This document shows, one piece after another, positions 1-64,000 of a DNA stretch of 64,000 bases (positions within the stretch are counted from its first letter, which is position 1; the number at the start of each line of letters is the position of its first letter). The stretch comes from Amanita rubescens (lineage: Eukaryota; Basidiomycota; Agaricomycetes; Agaricales; Amanitaceae), in the NCBI GenBank assembly GCA_015039365.1, contig WION01000194.1, forward strand, positions 39,422-103,421, given 5' to 3'. Under the pieces are notes generated by a model. The model saw only the letters and a program-made list of their open reading frames with translations, searched no databases and was not told the DNA's origin. A program made the translations under genes and the position numbers.

Positions 1-560
1 CGGCAACGCCAGTGAGTGACTTGTAATTATTGAAATCAGTTGTTGCTGACATTTCCTCCGCCTTCCATCTATTAGCAATCAGATCAACTTCCCTCCGCGT
101 TTGAGACTAGCAACAGTGATCTCCAACAGTGCATTAATGATATAAATGTAAGTACATTCGCCCGATCGCTATTTCAGAGTGCTAACGTCCTTGGCGGAAT
201 TACAGAGCATCACGACCATCAATACTGCTGACGCGGAAATTGTGCTCAAATTAGTCAAGGACTTTACACCCAACATCACGGGAATGTTGAAGAATCTGCA
301 GAAGAAGAAGGCTGCCTTCCGTGAATTTGGTATAGCGCCATTCATCCTGTCGCAGGTTCAAAGCTTGTACGGTGGCGTGACGAAGTTGATAGATACATTG
401 GATAAAGTGATACCGGTATGTAATCCTTTTATTGTGAAATTCTGCGCAACTGATCAATGTATATTATTACCAGGCCAACTCCCAAGGTGTGGCGAACGCT
501 CTTCAAGCCAACATGGGACCCGAATTCCGAAAGACAATTTCGCTATATTCTTCAAAGTAG
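1..560 (+). CDS. HsbA-like small secreted protein (5' end outside window)
   Basis: Exons read as 1-11 (partial), 76-147, 206-415 and 474-560, ending in TAG at 558-560. The three introns are 58-64 nt and phase 0. The encoded protein carries the stretch KDFTPNITGMLKNLQ and ends in an FRKTISLYSSK tail. It closely matches the complete gene at 1464-2193 exon for exon. The fold pattern (alternating helices, one conserved Cys, a DLQQC segment) fits the hydrophobic surface-binding protein A family, HsbA. Family knowledge: HsbA-type proteins are secreted by fungi, coat hydrophobic surfaces and can recruit esterases. The signal peptide lies left of the window, so secretion is inferred from the paralog. 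A Gln present at the start of exon 3 in the paralog is lost here because the acceptor is shifted by 6 nt. Confidence 0.7.
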
Positions 561-1463
561 CATTACTACTAATCTAAAGTGTAGAGCACAGACCCCTCAT
601 TTATTCTTGTTCTACCTGGATCGGACGCGAATAATACGTCGTGTTATCGTGACAACGTAATGAGAACGTGACGCAGGGTGGTGCTCCCATCTTCGCGAAG
701 ATTAACAGATGGCTTTGAGTGCTTCTCAGTACATCATTCTACATAACCTCAATCAATTACGCAATACGTACGTATCCTTTGCCTGCTTGCCGGAGCGCGT
801 TCGATCTCTCATACACGCGTCGGCGCTGGTCTGGATTCCCCATGGGCGCGGAATCATACTCACAGAACATAGCAGCTCCTATTCTTGCGTCGATGAGTGA
901 CGCGCCACCTAGGCTTGGGTTTCCCAAACAAAAACTAATTGTGGCCGAAAACAAAGGGTACACAATTTCTATGGTTGATCAAAAATCGGTGTCTGTTGAG
1001 CGCTTTGAGCGCCGATCACGGCTATTACTATTAGTATTACGGAACCGGACGCGGTGAACCGGTGACTTGCCAAGCTACTCGTACCCACACTATCCCCCCA
1101 TGCGAAGCTGTGGCCTATGCCATAAATGCGATCAGACCACAGAGAGCAGAAATACGTTAGAACCTCATCTCAGGTGTGTAGTCCACCAGCGAATACAAAA
1201 ATTTACGTCCTTTTCCTATGTGCGGTGCTATTCAAATACTTAGTTGATGTAGGTGGAGCTTTTTCATTGTAATGTATGGGCGCTGTCACGATGAAGCACC
1301 AGGAACGAGACTAAGCCCCTGTGATCTGCCGAGGTTTAATAACAACCCTGTGCCATGAGTATAAGGCAAGTCAAAGCATTATTACTCAGTCTAAGGTGCG
1401 CTACCACAGTAGTCTGACTCTCTATCATCTGTCTCAACATTTTACCCTCAGGAGGGCAAACCT
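561..1463. other. intergenic, no gene recognised
   Basis: Nothing coding is supported. Short open frames at 709-1057 have no signal peptide, no family resemblance and no splice context. The stretch just before 1464 is presumed to hold the promoter of the second HsbA-like gene; no clear TATA box is visible. Confidence 0.5.
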
Positions 1464-2193
1464 ATGGCTAAATTTGCCCATGTCACTCTCTTGTTCTTTC
1501 TCGCTACCTTCATTGGCCACGTTTTAACACTTCCTCTTCTCCGACGGGACGACAATCAGCTTGAACAGGATCTTGAGCTTTTCAACGGCGATCTAGACAG
1601 CCTGTCAGATGATATTGACGCATACTCCCGCGTTAGTCCAGATATACCAGTGAGTGACTTTTAACTGTTGAAATGAATCATAGTCGACTCCGCCTAGCAA
1701 TCAAATCAACTCCCCTCTGCATTTGATACTAGTAACAGCGATCTCCAAAAGTGTATTGAGGATATAGATGTAAGTATTTCAGTTACATAATTGAATACTT
1801 CAGAGCGCTAATAAACGTGCTCGTTTCAGTTACAGAGCATTACAACCATTCAGACAGCTGATGCGTCAATTGTACTCAAATTAGTAAAGGACTTTACGCC
1901 TACGATTACAGGAATGTTGAAGAATTTGCAAAATAAGGTGGACATTTTTGAGGAATTGGGCATGGTCCCGTTCATCCTGTCGCGGGTTAAAACCTTGAAC
2001 AGCGGTGTTTCAACATTGGTGGGGGCGCTAGAGAAAGTGGTACCGGTTTGTCATTCTCCTTACAAGGTGAAAGTCTGCGCGGCTGATTACTAACCATTAT
2101 TATCAGAGCCAGTCTCAAGGAGTGGCGCGAGGTCTTCAAGCCCAAATGGGTCCGGCATTCCAAAAGACAATTTTACTATATTCAAAAAAATAG
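1464..2193 (+). CDS. HsbA-like small secreted protein
   Basis: Complete gene: exons 1464-1649, 1698-1769, 1830-2045 and 2107-2193, 561 coding nt, 186 residues. The start is the first ATG and opens a signal peptide (MAKFAHVTLLFFLATFIGHV, cleavage near residue 22), followed by LPLLRRDD, where the dibasic RR looks like a Kex2-type processing site. The mature part holds the HsbA-type core (LKLVKDFTPTITGMLKNL) and a short tail ending LLYSKK. Expected role by family: secreted, binds hydrophobic surfaces such as cuticle or polyester. It sits 0.9 kb downstream of a near-identical paralog with the same four-exon structure, so the two arose by tandem duplication. The family call is by pattern, not by search. 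Confidence 0.78.
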
Positions 2194-3023
2194 GCGAATT
2201 AGGTACTAATTAACAGTATAGAACACAGACCCCCCTCGTTTGGCCTCATCTTAGTAATTTGTTGTATTTCGGCACACCTGCGTAACAAGCGGCGCCCAAG
2301 CGGCCCCGAGGGACGCACAGTGAGATGCTTGAATTGAGCTTTGTGGGCGCTGCAATTTGTCATGATGCACTGGCGAACCTGGTCCCACGCCAGGGATCTC
2401 AGCGAAAAATGTTCCAGATACAGTGGGAAGGGTATGACATTCCTTGTTCTCAGATCACATGGATGAATTCGACATGCAATCCACGTCCCCTCTACTCCCG
2501 ATTGTCATTGATACGAAGGGCTTCTCCATCTGTGGTTCACCTGTTCAGATGGGAAACAGCACCTCAATCCCATGTGTGCTTCGCACATTATTAATTGCTT
2601 TTGATGAGCTGACAGCTGAGATTTGTTGATTGGCGCTCGACCGTGGATTTGGTGCAAGCATCAGTGTTCTTGGTGCGCCATCCCGCCCACGTAGTGGTTA
2701 CCCACCGTGTTCAATAACGTATACGCGTTCGATTTTCATTGCGCCAATGGACGTGACAAGCTAATCACACCATGATGCTCAGCTGCCCATGTCCACAACC
2801 GTGACGCACCTTCTACACCTGTTTCGCATGTGGAGCTCTTGAGAACCGGGAATACTGCGGATAACATTACACGTTTATGTCAGGATCAAATACGCTAACG
2901 AGGGAATAATGATGGACACCGGTGGGTGAATCACGTAGCAACAAATTGACTTACGGCACGATGCGACATGTAAGAATTTTTGAACATTGTTCTTTCCCAT
3001 CCAGGGTTCTCTGCCCGAGGAAA
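2194..3023. other. intergenic
   Basis: No gene supported. An open frame at 2325-2594 contains QWEGYD, which faintly recalls chromodomain tails of retrotransposon integrases, but nothing else around it supports a mobile element. Confidence 0.4.
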
Positions 3024-3029
3024 TATAAA
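3024..3029 (+). promoter_or_regulatory. TATA box of third HsbA-like gene
   Basis: TATAAA lies 58 bp upstream of the ATG at 3087, a normal distance for a fungal core promoter. It is preceded by a G-rich patch. Confidence 0.5.
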
Positions 3030-3086
3030 CCGAAATGGAACACACTCCCCCATCTTTCGCATCTCCACTAGCCAGCCAGCTCTACA

Positions 3087-3789
3087 ATGAAGGTTGCACT
3101 CACATTCGTTTACCTGTTCCTTGCAACTTCAACAAGCGTTATTGCGCACCCTCTCCAACGGAGGGGTGACCCTACTCAATTCTTTGCCTCTCTGGGCAAG
3201 CTCAATACTGATGTCACCAACTTCAATGATCACGTACCAGTTGATGGCGATATCTTAGGCCTACAGCTGGTTGGTATCCTAACATTTTCTTGTTGAATCG
3301 AATGCTCATTTTTACCAGCTCGAACCTATCTTGGAGCTCATTGGTTTAGACTTTCAAGACTGTTCTGACGCTCTTAACGTTCGTAGTGCCAGTTGTTACT
3401 TCGGATTTGCACGCTAATTTTGTGTTTTGCGGTAGCTCGCCGGTCCCCTCTCCGATAGTGATGCGCAGAAATTCGTCGATGAATATATACCCATTTCTAA
3501 CTCGTTCTCGAATGGGTTGAACAAAATGGCAACAGCCCAAAAGAACGCTCCGAACCGTAATGGTGGCGTTTTAGGAGCGTTAGGGACGTTTCGTCGGTCA
3601 GGTCGGCAATTCCGTCAATCAGTTCTTGCACAATGTGGGTGGTGGCCGCGGTAATGTACCGGTACGTGAAATTTCTTCCACTACATTATATTTATATTCT
3701 GACACGTGTTGCAGGCCCAACAGGCCAACGAGCTCAACCCCAGTAACAGCGAATTGCAACAGGCTCTCCAGAATGCCGGATCGGCTTAG
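3087..3789 (+). CDS. HsbA-like small secreted protein, diverged, probable frameshift in exon 3
   Basis: Exons 3087-3269, 3319-3378, 3436-3661 and 3715-3789. The start ATG opens a clear signal peptide (MKVALTFVYLFLATSTSVIA) followed by HPLQRRGD, the same LP/HP-L-x-RR-D pattern as the paralog at 1464. Exon 2 gives a helix with one Cys (DCSDALN); exon 3 starts LAGPLSDSDAQKFVDEYIP, typical of the family. Exon 3 does not stay in one frame: the first frame runs into TAA at about 3652, while the frame that joins exon 4 (FLHNVGGGRGNVP, then ends NAGSA) is offset by one base. The switch lies around 3580-3605. This is either a one-base indel (gene broken or sequence error) or an unrecognised tiny intron. 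Sequence is far from the other two copies. Confidence 0.55.
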
Positions 3790-4290
3790 AACAGTTGTTC
3801 TCTTATTCCATTTATGATACCTGTGTGTCGTACAATACCCCCCCCCGGACTATTGTTGAAGCTGGTGCTCGCGTAATGTTTGCAATGTCATTCGTTTCTC
3901 TGAAAGTCTGAAATAGAATGTGACCGATGTCACTCACTACAACGGCAGATGTACTGTACGCCGCATACATCTATGCAACAATCTGCAGGTGATCGGCTAG
4001 CGATGTGCTAGGTGAGCTCGTTTGACGCTGCGTAATGCCTGACTCAGTACGATGCGCAGAGTCTCTATCCAGTCATCCCGTGTTTAACCGATTCCGTTTT
4101 TTTTTACTGAAGGGTGCATGGCGCCTTGTCTCCGTATCAGAGTGGTTCTCGCCCTCAAAGGGATCAATGTAATTGACAAGTTGACGAAATGTTTAGCTGC
4201 CCACGTAGAGGCGGCGAAGCACCATTCGGACATCAATTCAATTCATAGAAGCATTTGCCGCTCTGGAACGTGAAAATAAACGTAGGGTAA
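3790..4290. other. intergenic
   Basis: No gene seen. It contains a C-rich run at 3840-3846 and a T-run at about 4097-4106. Confidence 0.45.
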
Positions 4291-4368
4291 GGTGCTCTAT
4301 CCATTCGTTCAATTGAAGAAGAATTTGGAATATTCTTTTTTTCTCAACCAGTGTTTCAGGTTGTATAG

Positions 4369-4640
4369 ATGTCCCATCTTTTGCGACCCTGCCAGCCAAC
4401 CGCTTCGTTTTTCTCTTCCCTGCAACTTTTCCAGCTTTGTATCTTGCGTGTCCCCTCCAACAGGCCTCAGCCAGCTCGATTTTTACTGGTTACTGTAGCG
4501 ACTGCATCATTGAACGCCCTTGATGCACGGAGCCCCAGGCGTCGACGCGGATAGTGATGCGAAGGAGGTTGTCGGTCGGTTCAATACTCGAAGGGTAGTC
4601 TGACTGGCCATACCAGTTCGCAAAATGTTAGATTTACGAT
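4369..4640 (+). pseudogene. decayed relic of an HsbA-like gene
   Basis: The segment has no intact frame, but it shares local words with the gene at 3087-3789 in the same order. An upstream piece resembles the 5' leader and signal-peptide region (the CCAGCCAACCGC and CCTGCAACTTTTCC blocks), and GATAGTGATGCG at 4550-4561 equals 3454-3465, where it encodes SDSDA, followed by a similar GTCG..TTCAAT stretch. This reads as a third tandem duplicate that lost its frame. A dot-plot against 3087-3789 would decide. Confidence 0.4.
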
Positions 4641-5020
4641 TTGGCGCGCTGTATAGAACAGCAGGGTAAACCAGGACCTGGATTACAGAATTCTATCCAG
4701 AAAGCATCTGAGCGTTTTAAAATCAGTCTGTCTTTGGTAGTGTGCTTGTCCTGATACTACGTTCAATTGTACTATTATTATCATTGCTGTGCTAGCAGTG
4801 GGCGCTGGCACAATTGTGCCAACAAAAGCGTGACTCGGCGCCACCAGTTCTTGACGACAACGGCTTCGTCACTGAACTGTCTTGTAGCTGGTCTACAGAC
4901 AACCCACAGTGTATAACCCATATTCTTTCACAGCAACCCGCAGGTGATTGACATCTTACTGTAAGCTATTTCCTGACACTGCCTTATACCCCAACTCAGT
5001 ATTATGATCCGCAGCTCTAC
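4641..5020. other. intergenic
   Basis: No coding signal seen. This is the presumed upstream region of the DUF1769 gene at 5135. Confidence 0.4.
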
Positions 5021-5027
5021 TATATAA
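5021..5027 (+). promoter_or_regulatory. TATA-like box of first DUF1769 gene
   Basis: TATATAA 108 bp upstream of the ATG at 5135. Confidence 0.4.
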
Positions 5028-5134
5028 CCACGCATTTATTCCATCGACTCCGCTCTCTACTGACTTCCCGTTCCGACTCATCTCCCAGATCCAAGCCTCT
5101 CCAGGCGAATCCTCGTTCGTCCCCCAACGTTTCC

Positions 5135-6135
5135 ATGGCTCCGCATCTCCGTATTCTGGCTGGCCCGTCTCCGGATGCACTTACACCTATAACCCACCTC
5201 GTCAACACCTCCTCGTCTTTCAAATTCTCTTCTGAATTGTTCGAAGGCGAGATTTCAGTGCATATCAAGGACTTTGTGGACGATCGTGGTGAAATGCGAC
5301 GTTCCGACTACTTTGATAGGGAGGATAGACAAGGTATAACGTGGAGCATACAAACCTCTGGTGAGCATCTTGTGGAATCGTTCGAATGACCGCCCAAGTT
5401 GACCAATGCGTTCGTGGATCAAGGGAGGTTCCTGGTTCCTCGAAATGCTGATGATATCATGTTCGGTAATATCTTCGAGCGGCGGCTACGCCTCCCACGG
5501 GGATCCAGCGCTGCTCTCAGGTTTATGAAGTAAGTGCGGAATCGAGTTGCTTGAGAGCGATAATCATATATTTGCAGATTGATCGACCCTACGCTCGAAC
5601 ACGATCTAACGTCTCAGACAAAGCCTTGGGCGCTCTCCCCTCTCGTAGCGACTATGCCATACTGTTCACGCAAGTATGTGGACGAGGCGATGAATGCATC
5701 GCCGCGGAGGCCCGGCATGTTGAGAGAGATGTCGATGAACAGTCTGAATGGCATTGATCTCAACGCTCCCAGGAAACGCAAGAATCTGAAATTTGAAAGT
5801 TCCTCGCATAGACAAAAGTATTTTAGGGACCCAGCACGGAGGAAGGAAGTCGAGTTTGGGCCTGACGTGAGTGTTTCTGCTGGCGATCTGGGTCTTGTAT
5901 GTCTGATCGGGCTTTTTAGGAGATTATCTCTTCCGATTTTTGTCATGGGTTCCTCGAGTTTAACCCATCGCTTGCTCTCAAGCTGCCAGTTGGTCTATCC
6001 TTTGATCTGGTGCGGTATTGGGATAAGCACCCGGTCAGATTTGTTTGCTGTGAGCGGAAGAAGGGAATGGAGGACGGCGAAGACCCATGGGGTCGCGTGT
6101 TTTGGTGTGTCATGATTGAAATTGCAGAGCGATAA
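5135..6135 (+). CDS. DUF1769 (UPF0590) family protein, copy 1
   Basis: Exons 5135-5360, 5424-5529, 5578-5866 and 5920-6135: 837 nt, 278 residues, every junction in phase. The order of motifs is that of the fungal DUF1769 family: LRILAGPSPDAL at the N-terminus, FSSELFEGEISVHIKDF, DRQGITWSIQTSG|RFL across the first junction, the PRGSSAALRFMK-LIDPTLEHDL block, a KPWALSPLVATMPY block, and a C-terminal part with LKLPVGLSFDLVRYWDKHPVRFVCCERKK followed by WGRVFWCVMIE. Family knowledge: these are conserved fungal proteins of poorly known biochemistry; a fission yeast member has been linked to the plasma membrane and phosphoinositides. No signal peptide or membrane segment is present. A paralog with the same exon structure lies at 7288, with the NEDD8 gene between them. 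Confidence 0.85.
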
Positions 6136-6307
6136 TGTATTGGATGCATGGCGTAACGTATATTGAGACAATATCCTTGTAGTTCGTTGTACGACAAATG
6201 GACAGACTTTCATCAGCGGAAGAGTATAGTGTAGTGTAATTATAGTGATAGAGAGAGTGCAACAAGACCAGGACGATAACACCATCGATTAGTCAAAGGA
6301 AGCTCTA

Positions 6308-6791
6308 CTAGGCCTGCTGGCCACCACGAAGGGCAAGGACGAGATGTAGCACGGCACCGGCTTCGACGTTGAAATCGTTAGCCGTCTTGTCGTCTGACCT
6401 AGAGAAAAGTCAGTTCCTTTTGCAATCGTGGATAGCTCAGAGGTGACTGACATTTGCCGACCACGAAAGATGAGTCGCTGTTGTTGTGGTGGCACGCCAG
6501 ACTGCTCTTCGACTTTCTCCTTAATACGCGTGATCTGGTACAGTAAGAGAGTATATCAGGAGGGGTGTTGCAGTTGAGACAAAGGAAAAACACAAAACCT
6601 GGTCCGACGGATCGATGTCGAGTTCGATCTGAAGAAAAGGTGAAAGGGTGAGTGAGGGGGTTGATAATCTTGGGATCGTGGGTGATCTGGGACGCGTACC
6701 TCCTTGCCTGTGAGTGTCTTTGAGGTGATGGAGAGTCAGGATTGGGAGGGTTAGAAGGGATGAGCTGACTCACCTTGACTTTGATCAACAT
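6308..6791 (-). CDS. RUB1: NEDD8/Rub1 ubiquitin-like modifier
   Basis: Five exons on the minus strand: 6774-6791, 6700-6717, 6599-6628, 6452-6534 and 6308-6398 (240 nt, 79 residues). The first two exons are only 18 nt each. The protein starts MLIKVKTLTGKEIELDI and ends [11 protein letters not shown]. The residue before Leu-Arg-Gly-Gly is Ala, as in NEDD8, where ubiquitin has Arg; this position steers the modifier to its own E1. The Gln-Gln-Ala after Gly76 must be removed by a processing hydrolase before conjugation. Role: conjugated to cullins to activate SCF-type ubiquitin ligases. It lies convergent to the DUF1769 gene ending at 6135. Confidence 0.95.
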
Positions 6792-7287
6792 GGCGTCTAA
6801 TGTAGAGTTGATGAGGATGGCTAACGAGTTTTGAAGTGTTACATTTGTCACGCTTAGTACGCCGTCTATGATAGTTTTAGTATACCACTACGTCAAACGG
6901 TTCCTTCTAGCGCTCATCTTCGACAGATTCAATCCATTCAAATGCTGTTGCGAATGATGAGTTACTGAGTCTTTGTTTCCTCGAGTGCCCAGGGCATTGG
7001 CGTTGTATCATAAGACAAACTCTATATTGCGCTCAGGCTCGTACTGCCGACAGATCACTGCCTGTGATTCCTGCAACAGTCTGCATCTGTACATGGGCCA
7101 TCGCGACCATCCCTGTAACACGAAGATCAGACAAGTAATTCAAGACTCGATCTCGGTCTCTGGGGGAGATCGAAAGGAGCAATGACGCAATCAGATTATC
7201 CTATTATAACCGCAGCCGGCGCACCGTTAACATGCAGGGCAGTGTACGCAGTTTGCGTGGCATCTTGTTTGCTGTCCACCATCATCA
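6792..7287. other. intergenic, NEDD8 upstream region
   Basis: Divergent promoter region between the NEDD8 start (6791, minus) and the second DUF1769 start (7288, plus). No gene is supported; the open frame at 6973-7185 has no recognisable features. Confidence 0.5.
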
Positions 7288-8403
7288 ATGGCACCTCATC
7301 TCCGGGTCCTCGTAGGCCCCTGTCCAAGGACACTTGTGCCTATCACTGATATAGTGAATACCCCTGCATCGCACAGAGTTTCATCAGAACTGTTTGAAGG
7401 CGAGATTGCTGTACATATCAAGGATTTTACGGACGAAGAAGGCGTTATCCGCCACTCAGACTATTTTCAGAGAGAAGATCGGCAGGGTATAACATGGAGC
7501 ATTCAAGTTTCCGGTGAGCTTCGGGCATACTACACCCTATATGCGCATATAGTAACCGTCAGATACAAGGACGATTCCTAGAGCCGTATTCTGCTGATGA
7601 TGTACTCTTTGGAAACGTGTTCGATCGACCGCTGTATATGCCGTGGGGCTCCAGTGTTGCCTTGAAGTTTATGCAGTAAGTTGAATCAAATCATTATATT
7701 CACGCTTCATGTTTTTCTGATACTCCGTTAGGTACATTGATCCCACTCTCGAACATGACCTTTGTTCGCAAACTAAACCATGGGCATTATCGCCGCTCAT
7801 TGCAACAATGCCACATTTTGCACATAAACGTATAGAAAGTGATTCCGGAGAATTAGACTTTGGCTCTCCATCGCGTTCGTGGAATGATTCTACGGGAGAA
7901 TTATATCAAGCATCAATTAGGGAAATCAGCTCATCGGAATCCAGTGAATCCAGTGCATCGAGATTCAGCCAATCACCAGATAAACATCTTTATGCATGAC
8001 ATCGATGACGCTCAGCCAGCTATGGTGAAGAAGCGCAGGAAGAGGGCAGCACGTGTGACTGACTTTCAGTTTGAAACTGCTGCCGAAAGACGTAGTTATT
8101 TCAGCAAGACTGAACACCGGCGAGCGATCCAATTTGGTCGCGAAGTGCGTAGCTTTCCTGTGATTATTCACGCCCCTTTTGAAATTCGGCTTTAGGATAT
8201 CATAGCAACCGATTTCTGCTATGGGTTTATTGAGTTTAATCCGAGCATAGCATTGCGCCTTCCTGGAGGGCTGAGCTTTGACTTGATGCGATACTGGGAT
8301 GGGCAGCCGGTCAAGTTTGTGTGCTGCGAGCGCAAGAAGGATGACTTCAGAGGGGGTGGCATGGGGACGAGTGTTTTGGTGTGTTGTAATTGAGCAGGCG
8401 TAG
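7288..8403 (+). CDS. DUF1769 family protein, copy 2, possible 3' frameshift
   Basis: Exons 7288-7513, 7570-7675, 7732-7874, 7921-8144 and 8196 onward. The first two exons have exactly the same lengths as in copy 1 (226 and 106 nt). An extra 46-nt intron at 7875-7920, absent from copy 1, restores the frame and phase. Motifs match copy 1: LFEGEIAVHIKDF, FLEPYSADDVLFGNVFDRPL, KPWALSPLIATMP, LRLPGGLSFDLMRYWDGQPVKFVCCERKK. The end is odd. In frame, the protein stops at 8391-8393 after a nonsense tail, but the neighbouring frame reads WGRVFWCVVIEQA then TAG at 8401-8403, which is the expected family C-terminus. The switch falls at the five-G run at 8352-8356, so a one-base indel there (real or error) is likely. 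Confidence 0.75.
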
Positions 8404-8790
8404 AATACCAAGTGTGATAAGATTGTGACGTCAAGATCGGCAATGAGCGGCAGAACGGTGTAACCCATAATAGCCTCCGGCGCTGGACCGCGGTCCTGGC
8501 TTTGCGCGATTTGCTGTCATCTCGCATGTTGGAATGAACGACGACCGTCCCTTAGCCATTCAGGTCCGTCGCGTCCTTTGTCTCGCTTGAGCGCCCTTCA
8601 TCATACCCCTGCTTAGGCTCTAGCGTCCAAGTTCATCAAAAGAGTGGTGCTTGGGCCGAGGTTCAAATCAAACACACTCAAGGTCGAGGCATGATAGCAC
8701 CCGTTACCCCTACTCACAGCATCGAAGTCGCATGAAATCGGAGGTCGCAAGCACAGCCAGTCAAGGACGACGAAGCCAGCGCGCGCAACT
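8404..8790. other. intergenic
   Basis: No gene supported. The minus-strand frame at 8613-8813 has no family features. Confidence 0.45.
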
Positions 8791-8797
8791 CTTATAA
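8791..8797 (+). promoter_or_regulatory. TATA-like box of PH-domain gene
   Basis: CTTATAAG about 40 bp upstream of the ATG at 8836, followed by a pyrimidine stretch before the start. Confidence 0.4.
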
Positions 8798-8835
8798 GCC
8801 GTATATGTCTCAACCTTTTTTCAATTTAGACAGGC

Positions 8836-11803
8836 ATGGTCGTTGAGCCATTTGTCCCCGCAGAAACTCATGGTTCAATGCAAGCTTTGCATCAAGCATC
8901 CGAAGTCTCCGATAGCGAAGCTTCCTCGCCACGCACCTCGGCTTTACCCGACAGTCTCGCTCAACTTTCCCGGACTAGGGCGATTTCAACGCCTATGAAT
9001 ACAGAATGGAGTCATACTCTGCCGCCGAAGGTTACCACCTGCATCGGTTATGCTAAAAATAACACCAATGTGAATTTGTCGGATAGTCGCGGCAATAGAG
9101 CGGTCGGTCATGAGGACAATGTCACACTTTACAGTAATAACATGCAAGGAATCCAAACACGGAGCATGCTATCCGTGGATGATGACGAAGATAATGTACC
9201 ATTGCAAGTTCTCAAAGAACAGGCACGACGGAGTCAATCGCATGCTACAGGACAACTCCCTGGATCGTCCATCGACGAACCAACAGCTGCAGAAAACATG
9301 TCACCTGAAATTGTCATATCTCATCCAGACGATGTGCAGTTTATGCATGAAAAGGGTACGAGTAAATTACGTTCATTACTATTGCATACCCAAGTTTTAT
9401 CTTAGATATGACAGCTTTAAACGACGCAGCCGACTCCGATCGTAACGCTTCCATTGTACTACAGGATTTCCAAAGAGAGGCGCTACAGCCACTGGTGCTG
9501 CCCGATATCGGACCTGCCTCGTCGTTAACGTCTCTTCGGACCGTTAATTCGGATTCGGCATCGCATGAACCTAGCTTTACTTACATTCCGAATTCTTCCA
9601 CGTTATCCTCTCCATTCCCAGCCCGTTCACGTCCTAGTCCCAAAATCGTACTGCCTGTAACTTCGCCTCGCCTCTCATCTCGACGCATAAGCATGCAAGA
9701 CAAGGATGGTAACCTTTGTAGCCTTGCGCTTTTCGCCCACCATCGTTACACGCCATCCTCCACTGCCATTGAAGCTGCCCACACTTCCACCGCTATCGGC
9801 CACCTTTATAACCAATATTGGTCAAAATACTGACAAACGAAAGCGCGATAACCGAGCTAGTATAAGGAGCATGCCTGCTTTGCCACGGAGTGGTACAGGC
9901 CGAGGCGTTGGCGGACATGAAGAAGAAGAGGACCATGAAGATGATATGGAAGACGCTATTGATGAAGAAGGCGATGATGATATTCTGCAAGGTGAAGAAG
10001 AGGGGAGGGCCCTGTCGAGAATCGACCGCTCGGACACGAGATCATCATCTAGCGCCGGCAGCGATTGTAGCATGAGAAACGACTCAAGGACGTCTTCATA
10101 TTCCACGGCTCAAGGAGAAGCGGGACAAGAACAAGAACAGGAACATGTGCAAGAGTCATATAACCGAGGCACCCTGGGAGAGTTTTTGCCCCGGGTGGAC
10201 ACGACGAAACTAGACGTTTCATTTCTAGAAACGCCTCCCACACCATTATTAGAAACAAGCAAGGGTAAAGCGAAAGACATTGATGCCGCTACGCCAACGG
10301 AGCGCTCACAAAGCGATTACTTCTCTTGGGCCGCGGGGGGTACCGCGCGTGCTTCTTCAAGCACGTTGGTGTCAAACAAAAGGTCCTCAATGTATCAGAC
10401 CAGGCCATTGTCATTGGCACGGACCCGTAGTAGTATGACGCCATTACACACGCCTATTCCTGGATTCGCGACCCTAAAAACTCTGCCCCTGCCACCCCTG
10501 GCCGATGCGGCAAGACCTGGCATGTATAAACATGCGTCGCAGAGTATGATCAATGTTAATTTGAAGTCGCATGAAGAGGTACCACCATTACCCGTGAGTG
10601 ACGGCGAGTCGGAGATGGACAATAATGGTGGTGGCCTAACGGAACCTGCGGAGAGCAAAGGGAGAGAAAAGAGGCTTAGCAAGGTGTCCCTAATTGAAGA
10701 ACCACCGTCACCCAAGATCCTACGCCGAAGAAGGTCAATGCCGTCATATTACGGGCCAACCTCACCGCCACCTCCTTATCCGACATTTGCGCCATTCCCG
10801 GGCCCGCGTCGACCGTTGATACAGCCAAGAGAGGACGAAGGGATGGAGAAGCTCCCACCTTACAATAACGATATTTACTTAAAGGCGATATTGCCACGGA
10901 AGATGGAGTTTTCAAAGCCGGGTGTGCAAGCCAAAGACAGGAAGTGGAGAAGAGTTATTTGTGTATTGGAAGGGACGATGTTTCGAGTGTATCGGTGTCC
11001 AGCGAGCGTCGCAGGGGTATCGGCCATTGAGAGCTGGTGGGAGAGAAAGGTGGGTGTGGGTGACGTGAGTAATTTCACGTCCCCACACATCACTGCGACG
11101 ACTATCATCCATGGGCCGTCTGCCCGTTCAGCGGGAGGGTCGGGAGGGTTGGGAGACGATCAAAACAAGGAGGAACCACGGAACCTGCCTAGGGCGACTA
11201 TAGCGATAACACCAAAGACGGAGCCTAAGCGATCGAGACTGACTGTGCCTTTCCTCAAGTCGGTGAAGGCGCACGTGCGGTCTCGTAGCGACGGTTCACA
11301 TGAAGCCTTAAGGCCGGATTCATCGCGGGGGTCGGTGAACTATATGAGGACGCCTGGGGGTAGTTTGTCTTCTCGGGCGCCTTCACCTGCGTCAGGGGTT
11401 ATGTCGTCGGCGGGATCGACACGGTCGAGTAACAACGGGATGCAGCAGTCCGTGTCGCGATCGACGACTCGGGATGATGTTCCGGATCCGGATCCGGCGG
11501 ACCTGATCAAGACGTACTCGCTGCAGCGTGCAGAATGTGGGCTTGGGCTTGATTATACGAAGCGGAATAATGTGATCCGAGTGAAGATGGATGGAGAGCA
11601 GTTTCTTGTACAAACAAAGGAACCGATGGAAGTGGTTGCATGGATAGAAGGGATTCAAACTGGGACGAATGTAGCGCTTGACTTGGATGAGCGGGTTATG
11701 CCACGAGGACCATTGTTCCCTAGGTGGGTGAGCAATTATGATTATAAAATGACGCTGATGGCGGGACAGGCGACGGAGACGGCGACGAGTAGTAGTAACG
11801 TAG
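8836..11803 (+). CDS. large PH-domain protein with poly-Arg C-terminus
   Basis: Exon 1 is 8836-9355 and exon 2 starts at 9406 (join gives Asp). Exon 2 runs to a donor at 9709; the next acceptor is uncertain, probably just before 9857. The main exon runs to 11723, a 46-nt intron follows, and the last exon is 11770-11803. The N-terminal half is low-complexity, rich in Ser, Thr, Pro and acidic runs (EEEEDHEDD), with no folded domain seen. A PH domain starts near 10890 (LPRKMEFSKPG, then DRKWRRVICVLEGTMFRVYRC). It is interrupted by a Ser-rich insert of roughly 160 residues and resumes with YSLQRAECGLGLDY, IRVKMDGEQFLVQT and VVAWIEGIQTG. This split-PH layout is common in basidiomycetes. After splicing, the protein ends RGPLFPRRRRRRR-VVVT. 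PH domains bind phosphoinositides, so a membrane adaptor role is inferred. Confidence 0.75.
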
Positions 11804-12000
11804 ATAGGCTAAGTAGTAATATTTCCCACGGTGTTATCAGGACAGCTGTCGCATCGATTCAGAAAATTGGCCTTCATCACTCCGCTCTCACTGACGACCT
11901 CTCTCTTCCCGACGATTCTCCACTTCCCCCCTACCTCACACTTCCAACATCACACGATTCAACACAATAACCGAACCTTTAACTACTACCGAATCAAACC

Positions 12001-13729
<1,729 letters not shown>

Positions 13730-14439
13730 TGAATTGTAAAAAAAACGTTACTATAGGACGACGGAGAGCTGGGGGGTGGAGCTGCATCATCAGGTTCATC
13801 ATCTTTGATGGGACGGGGACCGTTTTAACCCCTTGTTATTCATTCACTCTTTTCCTTTCTCGATGTGTGTTGGGTGTGCTTAATTCTTGTTCTTCTTTGA
13901 CTGTTATTTCTTTCCTTCTTCTTTTCCCTTTATCCCACCTATTCCGCCCGTGTTGCCTCCTACCTACCCTTCTTCCCCTGTCTGTGCAATTCTATATATA
14001 TACTCTCCGTGCCTTGTTCTTTTTTTTTCTCACTGTTTTTTTACTGTCAGTTGGTACTCAGTACGTTCCTGGCACAATCCAATACACATATATATATCGA
14101 ACAATTTTAATACTCGGGATTGCGTTCCGTTGGTGTCATCAGCGTTGCGACGCGCGGGGGAATTATCGTGTCACGGCAATGATGGCCTTACTACGCACCG
14201 GCCGATCACTTCCACTCCTTTGACAGCATTTATATATAGGTGTACCGACACCTGACGTTAACTGCGTTGTTTACAGCAGATAACTCACACATTAATAGTA
14301 TCGTCATCTCAGATAGGCCATCCAAAACACGAACTTTTCAAAGTCCCGGGCCAAGATTACAGCAGCATCAATATAGATACGACTCTGCCGGCGAATCGCG
14401 ATGCGCGTTTCAGAGAGTCGAGGCCCTCTCCTCAGTGAC
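13730..14439. other. intergenic, PP1 3' region and P450 upstream block
   Basis: T-rich 3' flank of PP1, then a block at about 14045-14190 (TTACTGTCAGTTGGTAC, ATTGCGTTCCGTTGGTGTCATC, GCGTTGCGACGCGCGGG) that recurs upstream of P450 copy 3 at about 20418-20540. It is therefore part of the duplicated P450 unit. In the downstream copy this block is the 5' end of the minus-strand reading frame 19795-20487; here only its start remains. Confidence 0.5.
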
Positions 14440-14453
14440 CGTTTTTTAAAACG
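14440..14453 (+). promoter_or_regulatory. palindromic promoter element of P450 copy 1
   Basis: CGTTTTTTAAAACG, arms CGTTTT/AAAACG, ends 31 bp before the ATG at 14484 within a block GACCGTT..AAACGTCTT that is conserved before copies 2 and 3. Confidence 0.45.
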
Positions 14454-14483
14454 TCTTTCCGCCGGTTCTTGCCATTGAACTTC

Positions 14484-16782
14484 ATGCCATTATCCTCCGT
14501 GATTGAGCTCGCTCCGCTGTGTCTTGTGGTTTGGTTGGTGAGCGTCTTGTATCGCCAATGGACGTCGGTTCGTGATGCTCTGAGAGACATTGGGTGAGTT
14601 GCGGTGGCTGGTATTTGACGAAGGTTTACTGACGACGTACTATAGGGATGTACCTGGAAAAGGTATCTTCTGGATGCACCCAAAACATTTGGTTACGATG
14701 GTTGTGGCGCCTTGGTTCCCCAGGCCAGGGGGTATAGGACAGCTTTTTGGAAAGTTCTCAGGTATGTTACGATTCGTACTTTGAAAAGAGTTTTGGATGC
14801 TGATGCTAATGCAGTGTACAAAAAGTATGGAACGACGTGTTTGTCATCTGTGTGTTTCTGGACATCTATGCCGGTTTATTTTGTATCCGATGCTGATGCG
14901 TTTCGAACTATCAATAATGAGCGGAGGATATTTGATAAGGAACCCTTCAAGTTGGTGAGTTAGTGTCGAGATCTTTTCTAGAGGTGGTGACGTGATGCGA
15001 ATGAAAAGATCGATATTTATGGGAAAAATATCGTCTCGACAACGGGGAGCGAGTGGAAAAGACATAGAGCGGTGGTAAGAAACGCTTTCAATGAGGTAGA
15101 TCGTTCGCTGGTGCCCCTTGGTTATTGTATTGACGCTCCGATCTTTAGGCTAACAACTCGCACGTATGGGCAGAAACATGTAGAATCATAAACCAGTGGT
15201 TTTCTACTGTAGACTCCAAACCAGAACAACCTGTCGATTGTCTGAGTGTATTCACGCAGGCATGTCTTTCCTTCTCTACCCTGGGTTGGAAAAGCAGCTC
15301 ATGACGAGAATAAAGATTGCGTTTCTTGTTATCGCTTCGGCTGGTTTTGGCAGGAGAATCGATTTCAACGATTCTCTCGACCTGACCGCCGCGCCGGTCA
15401 TAAACAAGGAATATACACCCGGTTCGGCGAAACCGATGTACACCCTCGGAAGCTCCCTTACAACGGCTGTTCGTGGAGTCATGATCCGCGGTCTGACACC
15501 CCTTTTTGCTTACCCCATCGCGAAATACATACGTATCCCGTTCATTTCCCGTATGCTGGAAGAGACCACGATAGGTTTCGGCTCGCTCAGGACGCATATG
15601 GAGGATATCATATCTAATGCCCGGGTTGAATTGCTTGGTGAACACGCAGAGGAAGACTGCAAACCTCGAGCCAGGAATAACGACGCGGGCGCGGCTTTGC
15701 TGAAGAATCTCGCCCAATCTAATGCAGAGGAGGAATTCGGAAACGATAAGTTAACGGATGATGAGATCATGTCCGATACGTTTGTGAGTAGTAACTAAAG
15801 CAATTTGTCATCGGGCTAATTTAGAGGTAGGTGTTCCTGCTAGCGGGGCATGGTAAGATATTTTTTTGCGAACGGTGCTAATGCTAAACCTAATTGTGAA
15901 GAATCTACGTCCCACGCGCTCTGTTTCATGATTTGTTTGCTTGCCCTGCATCCTGAAGCACAGGCCAAGGTGTATGCGGAAGCTTGCGAGTTATGGCCAG
16001 AGGCACCTTCGCTCGATGCTCCTCCCGTGTGTATTTCGCTTCGCAAATGGTAGAATTGCTTAATCACAATTTCAGGAGTATAAAGGCTCATTGCCCCACC
16101 TCGTGCGTACCGAACATACTTTTGTATTGGATTTTTGGCAATTACATGACCAGGAATACACCACCGCAGTGTTTCATGAATCTCTGCGTTTATTTCCACC
16201 GGTGGTTCGACTCATGAAAAGTGTCTTTACGGATACCATCCTCAAAACCCGTCGGTTCACTACCAACACAGATGGCCCATTGGACAATGTGGAAGTGGTA
16301 AACACACCTATCAAGGCCGGGGGCATCGTCGTGTTAGATATACTCGGGGTGCATAATAATCGTAAGTGTTATTTAGATGTTAGGGCGATTTGGTACGAAC
16401 GTCAGTCCAGCAATTCACTGGGGTGAAGATGTTGACAAGTTCAAGCCTGAACGTTTCATCGACACCGAAACGTACAAGTGGCCCCGAGATGCATGTACGT
16501 CCATTGACACTGTTATCAATGTCTTGACTATAACACCTGGTAGTCTGCGCGTTCGCTCAAGGTCAGCGGAGCTGCATTGGGCAGCGTTTCGCGGTAACGG
16601 AGGCGGTTTGTATCGTTGCTAATTTGGTCCGCCGATACGAAATCTTAGTTCCTGCCAACTTGGAGTCAAAGCCTAAAGTAGAGCAGGAGAAGGAATTACT
16701 AGAGTGTACACTAAAACTGACGGTTACCCCAAAGAATGCGCGGGTGCGACTGAGGAAGAGGGTAACCAAGCGTGGCGCTTAG
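14484..16782 (+). CDS. cytochrome P450, tandem copy 1
   Basis: Twelve exons can be read with all junctions in phase; about 540 residues. An N-terminal membrane anchor (LAPLCLVVWLVSVLY) is followed by the Pro-rich hinge and DVPGKGIFW. P450 signatures follow in order: WKRHR (C helix WxxxR), LLAGHEST (I helix, the Glu/Thr pair of oxygen activation, split by an intron after AGH), HESLRLF (K helix ExxR), KPERFID, and FAQGQRSCIG (FxxGxRxCxG, haem-ligand Cys). It is an ER-anchored microsomal monooxygenase, substrate unknown. Fifth intron, 15260-15297, uses a GC donor (CAG|GCATGT) and is only 38 nt if the first acceptor is used. Ninth intron, 16103-16153, is 51 nt without an in-frame stop, so its retention would add 17 residues. 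The exon after intron 3 is shorter than in the other copies (IDIYGKN, lacking the -EPL/I- residues). CYP family number not assignable by eye. Confidence 0.87.
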
Positions 16783-17241
16783 AGCCCTGGAGCTACTAGG
16801 TGAGATATATTGAATGGTCATTGACTTGCACGCGCCAGCTAAGACTGGTGAATTTTTATAGCACTCCATCCAATTCGCGCGATTCTACAAATGTACATAT
16901 AGGAGTAGCCTCGATACTGTGATACATTTTTCATACGAACGTAACATGTAAAAATTAGACAGACGTATGTGATTGAAATGTGGGAAGTAAGTAGTTTGCT
17001 AAATGCGTTGAGAGTAAGTTGCGTTGTCACTTGTCTACCGTGAGATCAAACGAGACCAGCAGTCGCTCGGCCTCCGGCTCTCCGTGATCTACGTAAATCT
17101 CGCTGCTAAAAGGGTTTGGCATCATCATCGATCTTCTCGGATAGGCCGTCCAAAATGCGAATACTACTGTTTCGAAGCTCAAGGTTGCCGCATAGATACG
17201 ACTCTGCCGGGTCCCGGTGATGAGTCGAGCCCCTCCTTGAC
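16783..17241. other. intergenic between P450 copies 1 and 2
   Basis: The first part (16800-17030) is a diverged copy of the flank found after copy 2 (19610-19900): GACTTGCACG, CATCCAATTCGC, GGAGTAGCCT-GATACTGTGAT and TTTTTCATACGAACGTA recur in order. In the copy-2 flank this sequence overlaps the 3' end of the minus-strand frame 19795-20487, so a remnant of that frame is present here. The second part is the copy 2 promoter. Confidence 0.5.
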
Positions 17242-17254
17242 CGTTTTAAAAACG
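17242..17254 (+). promoter_or_regulatory. palindromic promoter element of P450 copy 2
   Basis: CGTTTTAAAAACG ends 28 bp before the ATG at 17282, embedded in TTGACCGTTTTAAAAACGTC, aligned with the elements before copies 1 and 3. Confidence 0.45.
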
Positions 17255-17281
17255 TCTTCTCACCGGTTCTTGTTGAACTTC

Positions 17282-19606
17282 ATGTTATCCTCCGTGATTG
17301 AGCTCGCTCCGGTTTGTCTTGCGGTGTGGTTGGTGAGCGTCTTGTATCGCCAATGGACGCTGGTTCGTGGTACTCTGAGAGATATTGGGTGAGTTGCGGT
17401 GGTAGTGTGCCGTCGGGATTGACTTGACGAAGTACTGGCAATGTAGGGATGTACCTGGAAAAGGAATCGCCTGGATACGCCCAGACAGTATGGCTTCGAT
17501 GGTTGCTGCACCTTGGTTCCCCAGGCCTGGTCATATAGGTCACTATTTTGGAAAGTTCTCAGGTATGTTACTTGGTATCCAAGACTCGGACTTGAAGAGT
17601 GTTGCATGCTGATGCTAAATATCAAATGCAGTGTTCAAAAAGTACGGAACGACGTGTTTGTCATCTGTGTCTTTCTGGTCATCTATTCCGGTTTATTTTG
17701 TATCTGATGCTGATGCGTTTCGAGTTATCAACAATGAGCGAGGGGTATTTGGGAAGGATGTCGAGAGGGTGAGTGACGTCAAGATGTTTGGCGATGTGAC
17801 AATTTTGATCGAATGGAAAGCTCGAGGGGCTCAATATTTATGGAAAAAATATTGTCTCGACAACGGGGAGCGAGTGGAAAAGGCATAGAGTGGTGGTCAG
17901 AAGTGCGTTCAATGAGGTAGATCGATCGCCGGTACCCGTTTGGTTATTATATTGATTGACGCACCGATCTTTAGGCCAACAACTCGCACGTATGGGCAGA
18001 AACATGTAGAATCATAAACCAGTGGTTTATCACTGTAGACTCCGAACCGGAACAACCTATCGATTGTTTGAGCGTGTTCATGCAGGCATGTCCTTCTGTA
18101 CCCTGGTTCGGAAACGTAGCTCATGGTGAGAATAAAGATTACATTTCTTGTTATCGCTTCGGCCGGTTTTGGAGCGAGGATTGATTTCAACGATTCTCTT
18201 GACCTGACCGGCGCACCGGTCATAGACAATGAATATACACCTGGTTCGGCGAAACCGATGTACACCTTCGGAAGCTCCCTTACAACGGCTGTTCGTGGAA
18301 TCGGAATCCGCGCTCTGACACCCCTTTTTGCTTACCCCATCGCGAAATACATACGTATCCCGTTCATTTCCCGTATCCTGGAAGAAACTACGATAAGCTT
18401 TGGCTCGCTCAAGATACATATGCAGGATATCATATCTAATGCCCGGGATGAATTGCTCAGTGAACACGCAGAGAAATACTGCGAACCTCGAACGGATTTA
18501 GACAGGAACAACGACGCGGGCGCGGCTTTGCTAAAGAATCTCGTCCGATCTAATGCAAAGGAATTCGGAAGCGATATGTTAACAGATGACGAGATTGTGT
18601 CCGATACGTTTGTGAGTGGTAACTAGAGCAATTTGTCATCGGGCTGATTTAAAGGTAGGTGTTCCTGCTGGCGGGGCATGGTAAGATGTTTTTGCGAACG
18701 GTGCTAATGCTAAATGTAATGGTGAAGAAACTACGGCTCGCGTGCTCTGTTTCATGGTTTGTTTGCTCGCTCTGCATCCCGAAGCACAGGCCAAGGTGTA
18801 TGCCGAAGCTTGCAAGTTATGGCCAGAGGCACCTTTACTCGGTGCCCCTCCTGTGCGTGTTTCCCTCGGCAGGTAGTAGAATTACTTAATCACAATTTCA
18901 GGAGTATAAAGGCTCATTGCCCCATCTCGTGCGTATTGAACATGCTTTTGTATTGGATTATAGGCAATTCACATGGCCAGGAATACACCACCGCAGCGTT
19001 TTATGAGTCTATGCGTTTATTTTCACCGCCGATTCGACTCATGAGAACTGCCTTTTCGGATACCATCCTTAAAACTCGTCGGTTCACTACCAACACAGAC
19101 GGTTCATTAGACAATGTGAAAGCGGTAAACACACCTATCAAGGCCGGGAGCGTGATCATGTTAGATATACACGGGCTGCACTATAATCGTAAGTGTTATT
19201 TAGATATTAGGACGATTTGGTATGAACCTCAGTGCAGCAATTCACTGGGGTGAAGATGTTGACAAGTTCAAGCCTGAACGTTTTATCGACACCGAAACAT
19301 ACAAGTGGCCCCGAGATGCATGTACGTCCATTGACTCTTTTCAATGTCTGACTATAACATTTGGTAGTCTCCGGGTTCTCTCAAGGCCAGCGGGGCTGCA
19401 TTGGGGAGCGTTTCGCGGTAACGGAGGCGGTTTGTATTGTTGCTAATTTGGTCCGCCGATACGAAATTTTAGTTCCTGCCAACTTGGAGTCGAAGCCGAA
19501 AGTAGAGCAGGAGAAGGAATTACTAGAGTGTGTACTAAAATTGTCGGTTACCCCAAAGAATGCGCGGGTGCGACTGGCAAAGAGGGTAACCAAGCGTGGC
19601 GCTTAG
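17282..19606 (+). CDS. cytochrome P450, tandem copy 2
   Basis: Same 12-exon layout as copy 1. Start MLSSVIELAPVCLAVWLVSVLY (membrane anchor). Key motifs intact: WKRHR, LLAGHETTA (I helix), YESMRLF (ExxR), KPERFID, and FSQGQRGCIGERF for the haem site, with Gly before Cys and Glu after the motif where copies 1, 3 and 4 have Ser and Gln. The GC-donor intron 18086-18119 is 34 nt. An apparent one-base insertion relative to copies 1 and 3 near 18975 falls inside the ninth intron (52 nt here) and does not break the gene. Closest relatives are copies 1 and 3. Confidence 0.86.
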
Positions 19607-19794
19607 AGCCCTGAAATTTGGTGAGATACAGTGAAGGACATTGACTTGCACGTACTAAGACTGGCAAATTTTTACTAGTAAAGCGCTACATCCAATTCGC
19701 ACGATCCTCCATCGTGCTTCACCGAGTCCAGAAAGAACTCTGGGTTGACATTATCTCCCTCTTTTAGGCAACCAGGGCTTCTTCGATGCTTCAA
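19607..19794. other. P450 copy 2 3' flank
   Basis: Short flank with words shared by the flanks of copies 1 and 3 (ACATCCAATTCGC, TTCACCGAGTC). No gene. Confidence 0.4.
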
Positions 19795-20487
19795 TTACTC
19801 TGAAAGGAGTAGCCTTGATACTGTGATATTTTTCATACGAACGTACCATGTGATTGAAAGTCTGCTGTCAGCTCGAAATGCGTTGAGCGTTGTCAATTGC
19901 CGCGTACCCCAGTGACGGACTAACTCTTTCTTTGCCACTCTGGTCACCATTTTTCTAGCGACGTTCCCTTGATGCACACTGACGTTGATCTGCACAAGCG
20001 TATGAAGTCGCAATAGTGGTGCATATACTCCGAAATTCGATTCATCGCAGTTTGAAAGAACGTAAATATACAACCAATCATACGAGAGGAGTCCAGAAGC
20101 TGAGACTCGAAGGGTTTCTTCGGTGCGTCCATGTGCCAGTACTAAGGTGACGCGCTCTGTATAACCATCTATGATGTATCGGCCTGGTTGGGCTTCGTCA
20201 TCGAGTAAGTCAAAGAATTCTCGGGTGCGGTCAATTTTGAGCCGTAGTAGGAAGTTGTCATCGGGGAGGTCCTTCCTGGGTGTGCGCAGTGATAGTGCGT
20301 AACGCGGGCCGTGTAGGTTGCCAAACGGAGGTTGCACCCTATGACCAGTGGGGATGGCCTGAAAAAAAAATCCATGGCGCCTCGATCGGTTGTTTGAAAC
20401 CATCTTGGCAACTTTTTTTACTGTCGGTTCGTCAGCACATTTCTGGCACGATCGTTTAATGCTCGGACTGCGTTCCGTTGGTGTCAT
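19795..20487 (-). CDS. uncharacterised protein between P450 copies, possibly real
   Basis: A single open frame of 230 residues opposite to the P450s. The start MTPTERSPSIKRSCQKCADE is followed by a middle part with a regular alternation that looks folded (GPRYALSLRTPRKDL, NFLLRLKIDRTREFF, GRYIIDGYTERVTLVLAHG, LLSYDWLYIYVLSNC). I do not recognise the family. No signal peptide, membrane segment or catalytic motif is clear. Pieces of the same sequence recur beside the other P450 copies: its first codons near 14100-14180, its last part near 16830-17030, and a diverged version at 23513-23752 (FYTLVHIN versus LHTLVQIN). It was therefore duplicated with the P450 genes and only this copy stayed open. 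Length and repeated association argue for a former or present gene, but expression evidence is needed. Confidence 0.45.
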   Translation of the reverse strand: MTPTERSPSIKRSCQKCADEPTVKKVAKMVSNNRSRRHGFFFQAIPTGHRVQPPFGNLHGPRYALSLRTPRKDLPDDNFLLRLKIDRTREFFDLLDDEAQPGRYIIDGYTERVTLVLAHGRTEETLRVSASGLLSYDWLYIYVLSNCDESNFGVYAPLLRLHTLVQINVSVHQGNVARKMVTRVAKKELVRHWGTRQLTTLNAFRADSRLSITWYVRMKNITVSRLLLSE

Positions 20488-20821
20488 CTGTCCATCAGCG
20501 TTGCAACGCGCGGGCGGCGTTATTATGTCACGGCGATGACAATTGAATATTGAATATTGATTGACCGTAACTAGATCTCAGTGTCATCTTTATAGTGTAC
20601 GCTATACTCTGCTATACTGTACGAAGGCTGGTACGTGTTCAAGACCTCCGGCATGTCCGAACCTGGTAACGCTAACTAAGTTATTTACAGGATGAGTCAA
20701 CATGCATTGCTAAAAGTGAGTATGACGTCGTCATTTATAGAACTTTCCGAAGATTACAGCATGTAGATCCGAATCTGCTACTGCGATGCGCGTTTCAGAG
20801 ACGGCGAGCCCGCACCTTGAC

Positions 20822-20833
20822 CGTTCTTAAACG
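20822..20833 (+). promoter_or_regulatory. palindrome-like promoter element of P450 copy 3
   Basis: CGTTCTTAAACG ends 28 bp before the ATG at 20861; arms are shortened (CGTT/AACG) compared with copies 1 and 2. Confidence 0.4.
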
Positions 20834-20860
20834 TCTTCATGGCGGTTCTTGTTTAACTTC

Positions 20861-23214
20861 ATGTTATCCTCCGTGATTGAGCTCGCTCCGGTTTGTCTTG
20901 CGGTGTGGTTGGTGAGCGTCTTGTATCGCCAATGGACGCTGGTTCGCGATACTCTGAGAGATATTGGGTGAGTTACAGTGGTAGTGTGCCGTCGGGATTG
21001 ACTTGACGAAGTACTGGCAATGTAGGGATGTACCTGGAAAAGGAATCGCCTGGATACGCCCAGACAGTATGGCTTCGATGGTTGCTGCACCTTGGTTCCC
21101 CAGGCCTGGAGACACAGGTCATTATTTTGGAAAGTTCTCAGGTATGTTACTCGACATCCAAGACTCGGACTTGAAAGAGTGCTGCATGCTGATGCTATCG
21201 CAGTGTTCAAGAAGTACGGAACGACGTGTTTGTCATCGGTTTCTTTCTGGGCATCTACCCCGGTTTATTTTGTATCCGATGCTGATGCGTTTCGAGTTAT
21301 CAACAATGAGCGGGAGGTATTTAAGAAGGATGTCGAGTCGGTGAGTGACATCAGGATTTCTCCAGGGGTGATGTGCCAACACTTTTTGATCAAATGGAAA
21401 GTTCGAGCCGATCAATGTTTATGGAAAGAATATCGTCTCGACGACGGGGAGTGAGTGGAAAAGGCATAGAACGGTGGTCAGGAATGCGTTCAATGAGGTA
21501 GATCGATCGCCGGTACCCGCTTCGTTATTATATTGATGCTCAGATCTTTAGGCCAATAACGCCTATGTATGGGCAGAAACATGTAGAATCATAAACCAGT
21601 GGTTTTCTACTGTAGACGCCAGACCGGGACAACATATCGATTGTCTGAGCGTATTCACTCAGGCATGTTTTTCCTCCCCTATGCATGTTCGGAGAAGTAG
21701 CTCACGATGAGAATAAAGATTGCATTTCTCGTTATTGCTTCTGCCGGTTTTGGAGCGAAAATCGATTTCAACGATTCTCTTGACCTGACCGCTGCGCCGG
21801 TCATAGACAAAGAATATACACGCGACTCGGTGAAACCGATGTACACGTTTGGAAGCTCCCTTACGACGGCTGCCCAAGGAGTCAAAATCCGCGCTCTGAC
21901 GCCTGCTTTTGCTTACCCAATCGTGAAATACATACGTATCCCATTCATTTCACGCATCCTGGAAGAGACTGTGACAGGCTTTGGCTCGCTCAAGATGCAT
22001 ATGCAGGAGATTATATCCAATGCCCGGGATGCATTTCTCAGTAAACAAGCTGAGAAAGACTACGGATCCCGATCGAACTCAGCTAGGAATGATGGCGCGG
22101 ACGCGGCTTTGCTAAGGAATCTCGTGCAATCTAACATAAACGAGGAATCCGGAGGTTGTAGATTAACGGATGATGAGATTGTGTCCGATACATTTGTGAG
22201 TGGTAGCTAACGCAATTTCGTCCTTTGCGCTGATTTAGAGGTAGCTCTTCCTGGTAGCGGGCCATGGTAAGATAAAATTTTCGTGAACGTCGAGGGATCA
22301 AGGTGCTAATGCTAAATTTAATTGGAAAGAAACTACGGCTCGCGTGCTCTGTTACATGGTTTGTTTGCTTGCTCTGCATCCCGAAGCACAGTCCAAGGTG
22401 TATGCCGAAGCTTGCAAGTTATGGCCGGAGGTACCTTCGCTCGATGCACCTCCTGTGCGTGTTTCGCTCAGCAGATGGTAGACTCAATTGCTTAATCACA
22501 ATTTCAGGAGTATAAAAACCCATTGTCCCATCTTGTGCGTATCGAACATCCTTTTGCATTGGACTATAGCCGATTCACATGGCAGGAATACACCACCGCA
22601 GTGTTTTATGAGTCTATGCGTTTATTTTCACCGGTGATTCGACTAATGAAAACGGCCTTTTCGGATACCATCCTCAGAACTCGTCGGTTCACTACCAACA
22701 CAGATGGCTCATTGGACAATGTGGAAGTGGTAAACACACCTATCAAGGCTGGGAGCGTAATGGTGTTAGACATAAACGGGCTGCATTATAATCGTAAGTG
22801 TTATTTATATGCTAGGGCGATTTGGTACAAACATCAATGCAGCAATTCACTGGGGTGAAGATGTTGACAAGTTCAAGCCTGAACGTTTTATCGACACCGA
22901 AACGTACAAGTGGCCCCGAGATGCATGTACGTCCATTAACACGCTTATCAATGTCTTGACTACAACATCGAGTAGTCTCCGGATTCTCTCAAGGTCAGAG
23001 GAGCTGCATTGGGCAGCGTTTCGCGGTAACGGAGGTGACTTGTATTGTTGCTAATTTGGTCCGTCGATATGAAATCTTAGTTCCTGCCAACTTGGAGTCG
23101 AAGCCGAAAATAGAGCAGGAGAAGGAATTATTAGAGTGTGCACTAAATTTGACGATTACCCCAAAGAATGCGCGGGTGCGACTGAGAAAGAGGGTAACCA
23201 AGCGTGGCGCTTAG
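20861..23214 (+). CDS. cytochrome P450, tandem copy 3
   Basis: Same gene structure and start (MLSSVIELAPVCLAVWLVSVLY) as copy 2, and nearly identical to it through exon 2. Motifs: WKRHR, LFLVAGHETTARV (I helix), YESMRLFSPV, KPERFID, FSGFSQGQRSCIGQRF. The GC-donor intron at 21663-21700 is 38 nt. Intron 7, inside the I helix after AGH, carries an insertion (GAACGTCGAGGGATC) compared with copies 1 and 2. Intron 9 (22535-22585) is 51 nt and stop-free, as in copy 1. All exons read through, so the gene appears functional. Confidence 0.86.
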
Positions 23215-24137
23215 ACCGCTGGAATTCGGTGAGCGATACTGAAAGGATATTGACTTGCATGTGCTAAGACTGGTGCATTCTTATAGTACTACATCCAATT
23301 CGCGCGATTCCACATCGTCATTCGGCACACACTGCTTGTTTTCTGCTTCACGGAGTCACCAAGAACTTTGGGTCGTTGGTAATCCCTCATTATCCCGTTG
23401 TCTCTTGGGCCAGGCCTTTTCAAATGCTTCATTTGTGTAATGCCCTGCTTCCGAAAGTACATTTGATTGCAAATATACTATGATATTTTCCTACGGACGT
23501 ATCGTGTAAAAATTAGACCCATGAATGTGATTGTAAAGTAGTGACAGAGCCGCAACTCACCCAAAATGCCTCAACGCATCTTCCAACCTCACACTCTTTG
23601 CCACTCCCGGTTTGTGGCGATCTTCCCTTGATGCCTATCGCGACGTTCAAGAAATTGATGTGCACAAGCGTATAAAATCGTACTCTGATATTCATTGCAG
23701 AATGTAGCGTCTTATATCGTGAAAAAGAACGATGGCAGAACGAATAAACCAATCAATATCACAAGACGGAATCGGCATCAATGGACAACTGTGCACGCGG
23801 AGAAAATTTTCAGTTCATGAGGCTGACAGCGCTGATGCAGATGCGTCACGCTGATCGTACCACATATGGTTCCTGTGAACTCTGGACAGTGGACCCTGTT
23901 ATCTGAGGAGACAGAACATGCATATGGATTGCTTTCCGCCGTTGTGGTTGATACTCGCGTGGGATTACATAGCGATAGTACTAAGTGCCGTGTATGTTTT
24001 TAATCAAGTGCTTATTCCAATTTCCGAGTCGTCTGATTCTTGTACTCTTTAAGCATTGATAGGGATTTGATGAGATGCCAACCAAACAGCATCCGAGTCC
24101 GTCTTATTAGTGTTCCCGAATAGGACCACCATCGCCC
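23215..24137. other. intergenic between P450 copies 3 and 4, with relic of the small minus-strand frame
   Basis: 23215-23510 repeats the P450 3' flank (CTACATCCAATTCGCGCGATT, TCACGGAGTCAC..AAGAACT..GGGT). 23513-23752 on the minus strand carries a diverged, shortened relative of the 19795-20487 frame. The remaining 400 bp upstream of copy 4 lack the palindromic element seen before copies 1-3. Confidence 0.45.
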
Positions 24138-26450
24138 ATGTCCTCTGTGCTAAAGATCGTTCCAGCGTTCTTGGTGGTGTGGCTGATTGGCAAGCTGGTA
24201 TCGGTTCGAAATGTGCTGAGGGACCTTGGGTGAGTGCCGTCATCGGTATACCGCAAATGAAGAGCCAACAGCAGTGACAGTGACGTCCCTGGGAAGGCCA
24301 TCGTCTGGCTACACCCCTTCTACCCAGCTGCCCTCCTCGCAGCGGCTTGGTTCCCCAGGCCAGGAAACATAGGATACTATTCGGGCAGGTTCTCGCGTGC
24401 GTTCACTTGCCCTCGTTGGCGTCCGGCTGGCTGGGTTTTGTGTAAACAAGGGCGTACTGATCACTTTCGCAGTGTTCAGGAAATACGGTAGCACCTGCTT
24501 ATCGTCGGTGTATTTCTGGTCGTCTACTCCGACCTATTTCGTATCCGATGCTGATGCGTTCCGGTTCATCAACAACGAGCGCCGGTTGTTTGAAAAGGAT
24601 ATTGATGCTGTGAGTAATATTCACTTTGTTACGGACCTGCAATTTGATGAACGCCATTGCACGACGAAGTATGAGCCGCTCAATGTTTACGGCAAGAACA
24701 TTGTATCGACCACGGGAGGCGAGTGGAAAAGGCATAGAGCAGTGGCCAAGAATGCCTTTAACGAAGTGCGACTTGATATTTCGACTGGCTTTTCTAGCTT
24801 CTCAATGTTTTCTCCAGGCAAACAACGCCTACGTATGGGCGGAAACATGTAGAATCATGAACCAGTGGTTCTCCACTTTCCAATCCAAGTCAGAGATACC
24901 CATCGAGTGCCTGGGTGTATTCAAGCAGGCAAGTTTTCTCCACTATCCTTCTCATGGGTAGCTGACAATGGCCAAGATCGCTTTTCTCGTTATTGCTTCT
25001 GCCGGGTTTGGCGCAAAGATGGACTACAATGACTCCCTTGACCTGACCGACGCGCCTGTCATAGACCATGAATTCGCACCTGGCTCGACCAAACCCATGT
25101 ACACATTTGGAAGCTCCCTCACGACGGCTATGCATAGGTTTTTTGTTCGCACCCTCTCTCCCCATTTCATCTATCCCATCGCGAAGTACATCCGTATTCC
25201 ATTCCTTTCCCCCGTGTTGGAGGAGACCGAGATAAGCTTTGACTCGCTCAAGTCGCACATGGAAAACATCATATCTCATCAACGAGATACATTGTTCAGT
25301 GAACGCGCCAAGAATCAGGCGGATGCATCCAAGTACAAAGACGTGGGCGCGGCTCTCCTAAGGAATCTTGTGGAATCTAATATGGATGAGGAATCCGGAG
25401 GCAATCGGCTAACGGATGACGAGATTATATCCGATACTTTTGTAAGCTATGGCTGATGTCTTTCCGTGCGTCAAACTGATCCAGAGATAGGTATTCTTGC
25501 TTGCAGGCCATGGTAAGACGACTGCTTCTGAGTATACGAGAATACGTGAAGCTGATCATATCTGTAAAGAAACCACGGCCCACACACTCTGTTTTGCGCT
25601 TTGTTTGCTTGCTATGCATCCTGAAGCACAAGCCAGTGCGCATGCGGAAGTATGCCGGCTATGGCCTGAGGCTCCTCCTTCACTTGAGATACCTTCTGTA
25701 CGCGTCTTACCCCGTAAATGGAAGCGTTACTAATGATTAAATCAAGGAATACAAAGACTGCATGCCTCACCTTGTGGGTTTTAGCTTATTCTTATTGGGT
25801 TATGAGTGAATTACTTGATTATGCAGGAATACGTCACTGCGGTTTTTCATGAGACCCTACGATTATTCTCATCCGTGCCGCGACTTGGGAAGCGCGTTTT
25901 CTCGGATACAGTCATTAGGACCCGTCGGTTTACCACGAATCCAGATGGCACTTTGGATAAAGTGAAAGTGGTTAACTCACCTATCAAGGCTGGAAGTGTG
26001 GTCGTGCTAGATGTTCATGGAATGCATTATAACCGTACGTAATGGGTGGAATGCAAGGCGAACTCACATGACGTTTCTTTAGCTATCCATTGGGGAGAAG
26101 ACGTTGACAAATTCAGACCGGAGCGCTTCATCGATACGGAGGCATACAAATGGCCCCGGGATGCATGTACGTCCATCGATCTTTTCCAATGCTTTGATTA
26201 TAACGTCCTCGCAGTCGCTGGATTCTCTCAAGGACAACGGAGTTGCATTGGCCAACGTTTCGCAATAACGGAAGCGACCTGCGCCCTTGCCAACTTAATC
26301 CGTCGATACGAGATTTTACTTCCAACTCACTTGGAGTCGAAGCCAAGAGCTGAGCAAGAGAAGGAACTTTCGGAGTGGACGCCATACGTGACAATCATTC
26401 CAAAGAACGCACGGGTGCGATTGAGAAGGAGGGCGTCTGGAGCTGACTGA
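24138..26450 (+). CDS. cytochrome P450, tandem copy 4 (most diverged)
   Basis: Same 12-exon layout as copies 1-3, but GC-richer and more diverged. The first exon is shorter (MSSVLKIVPAFLVVWLIGKL, anchor). Motifs: WKRHR, LLAGHETTAH, HETLRLFSSV (ExxR), RPERFID, FAGFSQGQRSCIGQRF. The fifth intron (24929-24961) has the best GC donor of the set, CAG|GCAAGT, and is 33 nt; read-through would hit TAG at its end, so it must be removed. A later in-phase acceptor 15 nt downstream would give 48 nt. Intron 9 (53 nt) is clearly non-coding here, and that is what proved the stop-free versions in copies 1 and 3 to be introns. Probably the oldest copy or the one under a different constraint. Confidence 0.87.
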
Positions 26451-26977
26451 TCTATGACCTAGCTACTGATGAATCACAATGTAACGAGACACAAGGACAC
26501 TTTTGTACGCGGACGTTCTGCCAACGTTGAACGTTATGAACATTGCCCGTTGAAGAAGGTTAAGGAGCCTGATTCATTCATGCAGTGCAGTGGCGTCCGA
26601 TCGCTTTTTTGTAACCTGTAGGCTGCTGTAGGTCTGCGTGGATTCTTTCGTACGAGGTTAAACGCCCATCATGATTGCGGACCGGTTCCGCCGGATCATG
26701 TTTTGCCTTCGGAACGCCGTGTCATCCGATTGGTCCCAGGCGCCGGCGGCAAAACTCTGCGCTATTGTTCACCAGCTAACAGACAGTGGATTAGTTATCA
26801 TCCAGTAGTAGTCATCGATAAGCTTAGGCTGTTGGTCGACAACGGAAGTTATGTTGGCGAGAACGTGGGTGAGTATCATGTGGTCTCACTCCTACTGCGG
26901 ATAATTCAACGATATCGGAAAATAGATAAATAAGCCCTCTCGTCTTTGGGTTGGACAACCCAAGAAGCCGCCTCACT
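26451..26977. other. intergenic
   Basis: No gene recognised; upstream region of the aldo-keto reductase. Confidence 0.45.
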
Positions 26978-28225
26978 ATGCCTCTCAAAAAGTTTGTCAA
27001 GCTTAACACAGGCGCTGAGATGCCCGTTGTTGGACTCGGTGAGTTCGTCTCATACTGAATTTATGGCGTTGCTTCATTTCCGTTTCCACTGCAGGTACCT
27101 GGAAGTCCCCAGCCAGCGATGTAACTAAAAATGCTGTAGAGGTCGCATTGAGGACGGGCTATAGGCATATCGACACCGCCGCTGGATATGATAATGAAAA
27201 AGAAGTTGGAATTGGTATTAAAAAATCTGGTGTTCCGCGCAACGAGATATTCTTGACAACGAAGTTGATCAACTGGGATATGAGGAACCCAGAAAAGGCC
27301 CTCTTCAAGTCTTTGGAACTGTTGGATACACCATACCTTGACCTATGTGAGCAGGAGTCATTCATAAATCCTAAAAGCCATTTAGTTGATGTGCGTCGCC
27401 AGGGCTCATGCATTGGCCGGCGCCCATGACGGCGGACAAGAAAGCCGACAAGAATGTATGCATCTTCCGCTTTTACTGTATTATTTAATAATCATGGGTT
27501 AGTGGGATTGGTTGGACACATGGAAAGTGATGGAAAGTCTTTACAAGAAATACCCAGACAAGTTGAAGGCTATTGGTAAGCGCGACGGCGAGTCAATACG
27601 TTCCTGATCAATAATCTCGCTTTAGGCGTCTCTAATTTCTCTGTCAAGTTCTTGGAGCGCCTACTGGCCAACTGCGAGATTGTACCTGCTGTTAATCAGA
27701 TCGAGCTCCACCCGTAAGCTGTTTTTTTAACTAGGATGAACGTGCGATAAATCACTTTCATAGATCCTGCACTCAGCAAGAAGTCGTTAATCTTTGCGTT
27801 TCAAGGGGTATCGGTCTGACGGCCTACTCCCCGCTTGGGTCGGACAACTCACCTCTGTTGATGAACGCCGTGGTTCAGAAGATAGCAAATAAGTATGATG
27901 TCCATGCCGTCAATGTGCTTGTATCGCTGCAGGCTAACAGGCCTGGAGTGAGTGGTACGTAGACTGTATACATTACCTTGTAAGAGACCCTGACCTAGTC
28001 CCAGTGATCCCTAAATCTGTGACTGCCTCTCGGATTCAAAGTATGTCATCGCGCTTGAGCATGTTGAAATACTGACCGACACCGGACGCAGGTAATTTCA
28101 AACTTATCGAATTATCGAACAAAGAAGTTGAAGAGTTGAATGCCATTGAGAAGGTTTCACCTTTCCGTGCTTGTCATCCAAGGTGGACTGGTTGGGGAAG
28201 CATCGGTTTCCCTGATTGCGAGTAA
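26978..28225 (+). CDS. aldo-keto reductase (AKR superfamily)
   Basis: Starts MPLKKFVKLNTGAEMPVVGLG and joins GTWKSP over a short intron; seven further introns fit the frame, giving about 300 residues. The AKR catalytic tetrad is visible: Asp in RHIDTAAGYDNE, Tyr four residues after it, Lys in FLTTKL, and His in LMHWPAP, which is created by splicing at about 27402. Cofactor and barrel motifs follow: KAIGVSNFSVKFLE, PAVNQIELHP, GLTAYSPLGS, VIPKSVTASRIQSNF. It is an NADPH-dependent carbonyl or sugar reductase acting in the cytosol; the exact substrate cannot be told. It ends at TAA 28223-28225. The position next to four P450s could make it part of a detoxification or metabolite cluster, but no biosynthetic core gene is present. 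Confidence 0.92.
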
Positions 28226-29983
28226 GAGGCCTCAGGCTTGATAGGCACGAAATTATTCAATAGAAATAAAGCACCGCGCCTCGTTCAAGCAAATTGTAGC
28301 ATACGCATAGTAAACGATATTGTGATTGTCACCGATCTAACATACCGTGTAAACTTAAAACTAGACTAACATTAAGTGGAGAGAACTTGGCGTGTGGAGC
28401 GTTGGGTCGAGGGCGCTGGTAATGCAGGGTCAACGCTAGAACACAGAATGAGGAAACCTCCTAACCCGATCCTGCCTACGAGTGCTTTATCCCTCCGATC
28501 CTACCCTCGGATGATCCGATACCGCCTAGTATTGAGGTGATATCGGGCGACGTGATCTAAACGTCGTCAACAAGACATCATTGGTTAGTAATAGCTCACT
28601 CACCAAGTCTCGAGATCACTCGAAAGTGGTCTCGTCCCTCCTTTACCGCCCAAAGAGGTGAACTAAGGGGGAGGGCAGCTCGCGAGAGCGCCAGCCGCCT
28701 ACATCCGGGAGCGCCTAATTCGACGCTCCTCCGTATGCGACGAGCTCACTCGTCGGACTCCGAAGGCTCCACTGACAAAATGATGGAGCCCGAATGATGA
28801 CTTATTCTAAATGTCGTCAGTGATGAACAGAAGGCGAGCATAAGTAAGTGCTCACCTGAATCTGTGATGGAGAGTAGTACCGCGCTCTCCCGTTCACTAT
28901 CCGAGGCTGTATTGTCGCAACCTCACGGGGAAGTTGAAACCGCCCCTTCACGATCCGAGCCTCAGAGAGTTAATGGGCTCTCTGAAGGGTATTCGGAGTC
29001 CGGGAATGTCACTCCGTACAGTCTGTCGAGGTCGCTGAGGCCGGCAATTGCTCGTTCGAGCGTCTAGTAGAGATCGGAGCGATATCAGAGGAACCAGCTA
29101 TGCCAGCTCAGGTTGAAGTTTTTCTGAGCGTCGTTGGGAAGAGGGAACCAGCGTTGGGGAGAGATGGGGCTGCTTGCACAGAGCTCCGACGACTGGATTC
29201 AAATGTCGTCAGCTTGGACTCCATGATAGCGAGTACGGTCTCGTTCTCACCTGTACCAACTGTGGCCCCTTTGCCACCTACGCCTTCTCCTACCTGTCCT
29301 CCGCAGCATCTCTTTCTAGTCAGCTGTGTCCTAGACTTGGCGGGCTAAAGGGTGAAGTCTCCTGACGACGGAGAACGTGAACGACATGATCTTTATGATG
29401 TCATTAGCAAGAAAGGAACATCGAGTGGGTTTCCACACTCACCCGTACCGAGTGCGGCCCTTTTTTGCTGCCTATACCTTTGCCTATAAGTACCGTTGCT
29501 TACCACGAAAACATATTGATCCAATGTCAGCTGTGATTTTGACGCGTGAGAAATTTCATTGCGTGGACGCTGCAGGGCTAAATATACTCTTCACTCCCAC
29601 CTATTCACTCCTTCAACAAACTCCCTTCTGATAAGTAAGTATCGTCATTTGCAAAATTCGGAAATTTGGAATTTCAAGTCATATGAGAAATTCATTGAAG
29701 TTCTTGCTTCGTTCTTCTGCTGCCGCCTCGTGTGTGGGCTCAAAATTACAGCGTCGTTCGGGCATGATTCTTAAACCTAAAATGGCCAAGCTTAATGCAC
29801 GCGGCGATGAGGACTGCCCAGCCATTGAACGTGTCTGTCCCTGCGTCGTGCTGTCCCCTTCTTCTACTCTGGTGCCACATTCTTGCCGAAGCTGTCTTCA
29901 AGCCTCTTAAATCCTTGTTGCTATCAGAAAAACCTTCACCACTCATTCTCAACTCTATCTAGCACCTCTCATTCTTAACGACG
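28226..29983. other. long non-coding stretch with degenerate repeats
   Basis: No gene recognised. A short word (TAAAYGTCGTCA-like) recurs near 28559, 28808 and, slightly altered, 29203, and its complement TGACGACG occurs at about 29364. A block CTCACCYGTACC..CTGYGGCCC occurs at about 29248 and 29440. A perfect hairpin CGACGAG-CTCA-CTCGTCG lies at about 28739-28756. This could be a decayed mobile element or old tandem duplicates. No transposase or reverse transcriptase frame is seen. Confidence 0.4.
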
Positions 29984-32900
29984 ATGGCGCATCCCGTATT
30001 TTGGCCGGGGAAGATCTTCTTTTATCCAATCGGCAATACATCCGCCGTTTGTCTTACAAGCGAGCTGCCGCCCGAGCAACCTGCAGACATCTTATTGCTC
30101 GGTTGTGGTGACGCTAGAAATGTGCTATATACCGTATATGCTGATTTGGGCGCACGTAAGTGGTCACGCGTCGCATATATGATGATATCGCACCTCATTG
30201 TCTTATTCAGAATCGAGGCCTCTCGATTTCACGTGCTGCGATATTGATCCAGCTATATCAGGTCCATAGTTTTTGCTCAACTGTCCTATTGAGAGCTCAC
30301 CCCTTGTTAGCCCGGAATATCTTGCTCTATACCCTCGTTACCGATTTTCCATCAGAACAAAATAATGAATACCTTCAGAAAATATGGAATTTTTACTATC
30401 ACTTCTTCATCGATAAGGAGACACTTGATATGGTCTTGAAGCAGTGTCAGGTCCTCCTCGACCTATCTCCTGACATCGATACGTGGAATAATAGCAAATA
30501 TGGCGCTTTCCTCCGGTTTTCGTCTTTTCATTCCCTTTCTTCAGTTCGTAAGAACTGGGCCTTGTACATTGGGACAAAAAACTTCTCAAAGAGTGAAATG
30601 GACTCGTTGCGCGCCGAGTTCCGGAACGCCTGCTGCATCAAGGATGATGATGAAAACAATGCTATAGTTAATATGACTCCATTACGCTCTGCTGGTCCGC
30701 TTTGCTACGAACTTTACAAAAGTGGTCCAGAGCAATTCGATGATCGTTACTGGAAGACAGGTGTTACCTTCGATGAACCAGCCAAAATGGTCAAGGCGAA
30801 TGAAATCAATCCTACATTCGCATACTCTGTTACAGGAAAAGGGTTTGCGCTCCAGCACGGATGTGGATCCGACCCTATTCTGTCTTTCCACCTCGCAGAA
30901 ATTCTCGCCCCGGTTAGCGGCTCACAATTAAATAAAGCCATTACTACCTCTGGTCTCGTTAAGGGCGCTATTGAAGAATTTAGACGCTGGTGCCTGGCTT
31001 TCAACAAACGCGTCAAGGAAGGATCCTCCCTGATAATCCGGTTTTTGGTTGGCAACGCTATCACAGCCTGCCGCGCGCTACATTATTGCGCTATTAATTC
31101 TTCCATCGATCCTGGATTGTACGCTGCTCCATGGACTACTGCCTTGATGAAACTAGACGGAGGTGATTATGCAGAAAACGCTTCGACACGGGCACCTCTG
31201 CAGTTCAACGTCATTGACACCTCTAATCTCACGGATCACATTGGGTTTTTAAATGTTCTGGTTCCCTGCCGGCCTCTAATGCAGACGAAACCTTCGTCTA
31301 TCATATTTACCAATAAGTTGGCCACTGACGATGTCGATGACGGAACGACTCCAAGTCGAGATTTCCTCGAGTTATTATGCGGCGATCTATCCGTGTTCGC
31401 CATGATTCTCGATCTGATCCCAGTTTCGTACATATCAAACTTTACAAGTCAGAGCGACGCACACGAGAGGGCGGCGGCGGCCCCTGGATCGGGGCAGTTT
31501 CACAGACATATTGCCTGGAGGATTGGGACTTTGTCTGACTCGACAGCTATTGGCGGGAACATTCAACTGAACCAACGCTTAAAGTTCGATGAAGAACAAC
31601 TCACGAACTTCATCTATGGCGTTTACCTGAACATGTTCCCCAACGAGGACAACGCCTGGATCCGTCACTCAGACCCAGCTTCGCCGCGTCGGAGACTGGT
31701 AAAGTTATCAAAAGTCCACTACACCCGGTTTACTCTCGCATATCTTTTACGATTCATGAAAGACAGAATCGATGTTAACTGGGAAGACGTCATGGGTCGT
31801 TTTCATGATGTTATCAGCCGTGATCGTAGGCTTCTTTGGGGGTCCAATAACATTCAAGATTTGTTTTGCGGTCTTCACCTTTCTGCACGCAGTTTCGGCA
31901 CACTTCTTCCCAATTTCAATGAAAACCTAGAAACGGGTCCTTTGAAGGGGTGGAAAAGTGTGCCTCCTGTCGTTTGCATAAGTTTCGAGGTCCCGAGAAA
32001 GAGCTTTGATATTCTCGAGAAGCTCGGCGCAGAGCGGATTGGAAATCCCATCCTACTTTGCTCCGTCATGGGAGCCACCACTCCTAATGTGTTCAGCTAT
32101 CAGTCTTTCTGGGGAAAAGTGAAGGCTGAATACGGCGAGGATTCCTCTCAAGAGCCCAAGATTGCTTTTGAAGAAGATCCCGAGGGAATTCGAGGCTCAT
32201 CTCCTGCCGTTTTCACTTTCTATGTCCCCTCTCGTATTTTGGCTTCCAATGGACCACAGAAAGTATTGTTATCAATTCAGCACAGTCCTCTCGCTGCGAA
32301 GATTCTTGCCCCACCCTTAGGGCCCTCCCTGATCTTGTTCTCTGTCGAACTTACTGAACGAGGACATGTTCATATCACTCGGGAGCGGCCCGGAAATTCT
32401 GGTGAGCTCCAAAAGCTGCAAAATATATCATTCGCCCAGCCGACAGTGGAGGGAACGCAGCACTTATGTGATCCAGTCAAAGTCACTTTAGACAGCGCCA
32501 ATCGCGAGGTAGCGTTCCTCACGGGACGTGTGAATATCCAGGATCTGAAGGCAAAAGCTGCATTGGCTAACGGGGCAACTGTTTCTGTTAATCAAATCTC
32601 GCCTCGAGCCATGCAAATCTCCATCGGAAATAATTTACAGAACATTGCATATCCATTTCCAATCAATTCAACAGATTCTAGAACTCGTATCGCTAGGAAA
32701 TCGTCTTACGTTGAAGTAAGTGCACGTATAGGTTTTTTTTTCGAATTGATTTGAGTAACACCAAACAGATTGACGTAAATATCTCAGGCCCTCTGGAAAA
32801 ACTTGGGATGTCGCTTAAACCGTTCCCCGTCATACAGCAAGATAAGACGCTGAGCTTATGGAACATTCACTACTTAGACCTAGGGCGACTCCCTGTCCTT

Positions 32901-33773
32901 GATCTCTCCTCTTCAAACAGACTTTCATTTTTGCTGATGCACATCAGCATGTCTTATGCTGATCGTGAACGTCGCCTCTGCGCAGCTGAAAGCGAAGGTA
33001 GAATTAAGACATCAGATCTTGATGTTATCACGCGCCTGAAGCAGAGCATACAAAACCTATTTGTCGATAGTAGTGGCTTGGGAGAGGTGAAACGCCCTGT
33101 CATCGGTCTTGCAGATCCCGAGAACGGCGGCGTCTATACCTTGATCTTCACCAATGGTATATGCCTAGACTTGGCATCTCATACAGTGGTAATAGACGCT
33201 TGCGTTCTCCCTCTCACATTACATCTCGCATCACGTCTTATCAATGCTGTCGGAAGGGTGGAGCGGGAAACAGGACTAGCGCAAATTTTGACTAAACCCG
33301 ATGAAGTCAAAGCGTGGAAACATCTTCTCCCCGCATTCACCGAGCGATGCCGCAAGTGGCCTCACACCGCTAACTGCGAGTATCTATCGAAAGGTGTTCC
33401 CGTCTCAGAAGAAACTTATCAATCGCCATTGTGCAGCTGTGGACAAGGCAAAAACCTTGGATCTTTCACGCAAAAGAAAAATTGGAAAGAGTTTGCTCCC
33501 TACGTCACACGCGCTGCAATCAGCCCTCTCTTTGCCGTGCCCTTCATCGATACCGTTGACGAAGACGCAAGAAAAGCATTCCATGCCGCACAAAACAAGT
33601 TATGTGGTACCTGCCACAGTGCTGGAAAGCCAAAGTTGTTGCTATGCACGGCGTGCAAGCACACTAGTTATTGTTCCACCGAATGCCAAAAAGCAGACTG
33701 GAAGGCTCACAAAAAGTTATGTAAAGAGTTAGTGCAGTTACGAAATTCCGGTAACGACTGGCTTGCAGAGTAA
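29984..33773 (+). CDS. DUF4470 / MYND-type zinc-finger protein
   Basis: Exons 29984-30155, 30211-30261, 30311-32715 and 32769-33773; 3633 nt, 1210 residues, all junctions in phase. The N-terminus (FFYPIGNTSAVCLT, DILLLGCGDARNVLYTVY, LDFTCCDIDPAISARNILLYTL) is the DUF4470 domain that usually precedes MYND fingers in basidiomycetes. It looks like a degenerate Rossmann fold with a GCGDARN loop. The long middle part is unassigned. The C-terminus is a MYND zinc finger starting CGTCHSAGKPKLLLC, then YCSTECQKADW and HKKLC, which supply the zinc-binding Cys/His set. MYND fingers mediate protein-protein contacts, so a scaffold or regulatory role is inferred. The poly-T stretch at 32733-32740 is inside the last intron. 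Confidence 0.88.
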
Positions 33774-34130
33774 ATATAATCAATGTAGCATGCAAATGGC
33801 GCTTAAAATCGCTTTCAAACGCGCCCTTAGTAGTAGTAGTAGTGTAGCATTACCAGAAGCAGTAATTAAATTTACTAATAACAGCTTTGCATTGATGTGT
33901 CTAACATTGCCACATGTGGTTGGGTGGCAAGGCCGGCACCGGCACACATCCGCGCGCGAAGCACAGGGGCGGGTATAAAATAAGAGGAAGAGTTCGGCGA
34001 TCACCTAATTCCCTGGCATAGCGCTCTTTTCGATCGCTTACTCATCGTTTCCCATGCGCCAACGCCGTTCAATTGAGCGCAACGCTGCACGCGACGCGAC
34101 GCGTCACGGTCCTTTGTCTTACCTCTTACC
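33774..34130. promoter_or_regulatory. intergenic with TATA box of the oxygenase gene
   Basis: A TATAAAA box at 33974-33980 lies about 150 bp before the ATG at 34131, followed by a GC-rich leader with repeated ACGCGACGCG. The first 200 bp are the 3' flank of the MYND gene, including the TAG microsatellite. Confidence 0.45.
33828..33843 (+). repeat. (TAG)5 microsatellite
   Basis: Five TAG units directly downstream of the MYND gene stop. Confidence 0.7.
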
Positions 34131-37100
34131 ATGACCTCGAGCGTGAGCGAGCGAGACCTTCTAGAGCTCTCTTCTGAAGAGGATGATGGCACTCAACCAG
34201 GGACAGAGTCGCAATCTGATGAATCGGAAACAGAGGGGCATTTATGTGTACGTACAGTTCTGTTAAGAAGCGAAATATTAATAATACCATATTTTGCAGG
34301 AGGATCTCGAATTGGCCTTGGAAGAAGATAAACTGGAGGTGCCAAGCTCATACGCATATTCGACTCTTTTGCCCTTTGCACCTCACTCTTGCCTGAACAT
34401 CAAGGGCCTTGGGAGCATTGGATTACCCCTAACTGAAACTGACGCGAAAAGAGTGATAGCATGCGCGTCTCAGGCGCCTTATGGTCAAGGTGACCAGACT
34501 ATCATTAACAAAAAAGTACGGGACACTTGGGAAATCGACCCGGGGCGCGTCAAATTCGAAAATCCGAACTGGCTTACCTATATACGAGACCTGGCAGTCC
34601 TGACGGTGTGCTCCAGCCTCGGCTTGAAAAATTATCATACGCCACCGCGGTGCGAGTTGTACAAGCTTTTAGTTTATGAGACTGGTTCGCGGTAAGACAT
34701 ATTTATTCCGCAATAATGTATCTTAGCTGATGTCCATGTAGCTTTCTTCCACATAGAGAGTCTGTTTCAACATTTACTCTCACTGAACTTTCTTCTGATG
34801 AGGTTTGGATAGCACTCAAAAAGCGGATGGCATGTTCGCGACCATGATCGTTATCCTACCTTCTCAATACACCGGTGGCGAGGTTCACCTTACCCATGCA
34901 TCGAAAACACAGGTCGTTGATTTCTCTGCATCCTCTTTGGCAAATACTGCTGTCCTTGCTTGGTATACCGACGTATTACATGAAGTGAAGCCAATCACCT
35001 CAGGGTACCGACTTGCACTCTCTTATAACCTTATTCATACATCACCACTCATGGCGATACCCAAGGCTCCAACCGATGACGGACCATGTGCAGATCTCAG
35101 ACAAGTACTGCACAATTGGGAGAAGGGAAAATACGCGAAACCGGTAGAATGTAATTACATCGCGTATCTCCTGCAACACAAGTATAGCGAGGTGGATTTC
35201 AAACGCGGGGAAGCTTGCCTGAAGGGAGAGGACAGCGAAAGAGTTGCGCTTGTCCGTGCGGCCGCAGAAGGACTAGGCTTTGTGGTTCTCCTCGCAAATA
35301 TGGAGTATCATGTCTCAGAAAATCCAGATTACGGACTCGGATGGGCTTATGGCGGATCAAAGCGTCGACGTGGATGCGCATTCAGCATGCCATGGGTCGA
35401 CGACATCGACGGGGAGGTAAACATTTCCCTCTCGAAGATATTTGACTTGGATGGGAGCATTGTGCTTGCCGGCAGTCCCTGGGAATCTTTCTGGGTCAAT
35501 GAAGATTGCTTTCTTCCGAAGGATGCTCTCCAAGATGAGAGTCCCGATGACACGGAGGAGAGTGGTTATACCGGTAATGTAAGTCTGAGTGTCAGATATT
35601 CGTCATGTTTTTACTCACGTTGTCGCTGCAGGAGGGAGCCACAGTCGACTACTGTACGTGGCCTGCCCTTGATTGTTCGCGATACTTACCTGCGCGTAGG
35701 GTACCATCGCTCCGTTTTCGTGCTAATGCTCTCAGATCAACTCCCTCGTATTCTGATGCAGAATGGGGGAATAGGATACGTGATAAAGTTATTCAAGGAG
35801 TCACTTTCCGGGGATATACCTACGAAAAAAGATAGACTCATGGCGAAGAACATCGTTAGCAACCTTCACAGAGCAAGGGGCGACAAGAGCTCAGCTACGA
35901 AGAGCATGCTTCATTATGCATATAAATGGAAAGATTTTGCAATGTGGCAAGACCTAATTAAAAGTTACAATTTGCAAGTACAGGGTGAAGATGGGCTTGT
36001 TCGAGCGTGGCGCGTCTTCAAATTTGATCAAACTCGCGCAAGGTACATTACCGGAGTTTGATGTTCGGTTCCTACTAAAATCATTAATATATAGCGTGGA
36101 GGATTTGTTGCGTAAAAAGCGCTTCGCCGATAGGCTCGCATTTATCAACGCTATTCGTCAGGCTGCATCAGAATCTAACGAGAAGAAGGCTATTCAAGAA
36201 TGGTGCTTGAATGAGACCGGGGTCGCCCTGACATCCTATGTTTCTGCCAATGTTATCGACGTACCACTGTTTGTCTCCATGGCCTGTGACAACGGGATTC
36301 AAAGCATCCGACAAGTGTATGTTGCCTATTGAACAGTTTCAATACTGGACGTCGCTAATGTGCTTGTTCAGACCCATCGAAAATTTGGTTTATGAAAATG
36401 CATTCATTTTTTTGATTGCGCTTGTCAAGGAGCTTCATCTGAAGCAGGCCGTTGTTCTAGAGAAAACTGCAGCCCAGTGCGCAGGGAACGTCAATCCAAA
36501 ATCTGAAGCAGCTCGTATATTGCAGGAATTTGTTAGGACCTGCCTTGACTGCGCTGGAAAACAATTGAATGTGATGGTATCAGGACCCTCGTACTATCTC
36601 GGTGGTAATGGACAAAGGGCGGCTCGCATGGTCGACTTTATCGAGTTATGCCTTCTTACTCGTCAAATGGATATGTGCCGCTCATTTCTTGACCGAATAT
36701 GGAACGTGTCAGGTCAATTGGTCGACAAGTTCAATACAATCTATACGCCTCTCGTTCCCGAGCTCTGCAAACTCCTGCAAAAGACAAACACCGATGTCTG
36801 CGCTCCGCCTTTCGTCGATTTTTTCCGTTTGGTGATTTCCTACTACCTGTGTCACTTGCTTGGTTCAAAGGAGCAACGCGTACAATTAACACGCAAAATT
36901 GGTTGCGGTTGCGGTGACTGTCAGGAGCTAGATCGCTTTATAACTGGAAAGGAGTCGCAGCATACTTTTCGTCTCGTCCAAAAGAGAAGAACTCACTTGG
37001 AGCATCAGATGAATAAAGCTCGAGACCTTGTGACACACGAAACGATACGTTCCGGAAGTCCCCATAGTCTGGTGGCCACGAAAACTCCTGCGGCCGCTGC

Positions 37101-37371
37101 TGCGAGTGCTTGGGATTACCGGCTTCAAGTCATTAACGGCATGTTGAGCGCGATTGGCGCGAACAACGTTCAGAAGATCATGGGAAACCGATATGTCGAC
37201 GTTGTCAAGGCCGTGAAGGGTGAAGCTGCATTCCGCTTGGACAAGCCAGTAGTTCAGGGTCAGCAGCAGCTGAGTGTGCCTGGCCCTGCATCAACTGTAA
37301 CGTCAACCGTCACAGGGACAAGCAACAAAACAACTTCAGTAATAGGGGGGAAAAGGAAACAGGGTCATTGA
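34131..37371 (+). CDS. 2-oxoglutarate/Fe(II)-dependent dioxygenase-domain protein
   Basis: Eight exons: 34131-34247, 34300-34691, 34742-34759, 34813-35578, 35632-35653, 35700-35984, 36043-36316 and 36372-37371; 957 residues. The N-terminus is acidic (LSSEEDDGTQ). The oxygenase core is CELYKLLVYETGSRFLPHRD-TQKADGMFATMIVILPS, GGEVHLTH, then YTDVLHEVKPITSGYRLALSYNL. The HRD supplies two iron ligands (HxD), the His in VLHEV the third, and the Arg in SGYRLAL should bind 2-oxoglutarate. The third exon is only 18 nt and encodes exactly FLPHR(D), the iron-binding tip; the fifth is 22 nt. The C-terminal half is helical, with a GCGCGDCQELD Cys cluster. Substrate unknown; similar long proteins are widespread in mushrooms. 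The C-terminal tail is Ser/Thr-rich and ends GGKRKQGH. Confidence 0.86.
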
Positions 37372-37479
37372 TCTTTCGCACTGACACGTACTAGTCTACA
37401 TATATTCAGCTCTGACTGCATCTACTCGTTTTACTTAAGTAGCTGGTAACTAATAGCTTCGATATTTATTCAATTTTCA

Positions 37480-37890
37480 GAGTTCCCGGAAGGGATACTC
37501 GAAAAACTCCTGGCATGCACGATGGATTCCGAGGAGTTAAAGGATGGTTAAAAGCATCGGGAATCCCTTTAGTTTGGTAGTCACTAAAACTCCTGCGTTC
37601 CGTTCTGCAAGCATGTGGGAATACCGTCTTCAAGTCGTCAACGACATGTTCAAAGCGATTGGCACGAAAAACGTCGAAACGATCATGGGAGATCGATACG
37701 TCGACGTCTGCAACGCCTTAAAGGGCCAATATGCATTCCACTTGGACGACACCACGGCTCTTGAAGGTCAACAATAGAATGTGCCTAGCGATGCATCAAC
37801 GTCGACTGTCAACACGACAACTTCAGTAATAGGGGGGGAAAGGAAAGAAACCTGCCGGTGAAGTCATTGATCTCACGGACTCAGAATAAC
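37480..37890 (+). pseudogene. truncated duplicate of the 3' end of the oxygenase gene
   Basis: Matches the last ~110 codons of the upstream gene: GNPFSLVVTKTPAFRSASMW against GSPHSLVATKTPAAAAASAW, EYRLQVVNDMFKAIGTKNVE, and MGDRYVDVCNALKGQYAFHLD. A TAG replaces the expected Gln codon at 37776-37778. Beyond it, homology continues through ACAACTTCAGTAATAGGGGG. After a run of seven Gs, a different frame reads KKPAGEVIDLTDSE then TAA at about 37890. That tail is the probable ancestral C-terminus, out of frame here and lost in the full-length gene. No oxygenase domain and no promoter are included, so it cannot be a functional enzyme. Confidence 0.75.
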
Positions 37891-38469
37891 ACGTTAAAAG
37901 AATAGGAGCTTTTTGAATAAACGTTTCTTTAGACCTTTCGCGATGTCGCTATAGAAGAGGAGAGGCTCACTGGGCTGGACGTTGCCGGTCGGATGTTTGT
38001 TTGTTTAAGCAAAAATAGTCATACGCAGTGATGCCGGCGTCACCACAACCTGTGATTGGCTGGAATGCTCCGGATCTGCCCCGTGCTCTCTCCCTCGCCT
38101 CGCGCAACCGCCTGCGTGCTCTCAAACGCTCGGCCATCGTACCGTCGGCCCTCGCCCCTTTTAACTTTGACTCCGATCCGTCCCCCGAGCAACGCGCGAA
38201 AACCCAAAAAGAGCGCGCCACGAGGTAAGAAACTGCGTGCTCGGCTACCTGAGCCGGCCTTTGCTGTCAGGGTTGCATGAGGCCCTTTCTGTGATGTCCA
38301 CCAGGTGACTGCCACCTCCATCTCTATAGTAGGCTAAGTATTGTTGCTGATCTTAATTTTTACTTTATTTGCCAAGCTAGCCCTGGCCAGAACCAGTTGG
38401 AATACATGGAGGGTGGTATGCTTAGTATCTGACAACTACACCATATGTTAGAACACGATAGAGATTATA
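37891..38469. other. intergenic with one small unexplained frame
   Basis: A 66-residue frame (38028-38228) reads MPASPQPVIGWNAPDLPRAL and continues with a basic, low-complexity stretch up to a GTAAGA-like donor just at its end (CACGAG|GTAAGA). It could be the first exon of a small gene or a fragment; no continuation is convincing. The rest is featureless. Confidence 0.3.
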
Positions 38470-39268
38470 TTAAGACTGATGTGTCTTCGTGTGCTTCTCT
38501 AACCGAAGCTTTGATGCTAATAAGCATGACTCAAAATCATCTAACTCCTGTTCCTTCCCAACAACTTGGAATACTACAGAAAGTTCGTTGGGCGAGTCTG
38601 AGTTCCAGAGCACAGAACCGAATTGTTGTACTATTGTGCTGGCGAACGTCAAGTCAGGTATGGCGCAATAGATAATGAGTACGAACTTCGCAGTTTTCTC
38701 AATCTCCGGGTTTGAATCAAGTCCAATGAGAGTTCTGGAGAGTAAGGCGCCCTCCTCCGCATCACTCAGGCCCAAGAAACAGGATTCAACCGAGTCCTCC
38801 GAAACCAACACCCTCCGAAGCATGTTATGAAGGAACATGTCGGACGGAGACCAGGCTGGACAGGCAGTCAAAGTGGATAAGGAGGAGACGGCGAAGTTAT
38901 GAAGTAGTGAAGATGATCGGAGGTGAACAAGGAAGGAAAGACTAGGAGATAGCACGTCTGTGAATACCAGGGGAGAAAAACGATGACCTACATAAGGGAT
39001 TGAATACAACGATGAGAAGCAAAAAAAATAAGATTAACGCACAGAAGGACAAAGGGAGAGTAAATGGTTGCGCGAAACGGGCCAGACCACGTATAAAAAA
39101 GGATTTGGACCTTCGCAATTGATAGATGCACGATTTGAAGCAAAAGTGGATACTTCTGAATTTGAACCACGGACATCCATTGCGATTTAAGACTTGGTAC
39201 AGATACCGCGCGCATACGCAGAACGTCGGCAAAACGAGAGACAAAAACCAAACGGAGTGCATGAACAC
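38470..39268 (-). CDS. DUF6535-like membrane protein, diverged, 5' end unclear
   Basis: Two exons on the minus strand: a membrane part (SVWFLSLVLPTFCVCARYLYQ, then FTLPLSFCALILFFLLLIVVF) ending about 39002, and a C-terminal part ending at 38470. They join through a 34-nt intron (GTAGGT..CACAG, about 38968-39001) that keeps the frame (NPLY-VLSPSLSFL). The WFLSLVL helix followed by an RR/RF linker and a second helix matches the layout of the DUF6535-type proteins downstream, and the C-terminal IGLDSNPEIEKTAKFVLIIY matches their WIDSNPTIEKTSELMASIY. Length is shorter than the intact copy at 47196-49025, and no start with the usual N-terminal segment is found. It is probably truncated. Confidence 0.45.
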
Positions 39269-40970
39269 TACCCAGTTGCGAAAGAGACAACGGGCACTGG
39301 AAGGGGGAAAGTTAACAAAGCGGAAAATGTGTTTATAAAGGGTCGGTCATACGAGTAAAGCATGACTGCGGAAAGACAACTAAAAATTAGGAATCCCTAT
39401 AATGTAAACAATTAAGGGAAGCACAACGCAAGACAATAGCCACCTACTGTAGTTGGGTAGCAGCCTGAATTCTCCATCCTATGTGCGTATGGAATCTCGT
39501 TTATATTGTTCTTGCATGAGTGATTGAAAGGGTGGGATCCCCTAGCGCCATTGCCGCGAGGGGTATCGCGGATGAGTCGACGAGGCGTCATGAGCGTCCC
39601 TTTTGAGAAGAGATCTCTTGACGACTTTTTGTAAGAGTGGAGCAATTGAATTCTTGAAAGCAAACACGAGGGAGCTAAATGTAATACCATGTATTGGCGC
39701 AAATAAATATCGAAAGTCCGCGAGTGCTTTTAGGCTAAGTACGAGCGCCCGGCCAACAACTTAACCAGATAATACAGCAGTGAATTAGCGACGTCGACAG
39801 ATTCTAACAGCACTTTTGAATGTCATGTATAGCAGTGAATGTCGGATTTGCTATGGATATCACCAAAGCATCAAAGTTTGATGCACCGCCGCACTTTAGC
39901 AGTAGTACTGTACAGCTTCGAGCTGAAGTGTGTTACAGTCCATCGGGTCGACAGATGAGGACAGTTCAAGGATTCGTCCGCTAGGGTACCGCTCACCACA
40001 GCTTAGATAAGCTGTGGATGTGTCCATAGGTGTCCATGTGAGCGCCGGCATCAGCGCTAGCACGTGAATACGAGCTCCAGCGCTAGCATCGCGTCGCAAA
40101 GTAATTGAGTTACATAAACAACACGAAACATTACTGTATTTCGTCAGACTTGTACAATAACGGTCACAACTTATACACACTTTCAACTTTTTTCCTGCCA
40201 CCTCTCGAACGAATCACTGCGAAGGCTATGTAAATACTTCTCCTCGACCGTCTTGCATAGGTCGTCTAGGTTGTCAAGGGCCGTGATAAGGGCATCCAAT
40301 GAGGACAGTCGGTCTGACGTAACATAAGCAGGGAATATGTTCGACCAAGAAACATTCTCACCATACATCTGTATCCGTACATTGATCACATTTTCAGACG
40401 GGTGGGGATTGCTTAGATGAGTATTACTTCCAGCATTTTATAGGACTAAATGGAAAGGCCTAACCTGTATCCGCAAAACTCCACTTTAGGGCTACCTTGG
40501 AAGTAAGTGGGACATTGCCGCACAGGGTACGACAGCACACAAACTTTTTCATCAGTATCCAGCGAAGGGCATTTCCCATGGTATGTGATTCATCGTGAAT
40601 TTGGTACGTTGCGGCCGAAAGGTCAGGTTCATAGCCTTTTAGCTAACCATTCAACAAGTGTTTCGTGAGCCATCACACGTTAGTTTACACTGAATAAAGA
40701 AGCACACTATGGATCTCTGCGCACCAGCTTTACTTTGGGAGGTAACGAATCGGCCATGGACTCAAAAAATAAGAACCGGTTTTACGTAATGAAATTCCAG
40801 TCACATTCACGTTACCTCGTGACGGTGGCGCGTCTCTCTGCTCTGTATTCGACACACAGACTGCTGTCAACTGTTACGGCACGCGCGAAATATCAGGCGA
40901 AGACTGCCATTGGCAGCCCATGCCAAATCCACTCACGTGGATAGTCATCGCACGATCATCGGCAATCATG
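39269..40970. other. intergenic / decayed sequence
   Basis: No gene supported. Minus-strand frames at 39412-39702, 39896-40201 and 40183-40389 show no family resemblance. Given the relics on both sides, part of this stretch may be an older, unrecognisable member of the array. Confidence 0.35.
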
Positions 40971-40974
40971 GAAA

Positions 40975-41450
40975 ATCTTGATGATACCACAGAACTCTGC
41001 GCTGTATCACTTTATCATATCCTTCGCAAAGTGGCGCAGATTGACGGCTCTTCCATGAACTTTCGCCTCGGCAGCAATGACTTCTCCTGCGCACATGTAA
41101 TTATGTAGCTCAATCTGCACAAGGTTGCGCTCGATGAGACTGATTCTTATACTTGTGGGCTTTAAAAAATTGTCTGCATTCTTCAAGGACGGCGAATATA
41201 TCTTTGGCGGCCACGTGTGGCTTGTCGCTCTTGAGAAGGAACAGCGTTAAACGTCCCTTCAAGATATATGCCGCTCGCGGGGCCGTTCCATGCGAAAGTC
41301 AATGATTGGCGTAGCAAATTTATAGAACGGTCTTCTATCATGGGGACGTTAGAGTGCAGTATTGAGGGAAAGCATAAGCTACCGCTTGGAAGCCTGTCTT
41401 GCATGTCTGCCTCGGCATGCGAAGCTTATCTATTATTACTCTTGGGCCCA
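40975..41450 (-). pseudogene. C-terminal relic of a DUF6535-like gene
   Basis: Minus-strand homology to the 3' part of the intact copy: GACAGGCTTCCAAGCGGTA corresponds to its exon 2 end and donor, then LRQSLTFAWNGPASGIYLEGTF corresponds to LLISSRSGLADGRYLRGTF, and after a frame change FAVLEECRQFFKAHKYKNQ corresponds to FAVLEECRRFFKVVKYKDQ. The frame is broken at least once and the N-terminal two-thirds are absent. Confidence 0.6.
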
Positions 41451-41626
41451 TAATCAAGCCACAAAGGGATACTGACTGATCATGACAATAGGTGGCATAT
41501 GAACAAATTGAACGTTACATTAATCAATAGCAGAGCCAGCTTTCCGTGCAAAAATGTGACCAGTTATTTTAAGTAACAAAAGTTTATGATGGAAAGGGCA
41601 ATGCATATCAGAAGCATGGACGACAA

Positions 41627-43281
41627 CTATTTATTACGACACGTTCGGAATATCAAATGCAAACTCTTTATTATCCTAGGCCCTGTTCGCTGCTTGGGCC
41701 CGTCATAATGTCCCCTGCCATGCCATGTACATCGACCGCTCTCCCAAGAATTCCCGCCCAATAATGCGGTAGCGAGATCCCGATTTCTTTTCCGGCAGCG
41801 TATGAGATCATACAGCTCATCTACGCAAAGTTGTGCTTGATGATAGTGGTTCTTGTATTTACCGGTTTTGAAGTATAGTCTACATTCATCAAGGATAGCG
41901 AATGTTGCTTGTTGTACATCTTTGGCAGCTGCATTCTGCTTGTCGCTCATCATCAGAAGCCGAACAATTTCAAATGTCCCTATGAGATATCTGCCGCTCG
42001 CGAGCCTATTCCGTGCTAGTGTCAACAATCGGCACGCCAGATTTATTGAAAAACGTGCTATCACGAGAACGTTAATATAAGATATTGAAGATAAAGAAGG
42101 GGAGTTACTGGGTTCAAGCCTGCCATGCGACTCCAAATCAGAGAGGCAAAGGTAAATCGAGACCACAAGCTCCGAAGTTTTTTTTATCTTCGGATTTGAA
42201 TCGATCCAAACGAGAGCATCGGCGAGAAGTACGTCTATGGCACCGATGTTATTGGGGTGGGAGAAATTGAAGCAATCTTGTTCTAGCCAATCTCTGGAGG
42301 CCAGCGCTTGCGGCACTAGCGTCCGAAGAGATATAGGTTTGAGCGGTGGAAGACTGAGCCCCCGGCATGTTGAACGTTCTGATCCCTGACTGAAACGTCT
42401 AAAAGATGTTAAGCGGAGTAAAAAAGAGAAGAATTGAATGGACCCACCTGAAAAACGGCCAGGACAACTGGCAATTGAAGGGGGAAGAAGAGGATAAGCC
42501 ACGTCGTCCAAAGAGCGACAAAAACAAAACGATGACGCTCGAGGTGCAAATGACAACGTGCAAATCAGGGTGGTCCAGTGCCTGTAAAAACAACATTACA
42601 CCAGAGAGAGAAAGTATGGTGGCGGTGAGTGTCATCCAATGAATAGAATCGCAGGCAGCGAAAATTCTGCATCTGCGTAAAGAGTTATAGCGCATCTGAC
42701 GGAAAGCTAGCAAGCGTTTGACGCTGAATTGAGGGCGATTCATAAATTCTTGAAAACAGCGTCGGCACAGACAGCATATTAATAGCGTGGAACCCGTCAG
42801 AAAAAGGGACGAAAACCACAGTGCATTAATGATTACCGCCATTCGATATGGGAGGAATGGGGGATGACCATCCGGACACAACATATTGGCGATGTAGCTG
42901 TTTTGGTTGAAGACCAATCTGTACGAGTCAAGAATGACCGGTACAAGGATGCAAGAAATAATGAATGCCTTTATGACATCTATGAACTCCCATACGAAGA
43001 GCTAAACAAAAGATGCTTACATTTTCGTATTGGCGGTCCAAATCGTTCTCCCTCTGTGCGTACGCTGCACGATCAGCGTTTTCCACCACTTCGTACAGAT
43101 GGTACCAATGATCTAAAGCGTGTTGTTGCGAATGCAAGGCATCGTAGTTAACTCCGCATTTTCGTGCAGTAGTCGTGGGATACTGAGGCGAACGTTCATA
43201 ATCATCTCCGGGTAGCATAGGCATATATGATTGAGACTTGGCGGACGTCTCGGGGTGAGGGACTCGCTCAGCCTTGATCAT
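41627..43281 (-). pseudogene. DUF6535-like gene with frameshift (array copy A)
   Basis: N-terminal exon 43281 to about 43000 (HWYHLYEVVENADRAAYAQR), a 34-nt intron, then the membrane region (INALWFSSLFLTGSTLLICC; LSLSGVMLFLQAL; VIVLFLSLF). At about 42419-42426 a T6 tract gives one base more than in the intact copy, and the frame ends in a stop (HSILLFFTPLNIF). Coding potential continues in the next frame (LLRLTSFRRFSQGSERSTCRG through the WLEQDCFNFSHPN and WIDSNPKIKKTSELVVSIY segments). The segment equivalent to DYGPHVARRG..HVERIPHRSG is missing. Probably inactive. Confidence 0.65.
42986..43019 (-). other. 34-nt intron in array copy A
   Basis: Donor GTAAGC after QYEN and acceptor GGGAG before FIDVIKAF; boundaries approximate to a few bases. 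The intact copy has the same 34-nt intron. Confidence 0.45.
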
Positions 43282-43640
43282 ACCCTTTTAACCCGCCCGG
43301 TGGCAAGGCTCAATAACAACTGCAGTAGCGGTCCCACGCCACATATGCTATAATATTGCTGTAGGGAAAACATGATGCCTTTGAACATGGAGGCTCAGAG
43401 CACAGCTCATTCTATTCTTATCCTCATACGATTAGGGATGAAGAAACTGAAGTAGAATTATTGGTAATCGTCAACCATTACAGCTATGCTCATATAATGG
43501 CACTATGACGACTTCTACACCAACAACGTAAATTGGTTTGCTAAAATTCAATGAAACGAAAACGAGTGCAACAGGAACGGAACGATGACATACGCCACAT
43601 TGGGAAGATTAGATACAAACTCATTAGCACAAGCATCGGG

Positions 43641-45634
43641 TCATGTCCACTGCTGCAATGAATGCTCACCGTGTGAAGAAACGTCGACCTCCGTGGATGA
43701 TCCTGATGGAACAATGGAATCTCGTGGCGAATTACTGTATGTTGGGTTCCGCATCATGCCCCTTGCCATGTTATGCACATAGTTCGCTTTCCCAAGAAAT
43801 TCCGCCCAATGATTCGGTAACGATTGCTTGAACTTTTCTGCAGCATGTATGAAATCGCGTAGTTCATCTGCGCAAAGTTGCGCTTGATGACAGTGATCCT
43901 CGTATTTAACGACTTTGAAGAATCTTCTGCATTCTTCAAGGACGGCGAACATCGCCTGTTGCACGTGGGAACTTTTGACAGCCATTCTTAGCTTGTTGTC
44001 CATAAGAAGGCGGAAAATTTTAAATGTCCCTCTGAGGTATCTGCCGCTCGCGAGGCCGCTCCGTGACAAGGTCAATATTTTGCATAGGGAATTAGTAATC
44101 GTAAGATGTTCTATTAGGAGAACGTTAGAATATGATTTGAAAGTCAAAAGGTAACTTACCGCTTGGAACCCTGTCTTGCATATTTGTCTCGCCACGCGAC
44201 GTGTCGCCTGACCTATGAGGCATTCTCTCGACGTGGATCTCCAACCAGAGCTCTGACGCCAAAGCACGGGCATTGTCGTTATCCAACCGTTGTCTCTCTG
44301 CAACTTCATGGAACATTGCAGTGGGCCCGCGCCGCGCTACGTGAGGTCCATAATCCAAGTGCGCAAAAACGTTGGGCGACTCCAAATCAGAGATGCAAAA
44401 GTATATCGATGCAATAAGCTCCGAAGTTTTCTCGATCGTCGGATTTGAATCGATCCAAACGAGAGCATCAACAAGAAGTACGTCTATGGCGACGTTATTG
44501 GGGTGGAAGAAGTTGGAACAATCTTGTTCTAGCCAATCTCCGGAGGCCAGCGCTAGCTTCTGAAGAGATATAGGTTCGAGCGGCGGAAGACCGAATTCCC
44601 GGCGCGTTGAACGTTCTGGTCCTTGTTTGGAACGTCCATAAGATGCCAAGCGGAGCAGAAAGAGAAGAATTGAATGGCCCCATTGGAAAAACAACCAGGA
44701 CAACTGACAATTGAAGGGGGGAAACGTGTAAAAGCCGTGCCGTGCGAAAAGCGACGAAAAGAATGGGTACAACGCTATAACCAGGAAGAAAAACACGAAA
44801 ATGCTTAAGACAATGATGACAATGTGCAAATCAGGATGGCCGAGTGCCTGGAAAAGTATGATCACACCAAAAAAAGGAAAGTAGGACAGCAAGAGGTATC
44901 ATCAAATGGATCCCATCGCAGATAGCGAAAATTTTGCACCTGCGCAATGAGTTATAGCGCATCTGACGGAAAGCTAGCAAGTGTTTCACGTCGAATTGAG
45001 GGCGATTCATAAATTCTTGAAGACAGCGCTGGTACAGACAGCATATCATTAGCGTGGATCCCGTCAAAAGGAGGGACGAAAACCACAGTGCATTAATGAT
45101 TACTGCCGTTCGATATGGGAGAAATGGAGGATGACAATCCGGACACAACATATTGACGATGTAGCTGTTTTGGTTGAAGACCATTCTGTGCGAATCAAGA
45201 ATGACCGGTAGAAGGAAGCCAGAAAGAACGAATGCCTTTATAGTATCTATGAACTCCCTGGGAATATGAAGAGTTAAACAAAAGATGCTTACAATGCCGT
45301 ATTGACGGTCCAAATCGTTCTTTCTCTGTTCGCACACTGGACGATCGGCTTGGTTCACCACTTCGTACACGTGATTCCAGTGACTCGGATTTGCGGCGTG
45401 TGATTTCAGAGGTAAGGTCTCGTGGTTAAACTCATATCGAGTCCGCGCGGGAGACGCGCTCAGAGGATAGACTACTGAGAACGTTTCGGGGTGAGGTACA
45501 GCTGGGGACGCGCTCAGCCAATTTATCTTCCCTTTGATATAATCAGTCGTTGGCTGTCCCACGGGACATTTGATCATTTGCTGTAATATTGCTGTGCGTA
45601 AAGCATGATGCTGGAGGCCCAGAGCACTGCCCAT
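43641..45634 (-). pseudogene. DUF6535-like gene with frameshift (array copy B)
   Basis: Close relative of the intact copy C. The upstream frame covers the N-terminus (HWNHVYEVVNQADRPVCEQR), the membrane helices INALWFSSLLLTGSTLMICC and the linker FRQMRYNSLRRCKIFAICD. At about 44868-44880 the tract CCAAAAAAAGG (plus strand) carries one base more than in copy C, and the reading shifts to the frame FGVIILFQALGHPDLHIVII onward. The rest (WLEQDCSNFFHPNN, WIDSNPTIEKTSELIASIY, DYGPHVARRG, and the C-terminal FAVLEECRRFFKVVKYEDH) is well preserved. A single-base event in a homopolymer suggests very recent inactivation or a sequencing error. Confidence 0.65.
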
Positions 45635-47195
45635 CTATTACCCTCATACAAATAGAGATGACGAAACTGAAGTAGAATCACTGGTAAGCGATAATCGTTA
45701 CAACTATTATGAAAAGGCACTGCTTGGCAAGTATGGGCCCTTTCCTTCCGAAGTTGCCTGTTCAGTGTTGATCAACCTGTTCTTGACTGCAAAAGGGGTG
45801 AGTTGCGTCTCTTATTCAGCTTTATGTGGTACTTGAACTATAAATTGCACGCGTCAGTTCTAGGAATCAGAGAGTAGGAAAGGAGAGCACTACGCAACAA
45901 ATCTACCCAACGACGCATGTTTCGGATTGAGACGGACCATTCGTGGTTGTGAGGCATTGGCCTTCTCCCTCTTCGTCCACCCCTTCAGTGGGCGCAAAAG
46001 TTGAGGCATTGGCGGGTCGGATGCTAGACGGTCCAGAGTGGGCGGGATCTTGGGTTTCAGAAGCAACGTCTATGAGTAGGGTCAAAACCCATATGCGTGC
46101 AAGGTCAGGGTCAGATAATAACAGGAAGAAAAGGTGGATTGAGACTCACATATTGTCCCATCGTTGTCCATATGGTATTGCCATCCTCATCCTCGCCCTC
46201 ACCCTCGTTGCTACACTAATCCCCATCCTCCTCTTCATCTACGACACCCCCAATATCTTGAGCAACGTTGATCAAGTTCCCATGTCTCATTCATATTTGC
46301 CTCTATCGAATACCTCGCTGCAGAGCGGAACAGGTAATCCAGGACAATCCTATGCGGTGAAATGTCCTCTGGGTTGAGCTCTCGTTGCAGAGGGTGTTGG
46401 TTTGGGCTGTGAGGAGCAGGAGGGACCCCTTCATCGAGCGAATCGCTTGAAAAGGGATCAGTGCTGGCACCTGGAGAGGAAGGGGTTCTCTCCCTTTCCG
46501 TTGGGGGTGGGAAGGTGAGGGATGCTGTAACTGAGAGGTTGGGTTACGGGGAGGAAGAGGCCGTAGAGTCATTGTTCTGTGAGGTAGCGTATATTGTAGA
46601 CTATCATCCTCGCTGGGATCCACATTTGTTGTTAAGACGTCGGCCCGAGTTGCTTTCAATAAATACGAGTTTGTGAAAGAGCCGCACGGTTTCAGTCAAC
46701 TCCCATTCAAGTCGTCAACGATGGAGGGAGGATTTCCTTCTCGATTCCTCCGGGGACGATGATCCATGGGTCGAACGTGCGCAAATGATCCACCAGGCCT
46801 GGTGGGTTCCGCGGGACGATGAGAAGTGGATAGACTAGACGGGTGTCGGATAAGGAAGAACCGAAGGAGGATTGCGAGTACTCCAGCCATCACGGTGGTG
46901 GGAAAAGTGGAGCAACGGTTCTTACTATATGACTCCATGGCCTCTTGCAGCATGCATTATGTTGAGAAACTGCTGCTTCCAGTTGTCTGGTAAACACGCG
47001 TGAAGCATACTTTATTTGGCAAGACGAAAACCAGCGACGCTTCTATTCTATTGTTACGCCGGAATGATGGCTATACTAGTACAGCGAAGGTCTCGACGAT
47101 CACTATTTACTAAGACTTTGCATACAAAAGAAATGAGAACGACGCGTAATGGAAGCGGAGCGATGACATGCGCCGCAAACTCGTTAACACAAGCA
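45635..47195. other. region of uncertain coding status
   Basis: Both strands hold gene-like pieces and I cannot decide. On the minus strand, exon-like pieces include ESYSKNRCSTFPTTVMAGVL with a Pro/Arg-rich follow-up (46710-46940), ETVRLFHKLVFIESNSGRRL (about 46620-46700), EGEGEDEDGNTIWTTMGQY with a GTGAGT donor (about 46146-46200), and an acidic Ser-rich last exon ending at 45903. On the plus strand, 46174-46242 encodes a strong hydrophobic helix (GIAILILALTLVATLIPILL). The minus-strand chain needs a stop codon (TAG at about 46212) to be bypassed, so it looks like a decayed gene. Confidence 0.3.
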
Positions 47196-49025
47196 TCAAG
47201 TCATGCTACAACATGAATATTCAACGTCGACCATCGTGGATGACCTTGATGGAACAATAGAATTTCGTGGCGAATTACTGTATGTTGGGTTCCGCATCAT
47301 GCCCCTTGCCATATTATACACAGAGTCCGCTTTCCCAAGAAATTCCGCCCAATGATTCGGTAGCGATTGCTTGGACTTTTCTGCAGCATGTATGAAATCG
47401 CGTAGTTCATCTGCGCAAAGCTGCGCTTGGTGACACTGATCCTTGTATTTAACGACTTTGAAGAATCGTCTGCATTCTTCAAGGACGGCGAACATCGCCT
47501 GTTGCACATGGGGACTTTTGACAGCCATTCTTAGCTTGTCGTCCATAAGAAGGCGAAGAATTGGAAATGTCCCTCTGAGATATCTGCCGTCCGCGAGGCC
47601 GCTCCGTGACGAGATCAACAGTTTGCACAGGGCATTAGCAGTCGTAAGATATTCTATCAGGAGAATGTTAGAATGTGATATTGAACGTCAAAAGGTAACT
47701 TACCGCTTGGAAACCTGCCTTGTATGTTTGTTTCGTTATGCGAAGTGACGCCTGACCTATGAGGAATTCTCTCGACGTGATTCTCCAACCAGAGCATTGA
47801 CGCCAAAGCACGGGCATCGTCGTTATCCGATCGTTGTCTATTCGCAACTTCATGGAATATTGCAGCGAGCCCGCGCCGCGCTACGTGAGGTCCATAATCC
47901 AAGCGCGCAAAAACGTTGGGCGACTCCAAATCACAGATGCAAAAGTATATCGAGGCCATAAGCTCCGAAGTTTTCTCGATTGTCGGATTTGAATCGATCC
48001 AAATGAGAGCATCAACAAGAAGTACGTCTATGGCATCGACGTTATTGGGGTGGAAGAAGTTGGAACAATCTTGTTCCAGCCAATCTCCAGAGGCCAGCGC
48101 TTGCGGCACTAGCTTCCGAAGAGATATAGGTTCGAGCGGAGGAAGACCGAATTCCTGGCGCATTGAACGTTCTGGTCCTTGTTTGGAACATCCATAAGAT
48201 ACCAAGCGGAGCAAGAAGAGAAGAATTGAATGACCCCATTGGAAAAACAACCAGGACAGCTGGCAATTGAAGGGGGAAAACGTGTAAAAGCCATGCCGTG
48301 CGAAAAGCGACGAAAAGAATGGGTACAACGCTATAACCAGGAAGAAAAACACGAAAATGCTTAAGACAATGATGATAATGTGCAAATCAGGATGGCCGAG
48401 TGCCTGGAAAAGTATGATCACACCAAAAAAAGAAAGTAGGACAGCAAGAGGTATCATCAAATGGACCACATCGCAGATAGCAAAAATTTTGCACCTGCGT
48501 AAGGAGTTATAGCGCATCTGACGGAAAGCTAGCAAGTGTTTGACGTCGAATTGAGGGCGATTCATAAATTCTTGAAGACAGCGCCGGCACAGACAGCATA
48601 TCATTAGCGTGGATCCCGTCAAAAGGAGGGACGAAAACCACAGCGCATTAATGATTACTGCCGTTCGATATGGGAGGAATGGGGGATGACCTTCCGGACA
48701 CAACATACTGGCAATGTAGCTGTTGTGGTTGAAGATCATTCTGTACGAGTCGAGAATGACCGGAACAAGGAAGCCGGAAAGACAGAGTGCCTTAATAGCA
48801 TCTATGAACTCCCATACGAAGAGTTAAACAAAAGATGCTTACAATTTCGTATTGGCGGTCCAAATCGTTCTTTCTCTGTTCGCACACTGCACGATCGGCG
48901 TTTCCCACCACTTCGTACGCGTGGTTCCAAGGGGTTAGCTGCGAATGCATAGCATCGCAGTTAACCCCGTATCGTCGTGCTCTATGTCGGGACGAATATT
49001 CTTGGTTGTCATTGCTAGGTGGCAT
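47196..49025 (-). CDS. DUF6535-like multi-pass membrane protein (array copy C, intact)
   Basis: Three exons: 48843-49025, 47704-48808 and 47196-47653; 1746 nt, 581 residues. The start MPPSNDNQEYSS precedes a WNHAYEVVGNADRAVCEQR segment. Membrane helices follow: FIDAIKALCLSGFLVPVIL, INALWFSSLLLTGSTLMICC, LMIPLAVLLSFFGVIILFQ, and LHIIIIVLSIFVFFFLVIAL. The W-F-x-S-L helix, the R-QMRYNSLRRC linker and the following LxxSFFGVIILF helix are the hallmark order of the DUF6535 family of mushrooms. The soluble C-terminal half (WLEQDCSNFFHPN, IWIDSNPTIEKTSEL, FAVLEECRRFFKVV) has no known function. The first intron is only 34 nt (48809-48842). It is the only unbroken member among at least five related segments. 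Confidence 0.8.
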
Positions 49026-49623
49026 AAAATGTGAGACGCGACAGAAAGAGAGAAGACGCCTTGTATGCAAGCGCTTAAGCTCATCTCATTATATACCCCT
49101 CATATCATGCGCATGGGGAATGGTACCCTGTCCGGGAGAAGTTGAGGCCACACGTTGCCACTGCTGTTGATCAAACAGCGCAGAGTGTTGTTGGTAAGAG
49201 CAGAATACTTCCACAACAGCTTGACGCATTTCACGACCTTGAAGCTTGATGGTAGGCACGCACCAAATTTGTTGATTGCTATTTATTTCTCACGATCACA
49301 GCATCACAGCAAATGTGTTAGCTGGACGTCGCTGTTCCACCGGCCCTGGACTGCTCGCACCGCGGATCCCGAATCGGCACAGCTCCACAGGAAATATTAC
49401 GACACAACATCACTTCGGAGCGCCCTTACTTATTGAGCGCTTCTAGGAACGTGTCGTGCGACGAGGACTGCGTTTGTCATATCTTATTCATATTAAGTAT
49501 GGTGTGTGTAAAACAATTACTCAGTGATTATGAATTTCGCAGGTGATGAACACATCTCATGCAGCCCTGGTTGGACCCTAATCTTCCAGGAAGAAATAGT
49601 TTCCGGCAGCTAAAAATAGCTCG
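49026..49623. other. intergenic
   Basis: No gene recognised; lies between the start of copy C and the 3' end of RLI1. Confidence 0.5.
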
Positions 49624-51916
49624 TCAACATTTTTTTCGTTCTTTCAGTGCACCTGACGGCTCACCTTTCTGCTCTCTATCCTTTACACTGTTAAGTTTGT
49701 TCACGCGGGGGCGGAAGTTTGTGGGATCACGACGGAATGTGATCTCCAGCGATGCCAAGAACTGGTTCATACCAGACAACAGATTTTGAGGCCTGCACAC
49801 GGAGAACAGGTTAAAGACTGCTGGGAACGAAGCTTTGGATGACGTACGGTGTAGCGGTCGCCGCAATGGCTGGCTGGCCTTCGAACACGATAACGCGGTC
49901 AGCAAGGTACGTGGCCATGATGAAGTCGTGCTCAATGATGAAGGCCATCTTTTTAGCATGCAACACAAATCTACGGGAAAATCAGTAATGGCCGTGAGAT
50001 CAAAACTGATGCCCCACCGTTTGATGACTTTGCTCGCAATGATACGTTGCTCAGAGTCCAGGAAACTATGACGTAATGTCAATACAATGACATCCGTAAA
50101 CTATCACCGAAGTCTCTCACCTGCTAGGTTCGTCGATCAGATACACAGCTACGTTGGGCTTGCCCAATGCCAAGACGATAGCAACTCTCTGTAACTCTCC
50201 TCCAGATAACGTTTGGACCTCCTGATCCATAATAGGATCCAAGTTCATCGGTTTCAATACATCCGTCTGAAACTGGGGGTGCAAGAACGCCTGTTTGATC
50301 CTTTTTAAAAGTAGCATACGGACCGTCCCCGGGAACTTTGGGGAAATTGCCTGCGGCTTTAGTGATACAGAAAGGTTTTGTTTGTCCACCACGTCATCAG
50401 GTTCTTCGCCAGCTAGCAATCTAACGAATGTCGTCTTTCCTGTACCGTTTTCTCCAAGCATAACAATTATCTCAGAATCCGTGAAGCTTCCGGACTCCAC
50501 GGTCAGTTTGAAGGATCCAAGCGTTTTGGTCATGCTTGGATAAGAATAATGTCGTGTTTTATCCACAACAAGTTCTTCCGCAGTTTCGACCATTTTGAAC
50601 GATAACGAATCCTCTCGGAACCTGAGGTTTTCCGTGGGGATGTAGCCATCCAGGAAAATGTTTATCCCTTGATCTGATTTAGCTCAACGAGGGGCGACAC
50701 GGATCATGAGCATACCTTCCCTAACCGAGTAAGGCATAGTTACAACCCCGTACATGGATGGTTTGCCGTACAGAACGCAGATAAAGTCGGAGAGGTAGTC
50801 AAGGACAGACAAATCGTGTTCTACGGCAATCACATAGCAATCGGGTGTGAGCATAGAGCGAATGACCTCGGCTGCCTTCAAGCGCTGCCTGATATCAAGA
50901 TAACTTGATGGTTCATCGAACATGTACCTAGATTTTGATCAGTGAAGAGCGTTAATCAAATGCAATTAATCAGACTCACACATCGGCCTTCTGAATGCAT
51001 GACATTGCAATGGCAAATCTCTGAAGCTCTCCACCAGATAACTGGTCAATCTCGCGGCTTAGAACGTGGTTAAGCTCTAGCTCGTCGCACATCCTCTGTT
51101 TGTTGTCAAGCTGCAGTTTAGAATCGAGCATCTGGTCAACGGTCATGTTGCCTTTGATAGCCTTGGGTATGTGGTCTACATATTGAGGCTTGATCAGCGC
51201 TTTCAAGTTATCCTCGAGGACTTTGGTAAAGTAGTTTTGCAGCTCGGAGCCGCGGAAGTACTTGAGGATTTCTTGCCAGTCTGGGGGGTCCTAAGAGTAA
51301 TAGATGTCGCCACACAGCAAAGAAGGCGGAGAAAGGAAACATACGTCGTAACGGCCAAGATTAGGTTTCAATTTGCCGGCAAGAACCTTCAACGCTGTGC
51401 TCTTTCCGATACCGTTGGTTCCCACGAGACCCAGCACCTGTCCCGGTCTTGGCGTAGGGAGACGATGTAACTTAAAAGAGTTGGCTGCATATCGATGCGT
51501 CACTTCTTTTTCAAGATTTGTTGGCAGGTTGATGATCGTGATAGCTTCAAATGGACATCTCAAAATCAAATCAGCACATAGAACACCGTACGAAGAATAC
51601 AATGTATCCACTCACTTTTTGACGCAGATACCGCAACCGATACACAGGAACTCTGATATGAATGCGATTTTGTCGGTGGGTTTCACTTCAATACACAGTT
51701 TGCCTACAGCACCAGTCAGTCCATCGCGCGCGCTAAACAAGCGCTCGATCGCTACTCGCCCATTCTAACCACAGGACATGACTGATGGCCGATAATTTAG
51801 AGATCGTCATGTCCACAGCAGATGAGATAACGCGCCTTTTTGCATTCCTGGGCGCATCGCTTGGGCTTGCACCTGTTCGAGTCTACGATGGCGATACGAG
51901 TGATTTTGTCCGCCAT
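49624..51916 (-). CDS. RLI1: ABCE1/Rli1 ribosome-recycling Fe-S ATPase
   Basis: Ten or so exons on the minus strand, about 600 residues. The start [27 protein letters not shown] joins SCPVVRMG and KLCIEV, then [18 protein letters not shown]: the eight Cys of the two N-terminal 4Fe-4S clusters are all present. NBD1 has GTNGIGKST (Walker A), [12 protein letters not shown] (signature) and [10 protein letters not shown] (Walker B). NBD2 has [21 protein letters not shown] and [14 protein letters not shown]. The hinge [20 protein letters not shown] and a C-terminal [14 protein letters not shown] are typical. It splits 80S ribosomes after termination and is essential in all eukaryotes. Two successive introns in the Fe-S region have GC donors: 51782-51835 (GCGCGT) and 51714-51759 (GCGAGT), bracketing a 22-nt exon (51760-51781). 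Only these boundaries give the conserved [16 protein letters not shown] sequence. Confidence 0.95.
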
Positions 51917-52030
51917 TGCGATAAGGGAAAGATCTAGTCTGACTTGCGCCTGATGTGTTGAGTAACCGAAATTTTGTTATCTGCACCGTGGGAAATTTTC
52001 TGCCTCATTCCCTCCTGGCTCCCAGCCAAC
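51917..52030. promoter_or_regulatory. 114-bp bidirectional promoter, RLI1 / PIN4
   Basis: The start codons of RLI1 (minus, 51916) and PIN4 (plus, 52031) are separated by only 114 bp, which must hold both core promoters and both leaders. No TATA box is seen; an AT-rich patch with ATTTTGTTATC lies in the middle. Confidence 0.6.
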
Positions 52031-52629
52031 ATGGGCAAGAAGAATGCCTCCGACTCAAAGGGCGACAAGTCGAAGAAAGACGGTAAGAAGAGTAAGACTG
52101 AAGGGGACGATGATAAGCAATCCAAAGTACGTTCCGTTTATTGCCATCTTTAAATTTAAGCCATGATCCATCACTTCAACTCAAGGGTAAATTGAAACCG
52201 GCAACGGCTGTAAACGTACGACATATCTTATGCGAAAAGCACTCCAAAGTTACAGAAGCCCTTCAGAAAATCCAGGTCTAGTTTCTTCTTCCTGGCAACA
52301 GCAGATCATCTTTCGCTTACTCGACCGACTCTGCCTCAAACAGGAAGGCCAACCGTTCAACAAAGTTGCGCAAGAATACTCTGAGGATAAAGCCAAAGGT
52401 CAATTTCTCTCGTCTTTCATTATCTATTCATCGCGAGCCCTGAAGAATCTCCCTTCTTCCTTTCTCAGCCGGCGGCAGTCTTGGCTGGATGACGCGGGGT
52501 AGCATGGTTGGCCCATTCCAAGACGCCGCGTTTGCTCTTGCGCCCTCCCCAGTCGACAAACCTGTCCCATCGTCGATTGTGAAGACCAGTTTTGGTTACC
52601 ATATCATTATGGTGGAGGGTAGGCGTTGA
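52031..52629 (+). CDS. PIN4: PIN4-type parvulin peptidyl-prolyl isomerase
   Basis: Exons 52031-52126, 52186-52275, 52344-52398 and 52469-52629; 402 nt, 133 residues, almost the same length as human PIN4/Par14. A Lys-rich N-terminus ([20 protein letters not shown]) precedes the parvulin domain: [52 protein letters not shown] and [11 protein letters not shown]. The two active-site His of parvulins (RHILCE and YHIIMVE) are present. It lacks a WW domain, which separates it from Pin1. The human protein acts in the nucleus/nucleolus on pre-rRNA processing. It is divergent from RLI1, another ribosome-related gene. Confidence 0.95.
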
Positions 52630-52996
52630 TTTGGCGCTCACCGCTATACATATACCTCACCTTATAAACACGGACGTCTGTATGTATGCTATGTTCTTAC
52701 GACGGAATGACATATATGAGCCTATTGCAAGCACATTTACATCGAGTACTCCAAAAACTTGGACGCCCACCAAGCGCCCACATTCTTCACGAAATATACA
52801 CGGCATTGAATTAACGCAACCAACACGATGACTGAGATACTACTGAAATTAAGATAAACACACTATGCAGATATGTATATAATGAAGAATTTGAAATATG
52901 TTGTGCTGTCGTGCCCCTCTAGTGTAACCTGCGCAAGGGCGCGGGGATATCAATATCAGAGATGCAAGTGGTGATGATCAAATGAATAAAACAGCG
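52630..52996. other. intergenic between convergent genes
   Basis: 3' flanks of PIN4 and the SNT1-like gene. No gene seen. Confidence 0.5.
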
Positions 52997-55900
52997 TCAC
53001 GAATAAAATCGTGAAGTGGGGACAGTAGCAGCAGAAGCAGCGTTCGTCGCCGGTGGACCCAACACTGGATACACGGGCTCGTCTGCCCCCGTCAGCGCAG
53101 CGACAGACAACAACCGTCGTCTCGACGATAAGACCGATTGCGGCGGCGGCGGCGGCTGTAACGAAGGTGGCGACGGCGAGCGCAGAAGAGAATTATGTTG
53201 ATGCGGATGATCAACCAACATTGCCAAAGACGTCGGGCCCAACCCACTACCGCCAGACGACCTCAAATCCGACGTTGGCACATCCCTAACGGCACCACCA
53301 CCACCACCACCACCACCACCACCACCAGCGCTCCGCCACGTAGAAGAACGCGCATGATCCTCCAGCGCCCCGCTAATCCTAACCGAAGCATGATCCTCCT
53401 CAACCGAAGACGTCGATCCCAACAACTGCCCAAACAACCTCCTCGTGCCCTGCCACGTTGTCGGAAACTGTCTCAACAGCATCGACTTCCGATTCGCGTC
53501 TTCCGAGGCGTTGTACCGCCAAGAATCGGGCTGCGTCATCCACCCCTCGGAAGGAATCGCGTACATCGGACGTTGGTTCTCCGCGAGCGTCGGACCCGTG
53601 ATAGCTTCGCGTCCTTTATCCTCCTCCTCCTCCTCCTCAGCTTGTTGCTGTGCCCGCATGAGAGCAACAGTAGACGGACCCAAACGTCGTCTAGAAATAG
53701 CCACGGGCGTGGCAAACTCCGCGCCAGAACAAGTCTGTTTCGAAGCACCGGCGACAACGTCGAACTCTGCAAGATGGCTCATGTAATACTGACTAACTTG
53801 AGCCGTCGTCTGGGCTGGGGGTAACTCACCCGCCACCGCTCATAGAAGAACCAAAACACACCTTGTTCGACATCGACGCTGCTATCCGCTTAAAATCATC
53901 GCCGTGCTGAGCCAACAAGCTCAAAAACAGACCTATAATCAATCAATCGAACGGGCGTATAAGCCTCGCAAGAAATCGGCAAAGAATCGACCTCCCACTT
54001 TTATCCGCTTCGCTCCATTGGGCGGCAGCAGAGGCGGTAGACGACGATAACGACCCGTGGCTCCTCCTCCTCGAACCCATCGGCGGTAGATCTGGAATTT
54101 CCTGGATCTTCTCTCCCTCTCCCGTATCTCCCATGGATGGTGGCGCAGAAGACATGGACGGCGTTCCTTGCGGCGTTGAAGGCTCCTCAACAACAATACT
54201 GGCAGACTTGATAGTCTTGCGAGATCGTTTTGCACGTTTGGTAGGCCTAGGGTCGGGATCCTGTTCAAATTATCAGGATACCAGTCGACATCATACCAGT
54301 TCGCGGGAAACTTACAACATTATCCTCCTCCCCCTCTTTAGCCCCATTTTGAGCAGAAGACTGTGTCTGTCCCCGCCGCCGTCGATTACTGTTCCGCAAC
54401 GCCGTTGTCGGCGTCGGAGCTGGTGCTGCCTCCGGCGGTTCAGGGGTGGGCGTTGAGCCAGGAGTCCCCTCCTGCTGGACAGCCGCCCTTCTCATCTTCT
54501 TCCCTCCATCCACCTGCACGGCCACCTTTCTTCCCTTAGACACCCGACTAGGGACCGTCAACAAATCAACACCACCGCTAACCTCAGCATCGTGCTGCTG
54601 AATATCAGCAATAATCCCCTTCTTCTTGCCCGTCCCCCTCCTTCTCCGCTTGTTGGGCGCATACTGAGAGACAACCTTGCGAAAGTCGATCATCTTCTTC
54701 TTGTGCAAGTAGTAAAACGCAACACACTGAGCCTGGGTTTTGTTGGGCAAGTAACTCGCAATGATGCCAAACTGCTTCGGATACTCTGCAAATTTGTCGA
54801 GGAAGACCTTCTTTTCTTCTTCCGTCCAATCGTGGATACCGGTGTGCGGACCGTAGTACTCTGCAGGGTTCTCAACTCGGTGGTTGGTGTCATCGTACAC
54901 GTAGTCCACTTTGCCGTGTGTGACGGAAATCATGTCAGGTATCGTAGCGAGGTTCCGGAGCGAGAGGTGGGCAGGGTCCGTCGCCTCGTCATTGCCAAGA
55001 CTAGCTATTATCTGCTCCATCTCCAGATCTGAGCGGACGGCGTCACCAAGGGAAGCGGCGGATCTCCGAGTCGTCCTTCCAGCAGGCTGTACCGTCTCTG
55101 TTTCCGAAACGAGCGCGCGAGACTGCTCGTCGAGAAGAGCACAGTGTTGTATCCATTTCTCCTGCAGAACTTGATACTCTTTCTTTAGTCTCTGGATTTT
55201 GGCAAGCCTCGTAGCTTCACGCTCCTTGAACTGTTGCTCCAGAGCGCACTTGGCGCCCGCAAATGCCAACATGCGCTCTTGGTGTCGTTGGCCGTCACAA
55301 ATCTCGGTTACGAGCTCTTGCAGAGACGTAGACCGGCGAGTTTCCACACACTGGACAAGTGACCGGTTGGTTAGAAGCACTGGACCGACGCGTTCTTCTC
55401 GAGTTTGCCGATCGCGTAGTAGACGCGTCATAACCACTATCCGCAGAGCCTCTTTTGTGGATTTTGCTTCGGAAGGAGAAGGAATGTCCTGAGGTGTGAT
55501 TAGAATCTCTTTTGTTTGCTCTTCCTTTGAAGGTCCTGTTGAATCTGGGATAATAGGTGTAGTTGCCTCATTTGGTAATGTCGGAGGTGGAGGTGATGAG
55601 ATTGGCGGAACGGCAGAAACGGGTAAAGTCTCTTCCATCTCTTTGATTTCCGGTGGGCTTTCAACAAGAATAGGTGGCGAGAGGACTCTCTTGAAGGGTG
55701 TTGAATCTGACAAGACTTCCGTTTCAGCAATATTATCTTGCTCCGGAGTCGCGGAAGCATCCCCTTGAAAGTCTTTAACGATGGCCTCCACTAGCTCGAC
55801 AGATTCTTCAGAAGGAGCGACAGGTGTTATTATAGTTGGAGTTTCATTATGCGACAAGGGAGTTAATGAAGGTGGTGGCACGGCGTTTTGAACAGTCGGC

Positions 55901-57365
55901 GGTAACGATGGTGTCTCTAGTTCTGACATGACGACGTCGGAAGGCTCTTGAGCTACGGCAGGTGGTGGCTTTTCTATCTCGGTCTCGACGAGAGTTGAAC
56001 ATGATGTGAATTGTGCTGCCGAGGGTCTAGGTTCTTGTATTGGTACACATAGTTCTTCCAATAATGGATAATCAAAGGCGGGTAAAAGAGTGGACTTTTG
56101 CTTTGGAGGAGGTTCGGCAACCGGTGGCACAGAAGATTCTACTTGGTGGTTCAAGTGAATCATCTCTTGAAGAGGCTCGGAAGGTTTGGTTGGTTTAGTG
56201 TGATCAACCTGAACGGCGACAGGCGGAGGGGGGGCCGGAGTTTTGGGATTCTCTTGTACAGAAATACGCGAAGAGGCAATTGAAGAACGTGACAATGATC
56301 GTGAGACATTTGCGCGTTGATTGTGGTCTCGCGTCGAATGACTACGGCTACGACTGCGACTACGACTGCGACTGCGACTGGAAGAGGTACGCCGTCGACG
56401 ATGATAACTTCTACTTCGAGTTCGAGTTCGTGACCGGGTTCGTGACCGCCGACGACCACGACTGTGACTGCGACTTCGTGAACGGCTCCTGCGATTCCGA
56501 CTCCGAGAGCGGTTTCTACGATCACGACTACGACTGCGACTACGACTACGAGTTCGAGTCCAGGAGCGGCTCCGACTGCGGCTTCTGCTTCTGCTCCGGC
56601 TTCTACTCGAGCTCTTGGTTGTAGGGCGGTAGTGGCGGCTGCGGGGAGACGGAGAGCGAGAGCGAGAGATGGATCTTGACCGCCGTCGTCGTTCATAACG
56701 TGATCTACCATTTAGGAGGGTGAGAGGATCCCTGGGAGAGTAGTGCCTTGAAGAATCGTAGCTTGGTCTGTAAGAGTCATAGCCTGGAGGCCTGTAGGTG
56801 TCTCCGTTGAATTTACGACGAGATCTACATAGAGGAGCAAATTTGAGTGGAAAATGTAGCTTTGTAGAAAGCACGTACGGATCTGCCCAGGAGTCAACAC
56901 GGGGGCGCTCAGGGAGAGGGTGGTCGGACATTCGAGAGGCGAGCATAATGTCTGGTCTGCGAGGCTTTGGTCTGTCTCGAGGGGGTGATGCTGGGCGGGG
57001 GCGACGAACAGGGCTGTTGTTCATCGGGGAAGCTCTCATAGGATCTAAGCTGCGGTAACGGTCTGAAGGAGAGGGAGAACGAGAGTCACGGCGGTTGTGA
57101 TCAGGACGGTAAGAGTTTGGACGATAGACGTTCGGGTAGTCGTCTCTTGAAAAAACGATAGAACGATTGGGTACGTATCGATCTGGAGGAACATAACGAC
57201 GAGAAGCGGGTGAGGGGCTCCGTCGGCGGGATGATCTCTGTGAACAAGAGAGTTAGAAATTGACTGTATTCGTGCAAGCAAACAAATTACATCTGTAGAT
57301 GGTGATTGTGGTGGGCGACGAGAGGAGGAAGGAACAGGGGGCAGCTCAGCTGTGGCGGGTGCCAT
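52997..57365 (-). CDS. SNT1: SNT1/NCoR-like double-SANT corepressor subunit with RS-rich N-terminus
   Basis: Starts MAPATAELPPVPSSSRRPP at 57365; at least six introns, about 1350 residues. After a Pro/Arg-rich start come a long Arg-Ser dipeptide region (about 56310-56680), a Pro/Glu-rich linker, and a coiled-coil-like segment (REATRLAKIQRLKKEYQVLQ). The first SANT domain is HDWTEEEKKVFLDKFAEYPK through KTQAQCVAFYYLHKKK (54670-54835). The second is assembled from three exons: AAQWSEADK, LLAQHGDDFKRIAASMSNK and TTAQVSQYYMSHLAEF (about 53755-54040). Paired SANT domains of this spacing are typical of Snt1, the Set3-complex scaffold, and of NCoR/SMRT, which recruit histone deacetylases. The C-terminus contains an 11-Gly tract and Pro-rich stretches. 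The RS-rich part is unusual for this family and could tie it to splicing factors; the gene symbol is by domain order only. Confidence 0.78.
53293..53327 (+). repeat. (ACC)n microsatellite coding for poly-Gly
   Basis: About eleven ACC/CCA units on the plus strand, read as GGT codons on the minus strand (11 Gly) in the SNT1-like gene. Likely length-polymorphic. Confidence 0.85.
56310..56680 (-). repeat. Arg-Ser dipeptide repeat region
   Basis: Runs of CGN-TCN codons (CGACTGCGACTACGACT on the plus strand) encode RSRSRSRS-type stretches with RT and RD variants inside the SNT1-like protein, like the RS domains of SR splicing factors. Confidence 0.8.
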
Positions 57366-58435
57366 GGCGGACGAGCAAGAGAGCGCTTCACAAGTTTACC
57401 ACGCCTATCCTCACACGCACCTGCCGCGGCTTGCTCACTAACAAGCATCGTCAAACCCGTCAAACCCGTCGACTCGAGTCGGTCATCTTGGAACTTTGTG
57501 GAGGGTAGTCGTGAGCACATACCAAAGCGCTCTAGGAACTTTCAAACGTCGCAGGTCTGATATAGCTTCAAGTCAGCCAAGGATTCAACCTATTCAACGT
57601 TGTCTCGCTTTCTCGGATACACCTTTAAATGCCTTCCACTTCAGTGAGAGCACCGCTAGCTTCGTGTCGCCCTCACGATTATTGTCGAACCTAAGAGCCG
57701 TAGTCTAGAAAGAAACTGCCGCGGCGCTGTTCAATAAAAAGAACGGATGGTAGAACATGTGGTTTAAACAATCCAGATGGTTTACTCAAAGTCTAACTTT
57801 CGCCAAGGCTCAAGATCTGCATCTTGTCCACCGTAACGGGATCTACACTCATTGTGGCAATTATGCGCCCATGCTCAGAGTGATCGTAATCTGGGTATCA
57901 CTGGAACATTGAAAAATCGGATATTTCGCCTGACGCCAATGCGTTGGGCTCCGTCAATAACCGAGATTCGACCGATAAGTACATGCTACTTTACGCTCGT
58001 CGTTATTTGAGCTCCTATCGCCAGCGTTGCGTTCTACCCCAATCCAGCAGCGCGATCCATCATAAGTCCTGAGCCTGATTGTAATAATAACCTGGTGTAA
58101 TAAATTGTGTTAAGCACGACCGCCTGCTATGAAGTTGAGTCGCCGGATATACTCCGATTTGGTCCTCGGAGATGTGCGGAACCTCGTGAGCGTACGCCAG
58201 TTACACTGATCAGGCCTCGCGTCCATCTCTCGAGCTCGATCGCCCCATCCGTTGCCCTCTCTCTCGAGCTCAACGCACCGTGACGTTATCCCGTGAACTT
58301 AACGAGTCATCCTCTAGCCCAACCCGACCATATATCTACTAGTAATATACCATCTTTCCTCAAATTGTGTCTGCCAAAGCCCACTGTGCACATCCGGTGT
58401 CAAGTTTCAACCCTGCTCCTAACACAACATCAGTC
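57366..58435. other. intergenic
   Basis: No gene supported. CTCTCGAGCTC occurs twice near 58220 and 58260. Base composition becomes AT-rich beyond about 58400. A weak TATATA-like word lies near 58330, about 105 bp before the GTPase start. Confidence 0.45.
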
Positions 58436-61400
58436 ATGGCAGCTACAACTGCCAGTGCACCTTCTTTGAGTAGGCTACTATGTGACTTGACATTGCTAAT
58501 CCTTGACTGACACATAGTATCAGATGCAGATGAGACACATGTTCAAATGCTCAGGGAGCGCTATCTATGCCCACACTTTCGCATCCTTGTCATTGGGAGG
58601 GCTAATGCAGGCAAGACAACCATCCTTGAGAAGGTCTGTGGTGTATCAAAGGGGACAAAGCCCATTATACATGACAAGGATGGTAAGTTGGTCTGAGTTT
58701 TGTGCTTCCTTGACTGTTGAGTTTTTTGCAGGTAATCAGCTTGAACAGTCTGTGTTTCATTTGATGCCATCACTTGAGGTGGGTTGGATAATGATGTCAT
58801 GTATGGATGTACCCATTCACATGTAATGATAACAGAGAGGCTTGCATGATATTGAGCATCAAATTACATACCCTAGAAGTAACTTTATCTTCCATGACTC
58901 TCAGGGTTTTGAATCTGGTTCAACTGAGGAATTGGAGATTGTTTGGAAGTTCATTGCAAAGAAGTCTGCAGAAACTGAGCTGAAAAACCAGCTGCATGCA
59001 ATTTGGTATATTGATTTATCCTTTTACATTACTGGCTGATCTGGCTTCCTCTAGGTACTGTATACCTATGGATAGCCCTCGTCCCATTCTACCTGCAGAA
59101 CTTGAATTCTTTAATCAAGGGACAGGCAGAGGCAAGTCCTAGTGAATTTGTATCTCTTCTTGTAACTTGTTGATTTTGGAGAATTGTTTACCCTTAACTA
59201 TTGTTACCTCTTTCCATTTGCCAACTTGCCACAAAATCTACTAGTACTGACTAGGAAATATTTTTTTACAGTTCCTTTGGTGGCTATATTCACCAAATTT
59301 GATGGTCAAATAGCCAGTGAATTTGTCAACTTGACTGAAGCAATGGATGAAGATAAATGGGAGAGAGCCAGGAAAGTTGCTGAAATCACTTTTCAGAAAG
59401 TTTATCTTCCTAAGGTTTTGGAAGCCAAATATCCTCCCAGGACATATGTGCAATTGGAAGGTGAGAATGATGAGGATTTCTTCCTGAAAAATTGGAGTAG
59501 TGTTGCTTCATAGACATGGATTTACCAGAGAAGAATTGTGCTGAATTAACTCAGCAAACTGCTGATGCAATAGATGATTACAGCATACATCAGCTGTTTG
59601 TTTCAACACAGATGAATAATCTTGACCTTTGTGTCAAATCTGCAATTCAGTGAGGGTCACATTCAAAATGTCAATTACATCATTGACATTGTTTAGACAT
59701 GTTCTGAAATATGATTATTGGACATGGGATGATGTCATTTCCATAGTTTTGTCAAAATTTCCACATTTCTGGGTATGCATTTTGTCAAACTGCACATCAG
59801 CATAGGGAAATATGAATTGCAATAGGTGGACAGGGTGGTAGGTGACCTTCATATGGAATAATAAATACTTGCAAAAAGTTCATCAGGAGGTAAGTAACAC
59901 TCCAATGCCTTCATATGAAAACAAGATTAGTCATGCTTCAGATGGTCAATGAACAACTGAGTGAACCACAAGTTAGTTGTCATGGTCATGATATTCTTGG
60001 TGGTAAGATCTGATGAGTCATGATACTGATACCAGTGGGTAAGAAACATTGAACTAGTAGTATAGACTCATCTGATATATTGTCTCATGACAACAGTTTG
60101 TGAGTAATGGTTCCTTTGTCATTAGTAATCTTGTCCAATAATCTATAGGAAGTGAGTGGCTTAGTAACTTTTGGTGAATGATCCTATGATGGTGCTTTAT
60201 GTACATATACTATAATAGAAAGTGAGTCAATCTATCATTGTAAGTAGACTTGCCAATCCAGCCTCTTGTGGACAGACAGTGAGTAATACTTATGTATACA
60301 ACATTGTTTCACACCACATCTGACCTGCTTAAAGAAAGTAAGCAACATTGGTGTTTGTGCAGCTTATCAGGTGACATAACTCAATGAACATCAGAAAGTT
60401 GGTGGCATACTATCATCTGAAAGAGAATACATTTCACTGGATTAATAACAGGAAGTAAGTGACATTTCCTCTGTCTGCTTATAGACATTGTGTACATCTT
60501 GTCCAAAAATGACAGACAGTAAATATTTCTCCTTTTCAAAGCCTCTTCACAACCCAAGCAATTGCAAAACAAACAGGATGTATGTGATCCTTTTATGAGG
60601 TGAATTCATCAAATGAAGTACTATGGCAAAAGAAAGTCAGTGGTATTGTTTTTTTTTCAAACTCATCATGCTAATTCATTCTAACAGGAAGTGAGTGATG
60701 CTGGCCACTCTGCTACAGGCAATTTGGATACATTCTTTTGTTCTACAGATTGTGAGCAACATTGCAAGTTTGTGAAAAGCAGTAAATCACATCTTTTCCT
60801 ATACATAGGAGGTTAGCAGCATATCATGCCAATTTAGTGGTTCAAAAGATGACCTTATCAAAATTTTGCCTATGGCCAATAGCATGTGAGTAGCATTGCA
60901 AACATTTCTTTTCTACATATGTATTTTTCCCCATGGCTGACAGGATGTGAACAACATTGAAGTTTTTTGTGGAAGGCAGTCTCATCACATGACTAACAGG
61001 GAGTGAGAGTGACATTGCACCTTTGGTGAAAGGCAGTCTCATGATTATTTTTTCCTATGACCAACAGCGAGTGAGTGACATTGCACATTTTGTGGAAGGC
61101 AGTCTCATCACATGTTTTGATATGATGAACAGGGAGTGAGTGACATTGCACATTTTTGTGAAAGGCAGTCTCATCACATCTTTTCCTATGACCAACAGTT
61201 GGTGAGTGATATCATTGCATATTTTGTGAAAGGCAGTCTTTTCCTGTAACCAACAGCAAGTGAGTGACATGGCACAATTTGTGAAAGGCAGTCTCATCAC
61301 ATCTTTTCCCATGACCAACAGCGAGTGAGTGAGGTTGCACATTTTGTGAAAGGCAGTCTCATTACATCTTTTCCTATGACCAACAGCGGGTGAATAACAT

Positions 61401-63004
61401 TTTCATATTTAAGGCAGTCTCATCACATCATTTTTTGCTATGACCAACAGGGAGTGAGTGACATTGCACCTTTTGTGAAAGGCAATCTCATCCCATCTGT
61501 TCCTCTGTCCAACAGCGAGTGAGTGAGATTCAAGCACATTTTGTGAAAGGCAGTCTCATTACATCTTTTCCTACTATGATCAACAGTTTGTGAGTGAGAT
61601 TGCACATTTTGTGAAACTTTGGCAATGGTCTCATCACATCTTTTCCTATGACCAACAGGTTGTGAGTGACATTGTGCATTTTGTGAATTGTAGTCTCATC
61701 AAATCTTGTCTTATAACCAACAGGTTGTGAGTGACATTGCACATTTTCTGAATGACAGTCTCATCACTTCTTTTCCTATGACCAACAGCCTGTGAGTGGC
61801 ATTGCACATTTTGTGAAAGGCAGTCTCATCACATAATTTCCTACATACATATGACCAACAGCTAGTGAGTGAGATTGCACATTTTGTGAAAGGCAGTCTC
61901 ATCACATCTCTTCCTATGACCAACAGCGAGTGAGTGACACATTTTGTGAAAGGCAGTCTTACATATTTTTCCATGGCCAACAGTTTGTGAGTGACATTGT
62001 ACATTTTGTGAGAGGCAGTCTCATGACTCTCATCACATCTTTTCCTATTATATGACCAACAACAGCAAGTGAGTGACATTGTGCATTTTGTGAAAGGTCT
62101 CATCACATATTTCCCTATGACCAACAGTTTGTGAGTGATATTACACATTTGTGAGAGGCAGTCTCATCACTTCTTTTCCTATTGAACAGGTTGTGAGTGA
62201 CATTGCACATATTGTGAAAGGCAGTCTCATTACATCTTTCCCTACAACCTACAGCAAGTGAGTGACAGTGCAAATTTTGTGAAAGGCAGTCTCATCACAT
62301 CCTTTCCCATGAGCAGCAGTCTGTGAGTGACATTGTAAATTTCCTGACCTGCATTCTCAGCATACCTCAATTCATGAATGTTTGATATGTCCATTGCATC
62401 CTATGTATATCAGAAAGTGAGTGTGTTGCCATATGTTTTCCATGTTTTCCTTTTACATTATTCTCATCATAGATTGTGAGCTTTCATTTCCACTGACTCA
62501 TTCCCACCTCATGTCTCTCCTTTCCCTGATTTCCAGGTGAGTGATATTGGTTCATAGAGGCATTGATTTTTACATCAGTTTGCTTGCTAGTTTGTAGGTC
62601 TGATGACCCACATTGGACATTTTACTATGTGTACTATCTCATACATAACTAGCATGAACTTTTCTCAATGTTTGGAGACAAGCAATGGATCAAGTTTGCA
62701 GTCAAGGTTTTTTCTTTTTCTTTTTTGGGTAGTACACAACTGATGCCATTGCAACAAGCCTACTGATTGCCAGGTCTTAGTTTGTAAATTATTCCTTTTC
62801 ATTTACTTTAAATACTTAAACTTTCAAGCAATTATTGTCATTGCCAAGCTATCCTTTTGGATCAATAAACCATTTCTGCCATCAGTCATAGAAGCCTTGG
62901 ATCAATACAAGCAAAAAGGTTATGTCCAGAAGCTGAAGACTGGTATTACTCTGGACTTGATGCACTCTGGTCATCAAGATTTTGTCACATTACTCTATAG
63001 GCAG
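58436..63004 (+). CDS. P-loop GTPase with an array of putative single-codon exons
   Basis: Exons 58436-58469, 58518-58682, 58732-58778, 58836-59005, 59055-59131, 59272-59460 and 59514-59649 join in phase. FRILVIGRANAGKTTILEKV is the G1/Walker A loop, FIFHDSQGFESGS the G3 loop, and PLVAIFTKFDGQIASEF the G4 motif (TKFD for TKxD). The segment DMDLPEKNCAELTQQTADAI and FVSTQMNNLDLCVKSAI follow, as in the mushroom-specific G-domain family. A later exon, 62892-63004 (ALDQYKQKGYVQKLKTGI, HSGHQDFVTLLYRQ), looks like the C-terminal part of the same protein. Between them lie 3.2 kb of intron-like modules separated by triplets, described as its own entry. The fifth intron (59132-59271) has a GC donor, GAG|GCAAGT. 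The true 3' end is unknown. Function is unknown beyond nucleotide binding. Confidence 0.8.
59887..62475 (+). repeat. array of ~40 intron-like modules separated by single triplets
   Basis: Reading through, ...AG|NNN|GTRAGT... recurs about 41 times. Triplets lie, for example, at 59887, 60036, 60097, 60149, 60219, 60276, 60335, 60452, 60516, 60577, 60688, 60749, 60809, 60883, 60944, 61000, 61068, 61133, 61199, 61257, 61322, 61387, 61451, 61516, 61587, 61659, 61724, 61789, 61862, 61927, 61984, 62066, 62128, 62190, 62255, 62320, 62414 and 62473. The spacing between AG and GT is exactly 3 nt in each. Module lengths are 49-79 nt except near the ends. The triplets differ (CGA, GGA, TTG, CAA, CGG, TTT, GTT, CCT, CTA, TCT, GAA, AAA, ACA, GAT...), while AG and GTGAGT hardly vary. 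A few modules have weaker donors (GTCAAT at 59945, GTTGGT at 60398). Confidence 0.8.
60947..62340 (+). repeat. homogenised 62-nt minisatellite core of the intron array
   Basis: Within the array, about 22 units are near copies of one sequence: GTGAGTGACATTGCACATTT, then TGTGAAAGGCAGTCTCATCA, CATCTTTTCCTATGACCAAC and AG plus a triplet. Unit length is mostly 62 nt with indels from 53 to 79. The unit contains a donor, a TATGAC-type candidate branch site and the acceptor. Confidence 0.9.
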
Positions 63005-63677
63005 GTGACTCACATTGATGGTATGTCACACTTTGTCTAGTCATGGACTACTTATGAGGAGTTTTTGGCAGAGTGAAACACACAGCATGGTAGGTGGTTT
63101 ATTCCTTTGCATTGATATCATATTTACTTGTAGATCACTTATAAAATCTTGATCATATTTACCTTCTAGCCTTTTCATTTACTCTGTGTATCAATATCCT
63201 TTCTTGCCTAGCTGATGAAAACCATTTCAATGCTGTAACAACATTTATTGTTGTCTTCCATGTAAATATCCAGTTTCCAACCTCCCTGGTCCCATGTAAA
63301 TACTCTCTTGAGTCTCTCCTGATTTCTGACTTTTCTGAGTGTATGATCATGCTTAATCCTGACATGTGATTGTTGCAACTGTCACCTCTTCAACACTAAC
63401 CTGTTATATGCCAGGGATATCAGTGGTCTCAGCAGCTGTCCCTTGCAATGCCTGAACTGGGTGTGATTGAGGTCATGAATGATTGTCCAGCAAATAATGT
63501 GTTCAGAGATAATGACAAAAAGAATCTTATAACTTTACTTGTCAGGAGTGTGGGCCACCACTCAGTCCTCTCAAGGTCTTTTCCCAAGAGAGGTGGGGGA
63601 ATAAAAAGCTCAAGTAAAATACTAAGGCACTGGAAGTTGTTTTATGGATGTAGAACAGAATATTATTCTACCAGTTA
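63005..63677. other. 3' region of the GTPase gene, not resolved
   Basis: A donor (CAG|GTGACT) follows the exon ending at 63004. Further exon-like pieces, for example an open stretch from about 63415 (WSQQLSLAMPELGVIEVMND), cannot be placed in frame with confidence. The kinase-like gene on the minus strand converges at 63678. Confidence 0.35.
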
Positions 63678-64000
63678 TTACCAAACCCCTGCACAAGCCC
63701 CTGCTCTGATGTTCTGCTCAAGTTTTTTAAGCATGTGAAGGTCATGAGCTTATCCATTATTGCCAATGGCCCAACACCACTTGCCCACTCAATCACATCA
63801 CCAATGATGAATGGGTATCGGTCCTCCCCATGAACACCACACCAATCATAGTCAACCAATTTCATATCATCACCATTGACAAGGATATTAGGTGTTCGCA
63901 AATCACCAAAGACCAGGTTCTTGGCATGCAGAAGTTCTATTGCTTTTTTCACTGATGTGATAATGGTATCCAGACAACTCCAGGGTGGACGTGGTGATGA
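63678..64000 (-). pseudogene. atypical protein kinase-like gene, C-terminal part, one-base frameshift
   Basis: It enters from the right edge. The minus strand reads AIELLHAKNLVFGDLRTPNI, then MKLVDYDWCGVHGEDRYPFI and IEWASGVGPLAIMDK. This is the catalytic-loop and metal-loop region of an atypical kinase-like family of mushrooms: GDLRTPN stands where HRDLKPN is usual, and DYDW stands for DFG. The frame stops matching after IMDK. The neighbouring frame gives AHDLHMLKKLEQ, the usual family continuation, and stops at 63678-63680, so one base is missing around 63748-63753. Whether the gene is active, and what its N-terminal lobe looks like, lies outside the window. Confidence 0.6.

Follow-up and report, generated by a model that had tools for sequence, protein, structure and literature searches.

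Can a linker of some forty amino acids be assembled from exons that each hold a single codon? This question is raised by a GTPase-like gene of Amanita rubescens (58436-63037, plus strand), located in the 64,000-nucleotide stretch of DNA analysed here (the window). The gene model comprises 54 exons, forty-one of which are exactly 3 nt long: GAG at 59887, thirty-nine in a row from TGG at 60036 to the ATT ending at 62475, and TTT at 62591. An earlier note on this DNA had described a run of AG-NNN-GT junctions at exact 3-nt spacing inside a GTPase gene, and this run is real. Very likely, splicing retains each of the 41 triplets (39 consecutive) in the mRNA, where it supplies one codon of the linker that joins the GTPase-like core to the C-terminal helices; ordered splicing and minisatellite evolution are the conjectural parts of this explanation.

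The long exons of the gene have an open reading frame. Exons 1-7 (58436-58469, 58518-58682, 58732-58778, 58836-59005, 59055-59131, 59272-59460 and 59514-59649; all features on the plus strand) are placed by the model and by homology to P0001, P0002 and P0003, with a GC donor (gcaagt) at exon 59055-59131. The N-terminus of the protein (MAATTASAPS..) runs into a GTP-binding motif. Its match to Pfam MMR_HSR1 (PF01926) is weak (19.3 bits, under the curated cut-off of 21.9), while some sister proteins carry this domain in precomputed annotation, and GTPase-like is thus the safe name. Exon 8 (..HVLKYDYWTWDDVISIVLSKFPHFW; 59697-59772) is placed by tblastn with P0001 and by the model. Small exons of 12, 30, 54 and 25 nt lie on either side of the array. 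Upstream, these are the modelled 12-nt exon VDRV (59826-59837), which resembles VDR/VGR of P0003 and P0020, and, beyond the one-codon exon GAG (E; 59887-59889; junction list and model), the modelled 30-nt exon MVNEQLSEPQ (59942-59971), which resembles TNEQLSETK of P0003 and MANKQLSEAQ of P0020. The latter exon, with donor GTTAGT, was preferred because it fits both sister proteins; an exon within 59890-60035 using the GTAAGA donor at 60003 was rejected, its length being no multiple of three, and the ATG at 59942, reported as an extra junction by the plain chain finder, is really the start of the 30-nt exon.

The thirty-nine consecutive one-codon exons are separated by introns of 49-91 nt and form two parts. 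The older part (60036-60946) holds sixteen exons, W F E K T K K E T D K E I E H D, between mostly diverged introns of 49-71 nt, and is supported by the junction list, peptide homology, the intron-family search and the model. The younger part (61000-62322), delimited by the tandem repeat, intron comparison and the model, holds twenty-one, G R G L Q R R G R F V V P L R F Q F V Q S, whose near-identical introns, mostly of about 62 nt, form a 65-bp minisatellite. AAA (K; 62414) and ATT (I; 62473) complete the row (62414-62475; junction list and model). The last one-codon exon, TTT (F; 62591-62593), is preceded by a 115-nt intron and rests on the junction list, the model and the placing of IFHELF opposite ILPELF of P0014. 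A zero-length exon at 62536/62537 (TTCCAG/GTGAGT) is unneeded, since a long intron occupies this place in sister genes too (e.g. 115 nt in C46). Downstream follow the modelled exons of 54 nt (HELFSMFGDKQWIKFAVK; 62653-62706; donor gttttt) and 25 nt (PTDCQVLV+; 62759-62783), with counterparts of 48-54 nt and 25 nt, respectively, in C209, C170 and C46, and the last exon (..IIVIAKLSFWINKPF.. to TAG; 62829-63037), placed by tblastn with P0014 and P0017 and by the model.

The exact spacing is not a chance repeat, as the spacing controls, the shuffles and the stop count rule this out. Junction chains of at least four in 38 loci comprised 410 sites at 3-nt spacing (longest chain 27), while no such chains occurred in the same loci at spacings of 0, 1, 2, 4, 5, 6, 8 or 9 nt. 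The twenty-six sites at 7 nt arise because GTGAGTGA holds a second GT, and the 229 sites on the reverse strand (longest chain 21) because the loci were not turned, so that the arrays of minus-strand genes are present there. One shuffle per locus yielded no chain. Genome-wide, the pattern one-codon exon, intron, one-codon exon gave 1043 matches at 3 nt, against three at 4 nt and none at 6 nt. Since this strict pattern has low recall (15/200 one-codon exons found in four arrays), the matches would point to one-codon exons numbering about ten thousand in order of magnitude, a rough extrapolation from an assembly with duplicate contigs (C106 and C650). The layout is family-wide, and is not the oddity of one gene, since it also occurs in sister genes across the genome.

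The triplets behave as coding sequence. Among 668 one-codon exons (53 chains in fetched loci, which were picked by pattern or G-domain match and are no random sample), one stop codon was found where 45.8 were expected, and none among the 240 beside young-type introns (12.7 expected). A third-base C occurs in 0.3% of one-codon exons, compared to 14.8% in the long exons of the window gene. The intervening sequences (median length 58 nt) fall in all three length classes modulo 3 and have the GT (or GC) donor, AG acceptor and fungal-typical length of U2-type spliceosomal introns. Donors are GTGAGT in 320/668 and GTAAGT in 93/668, and acceptors CAG, TAG or AAG in 666/668, shares that are biased upward since the finder demands AG and GT and prefers window-like donors and acceptors.

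The peptide spelled by the triplets can be compared with sister proteins. It scores 81 against P0003 and 71 against P0020, where 500 order-shuffles reached at most 41 and 43, respectively; on these alignments it corresponds residue by residue to the sister-protein linker, with agreement through about 17 to 23 codons only and the tails beyond unexplained. The scores against P0116, P0021 and P0023 (42, 42 and 37) were reached by one, three and ten of 500 shuffles and are individually not significant, and a protein search limited to residues 285-438, which cover the linker and C-terminus, gave no hit at E ≤10 among 73 scored candidates. AlphaFold models P0014 at a mean pLDDT of 64.3, with values below 50 at the linker (residues 293-361), where residues 306-318 are drawn as a short helix; the low values only suggest disorder.

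Further evidence comes from public intron-free contigs. P0116 (295 aa) is encoded by a 1107-bp intron-free contig and was fitted by a protein-guided splice aligner to a 4.7-kb sister gene (C46:12651-17389) with 68 exons, fifty-nine of them one-codon exons, all in order. Identity was 58/59 at the one-codon exons and 286/295 overall, while 60 shuffled-linker controls averaged 27 one-codon exons and never exceeded 21 identities. Similarly, P0021 was fitted to C737 with 46 one-codon exons (32 identical) and P0023 to C1 with 47 (38 identical); contig and gene differ at 9/295 residues for P0116 and at more for the other two, and the models for C1, C737 and C46b are provisional in their C-terminal parts. 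The C46 array includes one 9-nt exon among the fifty-nine of 3 nt, and the C737 model two 15-nt pieces within its array. No good fit on the fetched loci was obtained for P0017 (18/33 one-codon identities on C1) or P0050 (1/17 on its best locus). The jgi contigs, which their records do not label as cDNA, are taken as such because they lack introns and are much shorter than the gene; if so, the array introns of these sister genes are removed from mRNA, and as one such contig contains all fifty-nine one-codon exons of its gene, the cell likely splices in every one. One-codon splicing is thus well supported in the sister genes and would extend from them to the window gene. The earlier proposal that each triplet is a one-codon exon gains support from the peptide homology, the P0116 contig, the near-absence of stops and conservation across paralogs.

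How the array arose bears on a reading that is unlikely but deserves weight, in which introns were inserted singly between the codons of an ordinary exon, by introner-like gain, and did not grow as intron-plus-codon units. Different codons stand beside the near-identical introns (about 62 nt), and among intron pairs at least 0.95 alike (93/4945) the similarity of the flanking codons is just 0.50 upstream and just 0.42 downstream, a pattern expected of introns that spread mostly without their codons; these values nevertheless slightly exceed the averages of 0.36 and 0.37. Random insertion should, moreover, leave exons of 6, 9 and 12 nt and mixed phases, against which stand the lack of genome matches for 6-nt exons and the single 9-nt exon of the C46 array. 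Codon number varies between close paralogs where the young introns sit (55, 56 and at least 61 codons in three of them), and a scan of the window with nhmmer located the intron family within the array alone (E <1), other members being seen in sister-gene arrays. Across 19 sequences, introns at the same position are 0.77 identical and those at different positions 0.59, which suggests that the array structure is ancestral. Growth by units is the preferred reading: part of the array would act as a minisatellite of 65 bp, each repeat made of an intron (about 62 nt) and a codon (3 nt). As units are gained and lost, linker length would shift by whole amino acids, and dropping or skipping any one unit would preserve the frame. 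Within the unit, variability is highest at the codon, probably through selection on the codons, homogenisation of the introns, or both.

It is improbable, although in frame for any subset of exons since each is 3 nt long, that triplet inclusion varies between molecules so that one gene would produce many linkers, an idea raised conditionally in the earlier note. A one-residue gap inside the array between P0023 and the C1 gene could reflect such skipping or plain divergence, whereas P0116 contains all fifty-nine exons and the WFEQGKKETDREI stretch is recognisable in 18/19 fitted sequences. Very improbable is the removal of the array as one or a few long introns, with the triplets normally skipped and the junctions mere leftovers. 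In its favour, the deposited A. rubescens model of the gene (P0002) ends before the array and sister protein P0065 lacks the linker altogether, although such deposited models need not rest on RNA; the complete set of one-codon exons in the intron-free contig, the rarity of stops among the 668 triplets and their correspondence to homologous residues argue against it. A non-coding minisatellite or decayed pseudogene with splice sites by chance, for which the 65-bp tandem repeat of the 3' half might speak, has a negligible probability, since the older half has diverged introns yet the same exact spacing and conserved codons, shuffled loci lack chains and the long exons are open, and it is in effect refuted by the peptide homology, the intron-free contig and the stop count.

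For full inclusion of the one-codon exons, a sequential mechanism is likely. Splicing would proceed co-transcriptionally, probably in 5'-to-3' order, each step joining one triplet onto the growing upstream exon and thereby placing the next donor beside a normal long exon. As the two splice sites of a 3-base exon would never be recognised together, no steric problem would arise. The process would be akin to recursive (ratchet) splicing, but with three bases retained per step.

Very short exons are expected to be skipped because both their splice sites cannot be bound simultaneously. Recognition of adjacent spliceosome binding may suffer when an exon is too small, according to the account of a single-nucleotide exon spliced in Arabidopsis APC11 (PMC4674806), and another such exon is described in Fusarium CYP621A (PMC12940212). 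In both cases exons far under the usual minimum are spliced, as is likely here, but each gene has one isolated tiny exon compared to dozens in a row in the window gene. Schistosoma-type micro-exons are each a multiple of 3 nt. The window gene shares with the Schistosoma micro-exon genes (MEGs) the possession of many very short exons in multiples of 3 nt (41 one-codon exons), but not their long introns (49-91 nt between the thirty-nine exons), and differs further in that nearly all array exons are one codon, in rows of at least 39, separated by introns of some 58 nt, part of which are almost identical. For the MEGs, exon sizes of 3 to 81 bp, introns of up to 5 kbp and secreted products are given in PMC10526429. 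The array shares its proposed logic, a donor regenerated at the junction at each step, with recursive splicing. There, one intron is removed in segments and no codon is known to be retained per step; introner-like elements are near-identical introns dispersed over different genes, and bicycle genes have many small exons, which are not known to be single codons. Ratchet-point splicing is described in PMC5126111 and PMC6110457, and introner-like elements and stwintrons of fungi in PMC4457414 and PMC8469720. Like these, the array introns are related introns multiplying in a fungal genome, but stwintrons, as described there, are nested, whereas the array introns stand in tandem with one codon between copies. 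The bicycle genes of aphids, in the account of PMC9168663, resemble the window family as a fast-evolving family found through gene structure. Literature searches found no gene comparable to the one-codon-exon arrays.

The splicing implied goes far beyond what exons so small are thought to permit. By simple arithmetic, 59% of messages would be intact over 53 introns at 99% efficiency per intron, and 7% at 95%. Genes that splice 39 to 59 one-codon exons in order would make the short-exon rule directly testable, and serve as natural reporters of how fast, how faithfully and in what order successive introns are spliced. Such genes would also show how protein length can be altered by single amino acids with the frame never broken. 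They would account for the many deposited Amanita proteins of this family that stop close to the array, and would serve as a warning that gene finders may overlook such exons elsewhere. Tentatively, a gene family of this genome with very likely thousands of one-codon exons may write its linker one amino acid per 65-bp intron-and-codon repeat, with unit number setting linker length, and with the codon, which alone ends up in the protein, evolving faster than the surrounding intron, as would a recognition surface under diversifying selection.

The GTPase-like gene lies on the forward strand at 58436-63037 of the window (G000:C106:39422-103421 in an assembly of 75.7 Mb and 786 contigs), with its coding end preceding a TAG at 63038. 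Its spliced model, fitted to a protein pieced together from the exons themselves, comprises 54 exons and 53 introns, with the GTPase-like protein encoded by exons 1-8. P0002, a protein of 277 aa deposited for Amanita rubescens, represents the same gene truncated at KSAIQ, with 96% identity over the covered part. At 59132, exon 5 is followed by a GC donor (gcaagt); P0002 splices elsewhere here and thereby has additional residues. Between ..SKFPHFW and HELFSMFG.. the model has exons of 12, 3 and 30 nt, thirty-nine consecutive exons of 3 nt and one more of 3 nt, so that the chain of about 40 putative one-codon exons proposed in the earlier note is recovered as 39 consecutive and two separate exons. 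The introns among the 39 are 49-91 nt long, and the one-codon exons read, in order, E / W F E K T K K E T D K E I E H D G R G L Q R R G R F V V P L R F Q F V Q S K I / F. Within a 115-nt intron, an acceptor abutting a strong donor (tttccag/gtgagt; 62530-62542) resembles a recursive splice site of zero length.

Homologous proteins strongly support reading these triplets as codons. Among the 120 homologs listed of 1162 matches, P0003 and P0020 carry ..NEQLSETKWFEKGKKESDREIEYDG.. and ..NKQLSEAQWFEHGKKDTDKQIVYDG.., respectively, at the position of the linker between the GTPase-like core and the C-terminal helices. The triplet peptide scored 81 and 71 against these two, while the maxima of 500 order-shuffles were 41 and 43, and 200 shuffles across all 120 listed homologs reached at most 48. 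The remaining 118 listed homologs scored 42 or less. Three proteins scored exactly 42, including P0116 and P0021, which share a WF..A......ER.F/Y motif at the matching position; this score was matched by 1/500 and 3/500 shuffles, respectively. The third, P0027, has its match in the G domain, seemingly by chance. Across the window and the fetched loci (L001-L045; 53 distinct chains), the 668 distinct one-codon exons include a single stop codon, against 45.8 expected from position-wise composition. An in-frame TAA triplet in one array chain of L006 and L007 (C1:69559-73730) is likely this stop, and the array is perhaps a decaying copy. The third base of the triplet, the final exon position ahead of the donor, is C in 0.3 %, versus 14.8 % in the long exons of the window's gene, as expected if a C adjoining GT harms the donor. 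Intron lengths occupy every class modulo 3 (179, 220 and 221). Contigs C106 and C650, both carrying the window's gene, differ once in 5562 bases, inside a one-codon exon (61388; CGG or CAG, G/A, R -> Q), a single case that provides only a hint of selection.

Proteins from short contigs bear on the earlier note's proposal that the triplets are exons of one mRNA. P0116, from a contig of 1107 bases, aligns to C46:12651-17389 (4.7 kb) in 68 exons, 59 of one codon, with 58/59 one-codon residues and 286/295 residues overall identical, and one additional exon of 9 nt in the array. Since the splice aligner is guided by the protein, the 61-residue linker was shuffled 60 times as a control, giving means of 27 one-codon exons and 11.5 identities (maximum 21 identities). 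P0021 aligns to C737 with 46 one-codon exons (32 identical) and P0023 (478 aa; 1486-base contig) to C1 with 47 (38 identical), while the other seven of the ten jgi proteins tried reached little of the array or fitted every fetched locus poorly. Contigs too short for these introns derive either from RNA, which is far likelier, or from a retrocopy. There is thus a strong case that one-codon exons are spliced into the messages of these sister genes, and those of the window's gene would be spliced in likewise.

The one-codon exon array is a family-wide architecture, not confined to the window's gene. A pattern of two one-codon exons separated by an intron that holds a branch-site-like word had 597 + 446 matches in the genome, its reversed control none, and versions with 4-nt and 6-nt exons three and none, respectively. 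A protein search with the G domain gave at least 324 exon-by-exon matches in the genome (150 of 778 candidates scored). When a linker-start guide was fitted to the window and to 18 sister loci, which include a few near-duplicates, all 19 sequences carried at least ten one-codon exons and 18/19 a recognisable WF..GKK.. start; in L011 the fit is broken there, and its guide-free chain has FEQGK and MDREIVYDGRR. The longest guide-free chains (C737, 55; C209, 55; C170, 56) are interrupted by a few gaps of 107-124 nt, in which a weak site may have been overlooked. Long chains also occur in L043 (C31), L044 (C26) and L045 (C2), chosen from the pattern list and without a G-domain match among the matches listed, which may be distant members of this family or belong to another. 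Compared between sequences, introns that share a codon position have an identity of 0.77 (n 2150), versus 0.59 at different positions (n 34387), which indicates that the array predates these gene copies.

The introns are of two ages. Introns 17-36 of the window's array share one consensus (body columns mean 0.84 identical; 0/54 below 0.45), and matches of this young family within the window at E <1 are confined to the array, while the intervening triplets are 0.28 to 0.41 identical, close to the random expectation of 0.26. Six arrays show the same picture: with a loose inclusion threshold that admitted older introns, 93 of 4945 intron pairs were at least 0.95 identical, with upstream and downstream triplets 0.50 and 0.42 identical (averages 0.36 and 0.37), only a little above the average. 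A stricter choice of introns in three arrays left six pairs at 0.95, with triplets 0.28 and 0.17 identical. Codons beside young-type introns in the six arrays contain 0 stops in 240 (12.7 expected), and the peptide part they encode is that which varies in length and sequence among close paralogs (window, ..HDGRGLQRRGRF..; C209, ..EYEQGEERGGLLLHERQ..; C170, ..QRGQGQGRLLLQRG..). The first ~13 codons are conserved, as is the C-terminus in C209 and C170, and the C46b array, within which the fetched stretch ends, has at least 61 codons. Growth of the array by duplication of intron-plus-codon units, a 65-bp minisatellite with ~62 bp spliced from each copy, is favoured by the uniform 3-nt spacing, the lack of genome matches for 6-nt exons and the differences in unit number. 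Insertion of introns between codons is the less likely origin. Codons are only loosely coupled to their introns, however, which calls for a further factor: selection for different codons, intron homogenisation or intron insertion between codons.

Elsewhere in the window, several repeated open frames that resemble cytochrome P450 genes form a tandem cluster at 14646-26450 (+). At 41627-48823 (-), long open frames rich in hydrophobic stretches occur in three sets that resemble one another, a tandem family whose products are likely membrane proteins. The reverse strand at 63740-64000, cut by the window end, resembles the catalytic loop of a protein kinase.

Genes rich in micro-exons and single, isolated exons of 1 or 3 nt have been described. 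Among the open-licence papers listed by full-text searches there was no row of one-codon exons, in agreement with the earlier note that knew of no such gene, nor a paper combining Amanita and microexons; a description elsewhere is possible. Chemically, the architecture would rest on ordinary spliceosomal splicing. In fungi, recognition of short introns is as whole units. We infer an order in which the upstream intron would be removed first, its triplet then ending a normal long exon that the next donor directly adjoins, each repeat adding one codon. The donors are mostly GTGAGT or GTAAGT, and such strong donors would help where the exon side is an arbitrary codon. Skipping of one or more triplets leaves the frame intact, and structure prediction gives the linker low confidence, which is often the case for disordered segments; errors in splicing may therefore be tolerated.
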